From the NCBI GenBank assembly GCA_031763025.1, contig JASSKH010000021.1, positions 5,846,611-5,910,610 of the forward strand: 64,000 bases of DNA. Direction: 5' to 3'. A program made the position numbers and the translations under genes. Source of the DNA: Macrocystis pyrifera. Lineage: Eukaryota > Sar > Phaeophyceae > Laminariales > Laminariaceae. This document shows, in pieces, positions 1-64,000 of the stretch. The notes beneath the pieces were generated by a model. That model worked only from the letters and a program-made list of their open reading frames with translations. It ran no database searches and was not told where the DNA came from. Numbering within the stretch: position 1 is the stretch's first letter; each line of letters starts with the position of its first letter.

Positions 1-52
1 CGCTAGACAACCCAATCTCGTGAACGCGAGTAAGCAGCAAACACACTCGTAC

Positions 53-804
53 CTCTGGAGGGTGCGTGGATGTCGTAAGTCCGATCAGGTCCTGATCGTC
101 TTTGCTCCTCGCTTCCCTGGTCGGCGGCTGAGCCTGCGGGGCCCCACTCGGACTAGTTCCGTCAGCCCCAGACGAGCTCGCTCCTGCCGAAGCACTCCCC
201 CCAGCGTTCGCCCCACCGGCGATCGCTACCGTTTCGAACGGGGCTGCTAGCCCCCCCAACCCCGCAGCCACCGCCTCGACTCCTGGCTGACGGGCTGTGG
301 CTTCCTCGTATGCTCCGTGAAGCAAAACACAATGCTCCGATTCGAGGAGGGTTCCCGAGGACTGGAGCAGGTCGATAACATGCCCAACCAATAGCCTTGT
401 GGCTTCCGCCTCCCGGTACGCTCGACAGGTTCCGGCCCAATTGGAGGTGGCAATCCTTTCCGCGGCCTCCAGTACTTGGGGCCATGTGTCGGAACCCGGG
501 CGGGACGGCACCTTGGATACCACCCCCCACCGAGCGCGCACGCAGCCTCATGCCGCGAACCCACCGCACAGCTGCTGCCCGTCGCAAGGAAGACACGGGT
601 GAGGTCCAGAACCGCCCCGGCTCCCAAGGCCCCTTGCGTGAAGCAGGGCAGCTGCTCCAGCGGTGTGGAAGGGTCTACCCAGGTCGCCGTCGCCCGATTC
701 GGGTTGGGACGCGGAGCCTCCTCGGGCAACGCCGGGACCGAGGCTGACCCAATAGCAGCAGCGACTACTGGGAGGGCCGGTGTTGAGCGCGTGGTTCTCG
801 GCAT
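53..804 (-). CDS. 5' coding exon(s) of an unrecognised gene, leaving the window
   Basis: The minus strand has protein-like sequence from an ATG at 804 towards the window start. The first part, in the ATG frame, is Ala/Pro-rich and includes WVDPSTPLEQLPCF. From about 560 downwards a different register is open to base 1 and reads much more like protein than the ATG frame does there; it includes TWPQVLEAAERIA and AYREAEATRLLVGHVIDLLQ, followed by an Ala/Gly/Ser-rich stretch. A good splice donor (GAG then GTACGA) sits after base 53, so the exon probably ends there and the gene continues to the left. The change of register falls near a run of six G and could be an assembly error or real decay. I do not recognise the family. 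A host intracellular protein is my default; a gag-like origin is possible. Confidence 0.45.
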
Positions 805-2315
805 CCTTCAAAACTCTCACGACGTTCGCGACCGATTCGTAAAGCTTACAAGGTTTCGGGAGCGAAAGGAAGAAGTCACCTCGCTTCGATACAAATTCTA
901 TATCTATATTTGTCTGTTCAATGGGGCTCCTCGACAGGAATACGCTGCTCACCTATTGCTGTCCTACCCGAATGTTTTATGAAACCGACGATACTAAAAT
1001 TGTTTTCCCCAAGTACGCACGTAAGCATTAGAATTGTTAACACGTCGGATGACACATCTTATCTACTTCGACCTCATGATCTACCGTAGATAATTCAGGG
1101 CTGCTTGTGATTCTGGGTCTGGTTGACCTGGGTGTACTGAGAACAGGAGGGAGAGTGATGAGACGAGGCAGCGGAGGCGCCTGGGGTTGGGGTCGGGGGG
1201 GGTGTGCACGGACATGTATGCATGCCTTTTTGAGGTTATTTCTTCAAACGTTGAGTGCAACACTTGGAGAGAGCATATTTGATGTTATTTGAAATGCATT
1301 GGATAGTGGAGGACGCAAGGTTCGCGGGCTCGTTTCTCGTTTGAAGTACGTAATACCGCAAAGGGCATGCGACCACCGATTCACTCTGGCAAGGAAAGTA
1401 CGATAGAGACGACCGAGAGCGTCTGGTACGTTTATCTACCGAATAATATGTAGATTGAGCGGGAATACCGACTGAAAACCAGCTTAGTCTGGAGTCTGCG
1501 GCCGGTCGCCATGTGTAGCAATGTTGAAGGGAGTTGTGAGGTTCTAGCATGTACTTGTTGAGCACAATATTTGGAGATCCCGAATGGCCAGTGCGTCTAG
1601 GTTGATTGAGACAGCACGTACATGTCCACGGGAGCAGTATTAAGGATATTCCTTAGATCGGTCGCGTTCTACCGATATCAAGCCAGAATACTTGCAGCGC
1701 TTATCCCGCAATGTTCGCCCACGTGCAGCCCGTTTCGATCAAAGGTGAAAGGGGGGCAGTTGCTACGACGTATATTTATTGCTCGGTAAAGATGTTGGTA
1801 CTGTAAGTAGACGCGTTCTGCGATAGAGGTAGCACATTTCCGCCATTTTTCTTTTTTCTGAATGACGGGGTTCCACAACCCAAAATCGTCGGAATGCCAA
1901 TCTTGATTCGAAAAATAGCATTTTTGTATACTTAGACGATGGGATTATTCATCGGGATGCAGTTTGATTTTTGCTGAAGTCAGTTTTCGGGTGAGGGATG
2001 GAGCTCCTTTAAGTGAGGAGCCTCAGACAAATTAGGGTGAACCTCTACCGTAGAACGCCTCAGTAGATCTTCAAAGTATCTCCCCTCCCGACACAACATA
2101 AAACCTGTAACGGGGATGCGAAACTACGCTATATCCTTTAGCGTCGTTTGCGCGATGTCCATGCTGTTTGCAATGCGAGGGTACACGTGCACAGGTTGCC
2201 GAATTCTTGAAGAACGGGCGTGCCATTGGTCGCAGGCGGTTCACTCGAAGAACAGACGTTCTATTTTGATCGGAGACAACAAGAGTATTGGCAACACGAA
2301 CATGTCTGTATATGT
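805..2315. other. No gene recognised
   Basis: Only short open frames without protein-like composition occur here. This may be the upstream region of the minus-strand coding segment that starts at 804. No clear TATA box, repeat family or RNA gene was seen. Confidence 0.4.
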
Positions 2316-2316
2316 C

Positions 2317-2418
2317 GGGCGAGGAGCGATGACCGACAGAACTACTTTACTGCACCAACCTCAGCTCGGGCGAGGAGCGATGACCGACAGAACTACTTTA
2401 CTGCACCAAGCTCAGGCA
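2317..2418. repeat. 51-bp tandem duplication
   Basis: Two head-to-tail copies of a 51-base unit beginning CGGGCGAGGAGCGATGACC are almost identical. The unit length is a multiple of three. The repeat lies inside an open plus-strand frame (2116-2511) with a hydrophobic N-terminus, giving two copies of a 17-residue peptide (GRGAMTDRTTLLHQPQL-like). That frame has no other support, so I annotate the repeat and not a gene. Confidence 0.7.
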
Positions 2419-2644
2419 CATACCGTTGGTAAACCCCCAGACAGGTCTAGGTGGTCGCCATTGCGCGCGGTAGCGTTGTTCGTGTCTCCGCTGTCCGGGG
2501 GAGAGTTTTAGGGCTGCAGTCCGTTTTGGAGACCAACCAGTCAAATTCCAAGTAAGTTGTTCCCAAAACAGGACAGCGGTCCTAAAACGGGTAAACGCGT
2601 GTTTCCAAAATAAGCTCTGAGGGATCGCAACAACGTGATGCTTT

Positions 2645-2835
2645 CGTGTGATGGGTCCACAGTGGGACCATTGTGGACCTACAGGGTCTTCGTAAGCCTG
2701 TTGATGGTGGGTTCACGACTCATGATCTTTGTGTATGGTAGGTCCATGGTGACGTTTGGTGGGTCCAAGCTGGGTTCATGGTGGGTCTGTAACTCGTGTG
2801 CGTTGGTGCTTCGAGGATGGTGGGCAGCAGTGAAT
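2645..2835. repeat. Degenerate GGTGGGTCCA-type short repeat
   Basis: Imperfect copies of a roughly 20-base unit containing GGGTCCA or GGTGGGT recur across this stretch. It is simple degenerate repetition without coding meaning. Confidence 0.45.
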
Positions 2836-2994
2836 AACCAATCACCGTTCTCGTAGGTTGGTATCTGTTGACACCATCAAGAGGCTAATACATACGACTA
2901 CTGTACGGTTACTTAAGGACAGTACGTTGTCGTATCGATATATATATACGGGGAAGCAAAACACAAAAATCCAAATCAGGAACCAGGAAAAAAA

Positions 2995-3410
2995 ATGTAC
3001 CATACGAGTAAGTGGCACCACGACGACCATCACGCCACCATTAACAACCAACCACCATCACAACCAGGCTTCGCATCCAGCTCCGCTCCACAGTCTTACC
3101 CCCTCCTCTCCTGTTTTGGCTTGAGCTCGCTGGCGCTATCGACTGCCTCGGTCCGTCACCCTGCTGCTGCTCCTGAAAAAAGTGAAAAACAAAAACATAT
3201 ACCAAATACGAACATATCACGCACGACCACCACCACCACCGCCGCGACCACCATCACCACCGCAGACAACAACCCCGGCTTGGCTTTCAGCCCCGCTCCG
3301 CTGTCGACCTCTCTTCTTTTCTGTTTCGGCCGTTGCTGGGTGCGTGTGTTTGGGGCACTATCCTGCTGTCTTGCTGCTTGCTTTCGACAGTCTCCTTGAA
3401 AACACCCGGC
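2995..3410. repeat. Degenerate ~205-bp tandem duplication, low complexity
   Basis: Two diverged copies share the same order: an ACC/CAC-rich tract, then a block like CTTCGCATCCAGCTCCGCTCC, then a CCTCTCCTGTTTTGGC-like block. The Thr/Pro/His-rich open frames seen here follow from this composition and are not evidence of a gene. Confidence 0.45.
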
Positions 3411-4170
3411 ACACAAAAAAACCCATGAAAACCCCAGTTGCTGCTCGGGAAACGCCTGGCCGTACTAAATGTTTCAACAACGACTACGAACAATGCGGTC
3501 CCTGAAACGTTAATACGAGAAACAGGTATTCGCTCAAAACAAACGAAAAGGTCTATCTTGTTGAATACGTCACACATACGTCGCTGCCAATACCAATCGG
3601 TGTTCGACTATACGCTGTGCCGTATAACATACGTTGAACGAGTGACAGAGCCCGCGAACTCTACTGTACGTCCTCGACCACATCGAGTGTACTCGAAATC
3701 ACAAACATCGGATTTATCGGTGCATTGCCTGCCAATACTGTGGTACGACAGAAGACAAAACAAAACCCTCTCGAGAACAAGATATGTCCGTACACTCCCT
3801 GCCAACTCCATCCCCGGCGGCCTTCGCCGCCCCGTCTCCGGCACCGTATCATAGTCCACGGACGATTATCAACCATGGCAGTATCACAAACAGCGCGGAA
3901 AGATCTACTGCCGTAAATCGTGATGGCGAAATCGATCAACTTGTCAGACGCGTAAAGCGATTCCTAGCTCTCCGACGGCTAGGAATCGCATAGAAACATA
4001 TACTGAAAAACATATATATATATATATATGTATATATCCGTTTGTTTGCCAAGACCACACGGGATGTGCACCAGTTATCCCCCGTTGAGGACCTCCGTTG
4101 GCGCTAAAAACCATGGATATTGGCAAAAATGTGTTCCCCCTGCCCCCCTGCCCCCCTCCCCCCCATATCA
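3411..4170. other. No gene recognised; contains an AT dinucleotide run
   Basis: No coding signal was seen on either strand. An (AT)n microsatellite occupies about 4012-4037. Confidence 0.4.
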
Positions 4171-4371
4171 TGGCTGCTGCTTGTCGTATTGAGTGTCTTG
4201 CTGCGCAGCTTCTCGCCGCTCTCGACGAAGCGCCGTGGTGATCTCGGACAATAGCGCGCTTACCTCCATCGGTATCAGAGCGGGATAATGCCTGTTGTTA
4301 AGGATACCGGGCGCACGATGGACAGGGGCGGGGATGGCGGGGGCACAAAGTTTCCCGTTTAGAGCAGTCAA
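4171..4371 (-). CDS. Weak candidate 3' exon, unrecognised
   Basis: The minus strand is open for about 66 codons and ends in a stop at 4171. The C-terminal half (MEVSALLSEITTALRRERRE) looks like an amphipathic helix. There is no ATG at the 5' side and no convincing acceptor apart from a long C-run upstream on that strand. It could be a terminal exon or chance. Confidence 0.2.
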
Positions 4372-4394
4372 TGGTCCACAATGGGTTTACACGC

Positions 4395-4412
4395 GGGGGG
4401 GGGGGGGGGGGG
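4395..4412. repeat. Homopolymer G(18)
   Basis: An uninterrupted run of 18 G. Such runs are prone to sequencing and assembly length errors. Confidence 0.95.
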
Positions 4413-5079
4413 CATGTCGGTGTTGCCAGGCACAGGTGACCTGATTTCAAGCCCGGCGCCGAAAACGAGCAGGCAGAACAACAGCCGCCCCAACGGGGTA
4501 CTCGCGCTTAACCCAGAGCATCGTAGGCTGTCAACGGTTCAGCGGCCTGAGTAGAACGGATTAGCCTCGCTGAGAGTACATATCAAATGGGTAAACGTCT
4601 CGGGACAGATTTGGAACTTGAAACCGTCTGAGATTTGCCGGAGGTCTGCATACCAACTACCTTATAGAACTATGCAACATGCTACGGTCACATGCAGGAA
4701 AATGCACCAAGCAGGCTTGTTCTCGCGTCAGTTTGTTTTTAATTTTTCCCAAGTTTGAATCATAAAAATGAAGTTCAAGGGCTGAAAAGAATAGGTGCTT
4801 GGCTTCATTTACGGTGGAGACGACATCATTGGGAAACGGATGTATACGTACAATGACGTGATATCGTACGTCTCCACATGATGGGGGTAAGTAATGCTTT
4901 ACTACAATAATTACAGAGACTGACGAGGCTCCTCAACCGGAACCTCAACTCCTTATCGTTGGAATACCATTTTGCGGTTCGTACGCATCAGGTTTCTATA
5001 TACGGGTATGCCTTCCAATACATCCCTTTTCTTATATTCGCCATGCTCTTCTCTCTCCGTCCCGCGTATATGGTAACTC

Positions 5080-5240
5080 AGACCCGGGGGTCACAAAGTA
5101 GGTGATTCTTTCCCCCCCCCCCCCCCCCCCCCCATTGCGGCTCGTGCCTTGTATTATTTATCGCGCGAATAGTTCGGCGTTTTCTTCCCTGGTCGACTCG
5201 CATCAAGCCGTTTCAGGCTATGGCATCTTCAAAAGTCAGC
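5080..5240 (-). mobile_element. Old, decayed copy of the tRNA-headed SINE
   Basis: The order GGTCACA, AGGTG, C-rich run, CGTGCCTT, TTATCGCGC, TTC, then GGTCGACTCGCATC parallels the antisense body of the SINE copies at 23-34 kb (GGTCACAGGTG, CCCCCC, CGTGCC, TTATCGCGC, GTCGATTTTCATC). Many substitutions separate it from the young copies, and the tRNA-like head is not recognisable. The run of 22 C at 5112-5133 replaces the shorter C-tract of the family. Confidence 0.5.
5112..5133. repeat. Homopolymer C(22)
   Basis: An uninterrupted run of 22 C within the old SINE copy. The Pro-rich open frame that crosses it is an artefact of the run. Confidence 0.95.
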
Positions 5241-6736
5241 TTCCGGGTAATGAGGTCCACTTGGGGCTATGCAAAAGTGGAGGGGTCTTGCAAACTACGA
5301 CAGTATATGTTAGCAGCTTTACCGTAGCTTCCCGTGAGCATTGTGCATGTACCGTAAAACTAAAAAACATCAGCTGTGGCATCGAGGACTCAGTCGAGAC
5401 TCAGCCTTGCGAGTTGTGCGTGATACTGGCGATACTTCGGTTGCGCGTACTATTGGCACGGGTTATATGTGGGCTTATACATGATAAACATCCCGTAAAA
5501 GAGGACAAAATCTTAAGATTCAGAAATAAGAGAGTGCGCACATGTGTAGTGGATGATAAAAAAATGATGATAGCTCACCGTCCATCTCTAGGTGGAGTGG
5601 CCCATGACTGACCGCCCGTAATATCAAAGCCTTGAACCATGGGAACTCCGAGCCGATCCATGACGTTCTCAGCGCGCTCGTTCAAGTTGGCAACTCCACT
5701 TTGGCTGAAGATTCCTGTTAGCCGGAAGAGGCGACGCATTCACGCTCAAGGCTACGCTGGTACCCGAGAGTCTCCTGGTTCTCGGGTTTCCAGTGACTCT
5801 AATCTCTACAGGTTTTATCGGAAAAGAAAAAATAACGTCGCTATTTCAACACGCTGCGTTTAGAACTTCGGCCGGTTCGTGCCTACCGGAGAGCGACCGT
5901 GACTTGAAAGAGGCTCATCACAGCAGCTTGTGCTTCTCTCGAGATTGATCTCTCGCACGTTTTCAACAAAGGCGTACACCTCGACTTAGAGGTGCTGCAG
6001 TGATGGAATTCAGTCAAACTTCGGGGTGCATAAAATGAGACCAGAAGCAAGTCCGAACCGAACGTTTGCACTAACCCGCGATATTGAGGGATGCTCCTTA
6101 TATGGGGGGTGTGAGGGCGTCGGGGGCGCTAGACGGCAGTTGTAGGCAGCGAAACACGACTCAAGAGGTGGGGTTCGTGTATTCGAAGTTGCTATCGAGT
6201 ATCGAAATGCTCTCGAAAACAATAAAATGTTTCATTTCACGCAAGGGAGCAGTAGCACTATGGCCACATCACTGATGAAGAAATGGCCTTCGCTACGAGA
6301 TTTCTGTTCTCCATGCGGGTGATATATCTCTCAGGTGGTCGTCGTCCAAGACGCTGCGAGAGGAAACACGAAGTTCCCATGATGGGTAGTAAATGTCTAG
6401 GCCCAAAAACGTGCATGAATGGGCTAAAAAGCTCAGGATTCTTGTATAGTTGCATCAACTTCTCCACAACTACGAAATACGGATCTTGGTTGCAAATCCC
6501 TCACTCGAATTTCACGTCGTGTGTATATGTTGCAGAACCGCTTACGCGTGGTTGCTTGACGCATTCCTAAGGGTGATATCATCACCTTGACTACACGGTA
6601 ATATATTTCGCGATACATTCCTCCACTTCACAGCAGTTATTCTAGCCTATTCTGTGATCTCGGACTCGATTCTTCCACCATGAGTTTATGCGATTTGTGT
6701 CATCCCCCAGTCACGCGGTGGACGCTGCTGTCATCG
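5241..6736. other. No gene recognised, 3' flank of the spliced gene
   Basis: This lies downstream of the stop codon of the minus-strand gene at 6737. No coding signal, RNA gene or young repeat was seen. The 3' untranslated region and polyadenylation site of that gene should be here but cannot be placed. Confidence 0.35.
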
Positions 6737-9700
6737 TCAATTTTCTTCTTTGAAGTCCACACCCGTCACAATCGTCTCGTCGGCTGACATGTTCGTCCGC
6801 GGGATAGCGTTCGCCCTTCCGCCCGGTTGACGAACGTACTTGACCGAATCATGTCTACGGCAAGGCCAAGTTCCATATGGGGTATATTTCACATTCGAGG
6901 GCCGGTGGCAAACCGTCGTACTGTAGTTACTAAACAAGGTCACGAGTTGCTCACCAAGCGTGCAGATCTCCTCCGGCTCGAACTCGTTCGGCCAATCCAC
7001 ATGCTGTAACGTTATGTTGTTAGCCTGAGGGAAGACAGGGTGTATCGTTATCATAAGAGGGAGTTAGTCGCGAACCACTTCCGCTTCAACAGTAGAATCG
7101 CCGTTCTGCTCTATCATAAAAAGCAAGTCGCACGTTTGTCGCGATTTATTTCACGCAGGCGAAATTCGATGGCATTCAACTTGAAGTATGGGAGCTCAAC
7201 CCTGTGCACGATACACATACAAACCAAAGCATGTACCAGAGGGGAGGAGGGGGAGGGGCTGGGACTATAACGGGTATCTGGAAGACAGCCGAATGTGGAA
7301 ACTCATGCGAGATGAGCTGGGGAGTGGATGAGCATGGCGACTAAAAACAAAACAAAACAAAACATCAAAAACGACCGTCCTGAACAGCATCACGGACGCA
7401 CCACGACAGAGGTAGCCCTCGTTTAGGCGAAGCCATTTCCCACCGACGTGGTTGCTAAATAGAGGATAACTGAGTACCCAATGTCGAAATCACCATCTTC
7501 AGGTTATACATAAACATTTGTCGTGGGCCTATAGTCGGTCAGGGTATCGTTCTCTTCGTCTGAGTTTCGTGGGTTGGATAATGTACCAAGCTTCCTCCAA
7601 GGTTAGGATCTTCAGAAGGTAGCGTGCCGGTGCAGTTCTTGATTCCACGGGAATACCAGGCTGGTTTCAATTTGGGGGCTCGGCAGTGTATATACTGGTA
7701 TGTTCTGAACCAGGTATGGTACACCAGACATATACAACGTGTGCATCTGTTGGGTACGTGCGCGGATATCAGTTTGAGTTTTTGTTTTCTGCGGGAAGTA
7801 CGATTGGTTTCAGTGATGCGCACATTTCACGCTGTTTTCTTTGAGGTACAACATTGGTATGTCTACAGTGCTATTTTCCCACTCCAGAGCTGTTGCGGGC
7901 TCTCTCTTTCGTCAACGGAATACTAGATTATAGCGACGAGATCGTATGACAGCAACGACCACAAACACTACACCATGTCGCGGCGATTCAAAATGAAAAA
8001 CCGCCTGTGCTCACCGTCTCACGACATGTTGCCAGCCTGGGTTCGTACCCTTCCTCGTACTCCCGCACTCGATAATAGCGTACTCGCCGTCCAGCCGGTC
8101 AAACGCGAAGCTGTGTGTCGTCATGAAAGCCTCGCCCATGGGAATTCTGTTCTCGGGGCTTCCGCCCCCTGAGCGATAGAACATAACCGCCTCCTCCAGT
8201 AAACGTTCGTAGTGTACCCAGCTGTACGTTGACGGGTCGTGAGCGCGGGGGCATAGGTTGTGCAAGCGCGATGTCTATTGGCGTGGCAGGCATGCTATAT
8301 TACAATATAGGGCTGCACCTAAAACATGCGTCTGAGGTCCTTCGCTTGACGAGATCTATACCCTGCCAGAACCCCGACCTTGAGAAAAAAAAAGTGTAGA
8401 ACGCGACGAACACTGCGATGCCCCAGGTATGGCGCTGCTACGAGTACTGCTTAAACGACTATCGGTAGTACCCGGAGAAATCCGCGTACCAGCTAATACC
8501 CGTATTTTATTCCGGACGGCGTAGCACACAGAAGCACGTCGAAGGACGGAATAGCTAACTAGATTCTGGTGATGTGGAAGCGACCAACTGTTTTGCTCGT
8601 GGGTAGCAAGCTCAGCGCATGGTTATAAGTTCAAGCTCATTTTTGTTTTGTTAAATCATCACATTCAAGTTCCAGCTCATGGGAGGACACACGCTTAGCA
8701 ACCGTGTAGACCATCCGTGGTCACAGGCGTCGTCCTTTTTCATCGTAGTATGCTGCCTCGCGCTCTCGTGCTTGCAGCGACATCAGCTAAAAACAAAGAC
8801 ACGCCCAAATATTGTGACCGATCTGGGAGCAGCTATAATATCAATGTTCATTATATTTTTATCTGGAGTGGTCTAAATATCTCTGTGGTTTGTGAACCCT
8901 CTGGATATCGAGCCCTGGCCTTCTTGTCCACCGGAGGTGAAATTTGATATTTGAAATGAGATGGTCACCACGAACGTCCTTATGAGGATGGTACCTTATT
9001 TTCTGAGCGCCCCGCCCGAGGAGAGGCTCAATATCTGGCCCTAAACATATTTTCTGAGATGCTTGTTCGCGCCCAGCCCATCCAATATTTCCGTGCGCTA
9101 CTTATATAACCCTAAAAACAAACATCCTGCTAACTGTTACCTGTACCGAAGTAAAAATGTCATACTCTCGAGTAGTTGCTCCCGTAAAATACCCAGCCGG
9201 TCAAAAAACAATGTTGAGACAAAACGTGGAAACCCCTGCCGCGGGACAAGCCTCACACGCTTCTTTTATTAGGGCTTAGAAGAGTACTCACATATCGAGA
9301 TGGCCGCTTGACACCCGCCGGTCGGGATCGATCTGCAGGAAGTGCAGGCCGCATCCAAAGTACACAAAGTCCGCGTGCACCTCCGATGTCACGCACGATT
9401 CGAACTCCTGGCGAGCGGATGTACGTGGCTGGCGTCATCATGCACTTACATTTGCGGCAGTGAAACACGACGAAGTCTCTAAAATACACGACACGTGAGG
9501 AACAGGTTTTCGTAGAGGTGTGCCTTACCCGGTACCGGTATATACCTGTGTTAAATCTCCTCTGGTGAAAACGCAGACACATAAGAGTAGAAACGCCTGA
9601 GGTTTCACAGGGTGTGGTTAGGATCCACGCCCAGTCTTTGTACTACCTTGCAATGATGCTCGGTGGCATAGCGGTAATCGTTAGCACTAATGGAGTGTAG

Positions 9701-12700
9701 CAGTATATTTGGCGCTCTGGGTATATTTGGTTTTTGTGGGAAGCGGTAGCACGCATATCTTTGGTGTTTAGTGGGTCGTTACGTGTTTGTGTTTGCGACA
9801 GCGAACCCACCAACGCCTTTCACGGCGCAATCCAGCGGGGGGTGCCAGCCATTGAAAGGGTGATCAAAAACAACGAAGTAAAAACCAACGTCGGTACAGG
9901 TGACAGAAACACGTCAGAGACAATGTGCAGGCTTAAAAACTCGGTTAACCCTTTCGGTACTGCAGTTCCGTTTTGGGTACAAAAATCTTCGAATTCGAGA
10001 GGTTAGGCCCTTAAACGGGACAGCAGTTCAAGAAAGGGCTGACATTACAGTCGGTTTAGAGGCTAACGAAACATATCGTGCGACGCAAATGGGATACCGG
10101 TGGTTCCTTGGTTGGGGAGCTTCGTCAGTCAGAAATACTTCGGCGAACAAAAAAGGTGCTGCCTAGCCCTATCGTGGCACGCTTCCAGGAAGGGTGGTGG
10201 CTCCTTGCCTGCGCTCCTCGCACCGAGGTAATCAATATCGTACCCGATACACGGCCACGGAGAACGTTTACCTGCCCAACCCGACCACTATTGTCGTATG
10301 CGCTATAGCCTGGAAACAAATATACGTGTACTTCAGAACAATAACCTACCTGTAGTTGTTCACTTGGACGAGCTCAACAGGTCAGAAAACACCGAGCAAA
10401 ACTTGTGCAACTCCCACCGCGGGATGGGTCTAAGGTCATCCGCGCGCGGCTTAACATACCTTGGTATACTCCAGGCTGAGAACGAAGCCTTCGCCTTTGG
10501 GTGGATTGCCAAATTTGTTGACGCCCCGTTCAGCTCCGGTGCATCTCATGTCCACTAGGTTCGCGTTATCGCTATCACCATAGCTGATACACTGGTTCCT
10601 GCCGTCGGCGGCTTTTCTTTGCGACAACACCCAAGACAGCACGTTGGCTTGCATCTTCGAAAATGGTCGTAGTGATGGTGATTTGTTGTGGTGGCGGTGA
10701 TGGGGGTGGTGGTGGCGGCAGTGGTCATGATGATGCCCACAATGATGATGCCGGTCATGATAACAGTGGTGATGCAGACGATGACGATGATGGTTGTGAT
10801 GTTGGTGATGATCATTGTGGTGACGACAGTCGGGCGGGGAGGCAGCTCAGTTAGAAAATAAACAGACCATAGGGCTGAGGCAAGCACGGGTTCTGCGTAC
10901 GATCAAAAATCCAGACCGGGTGTAGTCGGTACACGCAGACGGGTCTCAGTTGCCAAGACGTACCGTGATCGTGGTGTCGGGTCTTCGCGTCATGCAGTCA
11001 TGATATGGCCAACGAGCAGGTCCAAGGGATACTCGCAGCATACTCTATTTTTCTTATACATGCTACCAGACAGCGTGGACCGTGAACTTCACCGTCGCAG
11101 GAAGAGGAGGAAGACGACGAAGGAAACCCTGAAAGGGATACGCCTGTGCGAGAGTATCTTACTCCCTCTGTGCTTATATTGAGGCACCATGGGTACAGTC
11201 CGGTTGACATTAGCGTGCATGCATTTTGTGCATGTTCAAGCAGTATGTATGGGGGTACATTGTGTGATATATACCATAGTACCAAATTATCAGCCGCCAA
11301 AGACCTTTAGAGCCAATCTGGCATGTACATCGCACCACAGGTTAGGCAAACACAAGAAAGAGCGGTCTGAGCTGTGATCCATATACGCTAGGTTTGCCCT
11401 CAAGTATTTCCTGCTACGAGATAGTACGTATCGTTCGCTCTGCGCACAACTGCAAGCACCGTTGTGGTATGAGTGTGAAAAGACAAAAAAAATGGTTTTG
11501 ACGTAATGGTACGTAGAGTAAACGTTTCTTGGAGAGCGGTTAACCCCCTTGGGACTTCAGAGGGGACAGTTGGCCCTAAACCGTGACCTTTTCAGCAACA
11601 GCAACTGCGTGATTGTAGAGTGGGCCACAATGGCTCCAGCGTCACAATGCAAGGGGTCATGCGGCACAGGCGCGACATGATATTACCCGTGCTTGAGGGC
11701 GTTCACGAGTATAGATGGTTAATACCATCAGTGTTACCAACCATCGTTGTGGTCGTTATCTCGGGGTTACGAGGGGATAAACACCGCTTAGTCTGTTCCG
11801 CCTAAAGGCCGGCTCGTTCCACCTACAGGTCGGCGCGACCCGGTTCGCAAGGAATTCAAAACGAAAACAGACGCCGGCGAACGACGACCATCACTCTCTT
11901 TGATCGAAATCGGCAGATCGAAAACAAGGAGGCATCTTACCCTCATGGTGCTGTCCCCAACCACGTGGATCTTGAACTCTTGGTCAGAATGTATACCAAC
12001 CTCAAGCGTCACGCCGTCACCGCTGTCTTCTTCCGACTTCTGCGTCGCGGCACGTTTCTCGATCGCCAAGAATAGTTGGTCTGCCTGATTTTGGAGCATT
12101 ATTCTCCTGAGCGCCAGACAGCACGCGACGTTCGGACGACCGTCCGGTAAGGTACGCCGTTGGTGGGCCTACGGCTTAGTTTATCGTCCCACAAAACATG
12201 ACGATTCTTTCTTGAAACCGTATGTGAGGTACTGTCCTGTGCAGTACTTCTGGGTTTGAGCAATGTTGTGCCACGCGGTGGATACGTACGACAAGCGCGA
12301 GTCTTGAAACCCGCCTCAAGCTTGGCACTTAAAGCTCAACCCGTGGTACATACAACCGAAATCTCTACCGCCATTGAAGGCTCATCATAGCGGTCATAGG
12401 CGCAAGGTTAGGTCTTGGCCCGTCGACCCTAGGCGCTGGAAAGCTCGCATGATGCATGGTACATACCATCGTAGTAACGGCACGTCATTGACCATGCTTT
12501 ATTCTAGAATGCCTTCATAAAAGGGATTTACGAGGACCTTTGCTGTTGCTATTATTGCGCAACGCGCGCGGTGTCGCGCAACCTCCGTGGTTCGTTAATC
12601 CATGACACCAACACAAACAAAAACGGCGAAGGAATATGTGTTCGACGCTGTTCGAGCCGAAGAAGTTCTGTCAAACGAGTATACTACCTAGAAACACCGA

Positions 12701-14822
12701 GATTGGCGTGACTATTGAGTCAAAGCACCGAGCGTCGCGTGACTATTAATAGTGCTCCATCACCGTTAGTATTCTGAAGTATACACCAATTCAAGGGGTT
12801 GGTAATAGCGGGTATCGCGGCAGAGTCGCGATTTTAGGAGCCGGTGTTTTTGTTGACATCTCGCACCATTCTGGAGGGATAAAAAGCGATCCCTTAGAAC
12901 GACACAAACGCCGCCAAGAGAAACGCCACGGCAGCAGTGGTGACTCACTTTCTGAGGTCCTCACACCACGTTCGCAACATCTCACCCCAAGCACAACCTC
13001 ACCAGAAGCTTGTTTTGCGCAAAACCCGATCGGCATGTGTATGCGCTACATAGTCCAAAAAAGCAACACGATTGGAAAAGTACAAATATAATTAGAATCG
13101 ACATACGAACGGTTCACACTTGAGAAGTTCAACTTGTCAAACATTTTCGGGTCGAAAGCGGTATATGCCCCTGAGGTTGGATGAGTCCTGGGCATTGAAA
13201 CCATGAACCCTCGCGGAGACGCTACCCCACAAGGACGAGAGTTTATTCACATCTTGATGTCTCACCAGGCAATGTACCATTCCGGTAGCAGCTCACTAGG
13301 GTCGTTCACGCCGTGGAATCTCGGCTTCTGCACGTAGTTCCGGAGCTCCGCTAACTTGATCAGGTCAGGCACGTCGTAGACAGCGCAGACGTTTCTGGAG
13401 AACGCCGAGAGGAGGAGGAGGAGCAATGGCGCCGCCGCGAACGCTGCGAGGGGGCGCCCTGCCAGCCGAAAGAGGGGGGTTGGTTGGGTTTATTGTACAA
13501 CGGGCACACCGACTTAAAAGAGGGCACGCTACGACACGAGAAAATTTCAGCCGGGAGAGGCCAACTCGGCTGGGTCCGCCAACAGCAAAGCTACTGCATT
13601 TTGCCCCACCCGAATAACAAAGGCGGCTAGTTAGGAGGAGGCGTTTTCGGCCTGTACACACAGTAACCCCTTTGGGTGTTGAAGAGAGCGACCAAAACAA
13701 CGACAAATATGGTGCTATCGACCGTCTACGGTCAGCACCATCGCCCTGGCAATGCCGATAAGATCATGTTGCGCCCGTGCCGTGCTTCTCCTTGCATCAA
13801 CCACTGCAACTCGGACACCAAGACGTGTACCATCCCCAAATCACGCTGTGGCCCTTTCGCTGCAACAATCAGCTTCATCGTCAATTTTGTGGCCCTTTTG
13901 CTGCAACAATCAGCTTCATCGTCAATTTTCACCTTTGGAGTCCCACAGGGGTGGAATCGGGGTACCCATTGCATACAGCACTACCCGATAGCCATCAGAG
14001 TCACGCTAGCGTGCGAGGTTCGTCGAACCCGAAATAGTAGATACAGTGTACGCCACAGTAGTACTGCAGGGACTATCTGCTGGGCAACTTCAGCCACCTG
14101 AATGTGCGGAGACCACTGCGTAGTGTGGGACAACCAACATTGTCGCTGGCTATCATTAAATCAAGGGGAACACCCGGGAGAGGGAGTGGTTGTGTACTGC
14201 ACTACACCCGCGCTGGCCTACAGAATCACGCCAGCTAGTGAGATATATTGAACCCAAGCATAGATGGCGTACATTACAACATGCAGAAGGAACTACCTGA
14301 AGCGTCGTCTCAGGTTAAACTTCGTGTGCATCACCACCCAAACGCCTACAGACTCACGCCAGCCCGTGAGACTTATCGAAAACGGAAGTACGTTACAGCA
14401 GTAGTAGCAGAAACTACAATAGTAGATGTTGTGCTGCTTCTGTCGCGTCAGTATATAGTTGACAGTTGAGGTACAACCAACACACTGTGCGCGATCATGG
14501 AATCAGATGCCATATTATGCAGTTTCCTCGTCGGTGCCGAGTCCAATCTTGTGCATAGACACGCTTTTTAATAGGTGCCTTCTGTGTGTCACCGTTCGAG
14601 CGAGCAATCATGCCCCGCATCGAAAAGGTACAGCCCGTTTCTATTTCATGACATCTTCTCGTCGGCTTCGCGTCGATTTATGAAAGACATGCCATGCATA
14701 GGTGCCTTCTGCGTGTTGCAGTTCGAACAAGGAGACACACCTCGCACCAAAAAATAGTATTTCCGTCTAATGAAGCCATGCCATGCTAGCTCACCTAGCG
14801 CCAGCCATCGCCGCGATACCAT
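6737..14822 (-). CDS. Secreted GDS-motif (SGNH/PC-esterase-like) protein, ten exons
   Basis: Exons, 5' to 3' on the minus strand: 14822-14795, 13458-13266, 13045-13003, 12870-12785, 12106-11941, 10654-10460, 9407-9292, 8221-8049, 7660-7587 and 7024-6737. Reading phase is kept at all nine junctions. Every intron is GT-AG (donors GTGAGC, GTGAGA, GTGAGG, GTATAC, GTAAGA, GTATGT, GTGAGT, GTACGA, GTACAT). The total is 1362 bases, about 453 residues plus stop. The N-terminus (MVSRRWLALG, then PLLLLLLSAF ending NVCA) is a textbook signal peptide. Exons 5 and 6 join to make HVVGDSTMRMQANVLSW, the GDS block of SGNH/PC-esterase/NXPE-type proteins; exon 7 has ADFVYFGCGLHFLQ, resembling the following strand block. 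Several Cys and the sequons NCT, NIT and NYS fit a secreted glycoprotein. Likely role: an esterase or transferase acting on wall or matrix polysaccharide (inference). The catalytic Asp/His pair was not located. Exon 4's donor is the least certain. Confidence 0.8.
10660..10850. repeat. Degenerate GRT/ATG trinucleotide tract in intron 5
   Basis: Imperfect GAT/GGT/GTG trinucleotides run for about 190 bases just upstream (on the minus strand) of the exon that starts at 10654. It lies within the 1286-base intron of the spliced gene. The open frames here are repeat artefacts. Confidence 0.7.
13849..13930. repeat. 41-bp tandem duplication in intron 1
   Basis: Two copies of a 41-base unit beginning GTGGCCCTTT and ending GTCAATTTT differ at about one base. 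They lie inside the first intron (13459-14794) of the minus-strand gene. Confidence 0.75.
13977..14395. repeat. Three diverged repeats with a conserved hairpin, intron 1
   Basis: Around 13977-14040, 14200-14264 and 14331-14390 a unit recurs with the pattern CACTACCC, CTACAGA, TCACGC, hairpin loop, GTGAG, then TCGAA-like. The stem sequence changes between copies but pairing is largely kept (CACGCTAGCGTG in the first, CTCACG/CGTGAG in the third). All lie in intron 1 of the minus-strand gene. A further pair of diverged ~130-bp repeats follows at about 14570-14780. Confidence 0.45.
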
Positions 14823-14994
14823 AGTTTCCTTGGAACTGCAGACTCGCGCCCAAAGAAGGTCGGTGCGCCGTCCTCCTGGACGTGTCCCCGCACTGCCTGT
14901 GGCGGTAACACTCTCTGTGGCGTAGGAAAAAGTGGCAAGCGAAGCTCGTGTAAGGCATTAGATGGACAAGAGTTCATGATCACGGGGAAGAGCT

Positions 14995-15370
14995 ATGCTG
15001 ATGGGGGCCGTGCCGGCACCAACCCTAAGGGGGGTACGAAGGATTTTGAACGGCTATATATCGAACCCGAGGAAAGGGTTGCTAACCCTCAGGAAGGGCT
15101 CGGTACCCAAGAGGAAAAGGAAGGGTTTTGTAGCCCTAAGCAAGGCTTTGTTGCTAAAAGAAGTGTTTCTACCGGAGGGAATGGCTCGTTTCCCCGAGAC
15201 CAAAGTATCGGGCCTCAACCCTGGGCCCACAAAAACGTTTCAAACCTGAGGAAGCGTTTTCACCCTGAGGAACGGTTTCCCTGTACACAAACTTATGAAA
15301 ATCGTTTTCTGACCCTAAATGAGGAAGGGTTTCCAACTAAGCAAAGTTTCCTTCCAGAAACCAAGGAAGC
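14995..15370. repeat. Degenerate array with AACCCTNAGGAAGGGTTT-like units
   Basis: Short imperfect units with an inverted-repeat character (ACCCTCAGGAAGGGCT, AACCTGAGGAAGCGTTTT, ACCCTGAGGAACGGTTT, ACCCTAAATGAGGAAGGGTTT) recur every 25-30 bases or so. A 153-codon plus-strand frame crosses the array, but its composition follows the repeat, so I do not call it a gene. A weaker patch continues at about 15590-15720. Confidence 0.55.
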
Positions 15371-16135
15371 GTTTTTAACAAGGTGGTACATTTATATACA
15401 TGTATACACGCGTTTCCTGTCCAGATCCCGCAAGTGATAATATTAGTATGTGCAGTAGGGAGTGGGAGTTTACTATTAATAGTATCGCGCCAGTTTGCTA
15501 CGACTATGCAGAATACATTACAGATGGATAACGTAGTGGTGTTATGGTAGACGGGTAACGTACTGGCGGGGTTTCCTACTTTTTCAGGTGTTCTTGCGGG
15601 GATCCCTCCTGAACATCCCCGTTTTGAGGTTCCAAACGTATGGCGGCGTTGTTTCACCTGGGATGATATGTTATCCTCCTCGCCCGGGAACCCCCTCAAA
15701 CGTTTCCCTCACTGGGATCCTAGGCGAAATCGAATCACACGGCTACATCACATTACTCCGCGATGCCGCTTCACCATCAACACAGGCAACACATGCTAGG
15801 TCTCGGGAGGACCCAAAGGATAACGTCGCAACATTACACTAGAACCAGTTCGGCCCCCACGGTAACTCAGCAACACACAGTTAGGCCCGCAATGATTATT
15901 ATGTAACATGGTAAGGTAATGTTAAAATAATATTTACTGACAGTAACAACATAACATAGTGTTAGACCTCCCTCCGCATTTAGGCCAACATCCTAACATT
16001 ATGTTATCTATACATCGGCCGGGTAAGGCAGTAACGCTGCTAATTCACGTATAACATTACTCGATCCTACCCTAAGGCAATCAGACGGGGGGTCAAGGTA
16101 CCACTGGACGGTCCAGCGCTACTGACACTTCGTTA
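15371..16135. other. No gene; short TAACATTATGTTA-like palindromes
   Basis: At about 15880-16060 several short motifs such as AACATTATGTTA, ATAACATAGTGTTA and ATAACATTAC recur. Nothing coding was seen. The CTATTAATAG palindrome occurs at 15473-15482. Confidence 0.35.
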
Positions 16136-16690
16136 CTCCGACCCTGGCTGTGCTACTCGTACGTCCAGCAACGAGACCCTGGCTGTGCTACTCGTACAAT
16201 AAACTGCTGCCGCTACCTGTAGGACTGTGCGTTGGATTGCCTGTTATTTTCCCTTGGTTCTTAATCTTACTCTGTTGACGACTATTAATAGTGGTGGTTT
16301 TCTTCTTTTGCTTTTTTTTTCCAGCTCGTTCTTTTCAAGTGTCTGCCAAATCCCCTGCGGGGGGGGCACGATGGTTTGTTTCTTGTATATTTACTTCTTG
16401 TTTCTTTTTCTCTTTCAATTTTGTCTTTTCCTTGTTTTTGTTTTTTTATCTCATTGTTTCGTTTCGTTTCTCTGGGTCATGGAATGTGTGTGTCGTGCCT
16501 GTCGTATGCAATATGATGCATGACATTGGATTGCATACGTAGCAACGCGTAGTATCTCTGTGGCGTAGATTTGTGACCACAGATCTTGTATCTCTCAAGG
16601 ATTGAAGAATCGGCACGTACACTGGTTGTGCTGGATGTCGACGGGTAGAAAGAACGGTTTATGTGGAGGACAGGGTACGTAGATACCGTC
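16136..16690 (-). mobile_element. Dispersed hairpin repeat, longer form
   Basis: Read on the minus strand it carries the core found many times in this window: TTAAACCGTTC, CGACATCCAGCAC, GATTCTTCAAT, then a TCTGTGG/CCACAGA hairpin. After that come a GCATACGACAGGCACGACAC-like block, an A/G-rich tract, CCCCCGCAGGGG, and finally GTACGAGTAGCACAGCCAGG. The same order appears on the plus strand at 63262-64000. The distal end has a 23-base unit (GACCCTGGCTGTGCTACTCGTAC) twice. No protein is supported. The family is unclassified; it could be a non-autonomous element. Confidence 0.6.
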
Positions 16691-16749
16691 AATCTCCGAT
16701 CACAAATGCCAACCATGAAGACACGTTAACCAACGTCCGGTCTATGAGA

Positions 16750-17690
16750 TCCGCCATCACTGATGGACCTTCATAATGGTTGACGTTCGGGCCATGAAGT
16801 CCGAAAGCGCCAGGGAGAAAAGGGAGAAGGACCCGCACTCACAGTTTCTATAAGTTCTCTCTTTGCGAGACGCGAGGGAGGCTTGTGGAGGCACCTCCTT
16901 GCCACATATCACGAAAGAAAACGTGCACGTCAAGGCCTCGGCCAACCCCGTCAAAGACGAAGACAAGGCCGACACCGGCAACGGAGCCACCCTCCATATT
17001 GGCGTCGACGAGTACTGAACTCTGATAGAACTAAACAAAAAAAGAAAGTAAAATGGGCAAGAAGAAAGACAACGAGAACCAGCTCGACGGGGATGGAAGG
17101 AGCATGGGTGTGGGAGCACCTCCAAGAACACGCGAGGGCCGGAACGACACCCCAGCAATGGGTAATAAACTTGGCGATGGGACGGTTTGGGGGGACACCA
17201 CCGGACTACCCACAGGTGAAACCGCGCGAGTTGCTCTCAGACATGACTTTGGAACCGCTGTCCCCAGAGTCACTCGAGACTAACCCCAGCACCGCTAACA
17301 ATGCATTCCCAGATCCGCCCGCAAGCAACCCAACTCCTACGAGTAGCCCAATTGCTGCGACCCAGACTACTACGAGTAGCCCAATTGCCGTGACCCCTGC
17401 TATAACTGCTGTGACCCCCGCTATTGCGAGTAGCTCAACTGTGACCCCCGCTATTACGAATAGCACAGGCACCGCCGTGACTAACCCGGGTTTTACTGCG
17501 ATTAACCCGTTTGCGCCACGACTGACTGAATCGAGTTTTTCGATGAAAGCAGCTGATGTGCCAGCCTCTCTCCAACTCACTGGTGGTCCAAGCGAAGACA
17601 TACCAGAGATTATGCAAGAATTCCGATCCCGAGTACGCTTGCACTCCCTAGATGGATCACCAGAAGAGGTCCAGCGGCGGCGGCGTTCGG
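16750..17690 (+). pseudogene. Coding-like remnant, Ser/Thr/Pro-rich, possibly gag-like
   Basis: Several overlapping plus-strand frames are protein-like. They include a short basic N-terminal piece, an acidic segment with NPVKDEDKADTGNGATLHIG, and a longer piece from an ATG at 17093 (WVWEHLQEHA, then many TPAI/TSSPIA repeats, then GGPSEDIPEIMQEFRSRVRL). The last block resembles the start of a retroelement gag domain, but similarity is only by eye. After about 17690 the sequence turns into AT-rich non-coding DNA, so the piece looks truncated. Treated as a fossil; no intact gene is claimed. Confidence 0.35.
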
Positions 17691-17854
17691 CTTGTATAGG
17701 CCACAAATATATTCTAACGCGTGTTGTAGCAACAATCAGCAATATATGCTCTGCGTAGTAACGGAAAAAACACGTATAATAGACATCCCCCCTAGGATCG
17801 AAACGCACGTTCAAAACTGTGCGGATCTGTACGTTTTTTCGTGTTCAGGGATGT

Positions 17855-18690
17855 TCGCGGGTAAAGTCAAAACTCACGGGTCAGGTCGGGTCGGGTCTCG
17901 TCAGCGGACCCGACCCGACCCGCGAGCGTTTGGAATTCTTGTAATCCGACCCTACCGCATCCTGATCCAATCCGACCCGCTCCGCGAGGTTTGAAAAAAC
18001 TCTTGGCCCGACCCGACCTGAGCTATGAGAGTTTGAACACCTCCCGACCCGACCCGACTCGACCCGCCAGATTCCGATTGACCCATAAGATACGAGCCTG
18101 TCGCGGATCGGGTCACCTCAACCCGCTAGACTGTTTCTCTCGACCGGTGGGTTCGACCTGCACATCCGACCCGTGGGTCGACACTTCTAAACATATCTTC
18201 ATTTTTGTACCCCACAGGGATAAGTGGCCTGGCTGTGGTGGGTACGGATGGACGAAAACATTAACCGCGAATATACATATGGCCGTGTCAATCTTTGATT
18301 ATGATACCAATGGAGTATTTTCCAGCGTTGGTCAGCGTTAGGGCGAGAGAAGACTTTGGGCCGAAAGCTGCATGTTTTTAAGTGTCGGTTCCGCCGGTCT
18401 GGTGCGAGGGTCGGACCCGCGGGTCAGCAGAAAACAACTCGCGGATCATGTTCGCCCGACCCGCGACTGACCCGTTTTTCTCGCGGGTCATGACCTGACC
18501 CAACCCGACCCGTGAGCGTTTCATCACCTCTTGACCCGCCCCGACCAGATCCAACCCGTGAGATTCGATTCAAAACTCTTGACCCGACCTGACCCGAACC
18601 GCGAGATTTGAAAACATCTTGACCTGACCCGAGCCGCCCCGAGAGAGTATGAACATATCCTGATCCGCGAACAGACCCGACTTATATTTG
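17855..18690. repeat. Degenerate GACCCG-rich satellite
   Basis: Runs of GACCCGACCCG and ACCCGACCTG, each followed by CGCGAG or GAGAG and TTTGAA, repeat with a loose ~40-base period. They are interrupted near 18170-18400 by unrelated sequence. The strand asymmetry (C-rich plus strand) is marked. No coding frame is supported. Confidence 0.6.
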
Positions 18691-18764
18691 GCAATTTATT
18701 AATTTATCTCATATCGTCTGAATCGATCACCAGTTACTTTGGTTTTTGCTGTTGCGCTGTGTAA

Positions 18765-18796
18765 GCCTCCGTCAGCATGACGTCAGCAACGGAGGC
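18765..18796. promoter_or_regulatory. 32-bp inverted repeat containing a TGACGTCA site
   Basis: GCCTCCGT and ACGGAGGC form an 8-base inverted pair around a loop that contains the perfect palindrome TGACGTCA, the consensus for CREB/ATF or TGA-type bZIP factors. A second GACGTCA lies at about 18956-18962. An ATG in good context (GCCATGG) follows at 18874 and opens a short frame, so this could be a promoter, but no gene downstream is proven. Confidence 0.3.
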
Positions 18797-20099
18797 GGCC
18801 CTGCTGGGAGGCTTCGAATTTCACACGCGCGCCTGAGTGCTTAGACTCTATCGCGATCCATGAGGCCATCGCCATGGTTACGGCAGGTCGCAGCGTCACA
18901 GCCCAAGCTCAAAGTCAAATGTGGCAGCTAGGTAGGGGCGCAGCGCAATCTCACGACGTCACACGTGACTGTCGGGAAGCAAAAGTGCGAGATTTTCCTA
19001 GATTGTTTTGCGGTTTTTGCTCGAGAGGAGAATATGTGGGTCGAGCATTTGTCGCCTGCCAAGGGACAAGTCCAACCACTCACCGCAAAAACGGCTGGCC
19101 GGAAGGACGTAACTCCGTGATCCCACATCCATTCCTAAAAGGGTTCACTCCTTATCCCCTTGTCGTTTTTATTCGGGACCCTAGGACTGGTTTAAGAAGT
19201 GACCCGGGTTCCCCACAATATTTGTGTTTTTTATGGGTTTCTGATGTGTATCATCTCTTACTCATCTAGTCGTAAACCCCCCATTAACGCAGTGACGCCA
19301 AACAAAATGAATAGATGAACACCTAACATTCATCCATACTCGCGTTGTGGGTTTTATATGGCGGTAAGGCTATGGCGATATCTGCATACCGTCATGGCAA
19401 TGCCGTCATTGAGGGAGATTTTAAAACTACCCAGACGTGTACCCTACTATACGCTAAAGGAGAACCTCCTTGTAGAGACTCGATTATGTACAGGAGGGTC
19501 TTGCACAAAAACTTTGTGCAAGGTGCAGGTCTTCTTGGTCAAGGCGGTTCCTTCGGCCGCCAGACGCTGTGTTTTGGAAACACTCCACCAAAACACGCGG
19601 CTGACTGCCCCTGCGGACGTAGAGGCTACCAAGGTTAACGTTCGCGTTCGGGTTGGGGATATGGTTAGGGTCGAGGTCAGGCCTGGGTGTAAGACGTAAC
19701 AGTTGTTCACAACCGCGCAAATGACTGATGTTTTCTGATTGGTTGGTTGGTATGATTTATGTGTAGCCGCAAATTGTACAACGGGCATATTCGGTGGGTT
19801 TTGTGCTTTCCCGAATGGGTTGCATAAAATTATATTAGGATGGTTTTCCAGGGTCAAGGGGAATAAGGACAAGAGGCCCCTTGACCTCAGTCTGCCTCAC
19901 AACTCGTCGACAACTTTAATTGCGACTTTACAACATCTCTTTTGCTCCCGCGCTTCATGACTAGGTCGAGCGGCGCCATACCCGGTGCACGAGTTGTCCG
20001 CTTACACCACCGGGACCTATAGGTCAGGATGGCTCGTGCCAGAGGGTGAGCGTTAGGGATGGACTGCTACTGGACAACGTGTTGAGGGAGACCCGGTGA
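18797..20099. other. No supported gene
   Basis: Several overlapping plus-strand frames of 70-130 codons exist (18874-19269, 19345-19699) but none has clear protein character or a splice pattern I can defend. A perfect inverted repeat (CTTGCACAAA/TTTGTGCAAG) lies near 19500. Confidence 0.3.
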
Positions 20100-21558
20100 G
20101 AGGTAGCAAAAAATGGTTTTGAGGTGGCTGCTGGCGCCGTAGACATTCCTTGGATAACAGCCATACTTGCGAAGCAAAAATGGTGCCATGGGCTGACCGA
20201 CGAGGAAATGGCCGCCGTCGGGGTAGGCTATTGGACTGCCGAAAAAGGGCAGAATCTCAAGGCCATGGCGGAATACGACAAACAGCAGCAGCAGAACCAG
20301 CAGCAGAAGCAGCAGCAGAAGCAGCAACAGAAACAGCACCAGCACCAGCACCAGCAGCACCAGCACCAGCATCATTAGCAGCAGCAATGCAGCCTCCCCA
20401 GCGACCCCTACTACTCAAAAGATGACTACCAACTGCACCAACAGGAGCAACGTTTCCACGAGTACCACCAGCAACAGCCCTACAGCGACCACTACTACCC
20501 GTGAGAATACTACCCGCAGCAGCAGCAGTATCATCAGCAGCAGCAATTCAGCCTCCCCCGCGACCCCTACTACTTAGACGTTCACTACCAACTGCACCAG
20601 CAGGAGCAGCGTTTCCACGAGTACCACGAGCAACAGCAGTACAGCGACCACTACTGCCCGCAAGACCACTTTCATCAGGAGCAGCAGCAGCAGGAGCAGC
20701 AGCAACATACTGCCATTCAGCGAGACCCGGCCGACGTTAGTTTCGCACAGCAAGTAGAAGTTAGAGCAGATGCGAGAGGAGCATCAGCCCAGGAGAGCAA
20801 CGCCCCGCCATCAAGCGAAACGACCTTGAACGCGATTTCGTCGAGCGAAAACTCGGGCGCAGGGTATGCAGTGCATTCATCCGCGTCCTCGACGCTGTCT
20901 GTGGAAAATAAAGAGGCGTCAAAGACGACATCGTGAAACTAAGACGTGAAGCTGTGCAGGAACACATCGAAAAAGCGGGTGCAGCGGCAACCACAGGGGT
21001 TGTGTCATCGGAGAAGTCGAAGCAGGTGGTCAATGCTCCGTTTAGAAAACAGGAGGAGCAGGTGGTGAACGTGGAGGAGTGCATGCAGCTGAGCGATGGG
21101 GACCTGATGGGGCGTGAGGAGGAGCTGGTTTGGGGTGAGGAACAAGTGGAGAAGGATGCGAACCGTGAGGAGCATGGACAGGAGGCGATCGAGGGGCATA
21201 CCCAGCCGCAGCAGCAGCAACAACGCCAGGAAGAGCTACCAGCTTCGACTTCCCCCGCGCCATGGCCGCCCCCTCTGCCCGGGTTGACGGTGGGCAAGAT
21301 GCCCGACGTCGGATTGATGGAGGGACACTGCCGCACCAGCAGCAACGACGTCAGGAGGAAACACCAGGTTCGAGTTCTCCCGGGCCATGGCCGCCCCCAT
21401 TGCCCAATGAGCGCGAGGACGAGCAAGGTGTGAGCGGATTTTGTTTTGTCAGCAGCTTCGTGGGGTGGGGGAAGGAGCCGGGACGTCGACATCTTACGCG
21501 GGCGAGGAAGACGCGAGTATGCGAGAAGGACCAGGTCATCGCCTACAAGTTAGAGTAA
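20100..21558 (+). pseudogene. Gln-rich protein gene or remnant, unrecognised
   Basis: The plus strand is protein-like over most of this stretch. It opens with WCHGLTDEEMAAVGVGYW and a Q/H-rich run, then two copies of a ~46-residue repeat containing DPYYLDVHYQLHQQEQRF and HEYHEQQQYSDHY. Next come an acidic/Ser-rich part, a charged helical part (DIVKLRREAVQEHIEKAG), and two copies of a QQQQRQEE...PWPPPLP block at about 21207-21299 and 21331-21413. The reading frame is interrupted in a few places, and no ATG with good context starts it. A host Gln-rich regulatory-type protein that has decayed, or one with short unrecognised introns, are both possible. CAG-repeat instability probably contributes. 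Confidence 0.4.
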
Positions 21559-21709
21559 GGAATGTATTTCTATATTTTTCTCTGATCTGATTTTGATGTT
21601 GGGAGGATTTCTGGTTGAATGGTGTACGAGCAACTCCAATCATTTTAGTCTAACTATTAATAATATAGTAGTCTACTGCATCGAATGTACCACGTACAAG
21701 CAATCAGCA

Positions 21710-22053
21710 ATCGTATATCGTGGGATGATTGCAAAATATCCTCGAGATGGTTATCGATGAATAGCTTGCACAAGCGTTTGTCGCCGGCAATGCCATCGAT
21801 AGACATCTCGCACAATCTTTTGTGGTCGGCAATGACCGTCGATAGACCTCTCGCACAGTCTACTGTGGCCAACAATGGCTATCGAGAGACATCTCGCACA
21901 ATCAATTGCGGCCTGCTGTGACCATCGATAGACGCGGTTCACCATCTATTGTGTTCGACAATGGCTATCGATCGACAATATCACCAGTCTATTGTCGGCG
22001 ACAATATCTATCGATAGATATTTTCCACAATCTGTTGTCACAGACAATATACA
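21710..22053. repeat. 43-bp minisatellite, about eight units
   Basis: Consecutive units of 43 bases (one of 42) start with ATCGATAGAC or variants and end with CAATGACC or CAATGGCT. Each carries self-complementary pieces such as ATTGTCG/CGACAAT and TATCGATA. Units are 60-85 percent alike by eye. The last three units are included in the ~1.57-kb tandem array. This is not a CRISPR array: there are no spacers between the units. Confidence 0.8.
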
Positions 22054-22596
22054 TCGATGACCTGTTGCCAGCTGTTATGCTGGCTGTGGTTTTGGCGCTC
22101 TCGAAGAAGTACAGCGCCGCGATGGCCTCGAGGATGGGATGGAGAAGGCCCCCGCATGTGGAGCTCACATGCTGCTCGAGGACGAAGCGAGACATCAGCA
22201 TTGATGTGTGGTTGGGCGCAGCTGCTGGAAGATGAAGAGCTCTCTGACCCAACGAGCACCCCGGCGAAGCAGTTTCGAATCGACTTCCGCCTGCCCTGCC
22301 CTCTTTGCTGGCAGCTATTAATAGTCAACTCAGTTACGCCCTTGCATCAAACGCTTCCAGAAAAAACACAAAAACTGTATAAGAAGGGTAGCGATTCACA
22401 ATCCAGTCGGGAACATAAGCGATAGGAAACCAACCACCTTGTTCAATCTACGTTTCCGCCTGCATAAGAACTGGCCTAAAAGAAGGGTGGCGATTCACAA
22501 CAGAGCCGGAAAAAGAACCGATCGGACACCGGCTTTTTCAATCCACGTTTGTTTCCGACTCCACAAGAATTGGCCTTATTGCATAACAATGTAGTG

Positions 22597-22930
22597 CCTC
22601 TACTGTGGCGTAGTTTTGTGACCACAGAAGTTGTGACTCTTTAGGATTGAAGAATCGGCACGAACACGGGTTGTGCTGTAGAAAAAACGGCTTAATGTGA
22701 AGAACACACACAAAACTTTCTACTGTAGAAATGAAGAATCGACACTGACACGGGTTGTGCTGGATGTCGACAGGTAGAAAAAAAATGGTTTCATGACACA
22801 CACAAAACTCGTACCAGGTATGTATCTCTCTAGGATTGAAGAATCGGCACGTACAATCCTCTTGTGTGTTGGATGTCGACGGGTGGAAAGAACGGTTTGA
22901 TGTAAAGAACACAGACACACAGAACCCGTC
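22597..22930 (-). repeat. Three head-to-tail modules of the hairpin repeat (copy 1 of array)
   Basis: Three modules of about 95-125 bases follow one another, each with GAAGAATCGGCAC or GAAGAATCGACAC, TTGTGCTGGATGTCGAC and a TTAATGTGAAGAACACA-like end. The first retains the CTGTGG/CCACAG hairpin. The same triple occurs in the other three array copies (about 24160, 25725 and 27290). Confidence 0.7.
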
Positions 22931-23142
22931 GTAGATATGCCCCAGTGCCACCTACCTTGCTTGCAGCAAACTGCGACATCTTGTGGTTTCTCACATAGAC
23001 TACTGATGATAGAAATTTGCGAACTCGCGTGAGGGTGTACCATCGAAGTTTTGAAAAATTGAAATGTTGAAAAACTTCGGAACATAATGTTAATATTCAT
23101 GTGCGCGGACCCCACACGAATACCAACCAACACAACACGATC

Positions 23143-23489
23143 TTTTCTTTTTTTTTTTTTTTTTTTTTAATCATCACTTTTACTTTCCAGCCCACTCGTA
23201 CGAGGTTTTACCCTCGACGATCTTCTGGACAAGCCGTGGTCACAGGTGTCGTCCCTTCTCCCCCCCGGTACGTGCCTTTAGTTTTTATCGCGCATAGGGT
23301 TCAGCATTCCCACTGCTCGTCGATTTTCATCGAATGTAGCCAACTCACGCTTTCGCGCTTTCCGCTTATCAATTTTTTATGCAAGAAAAAGTCCCTATGA
23401 GCATGCACTCGGTGAGACTCGAACTCACGAAATTGATCTTGACAGGCTCGCGGACCACCTACCAAGCTACCGGGGACGCCGCTATGACC
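23143..23489 (-). mobile_element. SINE, tRNA-Asp-like head, copy in array
   Basis: Antisense to the plus strand: a T-run (the tail), then the body, then a tRNA-like head. In sense orientation the head has an A-box-like TAGCTTGGTAGG, an anticodon-loop-like CTGTCAA (GTC, Asp) and a T-arm GTGAG-TTCGAGT-CTCAC with B box. It ends at CTATGACC, directly joined to the minisatellite. Confidence 0.8.
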
Positions 23490-24707
23490 ATCGATAGACG
23501 CGGTTCACCATCTATTGTGTTCGACAATGGCTATCGATCGACAATATCACCAGTCTATTGTCGGCGACAATATCTATCGATAGATATTTTCCACAATCTG
23601 TTGTCACAGACAATATACATCGATGACCTGTTGCCAGCTGTTATGCTGGCTGTGGTTTTGGCGCTCTCGAAGAAGTACAGCGCCGCGATGGCCTCGAGGA
23701 TGGGATGGAGAAGGCCCCCGCATGTGGAGCTCACATGCTGCTCGAGGACGAAGCGAGACATCAGCATTGATGTGTGGTTGGGCGCAGCTGCTGGAAGATG
23801 AAGAGCTCTCTGACCCAACGAGCACCCCGGCGAAGCAGTTTCGAATCGACTTCCGCCTGCCCTGCCCTCTTTGCTGGCAGCTATTAATAGTCAACTCAGT
23901 TACGCCCTTGCATCAAACGCTTCCAGAAAAAACACAAAAACTGTATAAGAAGGGTAGCGATTCACAATCCAGTCGGGAACATAAGCGATAGGAAACCAAC
24001 CACCTTGTTCAATCTACGTTTCCGACTGCATAAGAACTGGCCTAAAAGAAGGGTGGCGATTCACAACAGAGCCGGAAAAAGAACCGATCGGACACCGGCT
24101 TTTTCAATCCACGTTTGTTTCCGACTCCACAAGAATTGGCCTTATTGCATAACAATGTAGTGCCTCTACTGTGGCGTAGTTTTGTGACCACAGAAGTTGT
24201 GACTCTTTAGGATTGAAGAATCGGCACGAACACGGGTTGTGCTGTAGAAAAAACGGCTTAATGTGAAGAACACACACAAAACTTTCTACTGTAGAAATGA
24301 AGAATCGACACTGACACGGGTTGTGCTGGATGTCGACAGGTAGAAAAAAATGGTTTCATGACACACACAAAACTCGTACCAGGTATGTATCTCTCTAGGA
24401 TTGAAGAATCGGCACGTACAATCCTCTTGTGTGTTGGATGTCGACGGGTGGAAAGAACGGTTTGATGTAAAGAACACAGACACACAGAACCCGTCGTAGA
24501 TATGCCCCAGTGCCACCTACCTTGCTTGCAGCAAACTGCGACATCTTGTGGTTTCTCACATAGACTACTGATGATAGAAATTTGCGAACTCGCGTGAGGG
24601 TGTACCATCGAAGTTTTGAAAAATTGAAATGTTGAAAAACTTCGGAACATAATGTTAATATTCATGTGCGCGGACCCCACACGAATACCAACCAACACAA
24701 CACGATC

Positions 24708-25053
24708 TTTTCTTTTTTTTTTTTTTTTTTTTAATCATCACTTTTACTTTCCAGCCCACTCGTACGAGGTTTTACCCTCGACGATCTTCTGGACAAGCCG
24801 TGGTCACAGGTGTCGTCCCTTCTCCCCCCCGGTACGTGCCTTTAGTTTTTATCGCGCATAGGGTTCAGCATTCCCACTGCTCGTCGATTTTCATCGAATG
24901 TAGCCAACTCACGCTTTCGCGCTTTCCGCTTATCAATTTTTTATGCAAGAAAAAGTCCCTATGAGCATGCACTCGGTGAGACTCGAACTCACGAAATTGA
25001 TCTTGACAGGCTCGCGGACCACCTACCAAGCTACCGGGGACGCCGCTATGACC
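24708..25053 (-). mobile_element. SINE, tRNA-Asp-like head, copy in array
   Basis: Nearly identical to the copy at 23143 apart from T-run length. It was duplicated with the array and is not an independent insertion. Confidence 0.8.
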
Positions 25054-26273
25054 ATCGATAGACGCGGTTCACCATCTATTGTGTTCGACAATGGCTATCG
25101 ATCGACAATATCACCAGTCTATTGTCGGCGACAATATCTATCGATAGATATTTTCCACAATCTGTTGTCACAGACAATATACATCGATGACCTGTTGCCA
25201 GCTGTTATGCTGGCTGTGGTTTTGGCGCTCTCGAAGAAGTACAGCGCCGCGATGGCCTCGAGGATGGGATGGAGAAGGCCCCCGCATGTGGAGCTCACAT
25301 GCTGCTCGAGGACGAAGCGAGACATCAGCATTGATGTGTGGTTGGGCGCAGCTGCTGGAAGATGAAGAGCTCTCTGACCCAACGAGCACCCCGGCGAAGC
25401 AGTTTCGAATCGACTTCCGCCTGCCCTGCCCTCTTTGCTGGCAGCTATTAATAGTCAACTCAGTTACGCCCTTGCATCAAACGCTTCCAGAAAAAACACA
25501 AAAACTGTATAAGAAGGGTAGCGATTCACAATCCAGTCGGGAACATAAGCGATAGGAAACCAACCACCTTGTTCAATCTACGTTTCCGACTGCATAAGAA
25601 CTGGCCTAAAAGAAGGGTGGCGATTCACAACAGAGCCGGAAAAAGAACCGATCGGACACCGGCTTTTTCAATCCACGTTTGTTTCCGACTCCACAAGAAT
25701 TGGCCTTATTGCATAACAATGTAGTGCCTCTACTGTGGCGTAGTTTTGTGACCACAGAAGTTGTGACTCTTTAGGATTGAAGAATCGGCACGAACACGGG
25801 TTGTGCTGTAGAAAAAACGGCTTAATGTGAAGAACACACACAAAACTTTCTACTGTAGAAATGAAGAATCGACACTGACACGGGTTGTGCTGGATGTCGA
25901 CAGGTAGAAAAAAATGGTTTCATGACACACACAAAACTCGTACCAGGTATGTATCTCTCTAGGATTGAAGAATCGGCACGTACAATCCTCTTGTGTGTTG
26001 GATGTCGACGGGTGGAAAGAACGGTTTGATGTAAAGAACACAGACACACAGAACCCGTCGTAGATATGCCCCAGTGCCACCTACCTTGCTTGCAGCAAAC
26101 TGCGACATCTTGTGGTTTCTCACATAGACTACTGATGATAGAAATTTGCGAACTCGCGTGAGGGTGTACCATCGAAGTTTTGAAAAATTGAAATGTTGAA
26201 AAACTTCGGAACATAATGTTAATATTCATGTGCGCGGACCCCACACGAATACCAACCAACACACAACACGATC

Positions 26274-26620
26274 TTTTCTTTTTTTTTTTTTTTTTTTTTA
26301 ATCATCACTTTTACTTTCCAGCCCACTCGTACGAGGTTTTACCCTCGACGATCTTCTGGACAAGCCGTGGTCACAGGTGTCGTCCCTTCTCCCCCCCGGT
26401 ACGTGCCTTTAGTTTTTATCGCGCATAGGGTTCAGCATTCCCACTGCTCGTCGATTTTCATCGAATGTAGCCAACTCACGCTTTCGCGCTTTCCGCTTAT
26501 CAATTTTTTATGCAAGAAAAAGTCCCTATGAGCATGCACTCGGTGAGACTCGAACTCACGAAATTGATCTTGACAGGCTCGCGGACCACCTACCAAGCTA
26601 CCGGGGACGCCGCTATGACC
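26274..26620 (-). mobile_element. SINE, tRNA-Asp-like head, copy in array
   Basis: The third array-borne copy, again differing only in homopolymer length. The preceding text has one extra CA unit compared with the other copies. Confidence 0.8.
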
Positions 26621-27844
26621 ATCGATAGACGCGGTTCACCATCTATTGTGTTCGACAATGGCTATCGATCGACAATATCACCAGTCTATTGTCGGCGACA
26701 ATATCTATCGATAGATATTTTCCACAATCTGTTGTCACAGACAATATACATCGATGACCTGTTGCCAGCTGTTATGCTGGCTGTGGTTTTGGCGCTCTCG
26801 AAGAAGTACAGCGCCGCGATGGCCTCGAGGATGGGATGGAGAAGGCCCCCGCATGTGGAGCTCACATGCTGCTCGAGGACGAAGCGAGACATCAGCATTG
26901 ATGTGTGGTTGGGCGCAGCTGCTGGAAGATGAAGAGCTCTCTGACCCAACGAGCACCCCGGCGAAGCAGTTTCGAATCGACTTCCGCCTGCCCTGCCCTC
27001 TTTGCTGGCAGCTATTAATAGTCAACTCAGTTACGCCCTTGCATCAAACGCTTCCAGAAAAAAAACACAAAAACTGTATAAGAAGGGTAGCGATTCACAA
27101 TCCAGTCGGGAACATAAGCGATAGGAAACCAACCACCTTGTTCAATCTACGTTTCCGACTGCATAAGAACTGGCCTAAAAGAAGGGTGGCGATTCACAAC
27201 AGAGCCGGAAAAAGAACCGATCGGACACCGGCTTTTTCAATCCACGTTTGTTTCCGACTCCACAAGAATTGGCCTTATTGCATAACAATGTAGTGCCTCT
27301 ACTGTGGCGTAGTTTTGTGACCACAGAAGTTGTGACTCTTTAGGATTGAAGAATCGGCACGAACACGGGTTGTGCTGTAGAAAAAACGGCTTAATGTGAA
27401 GAACACACACAAAACTTTCTACTGTAGAAATGAAGAATCGACACTGACACGGGTTGTGCTGGATGTCGACAGGTAGAAAAAAATGGTTTCATGACACACA
27501 CAAAACTCGTACCAGGTATGTATCTCTCTAGGATTGAAGAATCGGCACGTACAATCCTCTTGTGTGTTGGATGTCGACGGGTGGAAAGAACGGTTTGATG
27601 TAAAGAACACAGACACACAGAACCCGTCGTAGATATGCCCCAGTGCCACCTACCTTGCTTGCAGCAAACTGCGACATCTTGTGGTTTCTCACATAGACTA
27701 CTGATGATAGAAATTTGCGAACTCGCGTGAGGGTGTACCATCGAAGTTTTGAAAAATTGAAATGTTGAAAAACTTCGGAACATAATGTTAATATTCATGT
27801 GCGCGGACCCCACACGAATACCAACCAACACAACACGATCTATA

Positions 27845-27930
27845 AGTACACGGTGCGTGTGTGTTCTTCACATTAAACCGTTCTTCTACTCGTCGGCATC
27901 CAGCAAGCCCAGTAAAAAAAAAAAAAAAAA
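27845..27930 (+). repeat. Partial hairpin-repeat module with A-run
   Basis: GTGTGTTCTTCACATTAAACCGTTCTTCTACTCG then CATCCAGCAAGCCCAG matches the 5' half of the module and ends in a run of A and CAA triplets. It begins just after the array ends. Confidence 0.6.
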
Positions 27931-28547
27931 AACAACAACAACAACATTGTCCATGCTGTTACGAAGAACCTGGTACATTTTTGAATCCAGTATGTTGTAT
28001 TTTTCAGGGCCTTCCTCGGGATTAATCCCGCGGACCATTGAATCGGTGAATCAACCTGTTACGAATAATGCGAGTGCGTGTAACAGATTAACGAAGGAAC
28101 AATGACAAGCACCAGAAGATAGACAAATTCAGGGCGAATCGAATGACGTTTTTTTTTTTTTGTCAAGGACCGGAAGATTACCACGGGAATATATTTTTGT
28201 GATCGTTTACTCCTTATTCGTCAATCTGTTACCAGTATGGTTGATTCACCGCGATTCAACATTTCGCGAGATGAAGGAACGCCCTGCCTGGTACTTTTCG
28301 AATGGGACATTTTATTATACAATCCCGCTCGCTTGTCAAGTCGGGGTAAAGCACACTTAACTTACTACGTACGTGTGGTAAGACATGTCATACGTATATA
28401 TATACCAGGTATATAAATATGCAGCGAACCGTTCTCAATTACGATCGGCAAAAACGGTATTAATGCCAAGACAAAATGGAAATGTCAGAGACTTACCACA
28501 AACAAGATCCAATAGCGCTTTTAAATAAGCTACCGATCACTATCATT
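27931..28547. other. No gene recognised
   Basis: AT-rich unique sequence with a T-run near 28150 and TACGTATATATATACC-type motifs near 28390. Nothing coding was seen. Confidence 0.35.
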
Positions 28548-28896
28548 ACGGGGGACCATGCCGGCGTCCCCCGTGGCTTGGTTGGTGGTCTGCGTGCCTA
28601 TCAAGATCAATGTCGTGGGTTCAATTATCACCGAGTGCATGCTCGTTCTTGCATAAAAAATTGATTAGCGGAAGCGCGAGAGCGTGAGTTACCTACATTA
28701 GATGAAAATCGACGAGCAGAGGGAATGCTGAACCCTATGCGCGACAAAAACTAAAGGCACGTACCGGGGGGGGGAGAAGGGACGACACCTGTGACGACGG
28801 CTTGTCCAGAAGATCGTCGAGGGTAAAACCTCCGACGAGTGGGGTGGGAAGTAAAAGTGATGATGAAAAAAGAAAAAAAAAAAAAAAAAAAAAAAA
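28548..28896 (+). mobile_element. SINE, sense copy, first half of a dimer
   Basis: Starts ACGGGGGACCATGCCGG, with an A-box-like TGGCTTGGTTGGTGG and a GGTTCAATTATCACC B-box region. The body follows (GAAAATCGACGAGCAG, CTATGCGCGACAAAAACTAAAGGCACGTACCGG, GACGGCTTGTCCAGAAGATC), ending in a long A-run. The next copy starts directly after the tail. Confidence 0.8.
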
Positions 28897-29251
28897 CGGG
28901 GGACCATGCCGGCGTCCCCCGTGGCTTGGTAGTAGGTGGTCCGCGTGCCTATCAAGATCAATGTCGTGGTTCAATTCTCACCGAGTGCATGCTCGTAGGG
29001 ACTTTTTCTTGCATAAAAAATTGATGAGCGGAAAGCGCGAGAGCGTGAGTTAGCTACATTCGATGAAAATCGACGAGCAGTGGGAATGCTGAACCCTATG
29101 CGCGATAAAAAATAAAGGCACGTACCGGGGGGGAGAAGGGACGACACCTGTGACCACGGCTTGTCCAGAAGATCGTCGAGGGTAAAAACCTCCTACGAGT
29201 GGGGTGGAAAGTAAAAGTGATGATAAAAAAAAAAAAAAAAAAAAAAAAAAA
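28897..29251 (+). mobile_element. SINE, sense copy, second half of a dimer
   Basis: A full-length copy starting in the A-tail of the previous one, so insertion into a poly(A) tail or dimer retroposition is likely. It has the same head and body and ends in about 28 A. Confidence 0.8.
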
Positions 29252-29480
29252 CTTCTCTTTCGAATTGTCTTCTTCTTTGTTTTGTTTTCTCTTCTTTGTT
29301 TCGTTCGTTTCTCGATTCCATGGAGTGTTGTATGTCGTGCCTGTCCGATTTAGTATGATGACATGGCATCGCATCGCATATGTGGCAACGTAGGATCTCG
29401 TATCTTTGTGGACCACAACACTTGTCTATAGGATTGAAGAATCAGAACGGACTTTTACTGGATGTGGACGGCACTGCGTT
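29252..29480 (-). repeat. Hairpin repeat, distal part plus partial module
   Basis: Minus-strand order matches the 16.1-16.7 kb copy in part: GATTCTTCAATCCTATAG, then GTGGTCCACAAAGATAC-like, GCGATGC..CATGTCATCATACT, CAGGCACGACATAC, CCATGGAATCGAGAAACGA, then an A/G-rich tract that abuts the SINE tail. Confidence 0.55.
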
Positions 29481-29499
29481 GTCTACTCTGCTTACTGCA

Positions 29500-29860
29500 T
29501 ATTATTATAATAGTTTTGTGATCACAGAGAGAGCTATAAATAATATCTCTGCAGGATTGGAGATGCCGTACAGACACTGCTGTGGTTGTGCTGCATGTCG
29601 ACGGGTGTGTATTGTGTTAAAACCTTAAACCGATTTTTCTACCCATCGACATCCAGCACAACCAGTGTACATTGTGTGTGTGCACAGCCAGTGTCCGTGC
29701 CGATTCTTCACTCGTAGAGAGATGTGTGTGTGTGTATGTGTGTTCTTCACATTAAACCGTTCTTCTACTCGTCGTCGACATCCAGCAAGCCCAGTGTCCG
29801 TGCTGATTCTTCACCCTAGAAAGATACGAGCTCTGTGGTCACAGACTACGACACAGACAT
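29500..29860. repeat. Facing hairpin-repeat modules
   Basis: A minus-strand module (about 29510-29605) faces two plus-strand modules (about 29630-29735 and 29745-29860), the latter with (GT)n between them. Together they make an imperfect foldback of about 150 bases per arm. Confidence 0.5.
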
Positions 29861-30255
29861 AACACACCGTAATGCATTAATAGCCTACGCAATACCATGC
29901 CTTCGCACTAGGTGCGGCCGACACAACATACATACATACGCCAGCAACCAAAATACACCATAAAGAAAGAGAAGCAACGAAGAAACCAAACCGAAAAAGA
30001 ACAACAAAAAGAAAAAGAAAAAGAAAAGGAGAAGAATCCCAAATAAATAAATAAAATGGGAAGCCAAAGCTCAGACACATACATACTTACCCCGAGCATG
30101 AGCCAAAAGGGACGTGCAAGGGGAAAGATACGAGAAGGAAAAAGGGGACTATGCATCCCGGTGAACACTTAACTAAGTAAAAAGAGCAATAGTGAGTGGG
30201 CCAAGATACGCTCGTCACCCACCCACTATGTAGTACTTCTTTCATAAGGATAAGA
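29710..30255 (+). repeat. ~520-bp repeat, inverted partner of 37202-37722
   Basis: From GTGTGTTCTTCACATTAAACC through CTATGTAGTACTTCTTTCATAAGG this stretch is the near-exact reverse complement of the segment inserted in the gypsy pol region at 37.2-37.7 kb. It has one hairpin-repeat module at one end and AAATAAATAAAT, CCCGAGCATGAGCC and TGCATCCCGGTGAACACTTAACTAAG landmarks. A shorter rearranged piece with the last landmark is at 45.49-45.56 kb. Confidence 0.8.
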
Positions 30256-30274
30256 AGGGAAAAAAGAGATACAA

Positions 30275-30545
30275 GTTGTTGTTGTTGTTTTCTTCACATT
30301 AAACCGTTCTTTCTACCCGTCGACATCCAGCACAACCAGTGTCCGTACCGGTTCTTCAATCCTAGAGAGACACAAGTTCTGTGGTCACAAAGCTACGCCA
30401 CAGATATAGAGATACTACGTTGCCACGTACGCAATGCAAAGTCATGTCATCATACTGCGTACGACAGGCACGACACATGCCCATTCCATGACCTAGAGAA
30501 ACAAAAACGAAACAAAGAAAAAAAAAAAAAAAAAAAACAAAGACA
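30275..30545 (+). repeat. Hairpin repeat, module plus distal tract
   Basis: GTT triplets, TTCTTCACATTAAACCGTTC, the TCTGTGG/CCACAGA hairpin, GTACGCAATGC, CATGTCATCATACT, GACAGGCACGACACATGC, CCATGACC, then an AACAAAAACGAAAC-type A-rich end. This is a clean shorter form of the family. Confidence 0.65.
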
Positions 30546-30765
30546 ATTCGAATGAGAAAAGAAACACAGAACGACGCCACAGCAGTTACAGTAGCAGAGA
30601 TACTACTGCTGCTGTACAATGAAGGACGCGAATGAAGAACACACATACCTCCTCGTGAAAATAACAGTTACATACGTATCAGGTGGTATATATAATGTCG
30701 TATAGTATTAGGTACTACTGTTTCGGCTGACCAAGAAAGCCGAAACAGACTCAAAAGGTTTTCAA

Positions 30766-30985
30766 AGACAGGAAAGCGCGAGAGCGTGAGTTGGCAACAT
30801 TCGCTGAAAATCGACGAGCGGTGGGAATGCTTAGGCCTATGCGCGACAAAAAACAAAGGCACGTATCGGGGCAAGGAAGGGACGACACCTGTGACCACGG
30901 CTTGTCCAGGAGATCGCTGTGGGTATTAATTAAGCTGGAGAGTGAAAGTGATGATGGAAAAAAGAAAAAAAGAAAGTACGTGCAT
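30766..30985 (+). mobile_element. SINE, 5'-truncated sense copy
   Basis: Starts within the body at GGAAAGCGCGAGAGCGTGAG and continues through GAAAATCGACGAGCGGTGGG, CTATGCGCGACAAAAAAC and ACCACGGCTTGTCCAGG to an A/G-rich tail. The tRNA-like head is absent. It is more diverged than the other copies. Confidence 0.7.
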
Positions 30986-32762
30986 TTTTGGAGTGTTTTG
31001 TAGTTTTTGCATCAGATCAAAGTACCAGGTAATATATAACTCTTTATAAACAACAATGGGGTTTTACCCATAATCAATCAGGTATACCTGACAACTCTTC
31101 AGCCAAAATCAGTTACATGCTAAACACAAGTACATAACACACCCAGGGAGCCCTGCTACTGGCCAGGCTGACATCGTAAATGATCTTGGCTCGAGAAGGC
31201 CGAGGTATACCTGATTTTTTATACTAACTGTCTATTAATAGCTTTCAACTTATTTTGACCAACTTCGAATCAATCAGAGAGGCCTTACGTACACTGCTGT
31301 ATTACATATTGTTTTTTCTCTCCGTATGCATCTGCCCATACCAGGTACCAGGTACTCGTACCAGGTATAAACTCTGTACTCGTACGTGGTTTGTAAAAGC
31401 ACGTATTTATACGTGCATACATATGCATACGCTGATTTCTCTTTTTCTTCATTGTGGTGTGCCACACCAACCTGAAGACCCATTCTAACAGATTGTAAGG
31501 GGACCTCGCCATGTGCGTCACTTGATTGTGTGATGTGTACTCTGTTGTTTTCTACGGTCACAGCAATCTAAACAGCACCATGGGTGCTCCGGCCGTGGCG
31601 AAACAAAACTAAGCATGGTGGCCTTGCAGGTCCAAGTGGAGGTCGTGCTATCTACACCCCGAAGAAAATGAAACAATTCAGATTATGGAGGCATGTGGCA
31701 TCCTTAGTGCATAGGCTTTTGGCGCACTCTTTTGGACCGGATTTTCATGGACGGACGTAACACCGCCCGTGGCGAGCGATTTTTTACTTGGTTTTAGAAT
31801 TACCTGATTTTGGCTCAAACGCATCAGATATGATAATACCTGATTTTGGCATTGGTCTATAACAATATGTTGTTGTTGACTCACATTAACTCTCAAATCA
31901 AGGAGTCGGTGGTCACAGCAGTATATATACGTAAAAACCTAGACCACCCCGGATCAGCCGAGGCCCATCACCCAGGCCAGGCCTCGTGTTCGCGTCATCA
32001 GTGTTGCTCACAATCGAGGTAGCTCACGCGCTCGACGCGCATCAGGAGTCACATACTCTGTATCAAGTAGTTGGTCTCCTCTTGGAACGGCAAACATTAA
32101 CTACACGGCAATAATCGTGCTCACCTGCTTGCTGATACCCCCTCTGGTGCAGGCCGATGGTAGCAGAGAGACGAACGAGGTTAAAGGGCAGGCCGCTTTT
32201 TCCGTGTTTTACTCGTGGCAAACTGTCTGCTAGACAAGGGGCCAAACTTAAGATGATACACGCGTACAGCTCTCCAAACCCACCAGCAGCAAGAGCGTGT
32301 GTGAATCCTCCTCTCCCGTAGATAGAATAGCCTCTACTCCAGAGAGTCCGTGTAGCCCACAAGGCCCAAGGCCGGCCAGGAGAACAAAGCCTGGCTCCGA
32401 AAACTGCACCACGACGAAAATCGAAATATATGTATAAATGGTACGACCTCGTTTGTCGTACGAAGGGGACTGGCACTCGAGCTACAACTTGTCTTATCCT
32501 TCGTCGGGTGCTTGGAGTTGCGCCAAACCCAAGTATATGGCTCCCTTGGCTGCTTGCCGGTTGATTGATCGGGGACGATGTGACACTGGAATAGTAAATC
32601 AAATGTTACGAGTAAGGGCTAACGAACCGAAAAAAAATCACTTTTGGCGTCACGATCCGTGACATTTCAGTACGACTAAAAAAATCACGATTCATGACGC
32701 CAATTTTTTTAGCTTCTCCCTAATAAGAAATACCGGATATTAAATTTTAAAGGCCAGATCTT
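30986..32762. other. No supported gene; ACCAGGTA motifs
   Basis: Copies of TACCAGGTA or TACCTG recur at about 31025, 31085, 31205, 31340-31370 and 31803-31845. At about 31944-32230 the plus strand is open and contains a hydrophobic segment (TAIIVLTCLLIPPLV), while the minus strand is also open (32063-32602). Neither has a start codon in context, so no gene is called. Confidence 0.3.
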
Positions 32763-32846
32763 ATGCAATATTTTTTGAGTGATTGAAAAAGGCAGAAAGT
32801 CGGAATGCAATATTTTTTGAGTGATTGAAAAAGGCAGGAAGTCGGA
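32763..32846. repeat. 42-bp tandem duplication
   Basis: Two copies of ATGCAATATTTTTTGAGTGA plus the following 22 bases, differing at one base. Confidence 0.85.
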
Positions 32847-32969
32847 TTTTCCTGCGGCAAAAAGCCACACGAGATCGGTGCGCCATGTGTGGTGGAAATC
32901 GAGTTTATAAGCCTTAAATTCATTTAACGTTTGTTACGTAACATTTTTAGTCTACATTTCCCCGCACAT

Positions 32970-33062
32970 TGCGTCGCAGACAGGGCGTGAGATTTTGAAG
33001 AGCGAGGTCCGTGGTTCGATTCTCGCCTTCGTCCCCCGAAAAAAAAGGAAAAAAAAAAAAAA
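32970..33062 (+). repeat. tRNA-like 3' half with poly(A) tail
   Basis: GAGGTCCGTGGTTCGATTCTCGCC resembles the variable loop and T-arm of a tRNA, though the stem pairs poorly, and is followed by CCCCCG and A-rich tails. It may be a retroposed tRNA fragment or a second SINE type. It lies directly after the left terminal repeat of the TRIM-like element. Confidence 0.25.
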
Positions 33063-33119
33063 GGGGAATATCTCATGTCCAAGAACCTGTAAAACTCACT
33101 CACTTAGAAAACACCTATT

Positions 33120-33472
33120 ACGGGGGTCCATAGCCGGCGTCCCCGGTGGCTTGGTAGGTGGTCCGCGAGCCTGTCAAGATCAATTTCGTGGGTTCAAGTC
33201 CCACCGAGTGCATGCTCATAGGGACGTTTTGTTCCATAAAAACTTGATAAGCGGAAAGCGCGAAAGCGTGAGTTGGCTACATTCGATGAAAATCGACGAG
33301 CAGTGGGAATGCTGAACCCTATGCGCGACAAAACTAAAGGCACGTACCGGGGGGGAGAAGGGACGACACCTGTGACCACGGCTTGTCCAGAAGATCGTCG
33401 AGGGTAAAACCTCCTACGAGTGGGCTGGGAAGTAAAAGTGATGGATAAAAAAAAAAAAAAAAAAAAAAAAAA
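33120..33472 (+). mobile_element. SINE, full-length sense copy
   Basis: CGGGGGTCCATAGCCGG head, GTGGCTTGGTAGGTGG, CCTGTCAAGATCA, a GGGTTCAAGTCCCACC B-box region, the complete body and a 26-A tail. This copy shows the tRNA-like head best. Confidence 0.85.
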
Positions 33473-33787
33473 GTTAATAGGACCTATTGTATAGACAAAA
33501 ATAAAACTATATATTTAACTATTTTTCCTAACAAAGTTTGGTCCCATTAACTATGGATCCCCGTAGTAGGAAGGAACGATGAGAGCAATGCGATCATTGC
33601 ATATACTGAGTCCGGTACCGAAAAGTCGGAGGTAAAACTTGGATACTCAGAGTCTCATCGGGGTTCCTGACTTACTCGCAAGGAGAGATAAGTCAGGTTT
33701 AGTGAGGGAGAATGTGGTGGAAATCGAGTTTATAAGCCTTAAATTCATGTAGCGTTTGTTACGTAACATTCTACATTTCCCCACACA

Positions 33788-34359
33788 TGTGCCGTCTTAT
33801 TTATTATGGTGTTTTTGGTTTTATTTCATGGGAGAATAAAAAAAGAACAGAACCGAGATCTTGAAGTTTCCTTGAACTCTACGTACGTGGACCACGACAC
33901 GAACGAGTCGTTCACGCCGGGTTGGGCGATCAACCTTCACCGCCAGCTCCTCGAAGGAAGGAACCGAACGTGGAACCTCCTGGGGAGCTGCGTAAGGGGT
34001 TGCTGGACCAGCAAGGAGCTCTCGCTCTCGCGGAGCATGGGCTGCTTGCGCTGTCGTCGTCAGAAAAGAAGAACATTAGATTGTTTTGATACTGCTGCTG
34101 CTGTAGTCTCGTCCTATTCGTCTCTAAAGTTGTTTTGCCTAAAGCAGCTGCAGTTGGGCGGCCGCAAGGGACGCGATGGTGGCCAAGGTATTGATGCCCT
34201 CTCTCTCCGTAGTGGCCGATGCACAAGTAAGTGCTGGAGCCCAGCTGTGTACAAGAGTATAACCAAGCATGTAGCGTCGTGACCCATCATGAGCCCTCTC
34301 TGTAACCTATACAAAATTGTACAATGCCTCCGAGGTCTTGTGCAAAAGCAAATTTTATC
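33788..34359. other. No supported gene, flank of the gypsy element
   Basis: A plus-strand frame (33806-34282) and an overlapping one reading LLDQQGALALAEHGLLAL are protein-like for some 40 codons but without start or splice support. Confidence 0.3.
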
Positions 34360-34598
34360 TGATAGGGATTGCGATGTTGGCACTCTTGAATATGGTTGCC
34401 ACTGAACTGATTGCTGGTTCGATGTGTAGATGCAGTAGCTCAAGTCAAGGAATCCTTTTGATGTATTTTATTAACTGTCTCGTCTGCTGGTTGAGAGAGA
34501 GGGAAGATGTGGACTGAGCCGATGTGGCGTGTGATCCTCCTTGCTTCTCTGTCCTCCTCTCTACTGCTACCTCTCTGGGACCCTACAATAGCTTGTCC

Positions 34599-34634
<36 letters not shown>

Positions 34635-35308
34635 CCATCACTTTTACTTCCCAGCCCACTCGTAGGAGGTTTTACCCTCGACGATCTTCTGGACAAGCCG
34701 TGGTCACAGGTGTCGTCCCTTCTCCCCCCCGGTACGCGCCTTTATTTTTTGTCGCGCATAGGGTTCAGCATTCCCACTGCTCGTCGATTTTCATCGAATG
34801 TAGCCAACTCACGCTGTCGCGCTTTCCGCTTATCAATTTTTTATGCAAGAAAAAGTCCCTATGAGCTCTGGGTAGCAGTTGATCCAACGCTCCTTCCAAG
34901 TTACTGTTTCTTGGAAGAACCCAGCTACTCTCTCTAGTCTTTCTTTGGTACGTTCTCACTATTTTACCTATCATCTTGCCCGATAACTCATCCTGATTTC
35001 TCACTCAACGTAGGTCTCATCCAATTCACTGCTATTGATTGGTTTACTGCTGTAACAGTCTCCTTTCCCTAGTTTTCCCATGCTCTCACCTACCTGGTAC
35101 TCAATAATACCCTTCCTGTATATAAGCCGTTTAGAGTACTTAGTTGAAGCTCTCAAGAGGCAATTCGGAAAGCTCTCATATCAGCCTAAACTATGAATCC
35201 CCTATGTGAACATCCTAATGATTTCTACTGAAACCCTCCTTCACATACTGATTCTCAATGAAACTAAACTGTCCACACTAATTGCTAGAGGAAGTCAATC
35301 TTACCACT
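34360..35308 (-). repeat. 3' LTR of the gypsy element, split by a SINE
   Basis: Starts TGATAGGGATTGCG on the plus strand and ends at CTTACCA (give or take 2 bases). It matches the other LTR throughout except for the SINE at 34604-34864, a short indel near 35000 and one near 35090. Confidence 0.9.
34604..34864 (-). mobile_element. SINE inserted in the gypsy LTR
   Basis: An antisense copy with T-run first, truncated within the head at CCTATGA. The uninterrupted LTR at 44.6 kb shows the empty site. GCTCT is present on both sides (34599-34603 and 34865-34869), a 5-bp target duplication, so this copy is younger than the gypsy insertion. Confidence 0.9.
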
Positions 35309-35809
35309 CTTGCCCCCCTAAGTTCATTGTCATCTTCCTATCTTAGGTGTTCAATGAAATAATTACGCTGAGGCTGAGATTGCTAGTACCATGTACTTGG
35401 GTGGTACAACAATTTCAACTTAAACATAGACTAAATTCAAGTACTTAGACTCCTCAATAAATCCAAGTGATGTCTCAAATTCCTGGTCACTTACTAGTCG
35501 TTAACCTGTCCATCCCCAGCAATCACTAACCCTTTAACACATCGGATGTGAGTGAGTCCTCCATCTGATGTTTAACTAAGCACAGCAGTAAAATACTGGC
35601 TATAGTCTGTTTTTAACTTACCACCATTCCACCCTTCCATTGAATACGTGATCGGACAGTGTGTATTACAATTTCTTGTTTCACAGGATCATGCCTTCTC
35701 GTCTAGTTCATTTCACTGGGATCACAGTATTCGCATTATTATCATTCCCCCTATTTATGACTTTGTTTCTGAATACTACCTAGCTACACCATCATCTGCC
35801 CCTCTACTC

Positions 35810-38800
35810 TTAAATAGTATGAAAAATCTTCTTACTACTCTTGGTTGTAACATGCACATGCCAACACCAAGTTCCTGTTTCCTCGCTAATAGTTGTAAGC
35901 TTCTCCTCAGAAAGATGTACATTGTATCTCTTTCCGAGGTCCAATAGCTTGATTGTATGCGGCAGTTCCTTGCTCTCCGCATCTTCGGCCACCATAACCA
36001 CTCGGGCCAGTTGCCAACCTGCACGGGATGTTTTGAAATAGATGTACGATTCGATGATTTCACGCTCATATATTCCAGGCCTACCTCGGGTATCACAACA
36101 GACCTTGTATCCTGTGGCAACATATCTCTCACCGCTTGCACTTGCGAGTGTACGTTTGGCTAGTTGCACCCTGTACCTTCGATATTTCGCATTTTCCCCT
36201 CCAACCTGTATGGGATCTCCTGCCCAATATCGCGACACCAGGTTTCCGTACTGCTCAAGACCCGTCTCATGCTCCCAGGTTTTCACTTTCACTTCATCCC
36301 AACTGGTATAGTATTGCACAGCATTTTTACCTCCTAGGCCTCTCGAGATTCGATGTTTTGTTATGACAGTTGGCCTATTACGATGCTGGTCCAGTTCCAT
36401 ATCAACGTCTTCAGCTGTTAAGTGAAACGGGGGTGAACGTTCAGAATATTTATTCAGGACATAGCTGCTCATTGCCCATGGCAGAAATTTTGGGCCTTCC
36501 TCTCCCTAATGTGGATTGTAGCATTTCTTACATCTATACAAATCCAGTACCTCTGCTGACATTGTTGTTGTGGGCGGCTACTGCGTGCATTAACATTTCA
36601 TCCCAGTTCTTTTGGTCATCAGCAATGAGGTATGATAACATCTGACAAAGCGTGTGATTCAGTCTTTCAACCATTCCGTTTGTCTGAGGATGATCGGAGC
36701 TCGTGAACTTCTTGACGGCTCCCAGAGTTTCATACACAGCTCTACTCACTTGGGATATCAACTCTGTTCCCCGATCAGACAAGAAGGTATGTGGACATCC
36801 CCATCTTGGGATATAGTCATCTACTATCCTCGATGCACATCCTCTTGCTGTATTTTCTTATTTGGTCATTGCATATCCTTCAGCGTGTCTACTAAATAAA
36901 TCTACTATCAAAAAAACATATACGTTGCCCTTTTTCGTTTCCGGCAAAGGTCCCAATAAATCATATGATACCATTTGTCCCGGCCTGCCAGGTAGCGGTA
37001 ATGAGACTAACGGCCATCTAATTGTACTTCGCGCACTCTTCCTCGCTTGGCATGTATAACATCGTCTGATCCACCATTTCACACTATCAGCCATTCCAAT
37101 CCACCAATAGAATCACTGCAACATCGCGAGTGTAACCTTCTCACCCAAATGAACTGCTTCTTTGTGGGTGCAATCCATCACCCAAGGTCTCAGTATTTTG
37201 ATTATCCTTATGAAAGAAGTACTACATAGTAGTGGGTGGGGTGACGAGCGTATTTTGGCCCACTCACTATTGCTCTTTTTACTTAGTTAAGTGTTCACCG
37301 GGATGCATAGTCCCCTTTTTCCTTCTCGTATCTTTCCCCTTGCACGTCCCTTTTGGCTCATGCTCGGGGTAAGTATGTATGTATCTGAGCTTTGGCTTCC
37401 AATTTTATTTATTTATTTGGGATTATTCTCCTTTTCTTTTTCTTTTTCTTGTTCTTTTTCGGTTTGGTTTCTTCGTTGCTTCTCTTTCTTTATGGTGTAT
37501 TTTGGTTGCTGGCGTATGTATGTATGTTGTGTCGGCCGCACCTAGTGCGAAGGCATGGTATTGCGTAGGCTATTAATGGATTACGGTGTGTTATCTCTGT
37601 GTCGTAGTCTGTGACCACAGAGCTCGTATCTTTCTAGGGTGGAGAATCAGCACGGACACTGGGCTTGCTGGATGTCGACGAGTAGAAGAACGGTTTAATG
37701 TGAAGAACACACACACACACACTCGCACCTATCATATATACGTCGATATCGGCTGGGTCAGATAACCTGAGGTCAGGGTGATTATCTGCTTTGCTTCTGT
37801 TGCAGGCAGTGGTAATCGCGACATCAAATCTGCATTAACATTAGTTTTGCCAGGTCTATACTCCAATGTATATGTATATGCCCTCAAAAAGTCATACCAT
37901 CTCTGTACCCTGTTCACCTTTGTTGATAAACTCTCCAAGTGCTTTAAAGGTTGGTGATCACTGACCACTACAAAGGGTATTCCGTAAAATAATTGACGAT
38001 TTTTCTTTACTGCCCATACAATAGCAGCACATTCCAACTCGGTTGCACTCCAATTGCGTTCATTGGGTAACGTTGTTCTGCTCAAAAAGCACAACGGTCG
38101 CGTGGATGAATCCTGTTGTACCTGTTCAATAACTGCACCTAATCCATCTACGGATGCATCAGCAATCGAACGGAATGGTCGCTCACCAGATATGGCTGCT
38201 TTAAAATCTGGAAAAGCTAAAACATCTGGGCTTGTCAATCGTTTAATTAGATGTTGAACTATCTCGACATGTTCGGTGGTAAACCCAAATTTTACGTCCT
38301 TTTTCAAAAGGTTGTTCAATGGTCGAGTAACAGTTGACATCTGTGGCAAAAATTTCCGGTAGTATGACAATGCTCCTAGTAGTGACCTCAATTGACTGAT
38401 ATTCGAAGGCATTGGTAGCTTAGTCATTGCTTCAACTTTTTCTGGGTCTGGCTCTACTCCTTGAGCTGTGACACGGTGACTCAAAAATTTAATCGTGCGT
38501 ACGCCCAAATGTGCCTTCTTAGGCGCCAGTTTCAAATTAAACATCGTTAGTCTTTCAAAAAATCTCTCAAGGTCACACACATGTTCTGCACCGTTTGCTG
38601 AAGAACATACAATATCGTCGATACAAAGGCGCACACGCTTCAGACCATCACATACGCGTAACATAATCGATTGAAACCATCCTGGACTGGATGCTAAACC
38701 CATCGGCATCACTGTCCATTCATAATTCCCAGCTTGTGTACAAACAGCTGTCATTGGAATGGAATCTTGGTGGATAGAACACTGGAAAAATCCGCTTACC

Positions 38801-40570
38801 AAATCCAAACTACTAAAAACTTTTGCTCCACCTAGGTCAGACAATAAATCATCTACAGTTGGTAGTGGCATTACAGGGATGATTGATTGTGCATTCACTC
38901 TTTTGTAGTTACATGTTAAACGGACACGACCATCGGCTTTGGCGATCACAACCAATGGACTCGACCAATTTGAATATGATCGTCTCAAAATTCCTGATAG
39001 GACTAGTTTATATTTCCGTCTGTACTTTTGCAGCTAATACTGGAGAATGAGGATGCGGTCTCTGTTTTACCGGTTGTGCATCTTTCCGTAGAATAATGCG
39101 AAATGGGTCTACAGTGACATGCCCCAGATCAGTGCTATGTTTCGAAAATCGATGAGCGTACTTGCTAAGTAAATTTCCAAGATCATCTATGTCAGTTTCG
39201 GTCCAAAGACTCTCTTCGAAATCAAAATGAATCGCTTGTAAGTGTACAGGAATGTTGTCCCATAGCCGTAAAAATGCTTCTCTTTGGGACTGATTTAAAG
39301 TAGATAACACAGTAGCAGGTGGTTCATTACTCGATTTTTCTAAATTACCGTCTTCTTCAACGGAATTTACATTCAGGTTTCGTTTCGAATAATTTCTGCG
39401 CTATCTAATTTGCACATCTCCAATCGTTCACCACCTATTCCCAAACGCATACCTCGTTATACATAAAACCCATCAGAATTCAGTCGTTGCAACGGAATTT
39501 CAGAGACGCCTGCCTCAACAATTGCTTCCAGGGGAAAACAATTTGGTCCAAAACGGATATAATACTGGCCTTGTGTTGCAGGGGTACCATCAATATTAGT
39601 AAGGCATATTTTTACCCAGGACATAGCATCAGGTAAACGATACTTATGACTGGCAATCCGGACTACTACTTGGGTACTGCCGGTATTTTCTACCATGCCT
39701 ACTGCGGTGTTTATCCATTGCGTGAAACGTTTATCGTCGGCTTCAGAGCCGGTTTGAGTTTCAAAAGTGACTACTGTTGTTGATGCACTCGTGTCATGGT
39801 ACTTCCGGATCGGGAAACCTCTCCAACTGTCCCTGCCTAATAATATTGCGGTTTTCATCGTTTCATTTGGTACCACAAATGCATCTACCGCTAAACATAC
39901 AGATTGGGGAGGACCTGATCTACGATTACTGTTTTCCTTACTTCCGAGATAAATGTTCAGTCTTACTTGGTAAGAGGTTTGTAACGGTACACCATGGAAA
40001 CCTCCCCAAGTTTTCTTTTCCACTTGTTTCAATGCATCCTTCGAGGCTGCACTACGCGCAAGCATTCTGAGCCAACCTTCTCCTGAATGAAAGATGCTGG
40101 GCTCCCTGTATCCAATAATGCCTTGCACGCGTGGGTCTTAAAGCCTTGGTACCCGCGAACAGTTGAACTCTCGCCGAATGATCTCTTCTATCCAGTATTA
40201 CTTCACCGCTAACCGCTCGTGTAAACTCCGATAAGTAATCGGCACGTTCTCGGGGTTGCAGCAAAACGCGATCGGGAGGGAATACAGAAGTGGGCTTATA
40301 AAGAGTTTTTCTCGTTGATGAATCCAAAGTGTGAATACGGTCGTAGACTTTATCCGGGCCAGGAAAATCCTTCATATTACTTGCATCAAAACTACACTTC
40401 GCTGATACTATTTCAGCGGGAAAATTAATCGAGTTTTGGTCAGATGCATTAACGGTACCGACCCTCTCTGGAAACGGTTGTAACTCGCATTGATTTTCAG
40501 TTATACTACTCAGTAATGGAACTATTGGAACATTATCACGATTCATACGCATTTCCAGGTTCTGCATTTC
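35810..40570 (-). pseudogene. gypsy pol region (protease, RT, RNase H, integrase)
   Basis: Protease-like sequence with ILLGRDSW lies at about 39.5-40.1 kb. Reverse transcriptase at about 38.0-39.3 kb shows LDLVSGFFQ, the WTVMPMGL block and the CIDDIV active-site block. RNase H follows to about 37.7 kb (SATELECAAIVWAV, SDHQPLKHLES). Integrase at about 36.5-37.2 kb shows the HHCC zinc-binding part (CTHKEAVH, RRCYTC), LLGPLPETKKGN and DHPQTNGMVERLNHTL; a C-terminal integrase tail with ELPHTIKLLDLGKRYNVHLS extends to 35.81 kb. The region is broken. This is a fossil of an enzyme set that acted in reverse transcription and integration. Confidence 0.9.
37202..37722 (-). mobile_element. ~520-bp repeat inserted in gypsy pol
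   Basis: Near-exact reverse complement of 29710-30255. It starts TTATCCTTATGAAAG and ends in a hairpin-repeat module followed by (CA)n. Its position between the RNase H and integrase coding parts shows that it arrived after the gypsy element, or was carried by its source copy. Confidence 0.8.
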
Positions 40571-41479
40571 ATTCTTACCAGCCGGCGTTATTCCAAATAC
40601 TGTAATGTTGGTGCAGCCAGGGCTGGCCTAGGGGCATTAGGTGTTCCTTTACCTGGGTAACACCAAACTTGTATTGGCCTCCTAGATTTCCTTCCTATAA
40701 CTCCCTTTGCGCGTTTTTCCTTCCCGGGGGTTATTTCAAACTTCGGTTGATCAGCCGAAGGGGGTGCGCAAATATCCCCTACAGTATTGGATATTGACTC
40801 GGACACGGTATAACCATTGACTGCTACACTCGGCTTATTCTTGCCGCTTCGAACTCGCATTTCATCCAGGGGCCTAATCCGGTTTTTTATACGGTTCGGA
40901 CGGTCAGATCTCGTTATTTCGCTGCTACTATCAATAACGGGAAGTGTGCAGAGTGGAGATAAAGAACATACGCTCAACGGTGGTCCGGGGTAATTACTTC
41001 CATCACTTCCTAGAAGGCGACAGTTTATTTCCCTACCACTCTTACCGTTCACAGGCAGATAGCATCCTGCCTCTTGGCCCAAACCTGCGGTGTGCGACGC
41101 AGAACTGGCCGAACTTTCTTCTTCTCTGTTGGTCATGGTTCTGTCACCACCGACCTTTTTATCCGTATAAGCTCCCCCTGTGGTTTTCTGCGGAGGGAGG
41201 AACGGCCGCGATGCTACCGGCAAGTGGGCCAACCTACCGTTGCGTCCTCATGAATTTCGATTATTTCTGTCGGCACGCGTTTGGGCCCACTGGCGCAACC
41301 TGTGTTGCCAACGGCGCCATCGCCTCTCTGCTTCCTCTGGAGTGCCATCAGCTACAGCGGGGTGAATTAATGCGGAATGATTAATAAATGTTTCAGGACA
41401 ATCTCTGGCAATTGAGGCAGATGTTCCCATATAATCTGCGGGCAGCATCCCTCTCCTCTCGGGTTTTGAACGAAACTTA

Positions 41480-44332
41480 AAATGGAGGATCTTTATTGCT
41501 TTTCCCGAAGCCACCTTTCTCTCTCATTATTTGGTACACTTTACTAAATTCTTCTGCCTCATCCTCAATTTTTTCTTCGACCGTCATTACGCCTCCAAAC
41601 TGTCTACTACGAAACGCCTGATTATAAGTCTTCGAACGCGTTTGAATACTACCAGATAACCTACCAGACTCCGTTGCACGGGTCTGATTTAGGGCTAAAT
41701 CTTGCAGAGACCCCATGAGTTCATCGGTGCTATCAAACGGCGCCGCTCTCAGATTCCTTCCCGCAAAAATCTGGGCACTCAACCCAGCAAACTGGTCATC
41801 CATCCCTGTTTTAATTGCTATTTGAAGCGTACCGTCTTCCGGTGCCACATGACCTACACACCGCACATTCCCTACTAACAATCGTAGTTTTGACAAATAA
41901 GTACTGAATGGAGTACCCGCAGGCACCACCAAATTCTGTAGCGCCTGCATGACCGCAGCTGGCGTAGCTCTACTCAACCCCCGGCACAACGAACGAATTA
42001 TGTGTTGCAAGACAGTTGGTCCATGCTGTCCTGCCTCCTGGAGGCGACCTTCTTGGGCGAATGCTTCCTCAATCACCGATTGAACGACGATGCCTTTTAT
42101 AACCTTGCCCCTGGCCACCACGGTGACCCTGGCTATAGAAATGTCCACCGGCGCCACTCGCGGGGAGATGGAAGGTGGGAGGCGGGCCTGGTGGACTCAT
42201 CGGAGCTGGCGGGAAGAACGGGGGCGGGGGCGGAGGAGGAGGCACTTGGACAGTAGGTGGCGGGGGGTTGAGGATGCCCTGCAGACATGTGTCCACCATG
42301 CCCCTAGCTTGTTCGTGCGTTCTTTCCGGTCGCTCCGCCGTTATCATTGCATATAACTGTAGCTCCCGCTTCATCCGTAGCACGGCTGGGTCGTCAGGAA
42401 CAGTCGGTGGGACGGCGGCCACTCCAGGAGTAGGGTTGGACGTCGCGGCGACCGCAGACCTTTCCGCCGACGCAGCGGAAGCCTCCGCGGATGCAGCGGC
42501 AGCTGCCGCAACCGTAGACGTAGCAGCTGGGGCAGTGGCAGCGGCAGAAGCAGGCCCAGCAGCCAGGGAAATTGATGTCGCTGCAGAACGAGAAGTGGGT
42601 GCAGAGGCAGCAGCTGCGGCGGCACGCGCAGCGCGAGCCGCAATTCGAGCAGGAGTGTGCTGCCACTCCGCGTGGGGCAAAATGGGTTGGCCCGCGGCGC
42701 CCGCGGCGCGCACCGCCGGTCCTCTGGCGGTCTCTCTCACCCCACGATGAAAAATGTTTTCATCCTCCGCCACCGACTGCTGGTATTCTATTTGCTGCAC
42801 GGTTTCCTGCCGCTCCTGATTTTTGCTCGTTATATCGGCCAGTTCCCTCCTGGCCGCGGTCCTAACATCCTGGAAGGACACGGTGTTGTCTGCTTGTCGC
42901 CGCTCTTCCTCCCTCAGGCTCGCCTTTAGTTGGGCTGCCCTGTGTCGCGCGTTTTGCTGCTCCATAGCCTGGAGACGTTCCAAGTCGTGGATGTCGCGGT
43001 GTTGGCGAAGGGCATCCTCGCGGCCTTTGGCGAGGGCCTCACCCGCTTCACGATGCTTCCGCTCTAATTTGGCTTCCGCCGCGGGGGCAGAACGGAAGAA
43101 GTCGACTGCTCGGTCCATTTCTTTTTTTGTCCGGGCGGCCTCTAACTGCAAGGCCGTCGCCTTGTTCTGGTAAACGGCCGGCTCGGGGGAACGCAAAAGG
43201 TCAAAAGGGTTCGGCGACGAGAGAGCAGGACGGTCTCGCGTGCAGAGGGACTGGGAGGGCTGGGCGGGGTGGTAGGGCAACGGAGAGACATGGAGTCAGC
43301 ACGCGACAGGGCGGGAGAGTCGGATGCTGATAACGACCATGCAAGCTTTTCATCTTCTGCCACTGCTGCCGCGACTCGCGCAGCGGCCTCTTGCCCTTCC
43401 TTTTGGAGAGCGCGCGCAAACTTTTCGTCAGAGGATTGGAAAACGGCTTCCGCCCTATGGGATCCTCGTCCTGATTTCTCCGTGGTCCTTTTACCGCGGT
43501 GCGGTCCTACGGCGACAATGGCACCGCCTGGCCCTGCGGCAGTCTCTACACAGCGACCTGAAAGGTGTGGCGCTACTTGAACAATACTACAACGGTCTTC
43601 GAAGGATAAACCCTCCAAAATGGCGCGAACATTTTCTATCATATCATCACGGATAGCCCGGTTGGTTGCGGTTGTCGTCCCCAGACTCACCGCGGCAGCC
43701 TCGCTAGCCGCGAAACCGACACCTGCGGCTCCGACCGGGTCGGGCGCGGGGCCTTTACCCTCGGTAGCTATCGGCTTCACCACGTCGTCCTTAGCGGACG
43801 TCGACGGCACCGTAGGCGGGCTCAATTTCGGTTCCTGTCCTGCAACAGGTGGCACCGATTTGGCGGCCGCCGTCGGAGCGGTCTTTGCTACTTCTAGGTA
43901 AGTCAAACGAGGGGGGGACGAAATGGACGGGATGGGCGAGGACCGTTTACTCAGGGGGGATGCGACAGGTAGCGAGGAAGGCGAGGGGATGTCATTCTCT
44001 GAGGCTACACGTATAGGCTGAGCGCGACGGGGAGGGACTGAATCGGTCAGGCGGAATGACTTAGGACGGCTCCTACCGACCAACGGCTGCTTCTCTAACT
44101 GAGGCAGCCGGACCCTCTCAGCGGGACTCACGCGGGGACTTGACCCCTTAAATCCGACTGTTGCTACTTTCAGCTGAGCCTCCGTGGGACTAGGCTCATC
44201 TGAGACGGGCTTACGCAGCGCGTCTCTTACCGCGCGGGTCTGCGCGCGGGTACGACCAACGGGGGAACCTGGTACACCCACCACCTCCCCCTTTCTTCCC
44301 TCGAAACTCCGCTTACCAGAAGGAGAAGACAT
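41480..44332 (-). pseudogene. gypsy gag region
   Basis: Begins at an ATG (44332; MSSPSGKRSFEGRKGE) soon after the 5' LTR. A Ser/Pro-rich N-terminal part is followed by a charged coiled-coil-like part (ELERKHREAGEALAKGRED-like), an Ala-rich tract (about 42.37-42.65 kb), a Pro-rich tract and a capsid-like domain with LSKLRLLVGNV. A linker region of about 1 kb separates it from protease. Broken; fossil. Confidence 0.7.
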
Positions 44333-44383
44333 CGTAAGATTCCGTAAGAGCTTAGAAGAACACGGAAATGTCGACGACGCCAC

Positions 44384-45064
44384 TGATAGGGATTGCGATG
44401 TTGGCACTCTTGAAGATGGTTGCCACTGAACTGATTGCTGGTTCGATGTGTAGATGCAGTAGCTCAAGTCAAGGAATCCTTTTGATGTCTTTTATTAACT
44501 GTCTCGTCTGCTGGTTGAGAGAGAGGGAAGATGTGGACTGAGCCGATGTGGCGTGTGATCCTCCTTGCTTCTCTGTCCTCCTCTCTACTGCTACCTCTCT
44601 GGGACCCTACAATAGCTTGTCCGCTCTGGGTAGCAGTTGATCCAACGCTCCTTCCAAGTTACTGTTTCTTGGAAGAACCCAGCTACTCTCTCTAGTCTTT
44701 CTTTGGTACGTTCTCACTATTTTACCTATCATCTTGCCCAATAACTCATCCTGATTTCTCATCTTACTCAACGTAAGTCTCATCCAATTCACTGCTGTTG
44801 ATTGGTTTACTGCTGTAACAGTCTCCTTTCCCTAGTTCTCCCATGCTCTCACCTACTCAATACTACCCTTCCTGTATATAAGCCGTTTAGAGTACTTAGT
44901 TGAAGCTCTCAAGAGGCAATTCGGAAAGCTCTCATATCAGCCTAAACTATAAATCCCCTATGTGAACATCCTAATGATTTCTACTGAAACCCTCCTTCAC
45001 ACACTGATTCTCAATGAAACTAAACTGTCCATACTAATTGCTAGAGGAAGTCAATCTCACCACA
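44384..45064 (-). repeat. 5' LTR of the gypsy element
   Basis: About 680 bases, TGATAGGG to CACCA on the plus strand. It gives the intact form of the site where the left LTR carries a SINE. The sequence next to its inner edge reads TGGCGTCGTCG in sense and may be the primer-binding site; the tRNA is not identified. Confidence 0.9.
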
Positions 45065-45480
45065 TATCACTTTCAGAGTTGATCAGAAAAGGCTGTAAAA
45101 ACAATCCACTTCCTGGAATTTCATGAGGCCGTTTGCTATGCGGTTCGATTTTTGAGCTTCAGATTTTGACCCCATGGCATTTTCAGATATGAGCTTGACA
45201 AATCGAAAGGGTCTTCCTATGCGGAAAAATCAGATTTATTGCGCATGTAGAGATTCGAGCAAATGCCGGACCAACGGCTGTTTTTGTGATTTGGCGCCGC
45301 GAAGAGACGCGCTGGGTGTGCTGCCCTGCGCGTAGGACCCAAGCGTCCGAGCCCACGCTGACTGCCTGTAGTCTGGTGGCGAAGAGATGTGGCGAGTGCG
45401 CTAGAGTCAACCTGTCTTGGTATTTTGTGTTTGATTTGTGACTTGACTTGCTGCTGCTGCTGTACAGCTGCAGTGTAGTC
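45065..45480. other. No gene recognised
   Basis: Unique sequence flanking the gypsy element. No coding or repeat signal was seen. Confidence 0.35.
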
Positions 45481-45484
45481 TACG

Positions 45485-45720
45485 AGTACGAAGAAACGAG
45501 AAGGAAAAAGGGAACTATAATATGCATCCCGGTGAACACTTAACTAAGTAAAAAGAGAAATAATGAGTGGTACAAATGTTCATAGCAGTAAACAGTTTTT
45601 TCTACTATACTACTACTTACTGCTTGCTGTCCGTGCCGATTCTTCAATTCTATCATAAATAATGTAGAGAGAAAAAAATTCTGTGGTCACAAAACTACGC
45701 CACAGAGAGCATGCCATCAA
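45485..45720 (+). repeat. Rearranged hairpin-repeat copy
   Basis: GAGAAGGAAAAAGGGAACTA and TGCATCCCGGTGAACACTTAACTAAG (from the 520-bp repeat) are joined to GCCGATTCTTCAAT and the TTCTGTGG/CCACAGAG hairpin. Confidence 0.6.
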
Positions 45721-47039
45721 TTCAATCCCTCTCCACGAACCCCAGATTTCCTCCGTTCAAGCTTCACGAATTTTACAGCAAGCTTCGAGCATCGTGCGGT
45801 TGACCGCCGCGTGTTCCACCACATTTCGCCCCGACCTGCCCTTGCCGCTCAACCATCACTATAATAACACGATCTCCAACGTCGCCGTCCTACAACCCGC
45901 CACCCAGCTTGAGGTTGCGTGTCTTTGTTTTCGTGTGCAGCGTGATGTGCTTCTACCTATCGAGCTGCTCCTGCTCACTTCGCCTCGCCTTCTGCGCTTA
46001 CAGCAGTACTTGTCACCCCATCACAACCAAACACCTATTCGGTAGAGGAGGTGGTGCGCCCGGTTGCCCCAATGCTTTGGCGGGTGGTCGTCCGCCTCGC
46101 GTACCGTCTACGCCATCACCGCCCTCCTCACCGTCACGCGGCGTGAGGTTGCTAGGATTTCCTCTTTTAATTTGGTCTCGCGTCTTATTTCCTCGCCAAT
46201 TTCAGCAGAAATGCGAATTATTATTTAGCGAATAGGTACAAATGACGCCAAATTCTTAAAATTATAATTCTTATTTTGCAAAGGCGTTCGAGACTTTTTT
46301 TTTTCTTGAGCGGTAATCAAAAAAAAAATCCACATGGCATCAATCACATATAATTCACGAGATATTTATTAGAAACGATGCTCTTCAGGACTGCAGGTAT
46401 CAAACTTCATCTTGGCCACCTTCAACGACTCTGCTGAGCTGTAGCACACTACTCGTACATCCCGTAGGGGTTATAGCCATCCAATCGACATGGTCTACGT
46501 TACGCACGTTGGGCGTCAATGCTCTAGGTCTCCCCCTGCTACTGACTGCCGTCCACGTCTCAGGCGTGCTCTTCTTCAGAAATACTTCCAATGCGCCTCA
46601 GCTGCAACGCAATGCGCATTCCCTCCAAGCTAGAGGTACCAACAAGGTGGCCCTTGATAACGTCTTCCTTGAGTTGCAAGAATGGTCGCTAAAGCATCCC
46701 GCCTTAGCCCGTTTAGAACCCTATTAATAGTCATTCCCATTAATGCGGATTGCGGATGGAAGCAGTGCGGTGGTGGGTGGTGTACTCGTACTGCTTGCTG
46801 CTAGAGTGTCTGCAGACCCTCGGAGCAGAGCTTATAAGTGCCTTGAGCTGCATAAAAAAACATGAAAAAATAGTTTTGCGATATTTTTATTTGCGTGCTT
46901 GCAGAGGGTAAATGATCTCGTTGGGCAAAACAAACGGCAATTTCGCAGTGTTGGGGCCTGAAAATTCGTGACGTAGGCCAATTACACACACCAAAACCAA
47001 CCAAAATGTGACAAAATTCGTACGCTGATTGGATGATAT
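45721..47039. other. No supported gene; weak minus-strand candidate exon
   Basis: At 46400-46600 the minus strand is open for about 63 codons (TPETWTAVSSRGRPRALTPN, VDHVDWMAITPTGC) to a stop at 46400, followed by AATAAATATC. It could be a 3' exon but lacks partners. The CTATTAATAG palindrome is at 46721-46730. Confidence 0.25.
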
Positions 47040-47314
47040 TGATTGTGCTCAGAAATTCGACGGAGACGTTACATCTAATATTAGGGAGTTCCATATATTG
47101 ACATAGGATTATAGGAGAGGGGTATTTAGTCGGATATTCGGGGGGATAAACGGGAGGTTTATTCCCGCGCCATGTTGGATAATAACCTGCAGACGATGCA
47201 TGAGCTGTCACTCGACAGCTCGGATATAATATAAGAGGAGTTCCGTGTTACTGTCTGGAGTCAACCACGCGTTCCCGTGCCAGCTGCGCCTATACCTTTA
47301 GAGATCAATCAACA
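47040..47314 (+). repeat. 5' LTR of copia A
   Basis: TGATTGTGCTCAG to ATCAATCAACA. It includes GGATATAATATAAGAGG, a TATA-like promoter about 90 bases before the LTR end, and a CTGTCACTCGACAGCTC inverted repeat. Confidence 0.92.
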
Positions 47315-48417
47315 CATTAGTGAGTCCGGCGATCTTCTATTGGCAAGCGTAGCCAAGGCCAACCTGGAGAGGTGGGAACCTGCTTCGGCATGCCTAGTTT
47401 CGAGGACATGCCCAGTCAAGAAGCCAGCGTGGAGAGTGAAAAGACCATAGAGGAGATGAAGAAGAAAATAGAGGTCCTGGAAAGGACGATGGAGGAGCAG
47501 AGACTGCGCGCCGAGAGGGACGCGCAGGGAGCAGGAAAGGAAGGGGGGGCCGGTGGGGGGACGAGAGGAGAAGGAACTGCTGGAAGACAACAAGCAGCGT
47601 CGACGGTGCCGACACTTGGGCTGGAGGCCCGATCAGGCATGTCACTACCTTCTTTGTACCGCCCAAGTTTGTCCCAGTCGAGACCCCCGAAGTTCGATAA
47701 CGTAGAGGCCCACTTTAGCATGTGGCGAAGTAAGTTTTTGGCATAACTATCATCGCTTGTGTGCTTGCATGTACTCAGTAGCACAGCAAACCCAGTTATG
47801 GTGGGTGACATGAGGGTTTCGCCTGAGGAATTAGCCTCCAGACATTCCCCCCAGGAGATTAGGGACGCGAGATTGGTGTATGGATTGATGATGGAGGCCA
47901 TGACAGGATACGATATGGCTGAGTTTAGAATGCAAAAGGCAATGTCTCCGAGTGGTGCTTGGAAGGAGTTGGAAGACTATTATATGCCGAAGACGATAGC
48001 CGCAACTCATAGATTGAGGAGGGAATTTGATACAATCCGAATGGCCGAGGATGAAAACCCCTTGCTGTTCCTAGGAAGGGTGGACAAGGCTGCAGATGAG
48101 CTGGCAATGCTAGGATGTGGTAAGAGTACGGAGGAAGTAAACCGCCACATTGTCACCAACCTCTCATCTTTGTATACTATTCAAAGCAAGTCCATGCTTT
48201 CCCGCCCTTCCATCCCCCGTTCCGAGATCGATGAGATCATCCGTGACGCGTATGCTAACGACAAGGTAGAGAAGGAGATGGTTTCTAGGGCGTCGGGCGT
48301 GCAGGGAGTGGTAGGTCAGCATGCCTTGTACGCCGGAGGTGCGCAGCCTGCCGGTGGCGGAGGTGCGGGTCCAGGAGGGGGAAGGAGGAACAGGAGAGGT
48401 GGGAGGCTCAAGGATGG

Positions 48418-48442
48418 GCAACAGCAGCAGCAGCAGCAGCCC

Positions 48443-48474
<32 letters not shown>

Positions 48475-48600
48475 TCCAGCGACAGTATCAGCAGCAGCAG
48501 CAATATCAGCAGCAGCAGCCTCAGCAGCAGCAGCAGCACCAACGGCAGCAGCAGCATCCTCAACAGCAGCAGCGGCACCGTCCCCATCAGCAACGTGGCA
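48418..48600. repeat. CAG-type trinucleotide tract in copia A gag
   Basis: Near-continuous CAG/CAA triplets, read as Gln in one frame and Ala in another. It is likely unstable in length. Confidence 0.9.
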
Positions 48601-50829
48601 ACCGGGGAGGAGCTTCGTCGGGGGGGATAACCGGCCCCAAATGGCGTTGGGATGCCGTGGCCTGCAGGTACCGTTTGGATGACTCAGTCCCAAACCCCTT
48701 CGGTACGGGTGGAGAAGTCCCCTCCATGGGTTGGGTACCTACCGACCCACCACCAGGGACGTTGCCGCCGATGCCCCCGCCGCCCGCAGCGACTCCGGCA
48801 GGCTGGGGTCCCCCACCGAACAACACATGGAGGCGCAAGGGGCCCTGCTTCCGGTGCGGCAGACCGGGCCACCACGCCGCGGAATGCCAGGCAGCTCCCG
48901 CGCAAATGAATATCGCTTTCCCGGGTGCCGCTTCTCCTCAAGGTGGCTGGCTGCAGGAGACGCCCTACGGCAGTGGTGGGTATACCTCGGCCGGAGCTTC
49001 CCCGCCACAGCAACCCTCCTTCAGCGCTTCCCCCTCCCCTGGCCCAGCGAACAACAGCAACCCTACGCCTACGTTCGATCCGCATCTCCTCACCGCGCAG
49101 TTTGCGCACCAAGGCAAGGCGAATGATGATTTGTTTTGGGTTAATGGGAGAGAAGAGTGGGTAGCGGATTCGGGAGCAACTTTTCATGTGACTGGCAACC
49201 CTTTTGGTATGGTAAACTCTACTCCCCCTCCCCCTGGTAAGAGCCGTTTGGTGGTCGGTGACATGAGGTCACTGAAGATAGAGTACTTCGGCCAGATTCC
49301 AATTGTGATGCACAGCTCTCAGGGTGACGTTCAAGTTAGGCTGATGGACGTAGCATACGTACCCGGTGTTCGCTTCAACTTATTTTCGCTTCATGCAGTA
49401 ATGTTGAAATGCCCGGTGACACTTGATGCTCAGGGAGCTCACACGTTGAATGGACAGCTGTCTTTCGTGCGTAGGGACGCGGGTTCATACGTAGACGCCA
49501 CGCGGATTGTAGAGACCCCGATTGCTGCCGCTGTTTTGGCTCCTGGAAAAATGAGGAGGATCGATATTAACGAGACCTTCACGTTGCCCTTGCCCACTCC
49601 CATGCTGACACTCTCCGTGAGACGACACGCCAGATGGACATTAAGGTTTTTGGGGAGTTGGTTCCGTGTGCTGGGTGTTCTGAGGCGAAAGGGAGGAGGA
49701 TGGCGGTGCCGTGGACGACCGAGTGCCGTTCTACCAGGCCTCTGGAGCGTCTGTTCGTGGATCTGTCGGGACAACAGCCTACGTCTGCTGGCGGTGCGTC
49801 ATACTTGATGATGATCGTCGACGACTACTCGCGACTGGGATGGCCGTATTTCTTGAAGCGGAAGTCCGACGTCCCGAAGGTCTTCGCTGGTTTCCTGGCC
49901 GACATCAACGCGAAGGGTGTGCCGTCCATCGTGGAGTGCCTTCGCTCGGACAACGGCACCGAGTTCACCAAGGCGGAGTTCGTGGAGTTGCTCAACCACC
50001 ACGGCATCCGCCGCGAGTACACGCCCGTCGATTCTCCGAAGCATGACGGGGTGGTCGAGCGACGGATCGCCATGACGCTGGAGCTTGCAATGGCGTCCCG
50101 CCTGGAGGCCACCCGCCTGTTCGGCGATGCAAGGATGCCGGCGACGCAGCCCCTCTGGGCTGAGTCATGCGTGTACGCGAGCGATATGATCAACATGACG
50201 GCGAGGGTAAGGGACAAGCCGGAAATGCACTCGCCGTACCGAAAATTCTACGGGAGACCACCGTTTGCGCGGCTGCTCCCGTTTCTGAAGCCGGGCTTCC
50301 ATCACGTCAGGAGGACCCTGAATACCGAGCCGAAGGCGGAGGCTTGCTTCTACCTTAACGGCGGCAACCACCACGCAGCTGACTGCAGCAAGATCCTGCT
50401 GATGTCTGGCCGAAGGTCATTCTCCCGTGACGTCACTTGGGAACACCCGAGGAAACCGTTTGTGGGGTTACTGCCTTCGGAGGAGGAGAGCTCCCCGCCG
50501 CCGCCGTCGCGGTCGCCACCGCCGCCGGGTGCGCCGGAGCCTCTGAGGGGCCCCGACGTATGGCCCGAGCCACCGTCCCCATCTCCACTGCTGCCGCCGC
50601 AACCGCCGTCATCAACGCCGCTACGGCCGCCGCCGCCGCCGTCGCCGTCGCCGCCGCCATCGCCGTCATCGTCACCGCCGCCGCTACAGCCACCGTCACC
50701 GCCGCCGCCGCCGCCGTCGCCGCCGTTATCATCGCCGTCGCCGCCGCAGCAGTCACCGCAGCCACAGCTTTCGCAGCGTGCTGCCCGGGCACTGGGTTAT
50801 TATATCCCGGACCCGGGGGATGGCGATGT

Positions 50830-51045
50830 GCTGAGGGGGCGGACAAGGGGGGAGACTGCACGACACCAGGAGAGCGGTGACGCTGTGCAGAGAGGGCGGA
50901 CTAGGGGGGAGACCGCACGACACCAGGAGGGTGATGGCGGTGTGCAGGGTGATCGGGCCAGGGGGGAAGCTGGGCGACATCCGGAAGGTGGAGGTGTGCT
51001 GAGGGGGCGGACAAGAGGGGAGACTGCGCGGAACCGCGAGGCTAT
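50830..51045. repeat. ~57-60-bp minisatellite inside copia A pol
   Basis: Four imperfect units, each starting near GGGCGGACAAGGGGGGAGAC, lie between the Pro-rich linker and the reverse transcriptase part. They encode RGRTRGETARHQ-like repeats. Confidence 0.75.
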
Positions 51046-53355
51046 GGGGTATGGCTGCTGTCGTTGATGGCAGCGCGGGAAGGTATAGGCCATGTACTTT
51101 TCCACCAAGCCCCACCGCGCGAGAACCCTCCCCTTCCCACACGCCCGGCGAGCGAGCTTTCGACGCCGAACTCGTATGCTGAAGCGTGTGCGGACGAGTA
51201 TTCGGCCATCTGAAGACAGGCGATGGACAAGGAGTACCATGGGCTGGCGGACGCGGGGACATTTGGAGCCACGTAGCAACCAGAGGGACTCAACGTCATC
51301 TCGGCGAAGTGGGTGTTCGCCTGGAAGTCTAACGAGCATGGTGACGTGGTGCGGGCGAAAGCAAGGCTGGTGGCACGAGGTTTCAAGCAGCGTGAGGGTA
51401 TTGATTTCTTTGAGACTTTTGCTCCGACGCCTGTAGCGTCTTGTTTCCGTTTGTTGGGTGCTATTGCGTGCGAGTTGGGTTTGGATTTGTGTCATTTTGA
51501 TGCTGAGCAGGCGTTCGTGCAGTCGAGTTTGGATGAGGATGTATTCATGCGACTACCTCCCGGCTGCGGCGAAATGTCTGGTAAGGTGGTCAGGTTGAAT
51601 CGCAGTCTCTACGGCTTGAAGCAAGCGTCGAGGTCGTGGCACAACCACCTTCTCACTCACATGAAGAGTCTAGGATTTGAGCAGAGCCCCGCTGACGCGT
51701 GTGTCATGAGGTTGGTCGAGTCGGGCTCTGTCTCCATTGTAACGGTAGTTCATGTGGATGATATTTTTGCTGTAGGACTCAAGGCTAGATGCGATCAGTT
51801 CTGTGACGACCTGAACAACCTTGTTCCGATCAACAATCTGGGCGAGTTGCGGTGGTATGCTGGTTGTTGTTTTTCGAGGGATTGGGATGCTGGTACTTTG
51901 ACGATTTCGCAGCAGGCGTTCGCTGAAAATACCGCGGCGAGGTTTGGTGTTAGTTCTGGGAGGAATAACCCGCTTTCGACTGGTGTGAAGCTCGAGGAGT
52001 TTGACGAGAATGAACCCGTGGGTGATTGGCCTTTCCGCGAGTTGGTGGGGTCCTTGATGTGGCTTGAGAACCAAACGCGACCAGATATTGCGAACGCGGT
52101 GAGGGCGGTAGCGAGGTACACGAATAGGCCGAGGGAAGTACACTGGAAGACAGCAGTCGGTATTTTAGAGTATGTATTTTCTACGAGTGATTTCGGCATT
52201 ACGTTCCAGAAGGGTAGCAGGTTTGAGCTGGTAGCGTTTGCAGATGCAGACTATGCCAACAAAGCCACTGACAGGAGGTCAGTTTCCGGTGGGGCCATCA
52301 TGTGTGCTGGGGCGTGTGTGTGCTGGTTTTCTAGGACGCAGAAATGCGTCACACTCTCAACCACTGAGGCCGAATATGTAGCACTGGCAGACACCATCAA
52401 GGAGGCAATGTTCATGCGCTATGTATGGAGTTTCATTTTCCGGGGTTTGGGGAGAGATGCATTACGGTTTTCGAGGATAACGAGGGGGCAGGGCACCTGG
52501 CACAAAATCCAGTGTGCACGTCGAATTCGAAGCACATCGACGTACGACACCACTTTTTGCGCGAGCTTATTTTTAAGGGGGAGTTTGTTATTACCCATGT
52601 AGAGTCGGAGAAACAGCATGCAGACTTCTTGACAAAGCCGCTCAACAACACGGTGTTTCGTTACCACCGGGATTTTCTGATCAATATTTGACACGGTTTT
52701 TCCGAGGTGGAAGGTTTTATGTTATTTTTTGAGTGAAGGATTTGTGTGAACTACGTATAAATCCGAAGATGCTGCCGTTTTTTTTCCCTGGCTAATTCCG
52801 AGGATGATACCATTTTGTTCCTGGTGATGGATTTCGAGAGTTTTTGGTGTTTTCGAGTAGTCCCCACGTCAAATAAGATTCAAGTGAAGGAATGTATGCT
52901 ATCTCGCATTACCGTCGCGATCTGTGTATCTATGGCGGGAGTAGGGGGCAAGGAGAGACCCTTGTCCGAGGGAACGGGGTTCCTTGCGATCTCTGGCATT
53001 TATTTTCTTGGCTTAATTTTTATTCTGATGAGTATGACTACCGTGATGTTTTATATGATTTGCATTAATTCCTCATGAAATAGAGGGAGATTTTTTTGGA
53101 TAAGGTTGAAGAGAGACTATGAAGCGCCTGGGGGCGTGTGCGGTCCATAGAAAATGTTTTCTGAGTTGGAGAGTTTGGATAGTATTTTGGAAATTGAGAG
53201 TTTGATTTTTGGTTCTGGAGTGAAATTATGTTTCTGAATTTCGTTTGAGTTGGTCATAATATTGAGATGTTTCCACCCAGCGGAGTCGTACATTGTAGTG
53301 TACAGAGCTGGGGGGATATTAAAGTATGGTCGCGTATAATGAGCAGGGGGGATAC

Positions 53356-53630
53356 TGATTGTGCTCAGAAACACGACGGAGACGTTACATCTAATATTAG
53401 GGAGTTTCATATATTGACATAGGATTATAGGAGAGGGATATTTAGTCGGATATTCGGGGGGATAAACGGGAGGTTTATTCCTGCGCCATGTTGGATAATA
53501 ACCTGCATACGATGCATGAGCTGTCACTCGACAGCTCGGATATAATATAAGAGGAGTTCCGTGTTACTGTCTGGAGTCAACCACGCGTTCCCGTGCCAAC
53601 TGCGCCTATACCTTTAGAGATCAATCAACA
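53356..53630 (+). repeat. 3' LTR of copia A
   Basis: 275 bases with the same ends as the 5' LTR. Confidence 0.92.
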
Positions 53631-53813
53631 GATGATGACTTGAAGAACCTAGCTTGTCAATTCCGCCGCCCATCGCAGCACGGCATAGCGCCTGCAGCAG
53701 AAGCACCTCACGGCAGATAGTAAGATCTCGATGGAGGAAGCACATCTGACGACCGCGCAGCAAGCACGCCGCCCAATCGTTCGTGTGATGCCACCATACA
53801 ACCCCAAGACTGG
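53631..53813. other. Unique spacer between the two copia elements
   Basis: About 183 bases of non-repeat sequence separate copia A from the target duplication of copia B. It includes a short protein-like plus-strand stretch (MEEAHLTTAQQARRPIVRV). It may be part of a host exon hit by the insertion, but nothing more can be shown. Confidence 0.3.
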
Positions 53814-53818
53814 AGACA

Positions 53819-54064
53819 TGTTCGTAGAGTCCAAGCCTGGATGCCCTGACCACCACGTGGTCTGATGAGTTTCTTTATAATCGTTGTATTAGAGGACAGA
53901 GGAGGGGGGAGAGAGAGCGGAGCCTAGCTCGTAGCTCGGAGCAGAGAACGGAGTGCTCAAACTCTCCTCGTGAACACACGGCACAATTCATTATAACGCC
54001 TGCGAAGATATACGCAACCCTGTACAACTTGTAACCGTCGCTGCTGGAACGATCCAAACGAACA
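53819..54064 (-). repeat. 3' LTR of copia B
   Basis: 246 bases. In sense the purine-rich GAAGAGCCAGGGAGGG directly precedes it and is the polypurine tract. Confidence 0.93.
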
Positions 54065-54378
54065 CCCTCCCTGGCTCTTCACAGCAGTGACGAGACCGAA
54101 AAGACATTCAAGACTTGCTAGGACCTAAGAACAGCCAACGACAGTCCCGCAGGAGGAAACCCGGCCACCGGGTCAAAACCCCCTGTGTAACACATATACT
54201 CCAAACCATTGCAATTGAAACAACGGCCGCATTCCAAACGATGACCATGGCCAGAAAATAAAATGCCAAGCGGTGCCCTACTCCCCCATGCCCTTTAAAG
54301 TAGCGCAGGGTTGGTGACCTGACAAATTATTCCTCGCATCACTCAAACATGGTACTCATCGAATAATGCTCATACCCC

Positions 54379-57300
54379 TCACTCACCCTCCAAAGGCAGA
54401 TTCAACAAGAACCTACGATGAGACTTAAAAGGGGCCGCAGCAAGGGATTTCGTCAAAATATCCGCGTGCTGCTCTTCCGAAGCTACGATCTGAATGTCGA
54501 TCTTCTTAGCACGAAGTAGCTCTCTGACAAAATGAAAACGCACGTCGATATGCTTACTCCGAGCAGAACTAAGAGGGTTTTCAGCCAACGCTATGGCCCC
54601 CTGGTTATCCTCGAAAACCCGGACACATGATCCGCTTAGCTCTGGACAGATAAACGACAACACTGCGCCCGTAAACAAAGCTTCCTTCACCCCCTCACCC
54701 AGGGCGACATACTCTGCTTCTGCTGTCGACAACGTAACACACCTCTGGGTACTACTTGCCCAACTGACGGCCGCACCCCCTAGGGTAATTACCGTCCCCG
54801 ATACCGAGCGCCTATCGTTCGACTTATCCGCATAATCAGCATCACTATACGCAGTCAAATCCAATCCCGAGCCCCGTACAAAAGTCAATCCCATAAACCT
54901 GGTCCCGTGGAGGTAAGCCATAACCTTCAAAACTGCCTTCCAGTGCCTCTCCGTTGGGTTGTGGGAGTGGCGCGCCACAGCACGCACAGCGTTCGAGATG
55001 TCCGGCCTCGTCATGGTCGACAGCCACATCAAGCTGCCCACAGCCTCCCTGTACGGCCAGTCTCCTCCAAGTTCGCCCTCCTCTCTTGGAACTAGTTCCA
55101 CACCGGGGGTCGCGGGGATATCAGAGGATGAGTTAACACCAAAACGATTCAGCATGCTCTCAATGAACGCCTTCTGCGTAATCTCCAATGTCCCCAGTTC
55201 CCAGTCGCGTTTGAAAGCACAACCAGTGTACCAAGTCAGCTCGCCAAGGTTATTCGTGGGAAATTTCATAGCTAGCGCGGCATGGAAATCTCTACATGTC
55301 TCATCCGATCCTGCGATCACGATGTCATCTACATGAACGGCCATGATCAGTTCTACCTTGCCGTCCACAACCATGCGAAACACACACGGGTCAGACCTAC
55401 ACTGCTCCATTCCGTACTCTACCACGGTCTACCAATAATCCGGCCCACTGCCGTCCGCTCTGATTTAGACCATACAGTGATCTGTTTAGGCGGACGATCT
55501 TTCCTGACATGTCACCACACCCACCGGGCAGTTTCATGTATATCTCGGCGTCGAGTTTCGCGCGAACAAAAGCTTGTGCGACGTCTAGATGAAAAATCTT
55601 TAAACCGTGTTCATTTGCAACAGCCGCCAGAATTTTAACTGACGCTGACGAGGGAGTCGGTGCAAACGTTTGAAAATAATATGCATCCTGCACCTGGCTA
55701 AAACCCTTAGCCACAAGTCTGGCCTTTGTCTTTACTATCAAGCCATCCTTATCCGTCTTGTAGGTAAACACCCACTTCGCACCTACAGGTTTCCGCCCTT
55801 TTGGCGGTGTCGCGGCTTCGTACGTACCGGTCGTTTTGTGACCGTCCAACTCAATTTTCATGGCCTCGTGCTACGCCGCTTTGTATTGAGAACGCTCTAC
55901 ATCTGCTACCGACTGTGGGGGCGGTTCTACGTCTTCTGGGAAACCACTCGGCATGCACACGCTCAACTCCCCTTTGTTCTCCACAGCAGGTCCTCCGGCC
56001 ATCAAAGCCACTGCGTCCTCCGTCGTCCAGGGCGTACGATCCAGCATACTCCCAGGCTTCGTCCACGACTCGTACGCTGCCGCAAGCAGCGCGTGTGCGG
56101 TCCTTTCATCCATCCTTGCCTGGTGCACAGCAGGTTCACCCTCCAGGCGTTGGCTTTGACCCCGGGTCCGGCCCCGTACAGTCGGGGGGAGCCGGCCCCA
56201 GCTGCTGAGCTCGTGTGCTGGCCTCCCCGACAGGACCGCGGGGGGATCCTCACCGTCCCCTTGCCCGGTGTCGGAGGCTGATGCTGCGCCCGAGTCACTC
56301 CCGGCCCTCCCTGCCGGGACCGAGGAGGCGTCCACGGCGCCCCCTTGAGACGAACCCATCGTCTCGGGTGTTTCGCCGCCGGCCTCGCCGGCGGCAGGTG
56401 CCTGCTGTGCGCGCTCCTGCATAAACGAGTCCAGGTCAAAACCCCACGTCATGTCGAGGTCGTTCAAGTGAGCCAGATCGTCGTCCAGCTCATCCACCAC
56501 CCCCCCACCACCTCGATCCGACGTGCTCACGTCGTCTGCCTCTGACCCCCCCTTTTCCGTAGACAGGGAGTCATTCGACTGGGCAGGTACAGGTGGTGCA
56601 GGCGACACGCGTTGCCAGGTGACATTGCGCGTTATTAGCACAGTGCGGTTCTTTGTCAGCACTCGTACTGAATCTCCGGGGTAGTTTGTTGTAGGGCCGA
56701 GGTAAAAGCACTCTTGCGCTCTCGCCTGTGACTTGTTTTCCCTCTTCACCTTGCAATAGCCAGGCTTTAGGAAGGGCAGTAGTACTACGGGGGGGGGCTC
56801 CCATGCCACATCTCATGCGGCGACTTGCTCTGCGGGTTAGCTGTGGTTGCTGTGCGGTTCAAGGCGTCACACGCCCAGTGGGACGCTTCCGCCCACAACG
56901 ACGTCGTGGCCGGGAGTTTCGCGCCAGGAAAACGCTCTTGGGCCTGGATTCGGCCCGCCATTGCGGCCGTCTCTATCAAACCTAGCGCGCGCTCTGCTAC
57001 TCCATTGAATTGGGGACTCACGGCCGTCGTGAATTCCTGCTTGATCCCTCGTGATCTGCACAGGTCGCCAAACTTTCCCCCGCGGAATTCACCACCCCCA
57101 TCAGATCGGACGATTACCACCGTAGGAGGGACACCGTCTGCACGAGAATCCGCAAGGAACAGCTCGAACATTTCCGCGGCGTCCGACTTGCGGCGCATAA
57201 AGTACACCCACGTATATATCGTGAAAATCGTCGTGCACGATGAGAGTATACCGCTTCCGCCCGAGAGACTCTACCACCTTTGGTCCACTCAAATCCACAA

Positions 57301-59519
57301 AAACCATCCCGAGCTTCTTATCTGCTCGTGTGTGTGTGGACTGCTTGATACCTTTGCGGAGACCCTTTGCCATGGAGCACCCTTTGCACTCCAGCAGCGT
57401 TCCCTCGAGGACAATCCCTTGCTGCTCTGCGGTCTTGCGAAGAAGTACCTCGTGGGAGTATCCAGCAGCGCAGTGGAAATCGTTAATGTTGATTGCAGAC
57501 TTGTTGGGCAGTTGTCCCGGGGCGAGTACAGCACAGGCATTTTCCCCACAACTGCGGTCGACCCGGTAGCCGTATAGGCTGTAGAGAGCCCCACTCAACG
57601 GGAGCACGATCGAACGCTCCGACTTGAGCCTGATTACAACCCCCGTGGGGCGCCCTTCGAAAGTATGGCCGTTTTTGACCAGAGTGGGCAGGGAAAATAA
57701 GTGGTAGCGGAGATCCGGCACGTGCGCAACGTTCGTAAGCAGCACTTGCACGGGACCGTTTCCGGACCGAAAGACAACACTCACGTCACCGTAACCTTCG
57801 ATCGCTCGGGTGGATCCGTCAGCGATTCGGAGAGTCAAGTTGCATTCTCTATAATTGATCATGCAGTCAGCGAAGGGCGTCATGTGAGTAGACGCACCAC
57901 TATCACATATCCAAGCCTCGTCTCCTACCTGCCAAGCAGACTCCCCTTCCTCCGAACCATCGCTCCACTTGCCTGTCTCTTCGGCCTTGAAAGCTGAGGC
58001 CTGGACCGTACCGTTTTCCGGGTCGTCGTCCCTTGCCCCATACTTACTCGTCACCGCCATGACAGCTTCTTCTTTCGAGGAGGGGCAGACATCAGCAGCG
58101 TGCCCCAGCCCGTTGCATCGACTGCATCGATCCGTGGACATGGGACAGGCATCGGCAGAGTGCCCGCGTCCCTGGCATCGACTGCATAGCTTCGCCGTAC
58201 ACTCGCTCCTCCAATGGACCTTCTTGCCACACCTATGACACTTGCCCACTGGAGTACTTCCGCTGGCGGCTTTGGCGTTGCTGCCATTGCCACCAGCAGC
58301 CGCGGCCGAGCCACCACCGCGGTCGTTGGAGCCTCTACCGCCTCGTCCGTGACCCGTCGTCCACCTTTTTCTTTGCCCTTTCCTCCACCTTTCCGGCGAC
58401 CACCGCCACCGCCGCCGCCGCCGACGTACATAGCACGGCCTGCGTGGCCAGCGTTGGACCCCTTCTTCCTGTTTCCAGAAAGTCGGCGATGCCGTTCGCG
58501 AACAGCCTTGATGATGTCATCACGGCCGATGCTGTCACGTGATGCCAGGTTCCGAGCCTCCACTTCGTATTCGGTAGGCAGAGCGTCAATAAAGATGGTG
58601 TACAGTATGTGGTCGTCTACTGACATTCCTGCTGTTCGCATTTCCTCCGCGGCAAGATCCTCGATCCTGCCCATCTCCTCGAGCGGGTTGCTCCCCGGCG
58701 CCATCTTAAAACTGTTAAGGCATCGGGAGAGGTCTGATTTGGCCCCCGTCGTCTGAGGGCCGTACCACGCAAGGAGAGCGTCCCACGCTTGCCTCGGCGA
58801 GGTACACCGGTGCAAAATACTTTTATATCGCTTTTGGTTTTGAAGGCTATTGACAGGAAATTCCACGCCAGTGTATGTCTGTGCACACTTTCGCGGCTAA
58901 ACCCCTTAGCGACAAGCATTGGGTTTTCTGTGTCTAATTCCCCCACGGGAATGTACTGCAGTGGATCCGACACGAAAGCAGACAAGAAACCAACTCCTTT
59001 GGCGTAATACCGAGCGTCTCTTGTCCAGGGGTTGAACTCAGATTTTAGCCCACTAAACGATGGCACAGGAGTGTGTTTGAAGGCCAAATGGCGCGATAGA
59101 GGCAGATCAAATCCACCACCCAACTCACCGCCAGGGTATGCACCCCATCCTCCTGTCCTCCCATGCTGGTCTGGATGACCCCTCGGTGGGCCAACCTCGA
59201 CAGGCAACGCAGTTCCTCCGCGTCCAGTTGCTCCCAAATCTGGCGAGGCGCCCTCACGCAAATTTGTCTCTTGTTCTGCTGCAATCTCTCTTACAGCAGT
59301 GGGTACTGCCCCTTGTGGGCTCTCCCCTACAGCAGCGCTACTCACAGCGCTGCCGGACTCCGATCGGCCGTTGTTCCTCATGAACTCGGCGATCATGTCC
59401 CTCATGGCGTTCAGCATCGACGCCTCTCTATTCTCCATCGCCAGTTCGACCTCGCGTCGCAGCGTTTCAACGTCACTTGGAGAGTCGCGCTCTTCTTGAG
59501 CGGATCCCTTCGAGGGCAT
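54379..59519 (-). pseudogene. copia B gag-pol region
   Basis: Starts at an ATG at 59519 (MPSKGSAQEERDSPSDVETL). The gag domain runs to about 58.3 kb and has MRTAGMSVDDHILYTIF, with three knuckle-like Cys/His clusters near 58.1-58.2 kb (CHRCGKKVHWRSEC, CSRCQGRGHSADAC, CSRCNGLGHAADVC). Protease shows ICDSGASTHMTP; the pre-integrase zinc part has CKGCSMAKG; the integrase core has VFVDLSGPK and RSDGGGEF. Reverse transcriptase at about 55.0-55.9 kb has RSLYGLNQSGRQW and AVHVDDIVIAGS; RNase H ends the region (TLSTAEAEYVALGEG). Broken; fossil. Confidence 0.9.
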
Positions 59520-59563
59520 CGTGGGCTTCTGGTACCAGACCTCAAACGTTCAAGACACTAGTG

Positions 59564-59807
59564 TGTTCGTAGAGTCCAAGCCTGGATGCCCTGACCACCA
59601 CGTGGTCTGATGAGTTTCTTTATAATCGTTGTATTAGCGGACAGAGGAGGGGAGAGAGAGCGGAGCCTAGCTCGTAGCTCGGAGCAGAGAACGGAGTGCT
59701 CAAACTCTCCTCGTGAACACACGGCATAATTCATAATAACGCCTGCGAAGATATACGCAACCCTGTACAACTTGTAACCGTCGCTGCTGGAACGATCCAA
59801 ACGAACA
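59564..59807 (-). repeat. 5' LTR of copia B
   Basis: 244 bases, nearly identical to the 3' LTR. Confidence 0.93.
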
Positions 59808-59812
59808 AGACA

Positions 59813-60884
59813 CAGATCACAGCAGCAGCAGTAGAGGAAGAAGAGTGCGATGGCAAACTTGACAAGCGGTGGAGAGCGAGAACCAAAAACTCCGAAACGT
59901 ATAAAACCACAGGCAGAGCCACCTCGACACCCCGACAGCAAGCATATGCACCTGTTGGAACTCGTACGACCACGGGGACTAGTTATGTCATTGCTGCTGT
60001 TATTGCAGCGTGTGTGCGGTTGTTGTTGTCGTAAAGAGAGAGTGCCTACTCCCCCAAATCCGAACGTCGATTGGGGAGAAGAGACGGGGGAGGGGCTTTG
60101 GGAAGAGCGTGGCGAAATTGCAAGGACCGTTGGGGCATAAATGTGAAGACCAAACGATCGTTACATTATTGCATCAGAATGGCACGTGCGTATCATTCGG
60201 CGTCGTGGATGGCTGGGGCCATTTATAAATATCCCACATGCTCCGACGAATTGAGGTGATTTAAATGCCTATGATGTAGCTCTACACAAGATCTTTCGAA
60301 TGTGGCTGTTTTCACGGCGAGGTTCCAACTGCAGCGCTCGTGGTGGCGTCGCAGCAGAGAGCACAACCATCATGGCACCGGCAACCACACAAAACTCGAA
60401 AACTTGAGCGACCCGTATCGAGAATGCCCACGCAAGCCTTGGAAATGTTTTCCTCTCCTCTTTTTTCGCCTCCCCCAGGCCCCACTACTAGAAAATTGCC
60501 CAAAACAAACTATATTTTATAATGAAATTTTGAAATATGGCAGCTGTGAGTTCGACTGATATATTAAAAAAAATAAATAAAAATAAAGTGATAAAAAACG
60601 TCAACTGTGAGGACGGTTTTGGGGCAGAGCCAGTTTAGAGGGGGGCCTTGGGGGCTGTTTGGGCAGATTCTTATTTTTCAGGGGTGCAGTGTATTCTGCC
60701 AGATTCTTACCTGCCGAACCCCTTTCACTTCCCAATTTCTAGTTCTTATTTATTTCTCGAGTTCAGGAAATATGCTTACTACCTTTAAATTCTTAAATTT
60801 CCGTAAATTCCAGTCTGCCATTCTTAACCGCCAGATTCGTAAGCAAGTGCTGTCTGTCGCGTACTGCTGCTGCTGTATTTAGTC
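59813..60884. other. No supported gene; short ATG-started frame
   Basis: A 96-codon plus-strand frame starts at an ATG (59850; MANLTSGGEREPKTPKRIKP) and has a hydrophobic stretch (VMSLLLLLQRV). It starts only 40 bases past the copia B insertion. There is no second line of support. The rest (60141-60884) shows nothing clear. Confidence 0.3.
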
Positions 60885-61280
60885 TGTCGATTTTTTTCAT
60901 GGTTTTGGCTTCTTCCGCAGCACTGCCGGAGAGCGTTGACGAGAGCGTAGATGGTATTATTATAGATGGGTGTGGTGATTGTCTGTCGTGCGTTGGGAAA
61001 GTACCTTGACTGTGCTATAATTACGTATGTATTGGAATATGCCGATTTTATCCAGTTGGTTTGTATTTTTTTCCCCCACAGATTAAGAGTATTATGTTTG
61101 TCGATTGTTTTCATGGCATTGGCTTCTTCCCCATCACTGCCGGAGAGCGTATGCGAGAGCGTAGATGGGTGTGGCGGTTGTCTGTCGTGCGTTATGGGAA
61201 AGCAGCTGGAGTGTTATATATTTGCGTATTGGAGGAGGTCGATTATATTCACTGGTCTGGCTGTGTTTTCTTCATTGCGT
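60885..61280. repeat. ~210-bp degenerate tandem duplication
   Basis: Two copies (about 60885-61068 and 61098-61280) share TGTCGATTKTTTTCATGG, TTGGCTTCTTCC, CACTGCCGGAGAGCG, GAGAGCGTAGATGG and TGTCTGTCGTGCGTT in order. Open frames over it follow from the duplication. Confidence 0.65.
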
Positions 61281-61455
61281 GGTTTTGTATGCCTCATTGC
61301 TGGACGGAGAACATGGCTTTCATTGGGGCTTCAATCCAAAGGGATCAATAATCGACAATATTTTGCCGGGACTTCTTTCGATGTCACAGGCCTTCTTTAC
61401 ATCATGCTTTACGTCAGGGATCAACAATTGTTGTTGTTTGTTGTTGTTGTTGTTG

Positions 61456-61750
61456 TTGTCTTCACATGAAATCGTCCTTTCTACCCAGCTTCATCAGTAC
61501 GCCCATTGTCCGTCCTGATTCCTTATCCTAGAGAGATACTGATTGATTCCGTGGTCACAGACTGTGAGACAGGAAGACCAAAAAAGAAGAAGAAAAAATA
61601 ATAAAATAATCGCCAATTCAAGTGTCAAGCAAGTCAAATGCCAGCGTACGGGGTACGATAACACAACAACACAAGCAGGACCAAAAAATAAGAGCAAAAA
61701 GACAATAAAACAAAAAAAACAAAAATTTGAAATGAAGACTGAATACAAAC
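61456..61750 (+). repeat. Diverged hairpin-repeat copy with A-rich end
   Basis: GTT triplets, TCTTCACATGAAATCGTCC, GTCCGTCCTGATTCCTTATCCTAGAGAGATAC, GTGGTCACAGACTGTGAGACAGG and then an A/G-rich tract. The hairpin is weakened in this copy. Confidence 0.55.
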
Positions 61751-61935
61751 GACGCAAGGACTTCAGAAAGCCAGACGGAAAGCATACGTATTCAGGAAGG
61801 ACAGATATCTGCTTCGCGGACGAAGCGTCACAAAAGGGAGCGAGCTGCAGGCAACAGCCTATAAGAGCTAGTCGAACCGATACCTAGCCACCCGATCTGC
61901 CATTTCGTTTTTGCATTCATTCGTCGACAGCTGTA

Positions 61936-62388
61936 TCAGTACGACTGCCCTTCCCCCCTCCTCCCCATTCCGCTGTCGCCGTTCTTGGCGTCCTCAGCTG
62001 CGTGGCGTAGCTGGCTCCTCTGTGCCCCGTCCCTGTGCCACCTCGCCATGAAACAGTCCGCTGCGTCGACGACCTCCCGGTACCACTTCCCGCTCTTCTT
62101 GGCCACCCTCGGCCATAACACCGTTTCTACTCCGAACAGCAGAGGGCAGCTTTTCTCCGTGGACCCCTCGGTGGCTTGGAAAACCCTGAGGTCGTCGCTA
62201 GACATTGGGCAGGTCTTTTCCGGTCGGCCTGGTCCTGGGTTCTCCCCACCAGTCATCGTCCCAAACATCACCCGGCGGGTCAGCCGCTCATTGGTCGCCC
62301 GCTGTACGGCCCCCGCAAATAGGACGCGTCTATTGCGGATGGTCGTCTCAACAATACAACCTGTTTTTTCGGGACTTATTTCGAGCAT
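61936..62388 (-). pseudogene. LINE (non-LTR) reverse-transcriptase protein, C-terminal fragment
   Basis: The minus strand is open for 150 codons and reads ETTIRNRRVLFAGAVQRATN, then ERLTRRVMFGTM, GRPEKTCPMSSDDLRVF, SGKWYREVVDAADCFMARWH. This matches, from memory, the conserved tail after the RT domain of LINE ORF2 proteins in algae and oomycetes (TIRKRRLLFAGFVAR, RVMFGE, DDLKAFG, WFRRVEEGAEVFMRKWH). Nothing of the RT catalytic domain is present upstream; an in-frame TAG lies about 24 bases before 62388. It is a 5'-truncated remnant, as is usual for LINE insertions. Its 3' end is not defined. Confidence 0.6.
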
Positions 62389-62543
62389 TAATCGTTGCGT
62401 CTACACCAACGGTCCCTTGGCATCGTATACTGACGTGCATAAGCCGTTAAGTGTTGGTTGCCTGCGGGTCTTGGCGCCCCCTTGTGTGTATTTTAAAATA
62501 CAGACGTACACGTTTTTGTACGAGTACAGAATACCTGGTACAC

Positions 62544-62885
62544 GCAGGGTACACGGCGTCCCCGAGGTGACCGCGTGCCTATCAAGATCAATTTCGTGGG
62601 TTCGAGTCGCACGGGTCCATGCTCGTAGGGAAATTCTACTGCATAAAACAATGATTGGCGGAAAGCGCGGGAGCGTGAGTTAGCTATACCAGGTATTCGA
62701 TAAAAATCGACGAGCAGTGGGAATGCTGAACCCCATGCGCGACAAACAGATGAAGGCCCGTACGGGGGGGGGGAGAAAGGGACGACACCTGTGACCACGG
62801 CTTTTTGTCCAGAAGATCGCTGAAGGTGAAACCTAAGTTAGGCTGGAAAGTAACAGTGATTTAAGAAAAACAATGATTTTTTTCA
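62544..62885 (+). mobile_element. SINE, diverged sense copy
   Basis: GGCGTCCCCGAGGTGACCGCGTGCCTATCAAGATCAATTTCGTGGGTTCGAGTCGCACGG head (shortened in the D-arm region), then the body with a small TACCAGG insertion, and AAGAAAAACAATGA instead of a clean A-run. It is older than the copies at 28-34 kb. Confidence 0.75.
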
Positions 62886-63261
62886 ACCAAGGGATGGCAG
62901 ACGCATCTTACATGCGCGAAGAAAAACAGATTATTCGCACGGATATACGTGTGGACTCTGATTGGTTCTAAGTTGGCCAAAATCATTTGAAAGCAAGGAG
63001 TTTTAAAGACAGAGTAGACAAAGCCGGGAGTTTTAAAGACAGAGTAGACAAAGCAGGGTACTACAGCAGTTGTATACTCTTTGGCTTTTTCGGGACAAAA
63101 TCACGTACGACGTCAGATGTCAGCGTGGCCAGTAGCAGGACTCCTGGCGTGTGCGTTGTACTTGTTTATGGTATTAACAGATTTTGGCAGAAAAGTTGTC
63201 AGGTATACCTCCCTGGTCTTGGTTATAAAACCCAAAACATATTCCCGGAAATCGTCTTCAA
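62886..63261. other. No gene; 29-bp direct repeat
   Basis: GAGTTTTAAAGACAGAGTAG plus ACAAAGC is repeated in tandem at about 62998-63055. Nothing else was recognised. Confidence 0.5.
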
Positions 63262-64000
63262 CAGAATATCTGTGTGTGTTCTTCACATTGAACCTTTCTT
63301 TCTACCCGTCGACATCCAGCACATCCAGTGTCCTTGCCGACTCTTCAATCCTAGACTTGAGATACAAGTTCTGTGGTCACAAAACCATGCCACAGAGATG
63401 CCACACTGTTACGTGTGCAGCGTGTGTTTGTTCTTCACATTAAACCGTTCTTTCTACCCGTCGACATCCAGCACAACCAGTATCCGTGCCAATTCTTCAA
63501 CCCTAGAAGAGATACAACTGACGAGTTATGTGGTCACCAACAAAGCGACGCCACAGACATAATAAGTTACCACGTATGCAGTAAGCACAGCAGTGGGCAA
63601 TGCAATGCCATATCATAATGCTGGATACGACAGCGCGACACACACATTACATGAAACAGGGAAACGAAACAAAGCGAAACGAAGAAAAAAAACAAAAACA
63701 AGGAAGGCAAATCGAAATAGAAAAGAAACAAGAAAAAATTATAGGAAACAAACTGTCGTACCCCCCCCCGCAGGGGATGTGGCGGACACTTGAAAAGAGC
63801 GACCTGGAACAAAAAGCACATATACGAAAAACACCACTACTACTCGTCGTAAACAGAGTAAGACTAAAAACCAAGGGAAAGTAACAGGCAAACCAAAGCA
63901 CCAAGCATCCCCCAGGTAGCGGCAGCAGTTTGTGGTACGAGTAGCATAGCCAGGTTCTACCTGCTACTCCGCCTGGTAATTTGCTACCCTGTCTGCCGCC
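63262..64000 (+). mobile_element. Dispersed hairpin repeat, long form, running off the window
   Basis: Two modules in tandem (63270-63400 and 63425-63560), then the ACGAAACAAAGCGAAACG tract, CCCCCCCCCGCAGGGGATG, GGCAAACCAAAGCACCAAGC and GTACGAGTAGCATAGCCAGG. The distal part matches the 16136-16690 copy in reverse orientation, which fixes the order of the family. Confidence 0.6.

Follow-up and report, generated by a model that had tools for sequence, protein, structure and literature searches.

The locus under study, on the minus strand of the window (the whole 64,000-nucleotide stretch of Macrocystis pyrifera DNA that was analysed), appears to represent a single copy from a kelp family of clustered genes, whose product would be a secreted SGNH-type protein resembling the PC-esterases, a reading based on sequence comparison to which we assign a probability of about three in four. 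A multi-exon gene is present on the minus strand at this locus, and its structure was delineated through ten relatives in the same genome, namely three near-identical copies (A-C) and seven diverged paralogs (D-J), which indicated nine exons running from 14822 to 4168.

Nine exons delineated through relatives in the same genome

A search of the genome with the core of the window gene returned 39 exon matches, the window's own included (E 8e-40 to 7e-4), and a search with paralog E returned 66, likewise including its own (E 3e-39 to 6e-3). As D-J gave no megablast match to the window gene at E 1e-20, conservation is confined to the exons. GT-AG boundaries were present at matching places in the diverged paralogs, where they were sought with the phases of the window gene, so that the agreement in phase is partly built in. 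The spliced exons E5-E12 of three relatives (D, E and I) were open to the stop codon, with NG86 dN/dS of 0.22 (D-E), 0.25 (D-I) and 0.19 (E-I); the other six pairs gave 0.23-0.38, the ratios being rough with dS above 1 in most pairs. Within the portion examined, E5 to the stop codon, some of the sister copies appear undamaged.

The exons are named here after the original prediction, which had joined ten minus-strand exons from 14822 to 6737 into a gene of 453 residues and whose numbering appears to imply a pair of exons separating E2 from E5 and a single one separating E8 from E10. Its spliced start was upheld: E1 (14795..14822; all exons lie on the minus strand) holds the start codon and the first nine codons, MVSRRWLAL, ahead of the donor GTGAGC, and is followed from 13458 by the signal-peptide-like exon. 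MVSRRWLALG is identical in copies A-C and has weak matches in D, H and J (E 0.67, 0.11 and 0.90); E1 was placed by its position, its splice site and the near-identical copies, with no secure match beyond those copies. E2 (13266..13458) carries a signal-peptide-like hydrophobic stretch and the N-terminal part, GRPLAAF...LPEWYIAW, is matched in E, H and I (three of the seven diverged paralogs) and joins E5 in phase without intervening exons. The third model exon, E5 (11941..12106), reads RIMLQNQ...FKIHVVGDSTMR with the GDST motif at its end and is matched in D, E, F, G, H and I. The hexapeptide GDSTMR, earlier described as a product of the exon 5/6 junction, is contiguous at 11958-11941, and the donor GTAAGA follows directly.

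The fourth exon, E6 (10460..10654, MQANVLSW...SLEYTK), is matched in D, E, F, G and H and weakly in I (E 0.098), the fifth, E7 (9292..9407, EFESC...DFVYFGCGLHFLQ...HLD), in D, E, F, G, H and I, and the sixth, E8 (8015..8221, donor GTGAGC), which bears a frameshift in the window copy, in all seven diverged paralogs. The seventh, E10 (6955..7024), encodes ANNITLQHVDWPNEFEPEEICTL plus one base and is matched in D, E, H, I and J; because of its donor GTGAGC at 6954, the stretch 6954-6737 is read as probable intron. Seven of the nine model exons thus placed fall inside 6737-14822 with GT-AG ends, and the introns between 13458 and 4168 are GT-AG and 990-1336 bases long. Further downstream, E11, the eighth exon (5579..5714), encodes IFSQSGVANLNERAENVMDRLGVPMVQGFDITGGQSWATPPRDG and part of R and is matched in D, E, F, H, I and J, the match of G lying beyond the fetched stretch. 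The ninth and terminal exon, E12 (4168..4291), encodes HYPALIPMEV...KQQP and the stop codon, joins E11 to give DGRHY, and is matched in D, E, F, H and I. For the start of E12, seven candidate acceptors were each followed by a histidine codon, with good scores at two of them, 4291 and 2305; the one at 4291 was chosen for HY and was afterwards confirmed in the paralogs. The E11/E12 junction is supported by five more distant loci in which a single open frame contains the uninterrupted block, as DGRHY in L032, L033, L035 and L036 and as DGCHY in L034.

A two-base insertion in the window copy

Exon E8 of the window copy, alone among the 11 compared, carries a two-base insertion at 8073..8074 (minus strand). 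It was absent from all ten relatives, of which A, B, C, D, E, F and H were aligned and G, I and J were read directly and by exon length. The frameshift would end translation at residue 305 of about 410, before DGRHY. Provided that the two extra bases are no assembly error, this copy of the gene is probably a pseudogene. We regard it as doubtful that the copy is functional and the insertion such an error. The nine exons are open apart from the insertion, two stop codons common to A-C are absent from the window copy, and its exons have diverged from A-C about half as much as its introns (6-7 of 1231-1232 sites versus 91-92 of 9412-9415). PacBio reads underlie the assembly, so that an indel error is possible, and A and C differ by one single-base deletion each within otherwise near-identical sequence. 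Against an error, the insertion comprises two bases and lies outside any homopolymer, and we favour the pseudogene reading.

Conserved motifs and putative function

In an alignment of six members (D, E, I, H, B and F), in which identity to the first member drops to 49%, GDST and the R that follows it, the H of GLH, and DGRHY were invariant in six of six, along with several cysteines; the family signatures are FGCGLHFLQ and GQxWAxxxxDGRHY. The N-terminus, hydrophobic by the Kyte-Doolittle measure only (highest mean over 19 residues 2.01, at residue 12), would direct the product into the secretory pathway. A catalytic triad may be formed by the GDST serine and the aspartate and histidine of DGRHY, the histidine of FGCGLH occupying a putative oxyanion-hole position. 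Such an enzyme could transfer or remove acyl groups (probably acetyl) carried by polysaccharides of the wall or cell surface, and a secreted acyl-esterase or O-acetyltransferase acting on surface glycans is the most likely identity of the protein.

Database searches gave no Pfam match to the gene or to the family proteins, and PF13839 matched none of the six family members at E up to 10. Among the best candidates of an exon-by-exon genome scan with PF13839, nine matches were listed and none lay in the cluster. Other loci in the genome do match PF13839, and two of them (L029 and L030) carry a DCLHYC motif. PHROGs gave no match, NCBIfam a single one at chance level (rpiA, E 0.16), and PDB sequences no true match, with five chance-level GH31 matches at E 0.87. 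Pattern matches occurred in some IMG/VR and GTDB contigs, a relative being confirmed in none, and no brown-algal report of such a family was found among the titles and abstract openings searched.

That no Pfam model detects its members, and that no activity of the family is known to us, would suit a secreted non-catalytic or lectin-like protein which retains an SGNH-like motif set by descent; this is improbable, as the triad-like residues stay invariant in all six members down to the lowest identity. The catalytic reading can be extended, tentatively, to a kelp-expanded secreted SGNH branch outside Pfam that (de-)acylates alginate/fucoidan-type wall polysaccharides and undergoes rapid birth-and-death turnover, several of its clustered copies on one contig being broken by different lesions. 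A clustered kelp family with esterase-like motifs that is missed by Pfam provides candidate wall-polysaccharide enzymes of a commercially used seaweed.

Exon chains predicted from the window alone

The ten-exon gene of 453 residues ending at 6737 is very improbable as the true structure, since neither the tested extra exons nor the terminal read-through is conserved, two exons outside its range were missed (5714-5579 and 4291-4168) and the copy is frameshifted. Its tail has some signal of its own: between 6955 and 6740 the frame stays open and shows a mild coding bias, 5.4 log-odds over 72 codons, the gene finder ended at 6737 in one run and, when three intron costs were compared, under the two stricter ones, and the tail outscores E11 and E12 together (5.4 versus -0.1) under a codon table derived from the core exons of this same gene. 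The match of the relatives, however, stops or weakens at the donor between 6955 and 6954, E11 and E12 are conserved, and the proposed stop codon lies inside a short repeat (6731..6758, minus strand) that recurs in intron 1 at 13916-13943. The additional exons that were compared matched at chance level in the seven diverged paralogs, both the E3 candidate (13187 to about 13112, coding score -1.5, best E 0.51) and the E9 candidate (7200 to about 7123, 0.3 in its own frame, best E 0.92), and an E4 candidate near 12977-12947 had a coding score of 0.0. Owing to the insertion in E8, phase can be kept in the window copy only through an additional exon or a different donor; an early model used the E8 donor between 8023 and 8022 (GTGAGA), and the relatives keep frame with the donor after 8015. 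An exon chain built from a single sequence can therefore absorb a frameshift through false exons, which paralogs from the same genome correct.

Phase-consistent GT-AG joining, on which the original prediction had relied, is poor evidence by itself, as every one of 100 shuffles yielded loose chains of at least 10 exons, and 32 gave chains with at least 400 residues. Single frames are short as had been stated, though longer than the claimed 110 or so codons: the longest stop-to-stop minus-strand frame in 15000-6600 has 132 codons and a plus-strand ORF at 13676-14101 has 141. The gene finder, which works with amino-acid frequencies and splice-site weights, was used in a version with an acceptor cost, the version without it having yielded 38 exons. 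It scored the minus strand at 22.3, the plus strand at 2.6 and a control region (22001-30400) at 1.5 and 3.1. The core exons are common to its best chains and the nine-exon model; the chains did not reproduce the full model, several of the best lacking E1 or E7 or adding exons. Despite the ease with which shuffles yield loose chains, a chance run of open frames and splice-like sites is refuted as an explanation because the exons are conserved in diverged paralogs, the open ones with dN/dS near 0.2, and none of 300 dinucleotide shuffles reached the real score (mean 1.6, sd 1.9, maximum 12.4).

Comparison with known SGNH proteins

Canonical GDSL/SGNH hydrolases share with the kelp family the GDS of Block I and the DxxH of Block V, whereas the kelp family lacks GxND at the presumed Block III and has no Pfam Lipase_GDSL match. 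FGCGLHFLQ stands at this presumed Block III site, an equivalence suggested by sequence. For the PC-esterases (Pmr5/TBL, Cas1p/CASD1 and NXPE; PF13839) the definition is taken here from PMC2824669, in which the family is reported in stramenopiles: the proteins are secreted with an N-terminal signal peptide and have an SGNH alpha/beta fold, the GDS motif supplies a nucleophilic serine, W or H replaces the N of GxND, DxxH precedes the last helix, and a cysteine pair braces the domain termini in four of five subfamilies. Unlike them, the kelp family is undetected by PF13839 and carries its own signatures, and the models built here show no 10-TM acyltransferase domain. As in the PC-esterases (PMC2824669), the kelp proteins combine a hydrophobic N-terminus and a GDS motif with a histidine at the presumed place of GxND and a D-x-x-H near the C-terminal end, where the invariant DGRHY fits the DxxH pattern and would precede the last helix.

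Structure of the minus-strand gene

The minus-strand locus is a genuine, ordinary multi-exon gene, and the exon map of the original prediction, ten exons encoding 453 residues and ending at 6737, is partly wrong. Both the predicted first exon, MVSRRWLAL followed by donor GTGAGC, and a second exon resembling a signal peptide are present as claimed. The minus strand scored 22.3 with a simple gene finder; 300 dinucleotide shuffles averaged 1.6 (sd 1.9) and peaked at 12.4, the plus strand reached 2.6, and scores in a control region were 1.5 and 3.1. Its top chains had core exons in common with our nine-exon model (E1, E2, E5-E8 and E10-E12; 14822-4168) and did not reproduce the model itself. The earlier argument that such a phase-consistent chain could hardly be coincidence fails in the form given, as phase-consistent chains of at least ten exons arose in 100 of 100 shuffles under lenient costs, and chains that also reached at least 400 residues arose in 32 of 100.

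The map was delineated from paralogs in the same genome, where the window core as query gave 39 exon matches and paralog E 66, each including its own. The assembly has 223 contigs totalling 537,376,219 bases, and the window occupies C202:5846611-5910610. Ten paralog regions were fetched: A, B and C, near-identical to the window copy, and seven diverged ones, of which D-H share the window's contig, I lies on C210 and J lies on C211. Among the seven diverged paralogs, some of whose regions are incomplete, E8 was matched in all seven, E5, E7 and E11 in six, E6, E10 and E12 in five and E2 in three (E-value <0.001), with a further E11 match, for G, lying beyond the fetched stretch; E1 was only weakly matched, in H, D and J (E-value 0.11 to 0.90). 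Exon ends in the paralogs were looked for using the phases of the window copy and the agreement in phase is therefore partly built in; splicing E5-E12 in D, E and I yields a frame open through to the stop, an openness that the phase-guided search did not build in. The extra-exon candidates tested, E3 and E9, had matches in A-C only and were rejected; the E2-E5 junction is in phase without them. The introns measure 990-1336 bases, and mean introns of 1,057 and 1,203 bases are given in passages on two Saccharina japonica assemblies (PMC4421812, PMC6507550); the structure is ordinary for kelps. The E7-E8 intron holds a dispersed-repeat fragment (8640-8741) with other copies near 23.2, 24.7 and 26.3 kb and a shorter core again near 29.1, 30.9, 33.4, 34.7 and 62.8 kb.

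The last exon originally proposed does not stand, since it crosses a donor at 6955|6954 within which the paralog match stops in D, E and I. H and J remain matched some way past this donor, with lower identity, and in paralog E there is a second piece (26%) with an internal stop. E11 (5714-5579) was first suggested by gene-finder output at the most lenient setting of the three used and E12 (4291-4168) by a search for completion of D-x-x-H; once proposed, both were then detected in diverged paralogs. The joined DGRHY-type block lay in one open frame in all five loci fetched out of six further matches on C196, C192 and C211:13.85M (DGRHY in four, DGCHY in one). The gene finder preferred the proposed tail (5.4 versus -0.1 for E11 and E12), and conservation overrode this preference in our choice of 3' end. 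The five loci with the joined block, L032-L036 on C196, C192 and C211, are more distant relatives, and L036 also carries GDST and YFGCGMH.

A frameshift in the window copy and the state of its paralogs

The window copy is probably broken. Its sixth exon, E8, reads GCTATTATCGAG against GCTATTCGAG in A, B and C, an insertion of two bases at 8074-8073; these are absent from the aligned D, E, F and H, and E8 in G, I and J has the length of that in E, F and H. The spliced product as assembled keeps its frame up to residue 282 and terminates at 305, upstream of DGRHY, where an open copy is expected to have about 410 residues. Because of this frameshift the original map needed an extra exon to restore phase.

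Two stop codons, in E2 and E11, are common to A, B and C and absent from the window copy; A and C each have one more lesion, a single-base deletion, B has a 9-base insertion, and frame breaks occur in E5 of H and E10 of F. Compared with A-C, the window copy has diverged by 0.5-0.6% across its exons and 1.0% across its introns. Among A, B and C themselves (C202 at ~5593k, ~5692k and ~5736k; L009-L014) divergence is just 0.01-0.03% over 10.6 kb, a near-identity reflecting a very recent duplication event or else an artefact of assembly. An additional fragment matching E11 and E12 lies at C202 5532-5534k. The dN/dS ratios among D, E and I were 0.22, 0.25 and 0.19 and those of six other pairs 0.23-0.38, all rough since dS exceeds 1 in most pairs.

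Other elements in the window

A tandem array at 21915-27776 consists of units of some 1.56 kb, about four in number and 95-100% identical over the 300-base stretches compared; part of the unit is also present at 34.6 kb and, in inverted orientation, near 29.0 and 33.1 kb. Two copia-type LTR retrotransposons were found, one at 47035-53633 on the plus strand (gag, integrase and RVT_2 matches; terminal repeats 97% identical) and one at 53906-59807 on the minus strand (RVT_2 and Pol_BBD matches; terminal repeats 99% identical). A minus-strand element at 34359-45063, flanked by direct repeats 98-99% identical, has RVT_1 and RNase H matches at 37732-39033.

Family identity and comparison with PC-esterases

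Interest in the kelp family is moderate. An alignment of six paralogs (D, E, I, H, B and F) showed GDST, FGCGLH (its histidine invariant) and DGRHY in all of them, and paralog E has a hydrophobic segment at its C-terminal end which may be a membrane anchor. No Pfam model matched any of these six at E-values up to 10, and a genome search with PF13839 listed nine places, three over the cut-off and none in this cluster. As characterized in the relevant passages of PMC2824669, PC-esterases are defined by a signal peptide, GDS and a DxxH ahead of the last helix, have no GxND but W or H where its N would stand, occur in stramenopiles among others and were mostly missed by family profiles at the time of writing. 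The motif pattern of the kelp family fits this definition but its six aligned members have no match to the PF13839 profile, and we therefore consider it PC-esterase-like by motif, predicted to work like a PC-esterase, with membership not established. CASD1 and NXPE1, with GDS and DXXH, are described in a passage of PMC12216134 as sialic acid O-acetyltransferases; by analogy, the kelp family would most likely transfer or remove acyl groups, with secreted or wall glycans as the substrate.
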